Shown: positions 1 to 43,912 of the stretch, piece by piece
Numbering within the stretch: the first letter of the stretch is position 1
Layout: every line of letters begins with the position of its first letter
From: Chitinophaga pinensis
GTDB taxonomy: Bacteria > Bacteroidota > Bacteroidia > Chitinophagales > Chitinophagaceae
Assembly (NCBI GenBank): GCA_945865295.1
Contig: CAMBDE010000009.1
Location: forward strand, 1-43,912
DNA length: 43,912 nucleotides
Direction of reading: 5' to 3'
The notes under the pieces: generated by a model
What the model was told of the DNA's origin: nothing
Seen by the model: only the letters and a program-made list of their open reading frames with translations
Databases searched by the model: none
Translations under genes and position numbers: made by a program

Positions 1-21
1 TGCCACCCTTAAAAGGAACAC

Positions 22-95
22 TCCTCCTTAGCTCAGTTGGTTAGAGCACATCACTGTTAATGATGGGGTCCTCCGTTCAAGTCGGAGAGGGGGAG
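22..95 (+). tRNA. tRNA-Asn (anticodon GTT)
   Basis: Cloverleaf readable by eye: acceptor TCCTCCT/AGGGGGA, anticodon arm CATCA-CTGTTAA-TGATG (GTT), T arm CTCCG-TTCAAGT-CGGAG, discriminator G; CCA not fully encoded. Confidence 0.92.
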
Positions 96-106
96 CAAGA
101 GTGCAC

Positions 107-132
107 AAGGCGACAGAAATGTCGCCTTTTTT
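107..132 (+). terminator. Rho-independent terminator after tRNA-Asn
   Basis: AAGGCGACA-GAAA-TGTCGCCTT followed by T-run. Confidence 0.85.
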
Positions 133-200
133 GTTGTCTATTAGTGAGTTAGGCTAGTTGCATCTTATTAAGAAGTTACATAACCTAAATTCTCTAACCT

Positions 201-214
201 GTCACCTATATGAC
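201..214. promoter_or_regulatory. Inverted repeat GTCA-N6-TGAC upstream of the XRE regulator
   Basis: GTCACCTATATGAC; half-site resembles the ACGTCA direct repeats at 2077-2093. Confidence 0.35.
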
Positions 215-249
215 GTGTAGAAGTCGTTTTTGCTGCCGTTTATTCCTTA

Positions 250-257
250 TACATTTG
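250..257 (+). promoter_or_regulatory. Putative Bacteroidota -7 element TACATTTG
   Basis: Matches TAnnTTTG; ends 4 nt before the ATG at 262. Confidence 0.4.
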
Positions 258-261
258 TAAA

Positions 262-1053
262 ATGAAAATAGGAGAACACATAAAAGAAATCAGAATTTCA
301 AAGGGGGTTACTCAAACCGAACTATCTGAAAAGAGTGGTATTGCGGTAAGAACCATTCAAAGGATTGAGAATAGTGAGGTAACCCCAAGTATTTACTCTC
401 TAAATGCTATCGGCGCAGCTTTAGATGTAAAATTGAATGAATTTCCAATGGGAGCTAATGATGGTAAATTTGAATTCAAAATTGTCATTTCCAACTTTAG
501 TAACCTTTTTGTTGATATAAAAACTTTAATTAAAAGAAATATGAAAACACTATTGGTGATTATAACAGTAACATTCGGATTACTATCTTTCAAAGATTTG
601 AAAACATTATTTGTTAATCTAACGGATAATTCAACTGTTTCAGTTTCAACTATCAACTGTGGCTCTAAAAATGAATGCGATATAGAACTTGTAAAAAAAG
701 ATGTTAAAGGTAAGGTTTTATGGAAGCGTATCATTGGAGGAACAAGTTATGATAAGGCAGGACAGGTGGTGAGAACTAAAAATGGCAGCTACATTGTAGT
801 TGGTTCTACAAGCTCCTTTGGAAAAGGCAACTATGATGTATTGGTTGCGAAAGTTAGTTCTAATGGAGATATTCTTTGGCAAAAAACCTATGGGGAATTC
901 TTAAATGATTATGGATTACGAATTACGGCTGTTGAAGATAATTTATACCAAATTGAAGGAACGAAACAAATTTGTGCAACATTCAATGTATCCAATGACT
1001 GCTATGACCAAGAGTGGTTATTTAAGATTGACGAAAGTGGTCTTATTAAATAA
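262..1053 (+). CDS. XRE-family HTH, transmembrane helix and beta-propeller-like C-terminal region
   Basis: N-term IKEIRISKGVTQTELSEKSGIAVRTIQRIENSEVTPS (HTH_3); hydrophobic LLVIITVTFGLLSF; C-term WKRIIGGTSYDKAGQVVRTKNGSYIVVGSTSSFGKGNYDVLVAKVSSNGDILWQKTYG resembles propeller blades. Confidence 0.8.
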   Translation: MKIGEHIKEIRISKGVTQTELSEKSGIAVRTIQRIENSEVTPSIYSLNAIGAALDVKLNEFPMGANDGKFEFKIVISNFSNLFVDIKTLIKRNMKTLLVIITVTFGLLSFKDLKTLFVNLTDNSTVSVSTINCGSKNECDIELVKKDVKGKVLWKRIIGGTSYDKAGQVVRTKNGSYIVVGSTSSFGKGNYDVLVAKVSSNGDILWQKTYGEFLNDYGLRITAVEDNLYQIEGTKQICATFNVSNDCYDQEWLFKIDESGLIK

Positions 1054-1116
1054 TTTCCTAATGGTTAAGAACTCAATCATCGCATTATAGTTGCATCTTT
1101 CGTTGAAAAGGGGAGC
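1051..1116 (+). repeat. 66-bp repeat copy R1 (tRNA-like 3' end or paralogous sRNA)
   Basis: 61/66 identical to 1961-2026 by manual alignment; ends AAGGGGAGC; followed by intrinsic terminator. Confidence 0.8.
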
Positions 1117-1125
1117 GGAAATGAT

Positions 1126-1159
1126 AAAAAGGTTATACTTTTATAGTGTAACCTTTTTT
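1126..1159 (+). terminator. Intrinsic terminator downstream of R1
   Basis: AAAAAGGTTATAC-TTTTATA-GTGTAACCTTTTT, T-rich. Confidence 0.8.
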
Positions 1160-1166
1160 ATGTTTT

Positions 1167-1274
1167 ATGGATAAGCTAGTTCAATTCCTTAAAAAGTATC
1201 GAAATGAAGTCATCGTGGGCGTACTTGTATTTCTCTTCTTGATTTTCAGTGATGTAATTAAGTCCTTCTTGTAA
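1167..1274 (+). CDS. Putative 35-aa single-transmembrane small protein (below the ORF-track cutoff)
   Basis: Translation MDKLVQFLKKYRNEVIVGVLVFLFLIFSDVIKSFL*: basic N-terminus plus hydrophobic helix. Confidence 0.35.
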   Translation: MDKLVQFLKKYRNEVIVGVLVFLFLIFSDVIKSFL

Positions 1275-1279
1275 ATTTG
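1272..1279 (+). promoter_or_regulatory. Putative -7 element TAAATTTG
   Basis: Matches TAnnTTTG, 26 nt before the ATG at 1306. Confidence 0.35.
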
Positions 1280-1305
1280 AAATAAGACTTATCTAGAAAT
1301 TAAAT

Positions 1306-1890
1306 ATGAAACTATTAGTATCTGTCTTTTTCTTATTCGTTTACTTAAACGCTAATGGTCAAGTTGGTCCAACTCGAAATTGGGTTGATTCCGAAGTTAA
1401 GCTCACGGATTCCAAAGGTAATACTGTAATGGTTACTAATAGTTTACCAAAAGGAGGAGGGGTGGTGTATCAAAATGGAAAAAAATATGGCTATGTAGTT
1501 TTTTGGGCTCGTATGTCTAATCAATCTGCAACCCCTATTGAACTAAAGCTCAAATTTCCAGATGTCATATTTTTCAAACCGCCAGAGTCTTATGTAAAAA
1601 TTGTACTTCCTAAAGAATCTATGAATATTAAAAAAGAGCAGTTGTTTGATTACGGACTGACCAATTTGCAATCGCTTTTAAATGATGAATCCAATCAATT
1701 AAGTATTCTGAAAAAAAAGATAGGACCTAAAGAAGATTATTTTTTTTATGTAACAGTTTTTATTCACATTGATTGGAGCGGGTCCGCTAGAGCCAAATTT
1801 GAATTAAAAGACAAAGAATTATTTTATAAACTTAGTGTGGGTTCAGACACTACTTTAATTACCTGTGGAAGTCTTGATTTTAAAAATTAA
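1306..1890 (+). CDS. Secreted hypothetical protein
   Basis: N-terminal signal peptide MKLLVSVFFLFVYLNANGQ; no family recognised. Confidence 0.75.
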   Translation: MKLLVSVFFLFVYLNANGQVGPTRNWVDSEVKLTDSKGNTVMVTNSLPKGGGVVYQNGKKYGYVVFWARMSNQSATPIELKLKFPDVIFFKPPESYVKIVLPKESMNIKKEQLFDYGLTNLQSLLNDESNQLSILKKKIGPKEDYFFYVTVFIHIDWSGSARAKFELKDKELFYKLSVGSDTTLITCGSLDFKN

Positions 1891-1960
1891 ATATTACGAT
1901 TTTTGCTAAAAGAAAATTAAGAAATAAACCTCCTGTAAAATTGCAGGAACTTCAACCCTT

Positions 1961-2026
1961 TAATTTCCTAATGGTTATTAACTCAATCATTGCATTATAG
2001 CTGCATCTTTCGTCGAAAAGGGGAGC
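1961..2026 (+). repeat. 66-bp repeat copy R2
   Basis: 61/66 identical to 1051-1116; also followed by an intrinsic terminator. Confidence 0.8.
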
Positions 2027-2036
2027 ACTCATAATT

Positions 2037-2066
2037 AAAGGGTTACAGAATTGTAACCCTTTTTTA
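2037..2066 (+). terminator. Intrinsic terminator downstream of R2
   Basis: AAAGGGTTACA-GAAT-TGTAACCCTTTTTT. Confidence 0.85.
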
Positions 2067-2076
2067 TTTTCTGAAT

Positions 2077-2093
2077 ACGTCATATTTACGTCA
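2077..2093. promoter_or_regulatory. Direct repeat ACGTCA-N5-ACGTCA, 11-bp period
   Basis: ACGTCATATTTACGTCA about 70 bp upstream of the 68-aa ORF. Confidence 0.3.
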
Positions 2094-2164
2094 CAAACAG
2101 CTTATAGTGGGTTTTCCTTTATATTATGTAAGCACTGTTTTCAATAATCAAGTATATTTAACAC

Positions 2165-2371
2165 ATGAAAAAAATATTAACCTTAATTGCATTTACATTT
2201 TTAGCATTCAATTCATTTGGACAGTCAATCTTAACTGATACTTCTAAATTTCATGTAAAAGTACTTTCAAACGGATATGAGGCTGTTTTACCGTTACAAT
2301 GTGTAGATGGTGAGACAATTAAAAATACTCCTATTGCATTCCTTTCTACTTTAAATACGAGAAGTGAATAA
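2165..2371 (+). pseudogene. Short exported ORF, probable 5' remnant of a longer gene
   Basis: 68 aa with signal peptide MKKILTLIAFTFLAFNSFGQ; ends inside the start of the downstream regulator. Confidence 0.4.
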
Positions 2372-2663
2372 TTATATAGCAGATTTAAATAAAGCATTTG
2401 AAAGTCGTGTTAGACTGGGTATTATGTCCATCTTGTTAGTGAATGAGGTAGTTGATTTTGGCACAATCAAAGAACAACTAGAACTGACTGATGGGAATAT
2501 GGCTAGTCATTTAGCTGCTTTAGAAAAAGCGGCATACATCACAATTACTAAAAAATTTGTCGGTAAAAAACCTAACACTACTTACTCCGTAACTGCAGAG
2601 GGCAAAAAAGCTTTTAACCTGCATATAGATGCTTTAGAAAAATTAATACAAAAAACGATTTAA
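2364..2663 (+). CDS. Winged-helix transcriptional regulator (HTH_34 / MarR-like)
   Basis: KAFESRVRLGIMSILLVNEVVDFGTIKEQLELTDGNMASHLAALEKAAYI; GTG start; paired with DUF4153 gene. Confidence 0.85.
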   Translation: MNNYIADLNKAFESRVRLGIMSILLVNEVVDFGTIKEQLELTDGNMASHLAALEKAAYITITKKFVGKKPNTTYSVTAEGKKAFNLHIDALEKLIQKTI

Positions 2664-2666
2664 AAA

Positions 2667-3911
2667 ATGGAAAACGAAATAAAAATCAATATCAATAATC
2701 CAAAACAACTTGAAAAATTGTATCGTGAACATAAAGGCGCATTTACGATTGCTTTTAACAATATCTATCAAGAAATTACTAATGAGCCCGCTGCGCAGGC
2801 TTGGAATGAAAGACTCAACTTTAAAGACGAACAGATTACTTGGGGTAGTAAAAACGAAATCATCTTTATTGTGGTAGCTGCTTTTGTAGGTGGCTTAATT
2901 GCAAAAATGCCTTCATTCTTAGGTGTAGAATACGATGTATATATGTCTAAGAATATTGGCTTCGTTGTATTCCCCATCTTAACGGCCTATTTTATTTGGA
3001 AGCAACAATTGTCAATGACTAAATTGATCCTACCACTTATCTTATTCCTTGGGTCAGCCATTTTTATAAACAGCTTGCCTTATAATGAAAAGAGCGCAAC
3101 CTTTATTTTATCTACCATCCATTTACCCATTTTTTTGTGGGCTATACTAGGCTACGCTTTTATTGGCGGTGATTTAAACAATAACCAAAAGAAAATTGCA
3201 TTTTTAAAATTCAACGGTAATTTTATTGTTATGACTGGGTTGATATTCATCTCGGGTATGTTTTTTACCGGTATCACACTAGCCCTATTTGAATTATTGA
3301 AAATGGATATCCAAACATTTTACTTCGAACAAATAGCTGTTTGGGGTTTAGCTGCTATGCCCATGCTGTCCACCTATTTAATTCAAAATAATCCTGAACT
3401 GGTCAATAAAATTTCTCCTACAATTGCTAAAATTTTTACACCGATTGTCTTTGTAACCTTGTTAGTATTTTTAATTGCATTAATCTATACGGGTAAGGAT
3501 ATATACAATGACCGTAATTTTTTATTGGTATTTAACGCAGTCCTAATTGGTGTAATGGCCATTATCTTATTCTCTTTAACTGAGGCAACAAATAATACTA
3601 GATCAAAATTTAACTTCATCATTTTATTTGGACTTGCCTTATTAGCCATCATCGCCAATGCGATTGCACTTTCTGCCATTTTATTTAGACTCTCTGAGTT
3701 TGGACTTTCACCCAACAGAATCGCAGTATTAGGAGCGAACCTATTAGTATTTATACATTTATTAATAGTATCCTATGGCTTATTCAAAAACTTGAAGGGG
3801 AAAGCTTCTATACAAGATGTAGAAGGGGATATCGCATTATTTATACCGGCCTATGCAATTTGGGCAGCTTTTGTCACTTTTGCAATGCCCTTTATCTTTC
3901 AATTTATTTAA
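2667..3911 (+). CDS. DUF4153-like multi-pass membrane protein
   Basis: Many TM helices; 3 nt after the HTH_34 gene, a common pairing. Confidence 0.8.
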   Translation: MENEIKININNPKQLEKLYREHKGAFTIAFNNIYQEITNEPAAQAWNERLNFKDEQITWGSKNEIIFIVVAAFVGGLIAKMPSFLGVEYDVYMSKNIGFVVFPILTAYFIWKQQLSMTKLILPLILFLGSAIFINSLPYNEKSATFILSTIHLPIFLWAILGYAFIGGDLNNNQKKIAFLKFNGNFIVMTGLIFISGMFFTGITLALFELLKMDIQTFYFEQIAVWGLAAMPMLSTYLIQNNPELVNKISPTIAKIFTPIVFVTLLVFLIALIYTGKDIYNDRNFLLVFNAVLIGVMAIILFSLTEATNNTRSKFNFIILFGLALLAIIANAIALSAILFRLSEFGLSPNRIAVLGANLLVFIHLLIVSYGLFKNLKGKASIQDVEGDIALFIPAYAIWAAFVTFAMPFIFQFI

Positions 3912-4786
3912 AGGATTCTTTTTCGTCTGAACCAGAGGTAAATTACAATTACAACGATTGCCATTAAGCTTAAAGCAAATACGTATCCTAATTTCCAAGT
4001 CAGCTCAGGCATAAATGAAAAGTTCATTCCATAGATACCTGCAATGAAATTAAGCGGTAGAAAAAACACAGAAAATATGGTTAATAGACGAACCACTTCA
4101 TTATTCTTTTGATCACTTAATGAAAGATAGGTATTCATCAATTGCGTAGAATTTTCTAAAGATTCCTCATTCATTGTAAGCAGATGCAGTAATTGATCTT
4201 GGAGATCTTGGTGGATATAAGAAACTTTATATTTATCCTGTGATTCTTGAACAATAGATTGCGTAATGGAGATTATTTTTTTTAATATTCTTGATTGCGA
4301 CTTAATAAAATAGAGTTCTTCAATTAATATCACTCTATAATCTTTTAAAAAGATTGTTTTTTCAATCTGTGTAATTTTATTGGATAATTCAATTGTTGGT
4401 TTTTTAAATGAATCAATCATAAAACCTACTATTCTTAAAAAAAGCTCACTTATTTTAATATGTTTTTCTTCATGGATGTTTAAAAAAGAAAAATGAGCAC
4501 GATGTATGGTGATTAATTTATCCTCGAAAATAAAGAAGGCAATTTTATTAGACATTTCACCAATCTCATCAATATTCAAATTGATATTTGAAGTGTAGGC
4601 TCTAAAAATAAAAAAATCGTGTTTATGCAATTGCTCATATTTGGGCAAATGCCCAATATCAAGCGAATCTTTCATTAAAAAGTAACTCAAATTATACTTA
4701 CTCGCAATAATTTCTAATTCTTTTTTATTTGCATCTTCAATATCAATCCAAGTAAATGAATCAAATGCTTTTTCTTTTATAATCAT
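3908..4786 (-). CDS. corA: CorA family divalent cation transporter
   Basis: C-terminal IAGIYGMNF motif followed by two TM helices. Confidence 0.88.
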   Translation of the reverse strand: MIIKEKAFDSFTWIDIEDANKKELEIIASKYNLSYFLMKDSLDIGHLPKYEQLHKHDFFIFRAYTSNINLNIDEIGEMSNKIAFFIFEDKLITIHRAHFSFLNIHEEKHIKISELFLRIVGFMIDSFKKPTIELSNKITQIEKTIFLKDYRVILIEELYFIKSQSRILKKIISITQSIVQESQDKYKVSYIHQDLQDQLLHLLTMNEESLENSTQLMNTYLSLSDQKNNEVVRLLTIFSVFFLPLNFIAGIYGMNFSFMPELTWKLGYVFALSLMAIVVIVIYLWFRRKRIL

Positions 4787-4841
4787 TTGTCAGTTATTTA
4801 TAAATATAATATAAACAGTAAGTTACCTCAATTTTTATGGA

Positions 4842-5291
4842 CTAATAGGTATCATCATTAATTTCCAACCAATAGCCATCAGGGTCTTGTAGCCAAATCT
4901 GGTGAACGCCATCTATTCGGGTGGTAACCGCATTTTTATTTCCTGCCACATCTTCATAGACCCAATTAAGCTCCTTTAATTTTTTCATAAACAGGTTAAA
5001 ATCTGGAACCGTATAACAAGTATGCTGATTTTTATAATTTTCTTTTTTAGCCGTTGCGCCCGCTATGACATGCAACATGGTATGTGTTCCTGTGCTATAC
5101 CAGATATGCTTTCCATCGTGAAATGGCTCAGGCACCGTATCTAAACCAATGATGTTACTATAAAATTGGCCTGATGCATTGATATCAATAACGAATATTG
5201 CTGTATGGTTGATATGTACTTTTGGTTTTTGTGCTTGACCTTGAAAGACAATTAATAAAAGTGGTAACAAAAAGAAAGAATTGATTTTCAT
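4842..5291 (-). CDS. VOC family (glyoxalase-like) protein with signal peptide
   Basis: INHTAIFVIDINASGQFYSNIIGLDTV ... HQIWLQDPDGYWLEIND. Confidence 0.85.
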   Translation of the reverse strand: MKINSFFLLPLLLIVFQGQAQKPKVHINHTAIFVIDINASGQFYSNIIGLDTVPEPFHDGKHIWYSTGTHTMLHVIAGATAKKENYKNQHTCYTVPDFNLFMKKLKELNWVYEDVAGNKNAVTTRIDGVHQIWLQDPDGYWLEINDDTY

Positions 5292-5411
5292 GTTATAGCG
5301 TTATATTACAATATCCTGGAACTTGGATTACTAATTCAAATATATTTAAATTAACCCTAGTTTTTCCCGATTTTATAAATCAAGTCAATTTTAACCTATT
5401 AAATTTGTATT

Positions 5412-5918
5412 ATGAGTAAGATATCAACAAACATGCGCATTTACCACAGATACCTTGGTTTCTTTTTAGCCGGTATCATGGCCATTTATTCAGTGAGTGG
5501 CATTATTATGATTTTTAGAGATACAGATTTTTTGAAAAAAGAGAATCAAAAAGTAATCACGGTGGCAACCGGTCTTGAATCACATGCAGTTGGAGCTGCT
5601 ATCAAAATCAAAAATCTTAAAATAAAGTCAGATACGCTTGATGTGGTAACTTTTGAAAATGGCACCTACAATAAAACAACTGGTGTAGCAGAGTTCAAAG
5701 TAAAGGAGTTGCCCTACTTATTAAATAAGATGACCAAGATGCATAAAGCAACCCATAAAGACCCTTTATATTATCTTAATATATTCTTCGGCGTGTCTTT
5801 GTTCTTTTTTGTCATCTCATCCTTCTACATGTTTATGCCTGGAACAACCATTTTCAAAAAAGGAATGTATTTCACTTTAGCAGGAATTGTTTTAGTGCTA
5901 GTGATGTTATTCTTTTAA
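5412..5918 (+). CDS. PepSY-like membrane protein
   Basis: MRIYHRYLGFFLAGIMAIYSVSGIIMIF TM; C-terminal TM pair. Confidence 0.65.
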   Translation: MSKISTNMRIYHRYLGFFLAGIMAIYSVSGIIMIFRDTDFLKKENQKVITVATGLESHAVGAAIKIKNLKIKSDTLDVVTFENGTYNKTTGVAEFKVKELPYLLNKMTKMHKATHKDPLYYLNIFFGVSLFFFVISSFYMFMPGTTIFKKGMYFTLAGIVLVLVMLFF

Positions 5919-7090
5919 CGAATTAAATTATCGTATAAACTATTTACAGTTTGATGCAATACTGCATTGAATCCATTGATTGTTTTAGTATCACAGCCAT
6001 TGCTAATCACTACAAAGCCAATTTTTTCTTTTGGCTCAAAAAATAGCATACTATATAACCCATAAGCCACACCTGTATGGCCAATCATCGTTTTTCCTGC
6101 TATTAATTTTGTAGTTGTTTCTAGTGCCATGCCGTATCCTTCTTCTTCAGAAATAATTTCCTGCATTTGTTGAGACAACTTTTTAGGTATGATTCTTCCT
6201 TCCTTATATTTCCCCAATTGACTATGCATAATCATATACTTGGCAAGGTCATTTGCGGATATCTTCATGCCACCTGTTGGTGAAAATATTGGGGTTGTTC
6301 TGCCCATGGTGTAGTTATTGATCTCCTCAGTTCTTGGTGCATACGCATTGGTAGATAAAGTAAAACCCTGCGTCTCTTTATTGAATTCATAAATTTTTGC
6401 AATCAACTGAGTATCTAATGCATTCACATTATAACCCCCATAAAGTCCTAGTGGTTGTAAAATTTGTTGTTGAATGTATTTGTCAAAACGAACACCTGTC
6501 ACTTTCTCTAGTATGGATCCCGCCAAATTGTAGTTTAAATTACAATACATGTAGCCTTTATCCGGTTCGTATGCATTGTAACATTTAGCAAAATTTGGAT
6601 TTGTTGCCGGATCAATGGCGTCTAAACTAAAATAACCTTCACTGTCATTGATAGAAGACCTATGAGATAAAGCCATTTTCAAGGTAATAATTGTATTCGG
6701 ATAAGCTGGATTCCTCACTTTAAAACCAACAAGTTCACTAATATCTTGGTCTAATCTTATTTTCTTTTCTGCAACCAATTGCATGATGGCGGTTGTGGTG
6801 AAGGATTTAGAGATGGATGCGATTCTAAATATGGATTGATTGTTCAAGGGCAATTGCTTTTCAACATCCTTAAAGCCAAAGGAGTGATTGTAGATGACTT
6901 TATTATTTTTTACCACCGCAACGGATAGCCCAACCACAGGGTTGGATTGCATAATGGATTGAATAGCAGCTTCTGCCTTTTCCGATTGCGCAAATGCTTG
7001 AATTAGCGTAACTAGCATAAAGCCAGTCAAAAGGGTGGTTTGAAGTATTCTTTTCATTCTTGAATTTAAGTTTATTTTTTCATATTCCAT
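5915..7090 (-). CDS. Serine hydrolase (beta-lactamase/class C-like), exported
   Basis: SxxK motif in [19 protein letters not shown]-x-[18 protein letters not shown] in GHTGVAYG. Confidence 0.88.
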
Positions 7091-7108
7091 ATTAATCGTA
7101 ATTTTACG

Positions 7109-7447
7109 ATGAATATGGGAACCACTAAAACCAAAGACTATTCGGCTCAGGAATTAAGCATTGCAAAATATGCTAAAGCCCTATCTCATCCTGCTAGGGT
7201 GGCCATTTTGAATGTGCTACTAAAACGCCAGTCTTGTATTTGTGGTGCTATTGTAGATGAGCTGCCGCTTTCTCAAAGCACTGTATCTCAGCACTTAAAG
7301 GAATTGAAAGCAGCTGGGCTCATTAAAGGTGATATCGATGGCGTTTCTGTATGTTATTGTATTGACGAAAAAGAATGGGCGAAAGCAAAAAATCAGTTAG
7401 GGCTATTATTAGACAAATTGACCCTGTCTGCTAGCAAATGTTGTTAA
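7109..7447 (+). CDS. arsR: ArsR family metalloregulator
   Basis: [50 protein letters not shown]; precedes arsM/arsC. Confidence 0.9.
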
Positions 7448-7478
7448 ACAAAAATTCAAAAAATTAAAAATAAAATTT

Positions 7479-8336
7479 ATGCAAACCGAAGCACAATTAA
7501 AAGAAATCGTAAGACAAAAGTACAGTGAAATTGCGCTACAAGACAAGGCCGATAATATGGCTTCTTGCTGTGGTGCTGGTGGATGTTCTACAGAAGTGTA
7601 CAATATCATGTCAGAGGATTACACAACTTTAGAAGGATACAATGCCGATGCCGATTTGGGTCTTGGTTGTGGCTTGCCAACACAGTTTGCAAGAATTAAA
7701 AAGGGGGATGTTGTAATTGACTTAGGAAGCGGTGCAGGCAATGATTGCTTCATTGCACGTCACGAGACTGGTGAAACAGGCAAAGTCATTGGTGTTGATT
7801 TTACACCTGCCATGATTGATAAAGCGAGAGCCAATGCAGAGATCAGAGGGTTTAATAATGTAGAGTTTAGACAAGGAGATATTGAGCACATGCCCATCAC
7901 AGCAAATACGGCGGATGTGGTGGTGAGTAATTGTGTGTTGAATTTGGTACCGAATAAAGACGCTGTTATCAAAGACATCCTTAGAGTACTTAAACCAGGC
8001 GGTCATTTTAGCATTTCTGATGTGGTCTTAGTAGGCGCATTACCTGAAGGTTTAAGAAAGGATGCCGAAATGTACGCTGGTTGCGTAGCTGGCGCAATTC
8101 AAAAAGAAGTTTACATGGAATTGATTCACGCAAACGGGTTTGAAAATGTAACAATTCAAAAAGAAAAACCAATCGTGATTCCTGATGATATTTTAATCAA
8201 TTATTTATCTCAAGACGAAATCAATCAATTTAAAACCGGATCAACAGGCATTTTTAGTGTCACTGTTTTTGCACAAAAACCAAGTTCAGATAAGGTGGAT
8301 GAAAAAGTTTGTGTTCCTGGAGGAGGTTGTTGTTAG
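7479..8336 (+). CDS. arsM: Arsenite methyltransferase
   Basis: SAM motif VIDLGSGAGNDCFIAR, GLGCGLP, NCVLNL, MYAGCVAGA; Cys-rich termini. Confidence 0.92.
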   Translation: MQTEAQLKEIVRQKYSEIALQDKADNMASCCGAGGCSTEVYNIMSEDYTTLEGYNADADLGLGCGLPTQFARIKKGDVVIDLGSGAGNDCFIARHETGETGKVIGVDFTPAMIDKARANAEIRGFNNVEFRQGDIEHMPITANTADVVVSNCVLNLVPNKDAVIKDILRVLKPGGHFSISDVVLVGALPEGLRKDAEMYAGCVAGAIQKEVYMELIHANGFENVTIQKEKPIVIPDDILINYLSQDEINQFKTGSTGIFSVTVFAQKPSSDKVDEKVCVPGGGCC

Positions 8337-8390
8337 TAGGTGTATTCTAAAAATTAAAAAAGGAAGCATTTTTAATTATAATCTAATTCA

Positions 8391-8810
8391 ATGAAAAACA
8401 TTTTAGTATTATGTACGGGCAATAGCTGCCGCAGTCAATTAGCAGAAGGTTATTTAAGGCATTTTGCTGGTGACAAGGCCAATGTGTATAGCGCTGGGGT
8501 AGAAACACATGGGGTGAATCCAAAAGCAATTGCCACGATGCAAAAGGATGGCATTGATATCTCCAATCATACTTCTAACAATATCTTAGAGTATACTGGG
8601 ATTGAATTTGACTATGTGATTACCGTATGCGACAACGCTAAAGAGCGTTGCCCCTACTTCCCAACCAAGGCGCAAAAATTTCATTATAATTTCCCTGATC
8701 CAGCAAAAGCAACTGGAACGGAGCAAGAAATTGAAGCCGCTTTTGATTCAGTCAGAAATTTAATCAAAGACTACTGCGCGGACTTTGTAAAAAATAATTT
8801 GGTACCATAA
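8391..8810 (+). CDS. arsC: Arsenate reductase, LMW-PTP/thioredoxin-type
   Basis: MKNILVLCTGNSCRSQLAEG P-loop; YVITVCDNAKERCPYFP. Confidence 0.9.
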   Translation: MKNILVLCTGNSCRSQLAEGYLRHFAGDKANVYSAGVETHGVNPKAIATMQKDGIDISNHTSNNILEYTGIEFDYVITVCDNAKERCPYFPTKAQKFHYNFPDPAKATGTEQEIEAAFDSVRNLIKDYCADFVKNNLVP

Positions 8811-8879
8811 TTTGAGTTCAACAGCGTTGAATTAAAGATATGATAGTAGTATCTTTATTAAAATAAGAATGCATTAAAT

Positions 8880-9506
8880 ATGGATATAGCGAATGCCTAC
8901 ACTAGTTGGTCAGCACAATACGATACCAATGACAATAAAACAAGAGACCTTGAGGCTTTGTCACTACAAAAAATACTTCAAGGAAAATCTTTCAAACATT
9001 GTTTAGAGATTGGCTGTGGCACGGGCAAGAATACGGCATGGCTTTTAACCATCTGTGATCAAATCACTGCGATTGATTTATCGAATGGCATGCTTGACAT
9101 TGCAAAAAATAAAATTCAGTCTGATAAAGTCAATTTTATCGAAGGGGATATCACAAAGGACTGGACTTTTGCAAAGGATACCTATGACCTTATTACTTTT
9201 AGTTTAATGCTCGAACATATCGAAGACCTAGATGCTGTTTTTCAAAAATTAGCAATGGTTAGCGACACAGGCACTCGTGTTTATATTGGTGAATTACATC
9301 CCTTTAAACAATATGCAGGCTCTAAAGCAAGATTTGAAACCGAATCAGGCATTGAAGTTGTGACCTGCTTCAATCATCATGTAACAGATTTTATCCAAGC
9401 TGCAAATGCTTCGGGTTTTCAATTGATTCTAATTGATGAACAATTTGATGATGAAGATAGAAGCCAGATACCAAGAATATTGAACCTGCTATTTGAAAAA
9501 TTATAG
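8880..9506 (+). CDS. Class I SAM-dependent methyltransferase
   Basis: CLEIGCGTGKNTAWL; DLITFSLMLEHIED. Confidence 0.87.
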   Translation: MDIANAYTSWSAQYDTNDNKTRDLEALSLQKILQGKSFKHCLEIGCGTGKNTAWLLTICDQITAIDLSNGMLDIAKNKIQSDKVNFIEGDITKDWTFAKDTYDLITFSLMLEHIEDLDAVFQKLAMVSDTGTRVYIGELHPFKQYAGSKARFETESGIEVVTCFNHHVTDFIQAANASGFQLILIDEQFDDEDRSQIPRILNLLFEKL

Positions 9507-9533
9507 GTTACCTTTGTTCTTAAATTACACATT

Positions 9534-10724
9534 TTGAAGTTTATAGATTTAGGGCTGGATCAGCGCATTTTAGATGGTATTGACGCTATGGGTTACGAAA
9601 CAGCCACTCCGGTGCAACAACAGGTAATGGTTCCAATTTTAGAAGGGAAGGATATCATTGCTGCGGCGCAAACAGGTACAGGAAAAACAGCCGCATTTTT
9701 ATTACCATTATTACATCGTCTTTTGACTTCGCCACATCATGCTGGTGATATCAATGCATTAGTCATTGTGCCTACAAGAGAGTTGGCGATTCAAATTGCG
9801 GAAGGATTGGAAGGGCTTGCTTATTTTACTGATGTTAGTTCTATTGCAGTATATGGTGGAGGGGATGGCAATTCTTTTGCTGCAGAGAAAAAAGCATTGA
9901 CTTCTGGAGCAGATATTGTGGTTTGTACACCAGGTAGGATGATTGCGCATTTAAATATGGGCTATGTGAAATTGAAAGGATTGAAATACTTAGTCTTAGA
10001 CGAAGCAGATAGAATGTTGGATATGGGATTTTCGGATGACATTGCTAAAATCATTACTTATTTACCTGCAGAAAGACAGAACTTACTATTTTCTGCAACG
10101 ATGCCGCAAAAAATGCGCGCACTTGCGAATAAAATATTAAACAATCCGGTGGAGATTAATATTGCAATTTCAAAACCACCAGAACAAATTGTTCAAAAAG
10201 CATTTATAGTGTATGAACAGCAAAAAGCGGGTATCATTAAAGACATGCTTGGTTCTAAGCGTTTTTCAAAAGTGATTGTATTTTGTTCTAAAAAACAAAA
10301 CGTAAAAGACTTAACAGCAATTTTAAAATCAGCAAGATTAGCTGCAGAAGAAATCCATTCCGATTTAGATCAAAAAAGTAGAGAGCAATACTTGCAAGAT
10401 TATAGAAATGGTAAAACCAATATTTTAGTTGCAACAGATATTTTAAGCAGAGGGATTGATATCGAAGACATTGATTTGGTAATTAATTACGACGTGCCGA
10501 ATGATGGGGAGGATTATATCCACCGTATTGGAAGAACCGCTCGCGCTGCAACGACAGGAACTGCTTTTACACTTGTGAGTGAAAAAGAACAATCTAAGTT
10601 TGCTTTGATAGAAGAATTATTGGGTGCACCTGTATTCAAAGGTACCGTACCCGAAATGTTTGGTCCTACACCAGAATACAATCCTAAGCAAAAAAAGAGC
10701 GCTGATTTTAAAAAAAGAAGATAA
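9534..10724 (+). CDS. DEAD-box RNA helicase, RhlE-like
   Basis: AAQTGTGKTAAFLLP, PTRELA, DEADRMLD, SAT, HRIGRTAR; TTG start. Confidence 0.93.
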   Translation: MKFIDLGLDQRILDGIDAMGYETATPVQQQVMVPILEGKDIIAAAQTGTGKTAAFLLPLLHRLLTSPHHAGDINALVIVPTRELAIQIAEGLEGLAYFTDVSSIAVYGGGDGNSFAAEKKALTSGADIVVCTPGRMIAHLNMGYVKLKGLKYLVLDEADRMLDMGFSDDIAKIITYLPAERQNLLFSATMPQKMRALANKILNNPVEINIAISKPPEQIVQKAFIVYEQQKAGIIKDMLGSKRFSKVIVFCSKKQNVKDLTAILKSARLAAEEIHSDLDQKSREQYLQDYRNGKTNILVATDILSRGIDIEDIDLVINYDVPNDGEDYIHRIGRTARAATTGTAFTLVSEKEQSKFALIEELLGAPVFKGTVPEMFGPTPEYNPKQKKSADFKKRR

Positions 10725-10739
10725 TTTTAATAATTAGTA

Positions 10740-11153
10740 TTGACAAAATCAAACAATTTTATGCCAATTATTTTATTTGATGGAGTTTGTAATTTTTGCA
10801 ATCGCACGGTCAATATAATTTTAAAGTACGATCAAGATGCGCATTTTCAATTTGCGCCATCACAGTCCATTGCTGGAATCAATTTGTTCCAAGAATATAA
10901 ATTAGACCAAAAAGCAAGCGCATCCGTAATTTTAATTGATAATCAAAAAGTATACACTAAAACAGATGCTGTCATTCAAATAGCAACGCATTTAAAGGGT
11001 TGGCCAAGATTATGTACGGGATTAAAATTTATTCCAAAATCCCTACGTGATTTTGCATATGATCTTGTTGCAAAAAACAGGTATGCAATATTTGGCAAAA
11101 GGGAAACCTGTAGGATACCAAACGAATCCATCCGCCATAGATTCCTAGCATAA
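10740..11153 (+). CDS. DCC family thiol-disulfide oxidoreductase (DUF393)
   Basis: ILFDGVCNFCNRTVNIILKYD. Confidence 0.88.
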   Translation: MTKSNNFMPIILFDGVCNFCNRTVNIILKYDQDAHFQFAPSQSIAGINLFQEYKLDQKASASVILIDNQKVYTKTDAVIQIATHLKGWPRLCTGLKFIPKSLRDFAYDLVAKNRYAIFGKRETCRIPNESIRHRFLA

Positions 11154-11163
11154 AACTTATTGC

Positions 11164-11988
11164 CTATATATTTTTTTGAAAAAATTGGTGAAAGAATAGC
11201 ATCTGAAAATCGATACTACTTCGCCAATAGGCATGATTGTGTCCACCCGAACGTTCTATATAATCATGATCAATTTTTAATTGTAAAAGTTTTTCATGCA
11301 ATGCACGATTCACTGTTATAAAAATATCATCCACCCCACAATCAAAAATGATTGCTAATTGCTTATTTGTAAGCAATTCAACTTGGCGCATGACTGTATA
11401 TTCATACCATCTTGCTTGATTGGTTTCATATTTGCCAAGTATATTTGGTAGATTCCAACTTTTTGGAAAAGGTCTAAAATCAAATCCACCCGATGTACTT
11501 CCTGCAGCACCAAATACATCCGAATGTTTTATAGCAAGGTACAATCCACCATGCCCACCCATGCTGAGTCCTGTGATGGCCCTTGACTTGGGATCTGCTT
11601 TTGTTGGGAAATGTGCGTCTACATAAGGTACCAACTCTTTAATGATATAGGATTCATATTGCATGCTACTATCTGTTGGACTATCAAAGTACCAGCTACT
11701 TTTCCCACCATCAGGATATATAAAAATCATTTTTAAGTCATCTGCAGTTTTTGCTAATTGGGGTGCAGTTTTAGTCCATTGTGCGTAATTTCCATCATAA
11801 CCATTCAGCAGGTACACCACAGGGTAGCGTTCTTGGGAGTTGAGTTGACTTGGCTGTATTACAACGAATTTAATTGCTTTTTTTAAATACTGACTTTTCA
11901 TCTCTATCGTATCAATACTACCTGCAATGGCTTGCATACGTAACAGAACTAAAATGAAGATACAAATTACAGTAAACAGTTTTTTCAT
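11164..11988 (-). CDS. Esterase family alpha/beta hydrolase, exported
   Basis: ITGLSMGGHGGLYLAIKHSDVFGAAGSTSG nucleophile elbow; GGHNHAYW. Confidence 0.88.
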   Translation of the reverse strand: MKKLFTVICIFILVLLRMQAIAGSIDTIEMKSQYLKKAIKFVVIQPSQLNSQERYPVVYLLNGYDGNYAQWTKTAPQLAKTADDLKMIFIYPDGGKSSWYFDSPTDSSMQYESYIIKELVPYVDAHFPTKADPKSRAITGLSMGGHGGLYLAIKHSDVFGAAGSTSGGFDFRPFPKSWNLPNILGKYETNQARWYEYTVMRQVELLTNKQLAIIFDCGVDDIFITVNRALHEKLLQLKIDHDYIERSGGHNHAYWRSSIDFQMLFFHQFFQKNI

Positions 11989-12054
11989 ACCACTAATTTA
12001 AAGCTTCTTATTCTACGTTAGATGCATTTTTCGGGTAACTTTAGTGTATAATGC

Positions 12055-12516
12055 ATGTTTATGAAATTTTGTAGCACTTTATTCCTTGTTTTTTTATCTG
12101 TTTTTGCAGTGGCGCAGTCAGATTCATCTCAAAAACAAATTTATCTAACCCGAATCACAATGGATATCAATGATATTCAAGATCCATTACTTTTTGCTTC
12201 TTCTATTGATATTAGTTTAAAACCAACTAAGCTGAAGGAAAAGTATGCGACACATATGCTTTTAGGTAGTATGGAAATGGGAGATGTAAGGACGGTGCAG
12301 ATGGATTTAATTCCAACAAAAATAGAGAAAGCGGCCATCACAAGTAGCTTAATCAATTTTACTTTTAAGTCCCGTTCGGTAGATGATTTTATAGGGGTGT
12401 TTAATTTTATTTTTGAATTTTCCGATGGCACCAATTTCCCTTATCGTTTAGGCAGAATAGCTATTGGGAATGATATTAAATTAAATAGTATTTCTCGAAC
12501 CATTTACATTCGATAA
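12055..12516 (+). CDS. Exported hypothetical protein
   Basis: Signal peptide MKFCSTLFLVFLSVFAVAQ. Confidence 0.65.
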   Translation: MFMKFCSTLFLVFLSVFAVAQSDSSQKQIYLTRITMDINDIQDPLLFASSIDISLKPTKLKEKYATHMLLGSMEMGDVRTVQMDLIPTKIEKAAITSSLINFTFKSRSVDDFIGVFNFIFEFSDGTNFPYRLGRIAIGNDIKLNSISRTIYIR

Positions 12517-12627
12517 ATAGAATGCTATTTCTGTTTTTTGATTATTTTACTACTTTAAATTTTTGGACTACTTGAATTTAAGTAGCTTTGAATATTGAGT
12601 TTTACTTTTATGGATTGGTCCTAATGA

Positions 12628-12654
12628 ACTCTAATTACTTTAATTACTCTAATT
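12628..12654 (+). repeat. Three tandem 9-bp units ACTYTAATT directly upstream of arginase
   Basis: ACTCTAATT-ACTTTAATT-ACTCTAATT. Confidence 0.85.
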
Positions 12655-12661
12655 AACTTCT

Positions 12662-13603
12662 ATGACGATAAAAATTATAAAAAATAGATCTGATATCGGC
12701 GCTGGAACCAGAGGGTCTGATTTAGGTATCGATGCTATTGAAATAGCAGCAATCAATCAAAACAATGATTTCTTTCATCGCCATTTATTTGTAGACGTTG
12801 AAACACATAACGAAACCATCTACAATAAAAACAACAATAATTTTGCAAAAAGAATTGAGCATGTGGTAGAGCAATGCCAAAGGGTTTCAGATGTCGTTAG
12901 AACAACTATTAGTACTGGATTTTTTCCAATCGTATTATCTGGCGATCACTCCTCTGCATTAGGCACCATCAGTGGCATTAAAGCAGCAAATCCAGAAAAA
13001 AGACTCGGTGTTATTTGGATTGATGCGCATGCCGATTTACACTCTCCTTTTACCTCTCCATCGGGAAATATTCATGGGATGCCATTAGCGGCTGCACTGC
13101 AAGAAGATAATCTTGCATGTAAGGTAAATGAACCAAGTGCTGCCACGTTATTACATTGGAATAATTTAAAAAGTGTTGGCACACCCGATAAAAAATTATT
13201 AGCACAAGATTTAATTTATTTTGGATTAAGAGATTTTGAATCAGCCGAAGCACATATCATTGATAAAGAAGCAATTTCGTGTTACAAAGTAGAAGAACTA
13301 AGATTCCGTGGACTAGAGGTTTGTGTTCAAGAAGCGGTAGAACAATTACAAGATTGCGATCATATTTATATTTCCTTTGACGTGGATTCTATGGACAGTG
13401 ATCACGTTTCTACCGGCACGGGTACGCCAGTACCTATTGGCTTTTTTGCCGAAGAAATTGTAGGAATTTTTGATCAATTGTTTTTGTCCAACAAATTGGT
13501 TTGTATTGAATTCACAGAAGTAAATCCTTTACTCGATAATAAGGGGAACCTGATGGCCGAGACTGCATTTATGGTTTTAGACCATGTTGCTAAAAAGATC
13601 TAA
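12662..13603 (+). CDS. Arginase/agmatinase/formimidoylglutamase family, probable arginase
   Basis: LSGDHSSALGTISG, IWIDAHADLHSP, SFDVDSMDSDHVSTGTGTPVP. Confidence 0.9.
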   Translation: MTIKIIKNRSDIGAGTRGSDLGIDAIEIAAINQNNDFFHRHLFVDVETHNETIYNKNNNNFAKRIEHVVEQCQRVSDVVRTTISTGFFPIVLSGDHSSALGTISGIKAANPEKRLGVIWIDAHADLHSPFTSPSGNIHGMPLAAALQEDNLACKVNEPSAATLLHWNNLKSVGTPDKKLLAQDLIYFGLRDFESAEAHIIDKEAISCYKVEELRFRGLEVCVQEAVEQLQDCDHIYISFDVDSMDSDHVSTGTGTPVPIGFFAEEIVGIFDQLFLSNKLVCIEFTEVNPLLDNKGNLMAETAFMVLDHVAKKI

Positions 13604-13666
13604 CAAATTTTCACCAAATATTAAACAAAACCTTCGCTTCCATTGTTTTATAATTGAATTTAAATA

Positions 13667-16126
13667 ATGAAGTATATGCAATGGTTTAAAGTGGTTTTTG
13701 TGGGTTTATTGCTTGTTTTTACTACAGATTTAGCTGTAGCGCAGGGTACAGTTCAAAATACTGGTAAACTGAGCGGTGTCTTGGTGAATCGAAAAACCCA
13801 ACAAAATGTGGGAGGTCTTTTGGTATCATTAACACCTAGTGGTGAAAAAACCATTTCAGATAGCAACGGTGCATTTAGGTTTACAAGTCTTTTACCGGGC
13901 ACTTATGCCATTAAAATTACTGGTCTTGGCATTCAAGATAAATTACTAACCAATGTCATTGTGACAACGGGTAATGAAAATACATTCACTATAGAACTTG
14001 AACCTAGTGTCAATCAATTGAATGCTGTCACCGTTACAAGTAGACGTAATACAGCAAAAGCAACCACTTTAGAAAGTCCTTTGAGTATTCAAAGATTGAC
14101 TGCCGAGGATATCAAAGCCAATCCAGGCGGGAATTTTGATATCAGCAAAGTGATCCAATCTCTACCTGGTGTGGGTGGTGGTGCAGCTGGAGGTACGTTT
14201 AGAAATGATATTATTATTAGAGGCGGTGCGCCAAGTGAAAACGTTTTTTATTTAGATGGAATTGAAGTGCCTATTATCAATCACTTTAGTACACAAGGAA
14301 GTGGTGGCGGTCCTCAAGGGATATTGAATGTGAGTTTTATTCAGGATGTAAAACTGAGCACTTCTGCTTTTGATGCGAGGTATGACAATGCATTAAGTAG
14401 TGTTTTTCAGTTTCGTCAAAAGAATGGTAACGCCAATAAATTGCAAGGTAATTTTAGAATGAGTGGAACAGAAGTAGCTGCCACTTTAGACGGACCTTTA
14501 AGTAAACGAACTACTTTTTTAGCTTCCGTACGAAGAAGTTATTTAGAACTACTTTTTAAAGCCTTGGATCTTCCGATACGTCCTAATTATTGGGATTATC
14601 AATTTAAGACCACGACAAAAATTAACGACAAAACGACGCTGACGACACTTGGACTTGCAGCCATTGACGAATTTAGATTTGGAGCAACCAGGGAAGCGAC
14701 ACCAGAAAAATTATTCTCAATCAATAATAATCCTTTAGTGAATCAGTGGAGCTACACCCTTGGTGTTTCTTTGAAAAAATTAATTCAAGATGGTTATTGG
14801 AATTTATCGCTTAGTAGAAACACGCTAGACAATCAAGCAGATAGATACGAAGACAACGAAAAACCTTCGGATGCAACACGCACGTATCAAATTAGAAGTA
14901 ATGAAACCGAAAATAAATTACGATTTGACGTTACAAAAAATATCAATAATATAAGTTTAAGCTATGGTCTAGTGGCGCAGTATGTGCAATTTGACAATGC
15001 GTTTTATCAATTATTTAGACCTGCATTAAAAGATAGTGCTGGCAAAACAATACAAAACGCGATTACATTTAATACCAATACTGGTGTTGATTTTTTAAGG
15101 TATGGTGGGTTCGTTCAATTGGGAACAAGATTATTGGATGATCGTTTGGCTATTAGTACTGGCCTAAGAGCAGATGCGAATAGTTTTGAAGCAAGTAGTC
15201 AAAATCCTTTAGATCAATTGAGCCCAAGAATTAGTTTGAGTTATGCATTAAGCAATGCATGGAATTTTAGTGCAAGTTATGGTACCTATTACCGACTGCC
15301 TAGTTATACGCAATTGGCTTATACGAATAATGGGTTCACGAATCCTGGAAAGTACATCCAATCAAACCACTATGTCGCTGGACTTGAATACCTACCTTCT
15401 AGTACAACAAGATTCACTTTTGAAGGATTTTATAAAGGGTATAAAAATTATCCAGTGAGTATACTGGATGAAATTAGTCTTGCAAATAAGGGAATAGAAT
15501 TTGGAGCAATAGGAAACGAACCTATACAACAAGATGGTACTGGAAGGGCCTATGGCTTTGAATTTTTTGCACAACAAAAATTGACAGAAAAATTCTTTGG
15601 GGTATTTAGTTATACTTTATACTGGAGTGAATTTTCGGGGCTTGATCAAAAATTAAAACCTGCAAGCTGGGATAACAGACATTTAATTAGCGCTACTGCA
15701 GGCTATAAGCTACCAAAGAATTGGGAACTAGGCATTAAATTTAGGTACCAAGGTGAAGCGCCTTACACGCCTTATAATGCAGAGCAAAGTAGATTGAACT
15801 ATTTAACATTGGCGTCGGGTGTATTTGATTACGATCAAGTCAACACCTTAAGATTAAAAGCGTTTCATTCTGCAGACCTTCGTTTGGATAAAAAATGGAA
15901 CTACAAAAAAACCACTTTTGATTTTTATATCGATATCCAAAATTTCTATGCATCTAAAAGCACAGGTTCGCCTCAATATACTTTTAAAAGAAAAGAGGAC
16001 AATTCAGCTTTCTTAACGACCAATGGAAAGCCAGTACAAACCAATGGCAGCAATGCAATCCCTTATTTATTAGAAAACGCCGAAGGTACTTTAATCCCAA
16101 CTATTGGCTTTATCATTGAATTTTAA
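13667..16126 (+). CDS. TonB-dependent receptor with carboxypeptidase-regulatory-like N-terminal domain
   Basis: Signal peptide, GKLSGVLVNRKTQQNVGGLLVSL, plug RGGAPSENVFYLDGIEVP, beta-barrel C-terminus. Confidence 0.9.
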   Translation: MKYMQWFKVVFVGLLLVFTTDLAVAQGTVQNTGKLSGVLVNRKTQQNVGGLLVSLTPSGEKTISDSNGAFRFTSLLPGTYAIKITGLGIQDKLLTNVIVTTGNENTFTIELEPSVNQLNAVTVTSRRNTAKATTLESPLSIQRLTAEDIKANPGGNFDISKVIQSLPGVGGGAAGGTFRNDIIIRGGAPSENVFYLDGIEVPIINHFSTQGSGGGPQGILNVSFIQDVKLSTSAFDARYDNALSSVFQFRQKNGNANKLQGNFRMSGTEVAATLDGPLSKRTTFLASVRRSYLELLFKALDLPIRPNYWDYQFKTTTKINDKTTLTTLGLAAIDEFRFGATREATPEKLFSINNNPLVNQWSYTLGVSLKKLIQDGYWNLSLSRNTLDNQADRYEDNEKPSDATRTYQIRSNETENKLRFDVTKNINNISLSYGLVAQYVQFDNAFYQLFRPALKDSAGKTIQNAITFNTNTGVDFLRYGGFVQLGTRLLDDRLAISTGLRADANSFEASSQNPLDQLSPRISLSYALSNAWNFSASYGTYYRLPSYTQLAYTNNGFTNPGKYIQSNHYVAGLEYLPSSTTRFTFEGFYKGYKNYPVSILDEISLANKGIEFGAIGNEPIQQDGTGRAYGFEFFAQQKLTEKFFGVFSYTLYWSEFSGLDQKLKPASWDNRHLISATAGYKLPKNWELGIKFRYQGEAPYTPYNAEQSRLNYLTLASGVFDYDQVNTLRLKAFHSADLRLDKKWNYKKTTFDFYIDIQNFYASKSTGSPQYTFKRKEDNSAFLTTNGKPVQTNGSNAIPYLLENAEGTLIPTIGFIIEF

Positions 16127-16182
16127 TTGATTTAATCTATCTTCATCTGTTTTTATATGTGTAATCTTTAATCGTATTAACT

Positions 16183-16638
16183 ATGAAAAATCTAGATGCC
16201 ATCCTACCTGAATTAGCAAATTATATTGCTCATCACAACCAATCCAATAAAGCCATTTCGGAGGTTGCTGTTGGTTGGCACTTAGAGCATAGCTTATTAG
16301 TGATTAAACAAATTACTGCAACTGTAGCGCAGTCAGAACCTAAGCTGTATAAAAGTAAATTTAATGTAAAGCGTTTTGTTGTCTTTTTAACAAAGATCAT
16401 TCCAAGAGGTAAAGCAAAAGCGCCCAAAGTGGTGATCCCTGTAGATGAAATTACAATAGAGACATTGCAAGAGAGTTTAAAAAATACGTATCAAGCGATT
16501 GCATATTTAAAAGATTGTCAAGAAAAACAATATTTTATGCATCCTTCCTTTGGACAACTCAATAAAAAACAAACCATCCAATTTTTAGCGATTCATACGC
16601 AGCACCATTTAAAAATCGTTAGAGATATTTTAAAATAG
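16183..16638 (+). CDS. DinB-like/DUF1569 family protein
   Basis: GWHLEHSLLVIKQI ... HPSFGQLNKKQTIQFLAIHTQHHLKIVRDIL. Confidence 0.7.
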   Translation: MKNLDAILPELANYIAHHNQSNKAISEVAVGWHLEHSLLVIKQITATVAQSEPKLYKSKFNVKRFVVFLTKIIPRGKAKAPKVVIPVDEITIETLQESLKNTYQAIAYLKDCQEKQYFMHPSFGQLNKKQTIQFLAIHTQHHLKIVRDILK

Positions 16639-16645
16639 GGTTGGT

Positions 16646-17353
16646 CTAGTTTTCATTCAATGTAGCAATACATTTTATAAAGTCCTCTTCCTTCTTTATT
16701 TTCAAATTATTTTTTTCTAGAATGCCTTTAAGCTTTGTTGCATCTGCTTTATAGAGACTTAATAAGTCCTCATTTGATTTAGGTGCTTTTTTTAAACTCA
16801 TTGATTGATCATACAAGAATAATCTAGGGAACTGCTCAATAGTTCTTAACATCGTCGCACTGCTATATGGTTTTGCCTCGGTGACTTGCACAAAAAAATA
16901 TTTCAGCAAAGTCACTTTCCCTTTTGCAAGTACTTGATAAATTGTTTTTTGATTTTGTTTTTCGTATACAGGGAAACCATATTCAAAAAAAAGTAAGTTG
17001 CCGTTTTTATTTAACTCAACTTGTTTGATGGCTGGTAACACAGCAAGTTCTTTTCCCTCAGGTGTTTTATAAATCACTTCATTGCTTAGCAAATTAATTT
17101 TTACAAGTACATTTTCATAGCGTTGCCCGGTTGCCAATACAATATCTGCTGGTAAAAATTCAGGATCAAAAAAGGGCGATCCATAATTTTCCATATCCAC
17201 ACCCATATTGACCATTTTGCCATTACCATCCATCACCAATAAAACAGATTGACCAATGTCTTTTAAACTAAAATTATTTAAAGTTTGAGCTTGGGTTAAA
17301 TGGCTGATAATTAAGAGGCTGCAAAAAAATAAGGGCTTCAATAAATATTTCAT
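16646..17353 (-). CDS. Exported hypothetical protein
   Basis: Signal peptide; no family recognised. Confidence 0.65.
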   Translation of the reverse strand: MKYLLKPLFFCSLLIISHLTQAQTLNNFSLKDIGQSVLLVMDGNGKMVNMGVDMENYGSPFFDPEFLPADIVLATGQRYENVLVKINLLSNEVIYKTPEGKELAVLPAIKQVELNKNGNLLFFEYGFPVYEKQNQKTIYQVLAKGKVTLLKYFFVQVTEAKPYSSATMLRTIEQFPRLFLYDQSMSLKKAPKSNEDLLSLYKADATKLKGILEKNNLKIKKEEDFIKCIATLNEN

Positions 17354-17483
17354 GATTGGGAGATTTGTTATTTAAAAGTAAGACTTATTAAACTTATATT
17401 GCTTTTTTTAATTTTTAATTAAAAACATAAACTAATTTTAATGAACTTAAATAGATCTACTGAAATACTATAATACCTTATAA

Positions 17484-18521
17484 ATGGACTTTGTTGAACA
17501 ATTAAATCAATGGGGTCGTGAAAAAAAGCCCTTTGTTTTTCTCATTGATTTTGAACAAAAAAAACCTTTAGCTTGGCCTGCCGATCATTGCCCAGATTGG
17601 TTTCAATTTAAATTTACAAAAGCTAGTTCAGTAAAAAAGGAGCTACAAAATTCTAATATAGTAGATCAATCATTTTCATCAGTTGACAATAAGGATGTAA
17701 ATAGTGTTGAGAATAATAGTTTTATAAATAAAGCAAAACAGTCTAATGGGCTTCTGATAAAGCATCCTATAAATACTTCAGACTATCAGCATAAGTTCAA
17801 TCAAGTTATGGACGCATTGCACAAAGGAGATAGTTTTTTAATGAACTTGACCATCCCTACACCGGTCCAAAATACAGTCAATTTTCAAACCTATTTTGAC
17901 CATGCAAAATCTAAATATGTGGTTTGGTTAAAAAACGATTTCATTGCTTTCTCTCCCGAGACATTTATTCAAATTGAAGCAGGAACTATTTCGACTTTTC
18001 CAATGAAAGGCACCATTGATGCAAGTTTACCCAATGCAAAAGAATTGCTGCTCAATGACCCCAAAGAATTGGCCGAACATGCCACCATTGTAGATTTATT
18101 AAGAAATGATTTAAGTAGGGTAGCTTCCAAAGTGAGGGTCACTAATTTTAGGTACTACGAAGAGATTCCTACGCAAAGCGGCAAGATTGGTCAAGTGAGT
18201 TCAGCCATCCAGGGCGAATTACCAAAAGATTATGCAACCAGGATTGGCAGTATTTTATATGAATTATTACCTGCAGGATCGGTATCCGGTGCACCTAAAA
18301 AGAAAACCGCCGAATTAATTGCATCCATTGAGGGAACAGACCGTGGCTATTATACGGGCATTGCCGGCTATTTTGACGGTGTGGATTTAGATAGTTGTGT
18401 GCTGATTCGTTACCTTGGTGCAGACCAAGTATACCATAGTGGCGGCGGCATTACTTTTCAAAGTGATATGGCATCTGAATACCAAGAAATGATTAATAAA
18501 GTATATGTCCCAGTTTTTTGA
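17484..18521 (+). CDS. pabB: Aminodeoxychorismate synthase component I
   Basis: STFPMKGTID, LLRNDLSRV, LPAGSVSGAPKKKTAELI, chorismate-binding family. Confidence 0.88.
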   Translation: MDFVEQLNQWGREKKPFVFLIDFEQKKPLAWPADHCPDWFQFKFTKASSVKKELQNSNIVDQSFSSVDNKDVNSVENNSFINKAKQSNGLLIKHPINTSDYQHKFNQVMDALHKGDSFLMNLTIPTPVQNTVNFQTYFDHAKSKYVVWLKNDFIAFSPETFIQIEAGTISTFPMKGTIDASLPNAKELLLNDPKELAEHATIVDLLRNDLSRVASKVRVTNFRYYEEIPTQSGKIGQVSSAIQGELPKDYATRIGSILYELLPAGSVSGAPKKKTAELIASIEGTDRGYYTGIAGYFDGVDLDSCVLIRYLGADQVYHSGGGITFQSDMASEYQEMINKVYVPVF

Positions 18522-19104
18522 AAGCATCCGTGTTAATGATGGCATTGCTGAAAACTTAAACTTTCATCAGGCTAGGGTCCATAAAACCTTAAATGCCTTT
18601 AATGCATCTCATAACAGCATTGAATTAACGACGATTATACAGGAATTAGTTTTACCTACGCTTGGGTTGTATAAACTGAGAATTTCCTATGATCTTAATG
18701 GCAACTATGAAGCCAAGTGCAATCCTTATCAATATAGGCAAATGAATGATTTTGCCTTAGTGGATATAAAAGGCCATCGTTACGATTATAAATATGCAAA
18801 TAGAGATTGGATCAATGAAGCCTTAGCGCAATCTGGTAAAGACGAAATTATGATGCATGATGCTGGATTCATTAAGGACTGCTCTTATACCAATATTGTA
18901 TTTTACGATGGGGTAAATTGGTACACGCCTCGTTCGCCATTATTAGAAGGTACGCAACGCGCAAAATTAATTCAGGAGGGTATTATCATTACTAAAGCAT
19001 TGCATGTAGATGAACTTCCAAATTTTCAAAAATTTAAATGCATCAATGCGATGATTCATTGGGATGCTGCATTTAATTATCCAACTCATTTAATTAATCA
19101 TTAA
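18505..19104 (+). CDS. pabC: Class IV aminotransferase, probable aminodeoxychorismate lyase
   Basis: FESIRVNDGIAENLNFHQARV ... IKDCSYTNIVFYDGVNWYTP; overlaps pabB by 17 nt. Confidence 0.82.
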   Translation: MSQFFESIRVNDGIAENLNFHQARVHKTLNAFNASHNSIELTTIIQELVLPTLGLYKLRISYDLNGNYEAKCNPYQYRQMNDFALVDIKGHRYDYKYANRDWINEALAQSGKDEIMMHDAGFIKDCSYTNIVFYDGVNWYTPRSPLLEGTQRAKLIQEGIIITKALHVDELPNFQKFKCINAMIHWDAAFNYPTHLINH

Positions 19105-19125
19105 TTTCATGTAAATCTAGTTCAC

Positions 19126-20397
19126 ATGATGATTGCCTTAGCGTTCATTTTTATTATTGGGTATCTTTTAATCACCTTAGAACATGCTATCCATATTAAT
19201 AAATCGGCTATTGCATTAATCACGGCTGTACTTTGTTGGACCGTTTTAGTAATGAATCCCGCGAACAAGGATGCAGCATTAGGATCGCTTGGGCATCATT
19301 TTAGCGGTGTTGCTGAAATTGTTTTTTTCCTTTTAGGTGCTATGACCATTGTTGAGCTGATTGATGCCCATGATGGGTTTCAGAATATCACAGAAAAAAT
19401 CAAAACAACCCATAAGTCAAAATTTATTTGGACCATTTCACTTGTTACATTTTTTCTTTCTGCAGTCCTTGATAATCTTACAAGTACCATAGTGATGATA
19501 TCCATTGTCAATAAACTAGTAAAAGACAAGACGGTAAAATGGCATTTACTAGGCTTGGTCGTGATTTCCTCAAATGCAGGCGGGGCATGGAGTCCAATAG
19601 GAGATGTGACTACAACCATGTTATGGATAGGACATCAAATAACGCCATTGAATATCATCAAAGAAACATTCTTAGCAAGTTTAACTTGTATGGTTGTTCC
19701 AACTTTGATCATCAATTACAGAATCAAAGGAAGTATCCTATTAGAAGATAAAGTGACAATCAATCAAAATGTAATCTCAACATCTTTTGATAGAAATTTA
19801 GTTTTCTTTTTTGGCGTATCCTGTTTGTTATTCGTTCCATTTTTTAAAGCTATCACCGAACTTCCTCCCTATTTGGGCATGTTATTTAGCTTAGGCATCA
19901 TGTGGGTGCTAACAGAGCTCATGCATCATAACAAAGTGTCAGATGAAAAAGGTAATTTATCAGTAAGTCATGCACTCAGGAAAATAGATACCCCAAGTAT
20001 TTTATTTTTTGTTGGAATTTTAATGAGTATTGCTGCATTAGAACAAGTTGGGTTGCTTACAAGTCTTGCAGCTTATTTTGATCATCAATTTAATGATATC
20101 AAAATCATCGCCATTGTAATAGGGCTTTTGTCCTCGATAGTTGACAACGTACCAATGGTAGCTGCTTTACAAAGTATGTACAGTTTGAATATGTATCCTA
20201 CAGACCATTATTTTTGGGAATTTTTGGCCTATACTGCAGGTACTGGAGGCTCTGTTTTAATTATTGGCTCAGCAGCCGGAGTAGCTGTAATGGGTATCGA
20301 AAAAATAGACTTCTTTTGGTACCTCAAAAACATCAGCTGGATCGCATTGATAGGATTTATAGCTGGTGCCTTGGTTTTTATCCTACAAAATGCTTAA
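19126..20397 (+). CDS. nhaD: Na+/H+ antiporter NhaD-like
   Basis: DNLTSTIVMISIVNKLV, SSNAGGAWSPIGDVTTTMLW, VDNVPMVAA. Confidence 0.9.
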   Translation: MMIALAFIFIIGYLLITLEHAIHINKSAIALITAVLCWTVLVMNPANKDAALGSLGHHFSGVAEIVFFLLGAMTIVELIDAHDGFQNITEKIKTTHKSKFIWTISLVTFFLSAVLDNLTSTIVMISIVNKLVKDKTVKWHLLGLVVISSNAGGAWSPIGDVTTTMLWIGHQITPLNIIKETFLASLTCMVVPTLIINYRIKGSILLEDKVTINQNVISTSFDRNLVFFFGVSCLLFVPFFKAITELPPYLGMLFSLGIMWVLTELMHHNKVSDEKGNLSVSHALRKIDTPSILFFVGILMSIAALEQVGLLTSLAAYFDHQFNDIKIIAIVIGLLSSIVDNVPMVAALQSMYSLNMYPTDHYFWEFLAYTAGTGGSVLIIGSAAGVAVMGIEKIDFFWYLKNISWIALIGFIAGALVFILQNA

Positions 20398-20427
20398 TTT
20401 TGATGTTGAAACATTGAAAAGTTATTT

Positions 20428-21159
20428 ATGCAAACAGTATTACATACCGCAGGTTCAAGAGGTGATGCCAACCATGGTTGGTTACATAGCAAACACAGTT
20501 TTAGTTTTGCAAATTATTACAATCCAGAAAAAACACATTTTGGGGTACTACGTGTATTGAATGATGATTTTGTTGCAGCGGGTATGGGTTTTGGATTGCA
20601 TCCACATGACAATATGGAAATTATTTCTATTCCGTTGGAAGGTGATTTAGCACACGAGGATAGCATGGGCAATCAAACAGTCATCCAACACGGAGACATC
20701 CAAGTGATGAGTGCAGGCACCGGTGTTAAGCATAGTGAGTTCAATCACAATAAAGATAAGCCAGTTAAATTTTTACAAATTTGGGTGATGCCTAATAAAA
20801 AGAATGTAACACCTCGTTATGATCAAATCACATTGGATCCTGCAAATCGAATCAACAAATTAGAGCAAATACTTTCTCCAAATGCAGATGATGCTGGTGT
20901 GTGGATTCATCAAGACGCCTGGTTTCATATAGGTAAATTTGATCTTGACTTTACTACAACCAATAATTTAAAAAAAGCGGGTAATGGAATTTATGCGTTT
21001 GTGTTATATGGCGCATTTGAAGTTGCTGGTCAAAAATTAGAAGAAAGAGACGCACTAGGCATGACAGAAATAGACGCTATCAATGATTCAATTGATATTA
21101 AAGCATTAACAGATCATGCAGAAATATTGTTAATGGAAATACCAATGCAATTAGCTTAA
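20428..21159 (+). CDS. Pirin family protein
   Basis: GFGLHPHDNMEIISIPLEGDLAHEDSMGN, VMSAGTGVKHSEFN. Confidence 0.92.
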   Translation: MQTVLHTAGSRGDANHGWLHSKHSFSFANYYNPEKTHFGVLRVLNDDFVAAGMGFGLHPHDNMEIISIPLEGDLAHEDSMGNQTVIQHGDIQVMSAGTGVKHSEFNHNKDKPVKFLQIWVMPNKKNVTPRYDQITLDPANRINKLEQILSPNADDAGVWIHQDAWFHIGKFDLDFTTTNNLKKAGNGIYAFVLYGAFEVAGQKLEERDALGMTEIDAINDSIDIKALTDHAEILLMEIPMQLA

Positions 21160-21193
21160 TGCAAGCAATAGAATAGTTGCGCCAATTTCTTTT

Positions 21194-23275
21194 TTATAAA
21201 TTGAATTGTACTAATAAGGAATAAGTGCGTCCCATTGCATAGATGCCTGAGCCATGGGTTTTGTACTTTTCATTCAATAGATTGATACTCCCTAGCTGTA
21301 TAAATACATTTTTAAATTGTTGATTCAAACTAATATTAAATACATTCCAACTAGGTGTTCCATTTGAACCAATTCGGTTATCATCTTTATCTCCCTGTGC
21401 CAAACGATCTTGCTTTCCTGCAAACAAATGCTGTACTAGTATTTGTGTATTATTTTTTTTCCATGCTAATTCTTGTTGGCCAAACAATGGTGGGATACGC
21501 CTCATTGGTTCATTCTTTGTTTCATTTTGACCATAGGTATAGGTTAAATTGCTAGACCATTTTAATTGCTGATTCAATTGCAGCGCAATATTCGTTTCAA
21601 ATCCTTTAATATAAGAAGTATCTGAATTTTGTTTAGAGTAAACTTGGTATCCGTTGATTATACTGCCAGTTACTTTTTGTCTTGTGATGATGTCTTTTAA
21701 ATTTAAATAAAAACCACTTAAATCAAATTGCACCAATTTTGTATTTAATTTATATCCCAATTCATAATGTAATGACTTTTCTGGTTCTAAACTATTACTA
21801 GGTAGCTCATATCTAAAATCAACAATACCTAATGTACCCATATCATCAATATTGGGTGCACGGTAACCAGAAGATAGGGAAGCATATACTAAATTAGTGG
21901 TATTTAATTTATAGGAGATGCCTGCATTTCCAACCAATGCAGAGGGATTTATATTTACTTGTCCTATACTTGTATCTGTTAATTGAATTCCAAAACGATT
22001 ATATCTAAGACCTGCCTCGATATGCCATTTTTTCAAATCTATTTTATGCAAATTAAAAACTGAAAAACTTTTGTAGCTACTATTGTTTGGATACAGTCCT
22101 CTTTTACTCACAGAAATACCTGTAGTTAAATTTTTATCTATAAGTGCACTCTTAATTTTATCTGCATTATAATCTATCCCCGAATTGATTTGCCAATTTT
22201 TTGTAGGATTAGAATACAGGTCAACGCTTGTTCCATTAGAGTTCACTTGGTCTATCTCGTATTTGTAAATGATATTGTTTAATTTATTGCTTTCTCTTTC
22301 CTCATTTGAATATTGGAAAGACTGAGTAACTTTGATTTTAGAAAGGTATTTGGATGATAAGTTTTTTTCCCATTGAATAGACTGGATATTTCTTTCTTGC
22401 TTAGCAATTTTATTTACTTTAAAACTCTCCAATAATACCTTATGGTAAATAGGAACATCTTTTTGTATAAAAAAGCGAGATGAAATGGTTATTTCCCCTG
22501 CTTTGTTCAATTGTATTCTAGCAATGATATTCACCCCTGTTTCATCATATCCACTTGGACTTTGTACACCTACATTTTTTCCTCCAACAAGGTCACCAAA
22601 ATTTCTTAAGGTGATGCCTGATTGTATAGCAAAGTTTTTTTGACTATACTGGACCGCGGCTCTTGCGGTTTTTTCCATGTCTTGTCCTAAATATTTAAGT
22701 GTAGTACTACTGTTCCATGTCTTTTTTTGATTGTACATCGGCCTATAAGAATGCAAATGAATCACCCCGCCAATGGCATCAGAACCATATTCAACAGAGC
22801 CTGTTCCCTTACTTACTTCAATTTGGTTGATGGTATACAAATCGATATTATTTAAATATTGATTGGGTCCATACCTGAATGTGGCATTATTAAGACGGAC
22901 ACCGTCCAACATCAATAAGGTTTGATTGCCTGTTAAACCTCTAATAAATGCAGAGCCTCCGCCATGATTTGTTTTCTGAACAAAAACCCCCGAGCTACCC
23001 ATTAGGGCCTCAGGGGTTGTTCTATAATTCCCAAATTTTATCGAAGCAGCATTTTTTTGAACCAAACTATACGGCAGATTGATCTTGTTTTTTTGAACCA
23101 ACCTGCTTTTTACTTTAATAGAATCTAAAAAAATATAACTCGTATCATTCAAACGGCTTTTATTATTCGCGTTGACCCTGATAACACCATAACTATGACA
23201 AAATAAGAAAGTTAAAATACAAACTAACTTAGTTAATTTTTTCCATTTTAAATGTTGTGTCATCTCCTTCTTCAT
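21194..23275 (-). CDS. TonB-dependent receptor
   Basis: Plug GSSGVFVQKTNHGGGSAFIRGLTGNQTLLMLDGVRLNN; barrel C-terminus. Confidence 0.9.
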   Translation of the reverse strand: MKKEMTQHLKWKKLTKLVCILTFLFCHSYGVIRVNANNKSRLNDTSYIFLDSIKVKSRLVQKNKINLPYSLVQKNAASIKFGNYRTTPEALMGSSGVFVQKTNHGGGSAFIRGLTGNQTLLMLDGVRLNNATFRYGPNQYLNNIDLYTINQIEVSKGTGSVEYGSDAIGGVIHLHSYRPMYNQKKTWNSSTTLKYLGQDMEKTARAAVQYSQKNFAIQSGITLRNFGDLVGGKNVGVQSPSGYDETGVNIIARIQLNKAGEITISSRFFIQKDVPIYHKVLLESFKVNKIAKQERNIQSIQWEKNLSSKYLSKIKVTQSFQYSNEERESNKLNNIIYKYEIDQVNSNGTSVDLYSNPTKNWQINSGIDYNADKIKSALIDKNLTTGISVSKRGLYPNNSSYKSFSVFNLHKIDLKKWHIEAGLRYNRFGIQLTDTSIGQVNINPSALVGNAGISYKLNTTNLVYASLSSGYRAPNIDDMGTLGIVDFRYELPSNSLEPEKSLHYELGYKLNTKLVQFDLSGFYLNLKDIITRQKVTGSIINGYQVYSKQNSDTSYIKGFETNIALQLNQQLKWSSNLTYTYGQNETKNEPMRRIPPLFGQQELAWKKNNTQILVQHLFAGKQDRLAQGDKDDNRIGSNGTPSWNVFNISLNQQFKNVFIQLGSINLLNEKYKTHGSGIYAMGRTYSLLVQFNL

Positions 23276-23366
23276 CTTTTATTAAATTCATTCATCAAAG
23301 AATACAAGCTATTCAAAATCAAACAATTTTTCGTTTTGTTTCTAAATAGAGCATCAATGTTATTAT

Positions 23367-25772
23367 CTAATCAATTATCTTAATAAAAGCACTTCTTTTA
23401 GGTGCTGGCATTTCACTATTGATGCCCTTGATTGCTTTCCAAAGAATTTGATTAAATAACAAGTCTGGCACTTTATCTTCCTTGCTAAAATCTAAACCTT
23501 CGCTCAATTTAGACAAAGCGTCTACTTTGATATTTCTTTCATTGATATCAACCAAAGGACTGATGGCATTAAATGGTGTCTTATTTACTTTCGTATCAAA
23601 TGATCTCCACATTGGTTCTGCTGCTGCATCATATTGACTCATTGGAGGTAAGCCAAGGATCAGCTCCATTGTTCTAAGCATACTCGAAGTAGAATACATG
23701 GTATGATCTACAAACCCTCTTTTAACAAAACCTCCAGCAACATAGGCTGTTGAACGATGCGCATCTACATGGTCTGCGCCGTTTTGAGCATCATCTTCTA
23801 AAATAAAGATGGCTATCTTATCCCAAATTGGATGCTTACTTAAATATTCTACAAATAAACCTACTGCGTAATCATTGTCTGCAACATGCGCAAATGGAGT
23901 TGGTCTTCCTACTCTAGTGCCTTCTGTATGGTCATTGATGAAGCGCATCGTATTTAACGCAGGAACTTGGTTGATGGCATACAAGGAATCAAAATCTCTT
24001 TTCCATTGGTAGAATCTTGATGTGTCTCTTACTTTTTCATCCCAGCTTGTGAAATAAGGACAAAATTTACCTTGTAATGTTGGATAATTTGCTTTGTAGT
24101 CATCTGCAAATTCTCCGTAGGTTCTAAAGCTAACTCTTGCTTTTAATGCATGATCCCATAAAAATCCACCTTTAGGAGAAGCTATATTTTTTTGTCCTTC
24201 ATAATCATAAGTACCTCCACGTCCGCCATAACTAGTAACCCAAGTTTTTTCATTGTAATCGTTCGCATAAGCCCCCATACTCCAACTATGTCCGTCTGCA
24301 CTTACTTCTGCATCTACATAAAAATTATCTAACAACACAAATTGCTCAGCAATAGCGTGTTGATTTGGCGTAATGTTTCTACCAAAAAGCAATAAACTGC
24401 TATCTCCGTTTCCTTGCGGTAAATCACTTAATACTTGATCATAAGTTCTGTTCTCTTTGATCATATAAAATACATGTTTGATAGGAGAGCTATCGCCAAC
24501 ATTTTTCGGGATTGGATTGCCTTGCATACCAGAGGTAGACAATTCTTTATTTTTATTATACGGCGTATTTAAATATACTTGCTTAGTTAAGCTAATTAGT
24601 TCTGCTGTAGTTGGTTCCTTGAATATAGAAAGTGTACCCTTAAATAAACCACCAATATATTCTATTGGCGCTGGCTTCGCTTTAACATCACCAGCTTGGT
24701 AGTTGACTGTTTGTTTTCTTTGAATTGGATTTGGTCCATTTGGATTTGCTTTTGAACTCAATCCTTTACCATTGGTTACAAATAGGGTGTTGCCTACTAT
24801 TTTTAAATTAGTTGGATACCAACCTGTTGGGATAAATCCAATACTTGAGCTAAATCCTTTTTTTGTAACATCAAATACCGCTAAATTATTGTTATCGGCA
24901 TTGGCTACATACAATCTTGATTCAGTTTCATTTAAAGCTAAACCATTAGTGGTTGAGCCATTCGGTGCATTTGCAAATAAAGCACAATTTAAAACTTCTA
25001 CAATATTGAGTGTTTTTGTATCAACTACTGCTACACTATTGTCGTTCGCATTCGCCACATATAAATAGCTTCCGTTTTTAGTTAACAACAATTCATTAGG
25101 ATTATCACCGATGGCTATTTTTTTAGTTGTTTGTTTTGTTTCTGTATTCCAAATTAACAATTGGTCCTTCCCCCATAAAGAAATGTACAATTGTTTTTTA
25201 TCAGCACTAAGTAGACAAGTATATGCTTCACTACCTAAAGGGTAAACAACGAAGTTCTTGGTTGTTAAATTAATTTCATACAAACTATTATTTTCTTTTG
25301 ATACTACATACATTGTGTTTGTTGCATCATTGATACATAATCCTGTTGGTGAAATTCTTACAGGCCACTTTCCTCCTAATTTGATGGAGTCAACTAACTT
25401 TAATTTGTTAGATGCAATTGCATATTTTAAAATCCAATTGTCATTACCACCACTTGCGTATAAAAATTGATTATCTGCACTAAAGCTTAAACCATACCAA
25501 CTTTTAGGAGTTGTTGCATAGTCTAATATTGTTTGTTTTGCAATATCTACTAAGTGGATGCCTTGTGTGCTTTGTCCATTATTGGTGATAGCTGCAAATT
25601 TTTTATTTGGACTTACCACAATATTAAGTGGCAAATCTTCTAATGGCAACTGCTTCCCAATAGGGCTTAATTTCCAATTATTTGGCAAAACGGTTTGTTT
25701 CATTTGAGCAATACTTGTCATAGCCGCAAGCATACTAGCTGCTACACAAATAAGCGTGAATTTCATTTTCAT
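23367..25772 (-). CDS. Secreted YncE-like beta-propeller plus phosphoesterase (PF04185-like) protein, paralog A
   Basis: Propeller YLYVANANDNSVAVVDTKTLNIVEVL; phosphoesterase IKHVFYMIKENRTYDQVL, HVADNDYAVGLFVEYLSKHPIWDKIAIFILEDDAQNGADHVDAHRS. Confidence 0.88.
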   Translation of the reverse strand: MKMKFTLICVAASMLAAMTSIAQMKQTVLPNNWKLSPIGKQLPLEDLPLNIVVSPNKKFAAITNNGQSTQGIHLVDIAKQTILDYATTPKSWYGLSFSADNQFLYASGGNDNWILKYAIASNKLKLVDSIKLGGKWPVRISPTGLCINDATNTMYVVSKENNSLYEINLTTKNFVVYPLGSEAYTCLLSADKKQLYISLWGKDQLLIWNTETKQTTKKIAIGDNPNELLLTKNGSYLYVANANDNSVAVVDTKTLNIVEVLNCALFANAPNGSTTNGLALNETESRLYVANADNNNLAVFDVTKKGFSSSIGFIPTGWYPTNLKIVGNTLFVTNGKGLSSKANPNGPNPIQRKQTVNYQAGDVKAKPAPIEYIGGLFKGTLSIFKEPTTAELISLTKQVYLNTPYNKNKELSTSGMQGNPIPKNVGDSSPIKHVFYMIKENRTYDQVLSDLPQGNGDSSLLLFGRNITPNQHAIAEQFVLLDNFYVDAEVSADGHSWSMGAYANDYNEKTWVTSYGGRGGTYDYEGQKNIASPKGGFLWDHALKARVSFRTYGEFADDYKANYPTLQGKFCPYFTSWDEKVRDTSRFYQWKRDFDSLYAINQVPALNTMRFINDHTEGTRVGRPTPFAHVADNDYAVGLFVEYLSKHPIWDKIAIFILEDDAQNGADHVDAHRSTAYVAGGFVKRGFVDHTMYSTSSMLRTMELILGLPPMSQYDAAAEPMWRSFDTKVNKTPFNAISPLVDINERNIKVDALSKLSEGLDFSKEDKVPDLLFNQILWKAIKGINSEMPAPKRSAFIKIID

Positions 25773-25816
25773 AAACTGCTGATTATTGATTAATAAATTT
25801 AAGGATACATTGAATA

Positions 25817-28519
25817 CTATTGGATAATTGTGCCAGATGTTTTATAATGTTCCGTTCTTTGTTCTTTTTCATTATCCATTGTAGGCCCTTGCTTGATCTT
25901 TTTCCAATCTAAATTATAATTGTATTTTTTCATTGCTTTATCCCAATCAAATACTTCTTGACTAGGGAATTCAAAATAATAAGGACTAAAATCTGGCTCA
26001 TTGGTAAAAAAGTCAGTTAATAATGAAGCGGTTACATCATATTGATTCACATAAGGCACGCCCAATACATTATAGATAACTTTTAAAATAGATCCAAAAT
26101 TGGCATGCGTATTAGAAACATAATTTTTCTTTACATAAGGGCCGGCCATCATTAATACACTTCTGTGTGCATCTATATGGTCTACTCCACCTTGAGGATC
26201 ATCTTCTGTTACAATGACTAACATATCCTTCCAATAAGGCGTTTGACTTAAAAACTGCATCATTCTACCTAATGCCAAATCATTGTCGGCAACATAAGAA
26301 TGCATAAAGGGGTAGCCATCTTCTGGTCTAGGCCCTGCAGTATGGTCATTAGGCAACATCACCGTTAATAATTGCGGCAAGGTATCTTTCCCGTTCAACC
26401 ATTTTTTTGTAAATTCTTCTTCAAACTGTTTCATCCTAAATTGATCTGGAATATTGGTATTGTAACCAGCAAAATTGTGTGATGTTCTTTCCCAAACGCC
26501 TTTTTGCATAGGTACCATTACAATATGTCCTGCACCAGTGGCAGTATCATACCAGTCTTCTCTTACATGCGCTGTTTCGTTGGCTTGTCCAAAATTATAA
26601 TAGCTAATTTTTTTTCTGTCTAAGGCTTCCCATAAGCCTCCAATTTCGGAATAATCTTCTGGGTCCATACTACCCGTTGATCCTGGGAACCTTCTACCAG
26701 ATGCGGTCGAAAAATAATCAGCAGATTTATCTGTACTAGAATTGGCTTCTACCCATTCATTAGGAATTACACCCATCATCCAATGATGTCCATGAATGGA
26801 TGCGTCACTATCACAATAAAAATTATCACTCAACGAAAATTGCTTTGCAATTTTAATATGGTTTGGGGCCACATTTACATGTTTTACATTTTGTGTTTTT
26901 CCATATACATTCACATCTAATCCAAATCTTGCTAATGTTGGATCGCCTTTTACATTTTTCATTTGACCAAATATTTCGTCAAATGTTCTGTTTTCTTTCG
27001 TAATAAATACGACGTGCTTAATAGGACTTATTTTACTACCTGGTAAAACAGGTAATGGCAAACTATCTGTTTGTTCTTTTACAATATAGGTTTGATCCAA
27101 TGTTTGTTTTGTGTAAGCTGCAAGTGTTTTAGGATCTGGATTAGCTACTTCTTGGAATCCACCTAATTGAATATCTCCTACATAGGTTCCTTGTATAGGT
27201 GCTTTGAAATTTTTTCCTCCATTTTGACCAGCTCCTAAACCTCTACAAGAAGTAATGTAAATTTTTTGTTCATCATTAGATAAAGCGACTCTAGTAGTGC
27301 CCCAACCTGTTGGGATTAATCCAATTGTAGTAGAAGTTTTTATATCAATTTTTGCAACTGCATTAAATCCTAATAAGGCCACATACAAAAATTGTTCATC
27401 TTTGGTCATCGTGATACCAAATGGCAATAAGCCTCTATAACGGTCTAATTTAGGATCTACTTTAATAGGGATATGCTTTACAATCTTTCCTTTTTTATAA
27501 TCAATGACTGCGATATTGTCATTAGTCGCATTGGTTACATAAGCATATTTTTCCCCAATTGCAATGGAGTTGGGACTTGCACCTCCAATGACTTCGGCAT
27601 CTTCTACTAGTTCTCCTAATAATAAACCTGTCTTCAATTTTGCTTTTACCTTATTTGAATTTAAATCAATACAGTAAACACTCATAGATTCTTTTGCATT
27701 TGGATCTCCTAACCCTGGTATTACTTTTCCGTCAATCTCGGTGCCTTCAATAGACTCCTTTGTATTGTTACCGTATGGATGCCATCCAATGTATTGTGTT
27801 TTAATATTTTCTTTTGTTGTTCCTCCAACCAAAGGGTAATCATACATACCCACATTCGCAACCAATACCGTTTTTTGATCTGGGGAGATGGCTAAGCCAA
27901 AGGGTTGGCGTCCGGTAGGTATAGAGGCAACAATTTTATTATTAGTAAGACTATAGCGAACCAGTCTAAAATTTCCTCTATCTAAAATCAATAAATTATT
28001 AGAAGCTTCATGGTACACTAAGTCGCTAGTAAAACTGCCAGAGAATTTAGTGCCGTTGAATGTCCCGTCTAACTTAATGGAATCTATTTTTTTAAATTGC
28101 GCATAATCATACACTACAACTGTGCCTTCATCCCCACCACTTAGGTACACTATTTTTTTTGTTGGGTGAAATGCAATACCTAAGAAAGAACCTTTTTTTA
28201 AAGGACTTTCGCTTGCTTTTAAATAATCTGGAACACGCTTAGCTACTTGGGTTTTTAAATCAATAATGGTAAATACATTTTCATGTAAAGTAATTGCCAC
28301 AGAACCGTCTGGGGATATTTTTAAACCAAATGGGTCATGGGTAATTCTTATTGACTTACCTACTGGTTGCACATAACGGCCACTCGGCAAAATAGAAATA
28401 CCTGTAGGATCAATTTTAGCATATTCTTTAAAACCAGGAACCGTTAAAAAACTTTGTTTTGATTGTCCATTTGCCATTAAAATTATAAAATAGCAAATAC
28501 ATGTAAAAAAATATTTCAT
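25817..28519 (-). CDS. Secreted YncE-like beta-propeller plus phosphoesterase protein, paralog B
   Basis: IKHVVFITKENRTFDEIFGQMKNVKGDP, YVADNDLALGRMMQFLSQTPYWKDMLVIVTEDDPQGGVDHIDAHRS. Confidence 0.88.
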   Translation of the reverse strand: MKYFFTCICYFIILMANGQSKQSFLTVPGFKEYAKIDPTGISILPSGRYVQPVGKSIRITHDPFGLKISPDGSVAITLHENVFTIIDLKTQVAKRVPDYLKASESPLKKGSFLGIAFHPTKKIVYLSGGDEGTVVVYDYAQFKKIDSIKLDGTFNGTKFSGSFTSDLVYHEASNNLLILDRGNFRLVRYSLTNNKIVASIPTGRQPFGLAISPDQKTVLVANVGMYDYPLVGGTTKENIKTQYIGWHPYGNNTKESIEGTEIDGKVIPGLGDPNAKESMSVYCIDLNSNKVKAKLKTGLLLGELVEDAEVIGGASPNSIAIGEKYAYVTNATNDNIAVIDYKKGKIVKHIPIKVDPKLDRYRGLLPFGITMTKDEQFLYVALLGFNAVAKIDIKTSTTIGLIPTGWGTTRVALSNDEQKIYITSCRGLGAGQNGGKNFKAPIQGTYVGDIQLGGFQEVANPDPKTLAAYTKQTLDQTYIVKEQTDSLPLPVLPGSKISPIKHVVFITKENRTFDEIFGQMKNVKGDPTLARFGLDVNVYGKTQNVKHVNVAPNHIKIAKQFSLSDNFYCDSDASIHGHHWMMGVIPNEWVEANSSTDKSADYFSTASGRRFPGSTGSMDPEDYSEIGGLWEALDRKKISYYNFGQANETAHVREDWYDTATGAGHIVMVPMQKGVWERTSHNFAGYNTNIPDQFRMKQFEEEFTKKWLNGKDTLPQLLTVMLPNDHTAGPRPEDGYPFMHSYVADNDLALGRMMQFLSQTPYWKDMLVIVTEDDPQGGVDHIDAHRSVLMMAGPYVKKNYVSNTHANFGSILKVIYNVLGVPYVNQYDVTASLLTDFFTNEPDFSPYYFEFPSQEVFDWDKAMKKYNYNLDWKKIKQGPTMDNEKEQRTEHYKTSGTIIQ

Positions 28520-28536
28520 ATTGGATGATTGAACAG

Positions 28537-28544
28537 CAAACCTA
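28537..28544 (-). promoter_or_regulatory. Putative -7 element TAGGTTTG (minus strand) for phosphoesterase B
   Basis: CAAACCTA on + strand = TAGGTTTG, about 17 bp upstream of the start codon. Confidence 0.4.
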
Positions 28545-28577
28545 AGATTATTTGATTTGGTTCTATTTTATTTGAAA

Positions 28578-28602
28578 CATTAACTTATTGTTAATGCATT
28601 AA
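28578..28602. promoter_or_regulatory. Operator-like inverted repeats in divergent intergenic region
   Basis: CATTAAC-TTATT-GTTAATG perfect inverted repeat, overlapping the 12-bp palindrome TTAATGCATTAA. Confidence 0.5.
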
Positions 28603-28699
28603 TATTTTTTTTAATAGAGTTTATACCCGTTAACAATTTCGAAACAATTCCTTAATCTATTGTTCACATCAACTTTCAATTTTGTTAAAGGTTTCACAA

Positions 28700-28707
28700 T
28701 AGGTTTG
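28700..28707 (+). promoter_or_regulatory. Putative -7 element TAGGTTTG for susC
   Basis: Identical octamer to the divergent promoter, 18 nt before ATG 28726. Confidence 0.4.
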
Positions 28708-28725
28708 CAATTCAAAATATTAAAT

Positions 28726-31700
28726 ATGATTTCAAAACAACGATGTATTAAGTGGGTTCTTACGCCACTTATGTTATTGGGATTGAGTTTAAGCTCAATT
28801 GCACAAAACGTACAATTTAAAGGAAAAGTGGTAGATGCAGAAACTAAAAAAGCTTTAGAATCTGCTACTGTGTCTGTAAAAGGACAAGCCACAAAAACAG
28901 ATGCGAACGGTACTTTCAGTTTAAGTAACTTAAACGCGAATGCTGCTGTTACAGTTTCTTACATTGGTTATGTTACTAAAACTGTGACTGCTTCCAACGA
29001 TGCAGTTGTTGTTGAATTAGTAAAAGCCGATGAGTTATTAAACGAAGTGGTTGTTACCGCTTTGGGTATCAAAAAAGAGAAAAGAAAAATCGGATATGCT
29101 ACACAAGAAGTAAAGGGCGCTGATTTAGTAAAAGCTAGAGAATTGAATCCTATCAACAACTTAGTAGGTAAAGTAGCTGGTTTGACAGTGGGTATTAACC
29201 AAGAAATGTTAAGACTCCCTAACTTAGTATTAAGAGGTGGACGTGTGAATTTGATTGTAGTGGATGGTGTGCCAATTAACTCTGATACTTGGAATATTAG
29301 CCCAGACGATATCGAATCCTATAACGTGTTAAAAGGCCCTGTTGCCTCTGCATTGTATGGTTATAGAGGTCAAAATGGAGCGATCATCATCAACACTAAA
29401 AAAGGTACAAAAGATAAAAGAGGTTACTCTGTTGAATTCAACAGCAGTACTGCCGTTCAAAGCGGTTTCATTGCCTTACCAAAAACTCAAGATGAGTACG
29501 GTCCTGGTGACCACGGTAGATATGCATTCGTAGATGGTTTAGGCGGTGGTTTAAACGATGCGGATTATGATGTTTGGGGACCAAAATTTGAAGGTCAATT
29601 GATTCCTCAGTACGATAGTCCAGTAGATCCAATCACAGGTAAGCGTTCTGGAACACCATGGATTGCTCGTGGTAAAGACAACTTAAAGCGTTTTATCGAG
29701 CCAGGTGTGTTAAATACAACTAACCTTGCAATTGCTTCTTCTACAGAAAAAACAGATTTACGTTTTTCTATAGGCAATACCTACAATAAAGGTATCTTAC
29801 CAAACACAAGTTTAAACACAACGAATTTAAACTTAGCAGGTACATTAAGATTCAACTCTAAATTAACTTTAGATGCGAATATTAATTTCAACAAACAATA
29901 TTCTGATAATTTCCCAGACGTAAACTACGGTCCTAACTCTGTAATTTACAACATTACTATTTGGGGTGGTGCTGATTGGAGTATGGATGATATGAGAAAT
30001 TACTGGCAGCCAGGTAAAGAAGGTGTACAAAGTATCTATGCGGAATACCAAAGATACCATAACCCTTACTTTATGGCTTATGAGTGGACTAGAGGTCATT
30101 ACAAAAATGATATCTATGCTTATACGACTTTAGATTATAAAGTAAATAAGTATATAGATTTATTCGCAAGAACTTCAGTTACAACTTATGATTTAATGCG
30201 TAACGAGAAAATGCCTTTTTCTGCGCACCCTTATGGTAGAGAGGAAAATAAAGGTGACTACAGAGAAGACAGAAGATCTTTATTTGAATCTAACTCTGAA
30301 TTCCGTGCTAATTTCAAAACACCTGAGTTAGCTAATTTCTTTAACATTTCAGGTTTTGCAGGTGCGAACTACAGACAATTTAATTACAATTCAAGTTTTG
30401 TAACTACAAACTACTTAAACGTTCCGAATGTATACACTTTTGCAAACAGTAGAAATCCAGTGATTGCTTACAATTTTGCATCTGAAATGAGGGTTAAATC
30501 ATTATTATATTCAGTAGATATTGAAGCAAGTAAATATGCTAATTTGAATATCACAGGCCGTAATGACCAATTGTCTGCATTGAATAAAGACAATAATTCA
30601 TTCTTCTATCCTTCTTTCAACTTAAGCACTGTTTTGAATGATTATATCGACATGCCAAAGCAAATTAACTTCTTCAAATTAAGAGGTTCTTATGCAAAAG
30701 TAAGAGGTGGTGGAAACTTTGTATCTGACTACATTGGTTCTACACCAAATAATGCTTTCCCTCTTGGTTATGGTGAGCAATACGCTTCAACTTATGGTGG
30801 ACCTACTTATACTTATGCCGATGTATATTCTACAGGTATTGGTTATAATAACACAACACAAGCCGGTTTCACAAATACATTAGTAGACAACAATGTTCAG
30901 CCTGATGATAGATCAAGTCTTGAATTTGGTTTAGAAACAAGATTCATCAACAACCGTTTTGGTTTAGAAGCGAGTTATTTTAGCTACACTGATGGACCTC
31001 AAATTTTCTCTAAATCAATTTCTCAAACATCTGGTTTCGGTTCTTATGTAATCAATGGTACTAAAACTAAAAGAACTGGTTACGATGTAAGTTTGAATGC
31101 AGTGATTTTGAAAAAAGCAAACGGTTTAAACTGGGATGCGACATTCAACATTGGTTCTTTCATTAACAAGTATATTGAACTTCCAGCTGGTATATCAGCA
31201 TTAAATACTTTCTACACAGTGGGTACAAGAACAGATGCGGTATATATCAGAAAATTTGCTAGAACACAAGAAGGTCAAATCATCAATGATGCTGGTGGTC
31301 GTCCAGTGATTTTACCAGTAGCACAATTTGCAGGATATTCTAATCCTAAATTTGTTTGGGGTTTAAATAATAAATTCAGTTACAAAGCATTTACTTTAAA
31401 CATGCAAGTAGATGGTCGCGTAGGTGGTATTATGGAAGATTATGTTAGAAAAAAGACATTCCAAGGTGGTCGTCACATAGAGACTGTTCAAGGTGCAATG
31501 GGTGTAGCTAGATACCAAGATTACTTAGGCGTAAAAGCTTATGTAGGTGAAGGTGTTCAAGTTACTTCTGGAACTCCAAAGTTTGATGCGGTTACTGGTT
31601 TAATTACGAACTATAGCAGTTTAACTTTTGCTCCAAACGCCACTAAGACTTTCATTCAAGATTATATTAGCCGTGTACATGGTATTCCTGAACCAAATAT

Positions 31701-31944
31701 GATGAGTAAAACATTCTTTAAATTAAGAGAAGTAGTTTTAACTTATGAGCTTCCAGCAAGTTTGGTACAAAAATCTTTCTTTAAGAAAGCGACAATCTCT
31801 GCAGTGGGTAGAAACTTATTGTACTGGATGCCAGATTCTAAATTTAATGATGTTGATATTGATCAGTATCCTGGTGAGTCTTCTATAGGATTACAAACAC
31901 CAACTACAAGATCTTACGGTATCAATATTAATTTCACATTTTAA
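28726..31944 (+). CDS. SusC/RagA family TonB-linked outer membrane protein
   Basis: ORF extends from 28660; likely start MISKQRCIKW at 28726; CarboxypepD_reg-like domain, NEVVVTALGIKKEKRKIGYATQEV, plug LVLRGGRVNLIVVDGVPIN. Confidence 0.93.
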   Translation: MISKQRCIKWVLTPLMLLGLSLSSIAQNVQFKGKVVDAETKKALESATVSVKGQATKTDANGTFSLSNLNANAAVTVSYIGYVTKTVTASNDAVVVELVKADELLNEVVVTALGIKKEKRKIGYATQEVKGADLVKARELNPINNLVGKVAGLTVGINQEMLRLPNLVLRGGRVNLIVVDGVPINSDTWNISPDDIESYNVLKGPVASALYGYRGQNGAIIINTKKGTKDKRGYSVEFNSSTAVQSGFIALPKTQDEYGPGDHGRYAFVDGLGGGLNDADYDVWGPKFEGQLIPQYDSPVDPITGKRSGTPWIARGKDNLKRFIEPGVLNTTNLAIASSTEKTDLRFSIGNTYNKGILPNTSLNTTNLNLAGTLRFNSKLTLDANINFNKQYSDNFPDVNYGPNSVIYNITIWGGADWSMDDMRNYWQPGKEGVQSIYAEYQRYHNPYFMAYEWTRGHYKNDIYAYTTLDYKVNKYIDLFARTSVTTYDLMRNEKMPFSAHPYGREENKGDYREDRRSLFESNSEFRANFKTPELANFFNISGFAGANYRQFNYNSSFVTTNYLNVPNVYTFANSRNPVIAYNFASEMRVKSLLYSVDIEASKYANLNITGRNDQLSALNKDNNSFFYPSFNLSTVLNDYIDMPKQINFFKLRGSYAKVRGGGNFVSDYIGSTPNNAFPLGYGEQYASTYGGPTYTYADVYSTGIGYNNTTQAGFTNTLVDNNVQPDDRSSLEFGLETRFINNRFGLEASYFSYTDGPQIFSKSISQTSGFGSYVINGTKTKRTGYDVSLNAVILKKANGLNWDATFNIGSFINKYIELPAGISALNTFYTVGTRTDAVYIRKFARTQEGQIINDAGGRPVILPVAQFAGYSNPKFVWGLNNKFSYKAFTLNMQVDGRVGGIMEDYVRKKTFQGGRHIETVQGAMGVARYQDYLGVKAYVGEGVQVTSGTPKFDAVTGLITNYSSLTFAPNATKTFIQDYISRVHGIPEPNMMSKTFFKLREVVLTYELPASLVQKSFFKKATISAVGRNLLYWMPDSKFNDVDIDQYPGESSIGLQTPTTRSYGININFTF

Positions 31945-31964
31945 TTAAAAGAAACACATAAGAT

Positions 31965-33524
31965 ATGAAAAAGATATTTCAAATACTAAGTTTAGGATTG
32001 GTATTAAGTTCAATGACCGCTTGTAAAAAGTCATTCGATTCTTTAGCCTCAGATCCTAATAGAGCCACAGCGGTTCCTGCGAATTTAATTTTAAATAATG
32101 TGCTTCTTGAATACAACGAAGGCGCGTTTAATTTAACACAAAGATGGAATCAATATTACGTTTGTAATTATGATTATTATGGAAACCAAGAGTACAACTG
32201 GACTGGTTTTTCATACAATAATTACAATGTATTAAAGAACATCCAAAAGATGGAAGACGAAGCAAAGAAGTCTGTATCAGCACCAAATCCTTATACAGCG
32301 CTTGCTAAGTACTTAAAAGCTTTTTTCTTGTATGACTTAACAATGAACTTAGGTGATATCCCGGTTTCTGAAGCCCTTAAAGGTTTAGGAAATATTACAC
32401 CTAAGTATGATACACAAAAACAAGTTTTCCAACAAATCTTGACTTATTTAGAAGAAGCAAATACAGAAATGGGTACTTTAAAGACGACTAACTATGTATT
32501 AGCGAATGATTTTTACTACGGTAACAACTTGTCTAAGTGGCAAAAAGTGGTGAATGCTTTCAAATTGAGAGTATTGATCCAATTGAGCATGAAAGAAGCG
32601 GATACCGATTTAGCGATCAAAACAAAATTTGCTGAAGTAATCAACAATCCTACTAAATATCCTTTATTTAGCAGTGACGATGATAATTTAGCTTTTACTT
32701 ACAATAGCCAGTACAACAAGTATTCTACAAATCCGGATAATTTTGGTTTTGATGCAACGCGTTACAATATGTCTTCTACTTATTTAGGTAACTTAACAAC
32801 TTTGAAAGATCCTAGAACTTTCTTCGTTGCTGAGCCAGCTGCTGCATTAGTGGCTGCAGGTAAAGCACCTAATTCTTACGATGCATTTATGGGTGCTGGT
32901 TCTGGAGAAGATTTAGCGACAATGAGTTCAAACGCTGGTTTAGGTAAGTATTCATTTATCAACCGTAAGCGTTATTATCAAACTTATACTGCTGAAAAAA
33001 CAACTCAAGTTGGTTACCAAGAAATGTGTTTCAATATTGCAGAAGCAGTAAACAGAGGTTGGATTTCAACTCAAAACGCAGAAACTTGGTACCAAAATGG
33101 TATCAAAGCTTCTCAAGCTTTCTATGGTGTGAAAGAAGGTGCTAACACGGTTATTTTCCAAAAACCAGGTGGTACTTTAGCGGAGTCAGTAACATATAGT
33201 GTTGACTTTAGCTACGATACTTATTATGCACAATCAACAGTTAAATATGCTGGTAATAATGCAGATGGTTTAAAGCAAATTTTGTTACAAAAGTATTTAG
33301 CAATGTACCAAAACAGCGGTTTCGAAGGTTATTATAACTGGAGAAGAACAGGTGTACCAACTTTCCATACAGGTGCAGGTTCTGGTAATAGCCAAAGAGT
33401 TGCATTACGTTTCCAATATCCAAGTGCAGAAAGAATTAACAATAAAACAAACTTGGAAGCTGCTATTAGTTCTCAATATGGTGGCACAGACGATATCAAT
33501 GCAAAAATGTGGATCATCAAATAA
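31965..33524 (+). CDS. SusD/RagB-like outer membrane lipoprotein
   Basis: Lipobox SSMTAC; SusD-like sequence; directly after susC. Confidence 0.9.
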   Translation: MKKIFQILSLGLVLSSMTACKKSFDSLASDPNRATAVPANLILNNVLLEYNEGAFNLTQRWNQYYVCNYDYYGNQEYNWTGFSYNNYNVLKNIQKMEDEAKKSVSAPNPYTALAKYLKAFFLYDLTMNLGDIPVSEALKGLGNITPKYDTQKQVFQQILTYLEEANTEMGTLKTTNYVLANDFYYGNNLSKWQKVVNAFKLRVLIQLSMKEADTDLAIKTKFAEVINNPTKYPLFSSDDDNLAFTYNSQYNKYSTNPDNFGFDATRYNMSSTYLGNLTTLKDPRTFFVAEPAAALVAAGKAPNSYDAFMGAGSGEDLATMSSNAGLGKYSFINRKRYYQTYTAEKTTQVGYQEMCFNIAEAVNRGWISTQNAETWYQNGIKASQAFYGVKEGANTVIFQKPGGTLAESVTYSVDFSYDTYYAQSTVKYAGNNADGLKQILLQKYLAMYQNSGFEGYYNWRRTGVPTFHTGAGSGNSQRVALRFQYPSAERINNKTNLEAAISSQYGGTDDINAKMWIIK

Positions 33525-33559
33525 TCGTTTTTTAAATTTGAATTGGGGTTTTATTTAGC

Positions 33560-33595
33560 GGAAGGGCAGGTTTTACCTGCTCTTCCTTATTTTTG
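33560..33595 (+). terminator. Intrinsic terminator after susD, T-tract overlaps a TAnnTTTG element
   Basis: GGAAGGGCAGGT-TTT-ACCTGCTCTTCC then TTATTTTTG; TATTTTTG at 33588-33595. Confidence 0.75.
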
Positions 33596-33603
33596 ATAAT
33601 CAT

Positions 33604-34872
33604 ATGACGCAACCAAAAAAGTTTCAAGCTTTTCTATTGACTGTGTATATCGCAGCCATTTGCTTTTTAACTTATGCCTGTGTCTATGCATTTAGAAAGC
33701 CATTTACAATTGGATTGTATTTTAATGAGCCAAAAATATTTGGAGTTGATTATAAAAATATACTTGTCATTGCACAAGTGATTGGCTATACCATTAGTAA
33801 GTTCTGTGGTATTAAATACATTTCTGAATTAAAAAATATCGGAAGAGGCTGGGCTATTTTATTCTTATTGCTTCTGTCATGGATTCCTTTATTATTATTC
33901 CCACTTATTGATAGCCCTTGGAATGTGACGATGCTTTTCTTAAATGGTTTACCATTAGGGGTACTTTGGGGATTGATCTTTTCATTTGTGGAGGGTCGAA
34001 AATCAACTGATTTTATAGGGGCCGCAATGGCTGTAAGTTTCATTGTTTCTTCGGGCTTTGTTAAGTCTGTTGGAAAATGGTTACAAATGCAATACCTGAT
34101 TGCAGAAAATTGGATTCCATTTTATACAGGCGCTATTTTTATTATTCCTATTATTATTTTAGTGTATTTATTAGAAAAAATCCCCAACCCTACTCATGAG
34201 GAAAGGGTCAATAAATCTATCCGAGTGCCATTGGACAGGCGTGACCGTAAGCGTTTTTTCACGCAGTTTAGTTTTGGACTCATTTCTTTTATAATTATTT
34301 ACATGTTTTTGTCTTTATTTAGAGATATAAGAGACAATTTCGCGGCCGAGCTTTGGAACGAATTAGGCTATGGCAATTCCGCTTCAATTTTTACATCTTC
34401 TGAAATTCTAATTGCAATTTGTGTGTTGATCATGATTGCAAGTATGATTTATATTAAAAATAATAAGCTTGCTTTTTTCTTAGCGCAAACAATTATTTTA
34501 TTTGGCTTTTTTATCTGTGGACTAAGTACGCTATTATTTTTGAATCAATATATATCCGGCTATAGCTGGATTGTATTGGTTGGCCTTGGCTTGTATATGG
34601 GTTATATCCCATTTAATTCAATTCTATTTGATCGCATGATTGCTAGTTATAAATTAAAAGCCAATGTGGGCTATTTTATGTATTTAGTGGATGCATTTGG
34701 CTATGTTGCTAGTGCAGGAGTGATTATACTAAAAGGCACAATGGATGTGAATTTAAGCTGGACAACATTTTTTAGCAACGGCTTAGTTGTTCTATCTTTA
34801 GTGGGCATCCTTTTTAGTATTTTAAATATGATTTATTTTTCAAAAAAATATAAAACAATACAATATGAGTAA
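33604..34872 (+). CDS. DUF5690-like MFS-type membrane protein, possible organophosphonate/organophosphate transporter
   Basis: About 12 TM helices; N-terminal FLTYACVYAFRKPFTIGLYF recalls the OPA-family N-terminus; overlaps next gene by 8 nt. Confidence 0.75.
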   Translation: MTQPKKFQAFLLTVYIAAICFLTYACVYAFRKPFTIGLYFNEPKIFGVDYKNILVIAQVIGYTISKFCGIKYISELKNIGRGWAILFLLLLSWIPLLLFPLIDSPWNVTMLFLNGLPLGVLWGLIFSFVEGRKSTDFIGAAMAVSFIVSSGFVKSVGKWLQMQYLIAENWIPFYTGAIFIIPIIILVYLLEKIPNPTHEERVNKSIRVPLDRRDRKRFFTQFSFGLISFIIIYMFLSLFRDIRDNFAAELWNELGYGNSASIFTSSEILIAICVLIMIASMIYIKNNKLAFFLAQTIILFGFFICGLSTLLFLNQYISGYSWIVLVGLGLYMGYIPFNSILFDRMIASYKLKANVGYFMYLVDAFGYVASAGVIILKGTMDVNLSWTTFFSNGLVVLSLVGILFSILNMIYFSKKYKTIQYE

Positions 34873-35989
34873 GTCGGCAATTGTAGTTGGTGCTGGAATA
34901 GTTGGCCTAGCAACTGCTAGAGCATTGGCAGAAAAAGGTTATGAGGTTAAAGTGATTGAGAAGTCTCAATTTGCATTGGGTGCTAGCGTAAGAAATTTTG
35001 GTATGCTTTGGCCAGTAGGTCAGCCCGATGGTCATTTGTACGATAGATCTGTGAGAACAAAAGAAATTTGGGTTGACTATTTAGATGCTGCAGGTATACC
35101 TTACAATGCTTGCGGAAGCTTGCATTTAGCATACAGCAAAGAGGAGATGCATGTGGTAGAAGATATTTGTCAGTTTTTTCAGTCTAAAAATAGACCTGTT
35201 TCAGTAATTGACAAAGAGACTGTATTGGCAAACTATAATGGGATCAATGAAAACGGATTATTGGGAGCCTTAAGAAGTGAAGACGAAATCATCATTGATC
35301 CAAGAGAGGGCATCAAGCATTTACCTGCTTATTTAACCCAAAAATATGGCGTTTCATTTATTTGGGGTACGGCTATCACCAGTGTTACAAGTCATGCTGC
35401 TTTTGCAGGTAAAACGAAATATGCTGCCGATATCGTTTGTGTTTGTTCTGGCCAAGATTTTGAGATCTTGTATCCGGATCAATTTAAAGCGCAACCAATT
35501 ATCAAGACCAAATTACAAATGATGCGCTTCAAGCACAAAGATCCAAATTTTAACATTGGTGCTTCAGTTTGTGGCGGCTTATCTTTATTACATTATAAAA
35601 GTTTTACCGCTTCGTCCGCTTTGACCAAATTAAGATTAAAGATAGAAGAAGAAATTCCAGAGTATTTAAAATATGGCATTCATGTGATGGTGTCTCAAAA
35701 TAATCAAGGCGAATTAACAGTGGGAGATTCACATGAATACGCTTTAGATTTTGAACCATTTGATAAAACCGAGATCAATGACATGATTCTTGCTTATTTA
35801 AAAAAGTTAATGCACATAGATCAATGGGAAATGACACAATCTTGGAATGGTATTTATCCAATTATGACTAACGGTGCTGCAGAATTATTCTTAAATCCAG
35901 AACCAGGAGTGTATATTTTAAATGGGATTGGTGGACACGGAATGACAATGTCATTTGGATTTGCAGAAGAAATGATTGAAACTATTTAA
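34865..35989 (+). CDS. FAD-dependent oxidoreductase, DAO superfamily (TIGR03364-like)
   Basis: AIVVGAGIVGLATARALAEKGYEVKVIEKSQFALGASVRNFGMLWPVGQP; C-term GIGGHGMTMSFGFAE. Confidence 0.87.
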   Translation: MSKSAIVVGAGIVGLATARALAEKGYEVKVIEKSQFALGASVRNFGMLWPVGQPDGHLYDRSVRTKEIWVDYLDAAGIPYNACGSLHLAYSKEEMHVVEDICQFFQSKNRPVSVIDKETVLANYNGINENGLLGALRSEDEIIIDPREGIKHLPAYLTQKYGVSFIWGTAITSVTSHAAFAGKTKYAADIVCVCSGQDFEILYPDQFKAQPIIKTKLQMMRFKHKDPNFNIGASVCGGLSLLHYKSFTASSALTKLRLKIEEEIPEYLKYGIHVMVSQNNQGELTVGDSHEYALDFEPFDKTEINDMILAYLKKLMHIDQWEMTQSWNGIYPIMTNGAAELFLNPEPGVYILNGIGGHGMTMSFGFAEEMIETI

Positions 35990-36008
35990 TATTTTAAAAG
36001 AACATACT

Positions 36009-36557
36009 ATGAATCATCCGATCGTATCAGAAATCCTTACTTTATTCAAAACCAATGGTGGTTCTATGTATGGCGGAGAAGCTGTAACACAATTAGAACA
36101 TGCATTACAAGCTGCTACATTAGCAAAAGAAAATCAAGCTTCAGATGCATTGATTACTGCCGCATTATTACACGATATTGGGCATTTGTTAAACGATTTA
36201 CCAGACGATGCCAGTGACAAGGGGATTGACGATGTACACGAAGTATTGGCGGCAAACTATCTAGCTGCACATTTTGTACCAGCAGTGGTAGAACCTGTTA
36301 ATTTACATGTGGCTGCAAAAAGGTATTTATGTGCAGTTGATCCTGCCTATTATGATACCTTATCTGCGCCTTCTAAAACAAGTTTAAATTTTCAGGGTGG
36401 TGTCATGAATGAGTTGGAAGTAGCTCATTTTGAGCAAAATCCTTTTTATAAAGATGCTGTTACACTAAGACAATGGGATGATATTGCAAAAGATCCAGCA
36501 ATGAAAACAGAGGCAATAGATTTTTTTGCTTCAGCTATTCAAAACAGTTTAAAATAA
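36009..36557 (+). CDS. PhnZ-like HD-domain phosphonate oxygenase
   Basis: Likely start MNHPIV at 36009; MYGGEAVTQLEHAL, LLHDIGH, LHVAAKRYL, LSAPSKTSLNFQGGVM, RQWDD match the PhnZ pattern. Confidence 0.88.
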   Translation: MNHPIVSEILTLFKTNGGSMYGGEAVTQLEHALQAATLAKENQASDALITAALLHDIGHLLNDLPDDASDKGIDDVHEVLAANYLAAHFVPAVVEPVNLHVAAKRYLCAVDPAYYDTLSAPSKTSLNFQGGVMNELEVAHFEQNPFYKDAVTLRQWDDIAKDPAMKTEAIDFFASAIQNSLK

Positions 36558-36562
36558 AACCT

Positions 36563-37240
36563 ATGCAAATTCAATGCCTCGTTTTTGATATGGCGGGTAC
36601 AACCGTAAATGAAGACAATATTGTGTATAAAACTTTACAGGCTGCTTTAAATCATTTTAATGTTCCTGTAGATTTAAATCATGTTTTATTGCATGGTGCT
36701 GGTAAGGAAAAATTCCAAGCCATTAAAGATATCATCTCTAACAGTCCATATACATTAAATGAAACAGAACAATTAGAAGCCTTTAATTATTTTTTAGCGC
36801 AATTAGATATTGCTTATACCAATTTTGATGTAACGCCAATGCCAGGTGCTGAGTATGTATTTGCTGCCCTAAAACAATTAGGTATAAAAGTAGTTTTAAA
36901 CACAGGGTACAATAGAGCCACTGCAGAAAATCTATTAGGTAAATTAGGATGGGCAGAAGGGTATCAAATTGATTTATTGGTGACTGCATCAGATGTCTTA
37001 CACAATCGTCCAATGCCTGATATGATTCTATATGCAAAAAATAAATTGCAAATAGTTAATACAAATCAAATGGTTAAAATTGGAGATTCTTGTATTGATA
37101 TTGAAGAAGGTAAAAATGCAGGTTGTTTATTGAATATAGGTATTACGACAGGTGCACAAACCGAAACACAATTAATGGAAGCAAAGCCAGATTATATTGT
37201 ACATAGTTTGACAGCTTTGTTAGACATTCTACCAAAGTAG
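36563..37240 (+). CDS. PhnX-like (phosphonatase-like) HAD hydrolase
   Basis: FDMAGTTV (DxAGT motif), HNRPMPDM (Arg in place of usual HAD Lys), KIGDSCIDIEEGKNAG. Confidence 0.85.
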   Translation: MQIQCLVFDMAGTTVNEDNIVYKTLQAALNHFNVPVDLNHVLLHGAGKEKFQAIKDIISNSPYTLNETEQLEAFNYFLAQLDIAYTNFDVTPMPGAEYVFAALKQLGIKVVLNTGYNRATAENLLGKLGWAEGYQIDLLVTASDVLHNRPMPDMILYAKNKLQIVNTNQMVKIGDSCIDIEEGKNAGCLLNIGITTGAQTETQLMEAKPDYIVHSLTALLDILPK

Positions 37241-37243
37241 ATT

Positions 37244-38344
37244 TTAATTAAAACGGTAGTGTAATAAAACGTCTTGATCAATAAGCTTCGTTTCAATTAA
37301 AGACAATTGCACTTTCTTATCTAATCCACGGATTGCATCCAAGCCAAGCATTGGAAGCCCATTCAAATCATTTAAAATAGCAGGGGCTATAAACCAATAC
37401 AATTCATCTGCCATGTTTTGTTGGATCATACTTGAATTCAATTGGCTTCCGGCTTCTGTTAAAATTTTATAATATCCTAGTTCAAGTAATTTTTCCGAGA
37501 TGGATGAAAATACAAGCCCTTGCTCATTAAATGTTCCAATGATGTAGTCCATATTTTCTGGTAATTGAATACTTGGAGGATTGGCGGTAATAAAAATAAT
37601 TTTTGTAACTGAACGCAGATAAAAAATAGGCAAATTTTCATATTGCTTTTCAAGCAGCTCAAGATTTCTATCAATCAGAATCACATTGGTTTCTTGAATG
37701 GCTCCTGCTGTGTTTCTAATGGTTAAACTTGCTTGATCCTGAATAACTGTTTTATAGGATGTCATGATCGCATCCACATTTGCTCTTAAATGATCGTGCA
37801 CAAATTGTCTTGATGCTGCACTGCTAATCCACTGGCTATTTTTTTCGTGGTCTGCAATTTTCCCGTCAATGGTGGATGCTAATTTTAAAATATAGTGCGG
37901 TCGATTTTTCAATTGATTGGTAAAAAATCGAGCGTTTAATAAGGTAGCTGATACATCATCTACCACTTCAACCTCAATACCATGTTCTATTAATTTTGCA
38001 ACACTTGCTACTTTAGGATTGGGGTCTAAACTCGCTATAACTACTTTTTTGATTTTATGTTGAATGATTAAATCTACACAAGGGGGTGTTTTGCCAAAAT
38101 GAGAACAGGGCTCCAAACTAACATACATAGTAGCTTGACCGAGGTCGGCTGTTTTTTCTAGGGCTTGCTCTATGGCATTGACCTCGGCATGGGGTCCCCC
38201 TATTTTTTGATGGTATCCTTCCCCAATAAGCTGACCCTCATGGTCTATAATAATTGCACCTACAAAAGGATTTGGACGAATTTGGTTTTCGTCGGCTTTT
38301 TCAGCCAAATTTATAGTGTAATCTATTGCCTCCTTCTGCGTCAT
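37244..38344 (-). CDS. ribD: Bifunctional riboflavin deaminase/reductase RibD
   Basis: PNPFVGAIIIDHEGQLIGEGYHQKIGGPHAEVNA, YVSLEPCSHFGKTPPC. Confidence 0.92.
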   Translation of the reverse strand: MTQKEAIDYTINLAEKADENQIRPNPFVGAIIIDHEGQLIGEGYHQKIGGPHAEVNAIEQALEKTADLGQATMYVSLEPCSHFGKTPPCVDLIIQHKIKKVVIASLDPNPKVASVAKLIEHGIEVEVVDDVSATLLNARFFTNQLKNRPHYILKLASTIDGKIADHEKNSQWISSAASRQFVHDHLRANVDAIMTSYKTVIQDQASLTIRNTAGAIQETNVILIDRNLELLEKQYENLPIFYLRSVTKIIFITANPPSIQLPENMDYIIGTFNEQGLVFSSISEKLLELGYYKILTEAGSQLNSSMIQQNMADELYWFIAPAILNDLNGLPMLGLDAIRGLDKKVQLSLIETKLIDQDVLLHYRFN

Positions 38345-38350
38345 AAGGGT

Positions 38351-38358
38351 TATCTTTG
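38351..38358 (+). promoter_or_regulatory. Putative -7 element TATCTTTG for ribE-ribBA-ribH
   Basis: Matches TAnnTTTG in the short ribD/ribE divergent gap. Confidence 0.35.
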
Positions 38359-38386
38359 CAGCTCAAAATTACTCAAACTATCGCAT

Positions 38387-38980
38387 ATGTTTACAGGCAT
38401 TGTACAGAAAGGGAAAATACATGCAATTTCTTCAACAGAAGATGGATGGGAACTAGCAATCAATATGGCAAATTTTGCTGCCATTGTTCAAATAGGAGAT
38501 AGCGTAGCAATAGATGGTGCTTGCCTAACTGTAACTAAAGTGGTGGATGATAATATGTATTTTTTTGTTTCTACAGAATCGATTGCAAAAACAATCATCA
38601 GAAATTATAAGACAGGGGATGTTGTAAATACAGAACTACCAATGCAGCCAAATGGCTACCTAGGGGGTCATTATGTATTAGGTCATGTGGATGCGACAGC
38701 TATAGTCAATGAAATCAAAATCACGCCTACTGCTTGGTTTTTAACCATTCAAGTGCCTGAACAATTTGTAAAATATATTGTTTATAAAGGGTCTATTGCA
38801 ATCAATGGAGTAAGTCTAACAATCAATGAGGTGCGTGATCAGCTGATTGATCTTTGTATTATTCCAACCACCTTAGACAAGACCAATATCAATCAACTTT
38901 CTGTTGAAAGTATTGTCAATATTGAATTTGATATTTTAGCAAAATATACAGAACAGTTACTTCTAAAAAGAAATGTGTAA
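38387..38980 (+). CDS. ribE: Riboflavin synthase alpha chain
   Basis: Start MFTGIVQKG at 38387 inside the longer ORF; LGGHYVLGHVD, KGSIAINGVSLTINEV. Confidence 0.92.
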   Translation: MFTGIVQKGKIHAISSTEDGWELAINMANFAAIVQIGDSVAIDGACLTVTKVVDDNMYFFVSTESIAKTIIRNYKTGDVVNTELPMQPNGYLGGHYVLGHVDATAIVNEIKITPTAWFLTIQVPEQFVKYIVYKGSIAINGVSLTINEVRDQLIDLCIIPTTLDKTNINQLSVESIVNIEFDILAKYTEQLLLKRNV

Positions 38981-40245
38981 TGTTTGATCATGTGCAGGAA
39001 GCTTTAAATGCTTTTAAATTAGGGGAACCAATTATATTGGTAGACGACGAAGACAGAGAAAACGAAGGGGATATTGTTTTCCCTGCAAGCTTTGCTACGC
39101 AAGAAAAAATTAATTTTTGCGCAAAATATGCAAGAGGCTTGGTATGCATTGCGATGCATCAAACAATAGCAAAGCAAATTGGTATAGCACCAGTCAATAC
39201 GAATCATGCCGATCCTTTTCATACTGCCTTTTATGATTCTATAGATGCGATTCCTGCATTGGGCATCACGACAGGCATTTCTGCAAAAGAAAGAGCCATT
39301 ACTGCGCGTCAAGTGGTCAATCCCGCTGCTAAACCTTTAGATTTTATTAAACCTGGGCACTTATTTCCAGTGGTAGCAAAAGAAGGAGGTTTATTGGTTA
39401 GAAAAGGGCATACCGAGGCTGCTGTTGATTTATGTTTAATCAATGATTTAGCACCTGCTGCAATTATCTGTGAAATCATGGACGAGGATGGAGATATGCT
39501 AAGGAGAAATGGCTTAGTTGAATTTGCAAAAACACATCAACTAAAAATGATCAGCATTGAACAGCTGATTGAATACAGAAAAACACTAGCGAAGGATTTA
39601 AAATTAAATACAGTCGAACAAAATTTTGATCAGCATCAATCATCTGAAATTTCTGCCGCAAGCATAGCACTTATTTCACAAGCGCAACTACCAACTGAAT
39701 TTGGATTATTTAAATCATTGGTTTTTCAAAATAGTAGCACGAATGAATCACATGTTGTGTTGTTAATGGATACTGAATTATCCAATAAGCCAATCGTACG
39801 TTTTCATAGTGAATGCTTAACTGGTGATGTTTTTGGAAGTGTGCGTTGTGACTGCAAAGCCCAATTAAATAATGCTTTAGAGCAGATTGCTAGAAATAAA
39901 CATGGGTACTTAATTTATTTAAAAGGACAAGAAGGTAGAGGTATTGGCATTGGTCAAAAAATTGCAGCTTATGATTTGCAGGATCAAGGTGAAAATACCT
40001 TTCAAGCAAATCTAAGTTTAGGACTTCCAGTGGATGATAGAAATTACCAAGACGCCATTGCGATTCTAAAGCACTTGCGTGTAAATAATTTTTCATTTAT
40101 CACGAACAATCCAGATAAAATAGAAGCCATTCAAAATGCAGGATTTCAATTTGAACAAATTATAGTGCCTCCATTTGTAACAGCGGAAAATAAAAAATAT
40201 TTACAAGACAAGGCAACTATTGCCAATCATAAAATTACCCTATAG
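38980..40245 (+). CDS. ribBA: Bifunctional DHBP synthase/GTP cyclohydrolase II
   Basis: VDDEDRENEGDIVFPA; FHSECLTGDVFGSVRCDCKAQL; GQEGRGIG. Confidence 0.93.
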   Translation: MFDHVQEALNAFKLGEPIILVDDEDRENEGDIVFPASFATQEKINFCAKYARGLVCIAMHQTIAKQIGIAPVNTNHADPFHTAFYDSIDAIPALGITTGISAKERAITARQVVNPAAKPLDFIKPGHLFPVVAKEGGLLVRKGHTEAAVDLCLINDLAPAAIICEIMDEDGDMLRRNGLVEFAKTHQLKMISIEQLIEYRKTLAKDLKLNTVEQNFDQHQSSEISAASIALISQAQLPTEFGLFKSLVFQNSSTNESHVVLLMDTELSNKPIVRFHSECLTGDVFGSVRCDCKAQLNNALEQIARNKHGYLIYLKGQEGRGIGIGQKIAAYDLQDQGENTFQANLSLGLPVDDRNYQDAIAILKHLRVNNFSFITNNPDKIEAIQNAGFQFEQIIVPPFVTAENKKYLQDKATIANHKITL

Positions 40246-40246
40246 T

Positions 40247-40660
40247 ATGATCGCCATTATCAAAGCAAATTTCAATGCAACTATCACAGATTTATTACTA
40301 GCTGGGTGCACCGATGAATTGGATGCTAAAAACCAAGCATATAAAGTCTTTGAATGCGCTGGCGCTATTGAAACAGTAGTATTTGCCAATCGTGTTATTG
40401 AAACAAATCAATACGATTGTGTGGTGGTGATTGGTGCAATTATAAAAGGGGATACAGACCATTACGAATATGTTTGTCAATACGTTACCCAAGGCTTTTC
40501 AACCATTGCAGCAACAAAAACGACACCTGTTATTTTTGGTATTTTAACCACTCAGAATGAAGCTTTGGCTTATGAAAGAGCGGCAATTGATAAGATGAAT
40601 AAAGGTCAAGAATTTGCAGTAACAGCCATGGAGATGATCCAATCTTTTAAATCTTTGTAG
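40247..40660 (+). CDS. ribH: 6,7-dimethyl-8-ribityllumazine synthase (short form)
   Basis: Start at ATG 40247 right after ribBA stop; GAIIKGDTDHYEYV, FGILTTQNEALAYERA. Confidence 0.88.
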   Translation: MIAIIKANFNATITDLLLAGCTDELDAKNQAYKVFECAGAIETVVFANRVIETNQYDCVVVIGAIIKGDTDHYEYVCQYVTQGFSTIAATKTTPVIFGILTTQNEALAYERAAIDKMNKGQEFAVTAMEMIQSFKSL

Positions 40661-40702
40661 TCGAAATCTAGTTAGTCTAGTTGCTTATTTTTCTTTCAAG
40701 AA

Positions 40703-41578
40703 TTATTTAACTTGTTCATACAAGTGATTAATTAATCCGTCAGCTAATCCAATTTTTGGAACATGAATTTCATCTATATTGGCCCATTTCATGGTATATG
40801 CATATATGTTCAATGCAGGAACAATTACATCTGCTCTATCTCTTTTTAAAAGATAAGTGTGCATTCTTTCTTCTACAGTCATTGGTTCTAAAACTCTATG
40901 GAATTCTCTGATCACCTCAATAGGAATACTCTTTAGATTTTTTGAATTAATCATGGAGTATATTTTATTAATATTTCCACCAGACCCAATAGCAATCATT
41001 TTAGGATAGGTTCTCCCAATTTCTTTTAAAGTTTGCTTGAGATCTTCCCAAACAGCATCATCTACTTTGTTTGTTAAAATACGAACAGTGCCGATATTGA
41101 AAGATTTTTGAAATGCAACTGCAGACTTATGAAAAAGCGTCACTTCTGTACTGCCACCACCAACGTCAATGTATAAATAGCTCTTATTAGCGTCTAATAG
41201 TTCTGCAATATGGTTTTCATAAATGATTTCAGCTTCTAAATCACCTGATATGACTTCTACTTTTACGCCTGTTTCAACCCTAATTTCTTTGATGATTTCT
41301 TTTGAATTGCTAGCATCTCTCATTGCACTCGTTGCACAAGCAATATAATGATCCACTTCATACACTTTCATTAAGGCACTAAATGCATTAATTGTATTTA
41401 AGAGCATTTTCTTTTTTCTGAATCCAATATAGCCTTTTTCAAATACGTCAAATCCAAGTCTAAGAGGAATACGGATTAGATTTAATTTATTAAATTCTGT
41501 TTCATTTCCATGCTTAACGACTTCGCAAATAAGTAACCTTGCAGCGTTGCTGCCAATATCAATTGCTCCTAAAATCAA
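40703..41578 (-). CDS. ppx: Ppx/GppA family phosphatase
   Basis: GAIDIGSNAARLLICEV, YLYIDVGGGSTEVTLF, IGSGGNINKI. Confidence 0.87.
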   Translation of the reverse strand: MILGAIDIGSNAARLLICEVVKHGNETEFNKLNLIRIPLRLGFDVFEKGYIGFRKKKMLLNTINAFSALMKVYEVDHYIACATSAMRDASNSKEIIKEIRVETGVKVEVISGDLEAEIIYENHIAELLDANKSYLYIDVGGGSTEVTLFHKSAVAFQKSFNIGTVRILTNKVDDAVWEDLKQTLKEIGRTYPKMIAIGSGGNINKIYSMINSKNLKSIPIEVIREFHRVLEPMTVEERMHTYLLKRDRADVIVPALNIYAYTMKWANIDEIHVPKIGLADGLINHLYEQVK

Positions 41579-41584
41579 TGTATG

Positions 41585-43699
41585 TTATCTTTTACCTTTT
41601 AAAAATTTGTACGTCTCCTCCTGTGATTTAAAACGAGTTGCTTTTTCCGAAGGTACATATTTATTACTTAAATCTATATCTAAGATTCTTGCTTTCTGGT
41701 TGTCTTTTAATTGAATATGAATCATATCAATTAATTCTTTTTTTATGACTGGATCTACAATTGGAACCGCAACTTCGATTCTATGGTCCAAATTCCTAAC
41801 CATCCAATCTGCACTAGAGATAAATACTTTTTGGTTGCCTTTATTATTAAAAATAATCACCCTTGCGTGTTCTAAATACTGGTCTACAATACTGATTGAA
41901 TTGATTTTGCCTGCATTTTTTTCATTCACACTCTTAAGTGTTAGTATGCCTCTAATGATCAAATTCACTTTTACACCAGCCTTAACTGCTTTATATAAAG
42001 CGTCTAACAGAATGGTATCAGTCAATGAATTTAATTTGACTGTGATGGAAGCGACATAACTTTTTTTTGCAATTTGAATCTCTTTTTCAATCAGATCCAT
42101 AAAGGCAGAACGCATATTGATTGGTGAAATAAGTAAATTCCTCATTTTAGCAATTGGCTTATCGCCAAACTGCCAATTCTCCAAATAATTAAAAATTCTG
42201 TTTGCTTCGTTCATCAAAGTAACGTTCTTGGTCATCAAACAATGATCCGCGTATATTTTTGCAGTTTTCTCATTTAAATTACCCGTGCTAATAAATCCAT
42301 ACTGTACAAGCTTATTTTTCACCCTTTTCTGAATCACACATAGTTTTGCATGCACTTTCATATTCGGAATTCCTACAAGCACGGTAATACCTTCCTCCTC
42401 CATGATGGTTTTCCACTCTAAATTTGCCTCTTCATCAAATCTTGCTTTTAATTCTAAAAAGACGGTCACCTTCTTACCATTTCTAGCAGCATTGATCAAT
42501 GCATTGATCACTTTTGAGTTGGATGCTAAACGATAGGCAGTGATTTTGATGGAGATCACGGTATCGTCCATCGCGGCTTCACGTAGCATGTCTATCACAG
42601 GATCGTAGGCGTGGTAGGGGAAATGCAACATGATATCCTTTTGCATGATCAAATCAAAAACCATAACCTTTTTCTTAAACGCAGGATGGATAAATGGCCT
42701 TGGACGATTATAATTAGGCTCTTTTATGACATTAGGGAAATCCATAAAATGCCTGAAATTATGGATATGACCTCCTGGAATAATGCTACTCTTTCTGGTT
42801 AAGCCTAGTTTCTTAATCAAAAATTCTAGCATTTCTGGATTAATATCCTTTTCATATACAAATCTTACTGGCTTTCCCTTTCTTCTGTTTTTAATCCCTT
42901 TTGAAATTTTATCTATAAAATTCAAGCCTACTTCCTGGTCTAAATCAATCTCGGCATCTTTTGTAATTTTAAATACATGTGCATCAAACTGATTGAATTT
43001 AAAATGAGAGAATATGATAGGTAGGTTAAATTCAATTAAATCTTCCAATAGCATAATGGATGTAAATCCATTTTTAGATGGCAAAATAATGAATCTGCCC
43101 ACAGACCTAGATGGGACTTCGATTAGCGCAAATTTTTGTTGGTAGGCATCGTTCTTATTACCCATAACAATTGCTAAATACAAACTCTTGTCTCTTAAAT
43201 AAGGCAATTGAGGTAGATTCTCAATCATTAAAGGGATGATATCATGACGCACTTCGTTGTCAAAATAGGTTTTTACAAATTCCTTTTGTTCTGCATTCAA
43301 TTGCTTGTTATCAACTATTAAGATTTTGTTCGCCTTTAACTCTTTTAAGATATTTTGCCAGATTCGGTTGAATTCATTTTGCTGTCTTAATACGACGCTT
43401 TGAATTTCATCTAAAATCACTTGTGGTGAATCAATGATGTCAATATTTACGCTCTTTTTCTTATCTGTAAATTCCACCATTCTTTTTAATGTCGCAACGC
43501 GGACTCTAAAAAACTCGTCTAAATTATTGGAGAAGATACCTAAGAACCTTATTCTTTCTTGTAATGGGACAGTAATATCGTTTGCTTCTTGTAATACCCT
43601 AGCATTAAAACTGAGCCAGCTAATATCTCTAGGAATGTGCTTTTGTTTCATAAAGACTTGATTAATAGTTGGTAAATCTACAATATATGTATTTTTCAT
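41585..43699 (-). CDS. ppk1: Polyphosphate kinase 1
   Basis: MKQKHIPRDISWLSFNARVLQEA, NNLDEFFRVRVA, HFPYHAYDPVIDMLREAA, STGNLNEKTAKIYADH; ORF opens to 43834 but 43699 (or 43651) is a better start. Confidence 0.92.
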   Translation of the reverse strand: MKNTYIVDLPTINQVFMKQKHIPRDISWLSFNARVLQEANDITVPLQERIRFLGIFSNNLDEFFRVRVATLKRMVEFTDKKKSVNIDIIDSPQVILDEIQSVVLRQQNEFNRIWQNILKELKANKILIVDNKQLNAEQKEFVKTYFDNEVRHDIIPLMIENLPQLPYLRDKSLYLAIVMGNKNDAYQQKFALIEVPSRSVGRFIILPSKNGFTSIMLLEDLIEFNLPIIFSHFKFNQFDAHVFKITKDAEIDLDQEVGLNFIDKISKGIKNRRKGKPVRFVYEKDINPEMLEFLIKKLGLTRKSSIIPGGHIHNFRHFMDFPNVIKEPNYNRPRPFIHPAFKKKVMVFDLIMQKDIMLHFPYHAYDPVIDMLREAAMDDTVISIKITAYRLASNSKVINALINAARNGKKVTVFLELKARFDEEANLEWKTIMEEEGITVLVGIPNMKVHAKLCVIQKRVKNKLVQYGFISTGNLNEKTAKIYADHCLMTKNVTLMNEANRIFNYLENWQFGDKPIAKMRNLLISPINMRSAFMDLIEKEIQIAKKSYVASITVKLNSLTDTILLDALYKAVKAGVKVNLIIRGILTLKSVNEKNAGKINSISIVDQYLEHARVIIFNNKGNQKVFISSADWMVRNLDHRIEVAVPIVDPVIKKELIDMIHIQLKDNQKARILDIDLSNKYVPSEKATRFKSQEETYKFLKGKR

Positions 43700-43789
43700 G
43701 GACTTGCTTAACAAAAAGTTAATATTAAAATAATACATAGCGAACAATTTGTTTATACAGATAAACGTATTTTGTTTAAACAAGCCCTC

Positions 43790-43912
43790 ATGAACAAACG
43801 CCCATTGGATGTATGTGTAATTAGTGATATTCATTTAGGTACATTTGGCTGTCAAGCACATGAAGTTCTTAATTACTTAAAAAGTATCGAGCCAAAGACC
43901 CTTATTTTAAAC
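43790..43912 (+). CDS. LpxH-like UDP-2,3-diacylglucosamine diphosphatase/metallophosphoesterase, 5' partial
   Basis: MNKRPLDVCVISDIHLGTFGCQAHEVLNYLKSIEPKTLILN runs off the window; not in ORF track because no stop. Confidence 0.8.
   Translation, partial: MNKRPLDVCVISDIHLGTFGCQAHEVLNYLKSIEPKTLILN

Follow-up and report, generated by a model that had tools for sequence, protein, structure and literature searches.

A predicted aminophosphonate utilisation locus in Chitinophaga pinensis with outer-membrane capture genes and two putative routes of C-P cleavage

How phosphate could be obtained from phosphonates without PhnY*, PhnW or C-P lyase, and which genes would be needed for it, are the questions raised by four genes on the same strand (positions 33604-37240) of a 43,912-nt stretch of Chitinophaga pinensis DNA (GCA_945865295.1, contig CAMBDE010000009.1, positions 1 to 43,912, forward strand), the whole of which is called the window here. 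A first-pass annotation of the sequence had described them as a compact four-gene candidate operon for phosphonate catabolism. All four open reading frames are present on the + strand with the overlap and gaps described, that is, the DUF5690 and FAD genes overlap by 8 nt, the FAD and HD genes are 19 nt apart and the HD and HAD genes 5 nt apart. A self-contained operon was not upheld, since these positions lie inside a larger SusC/SusD locus whose neighbouring genes recur with the gene set. The features are as follows.

21194-23275, - strand: TonB-dependent receptor, hemin-receptor-like (TIGR01785, below cut-off), outermost gene of the divergent unit
23367-25772, - strand: PE2, second beta-propeller/PF04185 phosphoesterase, same cluster as PE1
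25817-28519, - strand: PE1, secreted beta-propeller/PF04185 phosphoesterase fusion
28660-31944, + strand: SusC-type TonB-dependent outer-membrane transporter (TIGR04056)
31965-33524, + strand: SusD-type surface lipoprotein (PF12771, lipobox)
33560-33586, + strand: terminator-like hairpin between SusD and DUF5690 (12-bp stem, T-rich tail)
33604-34872, + strand: DUF5690 membrane protein, MFS fold (PF18943)
34865-35989, + strand: FAD-dependent amine oxidase, PbfD/HpnW type (TIGR03364, PF01266)
36009-36557 from ATG, + strand: HD-domain diiron oxygenase, PhnZ/TmpB type, PhnHD (TIGR03276); alternative start TTG at 35976
36563-37240, + strand: PhnX-like HAD hydrolase (best match TIGR03351, under cut-off)

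Because SusC/SusD, the divergent phosphoesterases and the TonB receptor recur with the gene set, the borders 33604-37240 are too narrow and a locus limited to them is ruled out; the unit includes SusC/SusD (28660-33524) and the divergent PE1, PE2 and TonB receptor genes (21194-28519). The true start of SusC is likely near 28726. Hairpins comparable to that at 33560-33586 were also found 3′ of SusD in other loci (L176, L193, L042, L044 and L106), and a promoter scan gave no excess over shuffles. The downstream riboflavin and polyphosphate genes were considered as parts of the locus and rejected, as nad genes separate them from it in L169, a close relative.

From the sequence comparisons we read the locus, with a probability of about 0.74, as an aminophosphonate utilisation system with surface capture, import by DUF5690, a branch leading from the FAD to the HAD enzyme and a separate HD branch. 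Such a gene set would probably capture natural C-P compounds and cut them in two separate ways for phosphate. The proposed phosphonate catabolism is supported in that the FAD protein (TIGR03364, 392.2 bits, curated cut-off 285.1; PF01266 also matched) and the HD protein (TIGR03276, 226.8 bits, curated cut-off 214.6) score above curated cut-offs, the HAD protein keeps its catalytic residues and the association recurs. The family placements expected in the first-pass annotation therefore hold for these two proteins and for DUF5690 (PF18943, 492.6 bits against a cut-off of 25). For the HAD protein, the PhnX-like label stands in so far as its nearest families are phosphonatase-like and the catalytic residues are kept, but it scores just under the cut-off of TIGR03351 (206.7 against 218.9 bits) and under that of TIGR01422, the PhnX phosphonatase family (101.4 against 220 bits). 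The HADs of the relatives L170 and L072 likewise fall just below the TIGR03351 cut-off (215.2 and 210.8 bits).

Enzymes of TIGR03364 (PbfD) convert both N-methyl-AEP and AEP oxidatively to phosphonoacetaldehyde, Acinetobacter PbfD1 bears this family annotation, and in M. fucicola a PbfD enzyme has been proposed as a PhnW replacement (PMC10590968). By analogy with these family members, in which the reaction has been demonstrated, we propose that the FAD enzyme carries out oxidative deamination of AEP and/or N-methyl-AEP to phosphonoacetaldehyde, and that the HAD enzyme is a phosphonoacetaldehyde hydrolase, which would release acetaldehyde and phosphate. The idea that the FAD enzyme takes the place of PhnW and supplies the HAD enzyme is strengthened both by this biochemistry and by a gene swap in relatives. 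The swap is seen in five loci with the SusC/SusD-HD frame, where PhnW, PhnA and phosphonoacetaldehyde dehydrogenase stand in for FAD and HAD (470.5 bits against a cut-off of 400.8, 509.4 against 407.6 and 672 against 635.7, respectively, in the representatives scanned). A genome-wide family survey found TIGR03364 in none of these five genomes. This replacement gives independent support to the phosphonoacetaldehyde route.

Genome-wide searches of the source genome (94.8% complete, 5.2% contamination) agree that PhnY*, PhnW and C-P lyase are missing, as they gave no PF05721 (PhyH/PhnY* hydroxylase), no PhnJ and, for PhnW, weak paralogues alone (≤41.5 bits against a cut-off of 400.8). PEP mutase was also absent from the genome, which speaks against phosphonate biosynthesis. 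With no PF05721, the HD oxygenase is left without a 2-OG/Fe hydroxylase partner in its own genome. PhyH paralogues are present in 73 of 80 HD-carrying genomes, none of them near the HD gene among the matches listed; together with the absence of PF05721 from the source genome, this spoke against a PhnY* partner encoded elsewhere. It follows that the substrate of the HD enzyme must come from import. The HD oxygenase would then form a second, independent branch in which an alpha-hydroxylated phosphonate, imported ready-made, is cleaved at its C-P bond; the substrate would most likely be (R)-1-hydroxy-2-aminoethylphosphonate, yielding glycine and phosphate.

The neighbourhood survey that had been suggested as a check covered 299 genomes of the source family, with 79 loci surveyed for neighbours, and it bears out the gene set. 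HD and FAD are both present in 73 of the 299 genomes, and in 69 of these 73 they lie ≤6 kb apart; since the association recurs in dozens of genomes, it is not a matter of chance. The HAD-DUF5690-FAD genes are kept without HD in L120 and L126, and HD is retained with neither HAD nor FAD in the PhnW/PhnA loci, so that the two branches are separable.

The FAD, HD and HAD genes lie side by side in the window, as they do in L169, L170, L177 and L193. This would also fit a serial pathway where all three serve one substrate stream, with the FAD enzyme either using 1-hydroxy-AEP (or some other aminophosphonate that is hydroxylated) or making the HD substrate. We consider this improbable, since each branch persists in relatives that lack the other (HD beside PhnW, PhnA and phosphonoacetaldehyde dehydrogenase; HAD-DUF5690-FAD in L120 and L126) and the tested PbfD enzymes use AEP and N-methyl-AEP (PMC10590968). 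There is very little chance that the HAD protein is a phosphatase of the ordinary kind or has a relative of phosphonoacetaldehyde as its substrate. Its scores under both family cut-offs and the divergence of window-type HADs from those of most operons in the source family (~29-37% identity) lean that way, but D9, K50, R149, D175 and D179 are invariant and A11 nearly so, the DxAGT motif (D9-A11-G12-T13) is kept, and a full-length profile match to the PhnX structures 2iof/1rql puts K50 opposite the Schiff-base lysine of the PhnX GLLK motif. The profile match to PhnX (1.7e-35) also compares with 1.3e-15 for the best HAD phosphatase not named phosphonoacetaldehyde hydrolase. For the HD protein, the assignment as a PhnZ-type diiron oxygenase is sustained by its TIGR03276 score, the diiron ligands H31, H55, D56, H77, H100 and D157 and the YxxE loop (Y21/E24); a further histidine (H59) and the substrate lysine K104 are also kept, and Y21, E24, H31, H55, D56, H77, H100, K104 and D157 are invariant. 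The nearest solved structures are TmpB (6npa, 1.5e-33) and PhnZ (4mlm, 1.9e-27). It is possible, though we think it somewhat unlikely, that the architecture is as we describe and HD serves hydroxymethylphosphonate or N-methylated 1-hydroxy-AEP instead of 1-hydroxy-AEP. By phmmer it is closer to TmpB than to PhnZ (119.6 against 99.7 bits), TmpB is placed beside the window's clade in the HD tree, and the TmpB and hydroxymethylphosphonate dioxygenase models score nearly equally (182.9 and 180.2 bits). Both of these scores are, however, far under the cut-offs of 300, and the AEP context favours 1-hydroxy-AEP.

The DUF5690 protein has an MFS fold (AF2 model, pLDDT 78, pTM 0.76), and its Foldseek matches are MFS transporters. 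These cover many MFS families, with the human glucose-6-phosphate transporters SLC37 recurring in the best 30; a sequence profile searched against PDB and NCBIfam gave nothing useful, leaving no solved relative by sequence. A second copy in the source genome sits among housekeeping genes, hence the family is not exclusive to phosphonates, and single GlpT and UhpC sequences match DUF5690 no better than controls. All this would suit a passenger unrelated to phosphonates, such as a sugar or lipid-head transporter, which we regard as rather unlikely. On the other side, DUF5690 adjoins FAD in most loci of the source family, is adjacent to HD and FAD in a planctomycete, and also occurs with PhnA/PhnW/PbfC-like genes in L069, L071 and L115. 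Its profile further aligns with a GlpT/UhpT/UhpC profile over 281 columns at E 2.8e-4, with a probability of just 41% (hhalign, local mode), as against E ≥ 0.03 for nine other MFS controls and 0.59 for the reversed OPA control. R31 and R240 lie opposite GlpT R45 and R269 and are invariant (40 of 40). DUF5690 may thus be a distant relative of the GlpT/UhpT-type organophosphate:Pi antiporters and is a candidate phosphonate permease. Given this similarity and the conserved phosphate-binding arginines, it may import free phosphonate to the cytoplasm, possibly in exchange for phosphate.

Among the 79 surveyed loci, SusC (TIGR04056, 390.9 bits, above the cut-off of 368.3) is present in 65 and SusD (PF12771, 215.1 bits) in 69, and the window SusD clusters with that of L042, a phosphonate locus in a congener. 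Homologues of the phosphoesterases are found in 19 of the 79, divergent in L177 and L193, and the TonB receptor (TIGR01785, 165.8 bits, below the cut-off of 316.9) in 10 of the 79 and also in L177. PE1 matches the acid phosphatase 2d1g at 4.6e-5. SusC/SusD are co-located with phosphorus-releasing enzymes as in PusCD-type phosphorus utilisation systems. With the TonB receptor they would take molecules that contain phosphonate through the outer membrane, and PE1 and PE2, both secreted, may trim esters or lipids to free phosphonates; for the phosphoesterases and the receptor, it is co-location that suggests a role in phosphonate use. We are evenly divided on a wider reading, in which DUF5690 would be a new, distant branch of organophosphate:Pi antiporters importing aminophosphonates and, with SusC/SusD, the TonB receptor and the secreted phosphoesterases, complete a Bacteroidota surface-to-cytosol phosphonate (possibly phosphonolipid) system; the PhnW/PhnA and FAD/PhnX-like routes would be interchangeable modules, and the orphan PhnZ-type oxygenase would take a separately imported hydroxyphosphonate.

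The gene combination, which the first-pass annotation had considered noteworthy for its two C-P cleaving branches, is not new, since PbfD-PhnX without PhnW (2023) and the Achromobacter hpnW-phnX-phnHD cluster (2024) are already published. The PbfD2-PhnX pathway (Zangelmi et al. 2023, PMC10590968) shares with the window a FAD amine oxidase of the PbfD type that supplies a phosphonoacetaldehyde hydrolase, with no PhnW, whereas the window locus adds the HD oxygenase, DUF5690, SusC/SusD and phosphoesterases, and its HAD is in a PhnX-like group, not a clear PhnX. The main text of that paper mentions neither Bacteroid* nor TIGR03351, and our literature search found no paper on TIGR03351 together with phosphonate, nor one naming DUF5690. 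The Achromobacter cluster hpnW-phnSXUT-lysR-phnHD (Epiktetov et al. 2024, PMC11203657) shares the FAD enzyme HpnW, a phosphonatase and the TIGR03276 protein PhnHD, with phnW missing from the cluster and PhnY* absent, but has an ABC transporter and LysR where the window has SusC/SusD and DUF5690; the Achromobacter genomes also carry C-P lyase and, at another place in the chromosome, phnW, and the source genome has neither. The PhnY*/PhnZ and TmpA/TmpB oxidative pathways likewise use an HD diiron oxygenase that has these metal ligands and the YxxE loop, but have the hydroxylase partner that the source genome lacks. For the Flavobacterium PusCD phosphate utilisation systems (Lidbury et al. 2020, PMC8115612), the parts consulted describe SusC/SusD pairs that lie, as in the window, beside genes for phosphoesterases and for enzymes that degrade phosphonates, and name no TIGR03364/TIGR03276/DUF5690 set. 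The GlpT-like permease AepP of Pseudomonas (PMC8316502), which takes up AEP, is likewise an MFS transporter with the GlpT phosphate-binding residues, while DUF5690 is a separate Pfam family distantly similar to GlpT.

The locus offers a testable function for DUF5690, a domain of unknown function, and would wire an outer-membrane capture system to a pair of C-P cleaving enzymes in a phylum that seldom figures in discussions of phosphonate use. What HpnW and PhnHD do has been termed an unsolved conundrum (PMC11203657), and the natural swaps (FAD and HAD against PhnW, PhnA and dehydrogenase; HD present or absent) allow a direct comparison that bears on a question raised in print, the function of TIGR03276 oxygenases in the absence of PhnY*. 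The enzyme trio is already known in other bacteria; the version described here, which is widely conserved, is set apart by its outer-membrane capture genes and the nameless transporter. In Pseudanabaena the FAD/HD/HAD trio lies beside a complete 2-AEP ABC transporter, with three subunits above cut-off.

We confirmed the four plus-strand ORFs of the first-pass annotation at 33604-37240, with the overlap and gaps it had reported. The region is laid out as follows:

33560-33586, strong terminator-like hairpin between SusD and DUF5690
33604-34872 (+), DUF5690 protein
34865-35989 (+), FAD oxidoreductase
36009-36557 (+), HD protein
36563-37240 (+), HAD hydrolase
37244-43834, riboflavin genes ribD/ribE/ribBA/ribH and ppx/ppk, directly 3′ of the four-gene set

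HMM searches placed the DUF5690 protein in PF18943 (492.6 bits), the FAD protein in TIGR03364 (392.2 bits; cut-off 285.1) and the HD protein in TIGR03276 (226.8; cut-off 214.6). The phosphonate-family assignment failed on cut-offs for the HAD protein, whose best score (TIGR03351, 206.7 bits) lies below 218.9 and whose second (TIGR01422, 101.4 bits) below 220; it is phosphonatase-like, yet by score no formal family member. The HD protein can be aligned over its entire length with both TmpB (1.5e-33) and PhnZ (1.9e-27). Across 26 aligned relatives there is no variation in the diiron ligands H31, H55, D56, H77, H100 and D157, the YxxE pair Y21/E24 or lysine K104, and almost none in H59; the ligand motif and YxxE loop are hallmarks of PhnZ/TmpB (PMC8177086). 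In the HAD protein D9, G12, T13, K50, R149, D175 and D179 are invariant across 30 relatives and A11 nearly so. A profile of this protein gives full-length matches to PhnX structures, in which K50 pairs with the GLLK-motif lysine of PhnX. It is this lysine, K53, that forms the Schiff base in PhnX. Lys53 is named in PMC11203657.

The supposed lack of PhnY, PhnW and C-P lyase held in the window genome (2.0 Mb, 94.8% complete, 5.2% contamination), where PhyH/PhnY*, PhnJ and PEP mutase were not found and the search for PhnW gave weak aminotransferase paralogues only. That the predicted FAD enzyme substitutes for PhnW, as had been suggested, is backed by PbfD enzymes, which form phosphonoacetaldehyde by oxidising N-methyl-AEP and AEP and can take the place of PhnW (PMC10590968), and by five loci of other genomes (L046, L069, L071, L103, L115). 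These keep the SusC/SusD-HD frame, and in place of the FAD+HAD pair carry PhnW, PhnA, phosphonoacetaldehyde dehydrogenase (all above curated cut-offs in the representatives scanned) and another PF01266 oxidoreductase; TIGR03364 is absent from 5/5 of these genomes. Because such enzymes stand in for FAD+HAD, there is independent support for the pair making and cleaving phosphonoacetaldehyde. HD is retained in all five and missing from L120 and L126, which have HAD-DUF5690-FAD; the HD branch is therefore separable. TIGR03366-like alcohol dehydrogenases occur in L070 (7831-8949; score just under the cut-off), L099 (8059-9153), L170 (6556-7614) and L193, and perhaps feed 2-hydroxyethylphosphonate into the pathway.

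Among 299 genomes of the family Chitinophagaceae, HD is present in 83, TIGR03364 in 96 and both in 73 (Fisher p 9e-38, relatedness not corrected), the two genes lying at most 6 kb apart in 69 of the 73. The usual order begins with an XRE-cupin regulator, SusC, SusD and an alkaline-phosphatase-superfamily or PF04185 phosphoesterase, occasionally with a TonB receptor or metallo-beta-lactamase-fold protein in the phosphoesterase part, and ends with HD, HAD, DUF5690 and FAD. Sequence clusters in 79 loci (78 plus the window; ORF picking undercounts some) gave DUF5690 in 74, SusD in 69, FAD in 68, SusC in 65, HAD and alkaline-phosphatase-like proteins in 57 each, and HD in 72, a frequency that is uninformative because HD served to select the loci. 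Outside the family HD was found in 10 genomes (398 of the phylum sampled), in 10/10 with one or more further genes of the set close by. The regulator lies 5′ of SusC in many relatives (e.g. L062 2717-3286); none was seen adjoining SusC in the window. Between SusD and the phosphatase, about ten loci (L068 7317-8621 and nine more) encode a metallo-beta-lactamase-fold protein that matches no Pfam family. TIGR03364 also has distant paralogues (28-32% identity; L122, L127, L134, L139, L162-L164), which lie 3′ of large genes (~980, 430, 1220 aa), without other phosphonate genes.

The layout of the window recurs within the genus: L177 has SusC-SusD-DUF5690-FAD-HD-HAD with a divergently oriented TonB receptor and phosphoesterase, L193 a similar set with the alcohol dehydrogenase added, and L209 and L210 SusC-SusD-FAD-HD-HAD. 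The HD of the window is 60-85% identical to those of these four congener loci, ~54% to a planctomycete HD (L171; DUF5690-HD-FAD) and 51-53% to Pseudanabaena HDs (L172, L173), as against only ~34-42% for most HDs in the usual operon of the family and at most 47%, over part of the length, for some congeners' usual-operon HDs. In Pseudanabaena the enzyme trio adjoins a complete 2-AEP ABC transporter (TIGR03261/03265/03262, all above cut-off). In trees HD and HAD (36009-37240) are placed apart from most family operons, DUF5690 and SusD among them (native-like). On the simplest reading, we infer, the locus would be a mosaic in which HD-HAD was replaced in place by another lineage.

An AF2 model of DUF5690 (three sequences; pLDDT 78, pTM 0.76) matched MFS transporters throughout in Foldseek; among them the glucose-6-phosphate transporters of humans (SLC37) came up repeatedly (16-18% identity), alongside GLUT, NorA and sialin. 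A profile built from 40 sequences could be aligned to one of GlpT/UhpT/UhpC across 281 columns (score 39.8, probability 41%, E 2.8e-4 as the value for one comparison) and to UhpT alone at 4.9e-4; GlpT (0.058) and UhpC (0.038) alone did no better than nine other E. coli MFS proteins (0.03 to 0.64). Controls gave 0.077 (three-sequence profile) and 0.59 (reversed profile). R31 and R240, invariant in 40/40, align opposite R45 and R269, the phosphate-binding arginines of GlpT. The AEP permease AepP retains the Pi-binding residues of GlpT (PMC8316502). Kinship with GlpT/UhpT/UhpC is suggestive, not proven. A second DUF5690 protein of the same genome (G000:C23:23900-25045; L041 3873-5159), 44% identical, sits among unrelated housekeeping genes, and therefore the family is not phosphonate-specific. 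No paper found in our literature search names DUF5690.

Taken as a whole, the first-pass observation stands and its interpretation largely so, but the core was already known. SusC/SusD pairs with phosphonate enzymes are mentioned for Flavobacterium (PMC8115612). What our analysis adds is the SusC/SusD context and how widely it is conserved, the pathway swap, and the proposal that DUF5690 is a transporter; HD substrate, enzyme activities and transport direction are predicted assignments for this locus. Hairpins comparable to that at 33560-33586 lie 3′ of SusD in several relatives and perhaps set SusC/SusD expression above that of the enzymes. The adjacency of riboflavin and ppx/ppk genes to the set is not preserved in L169.
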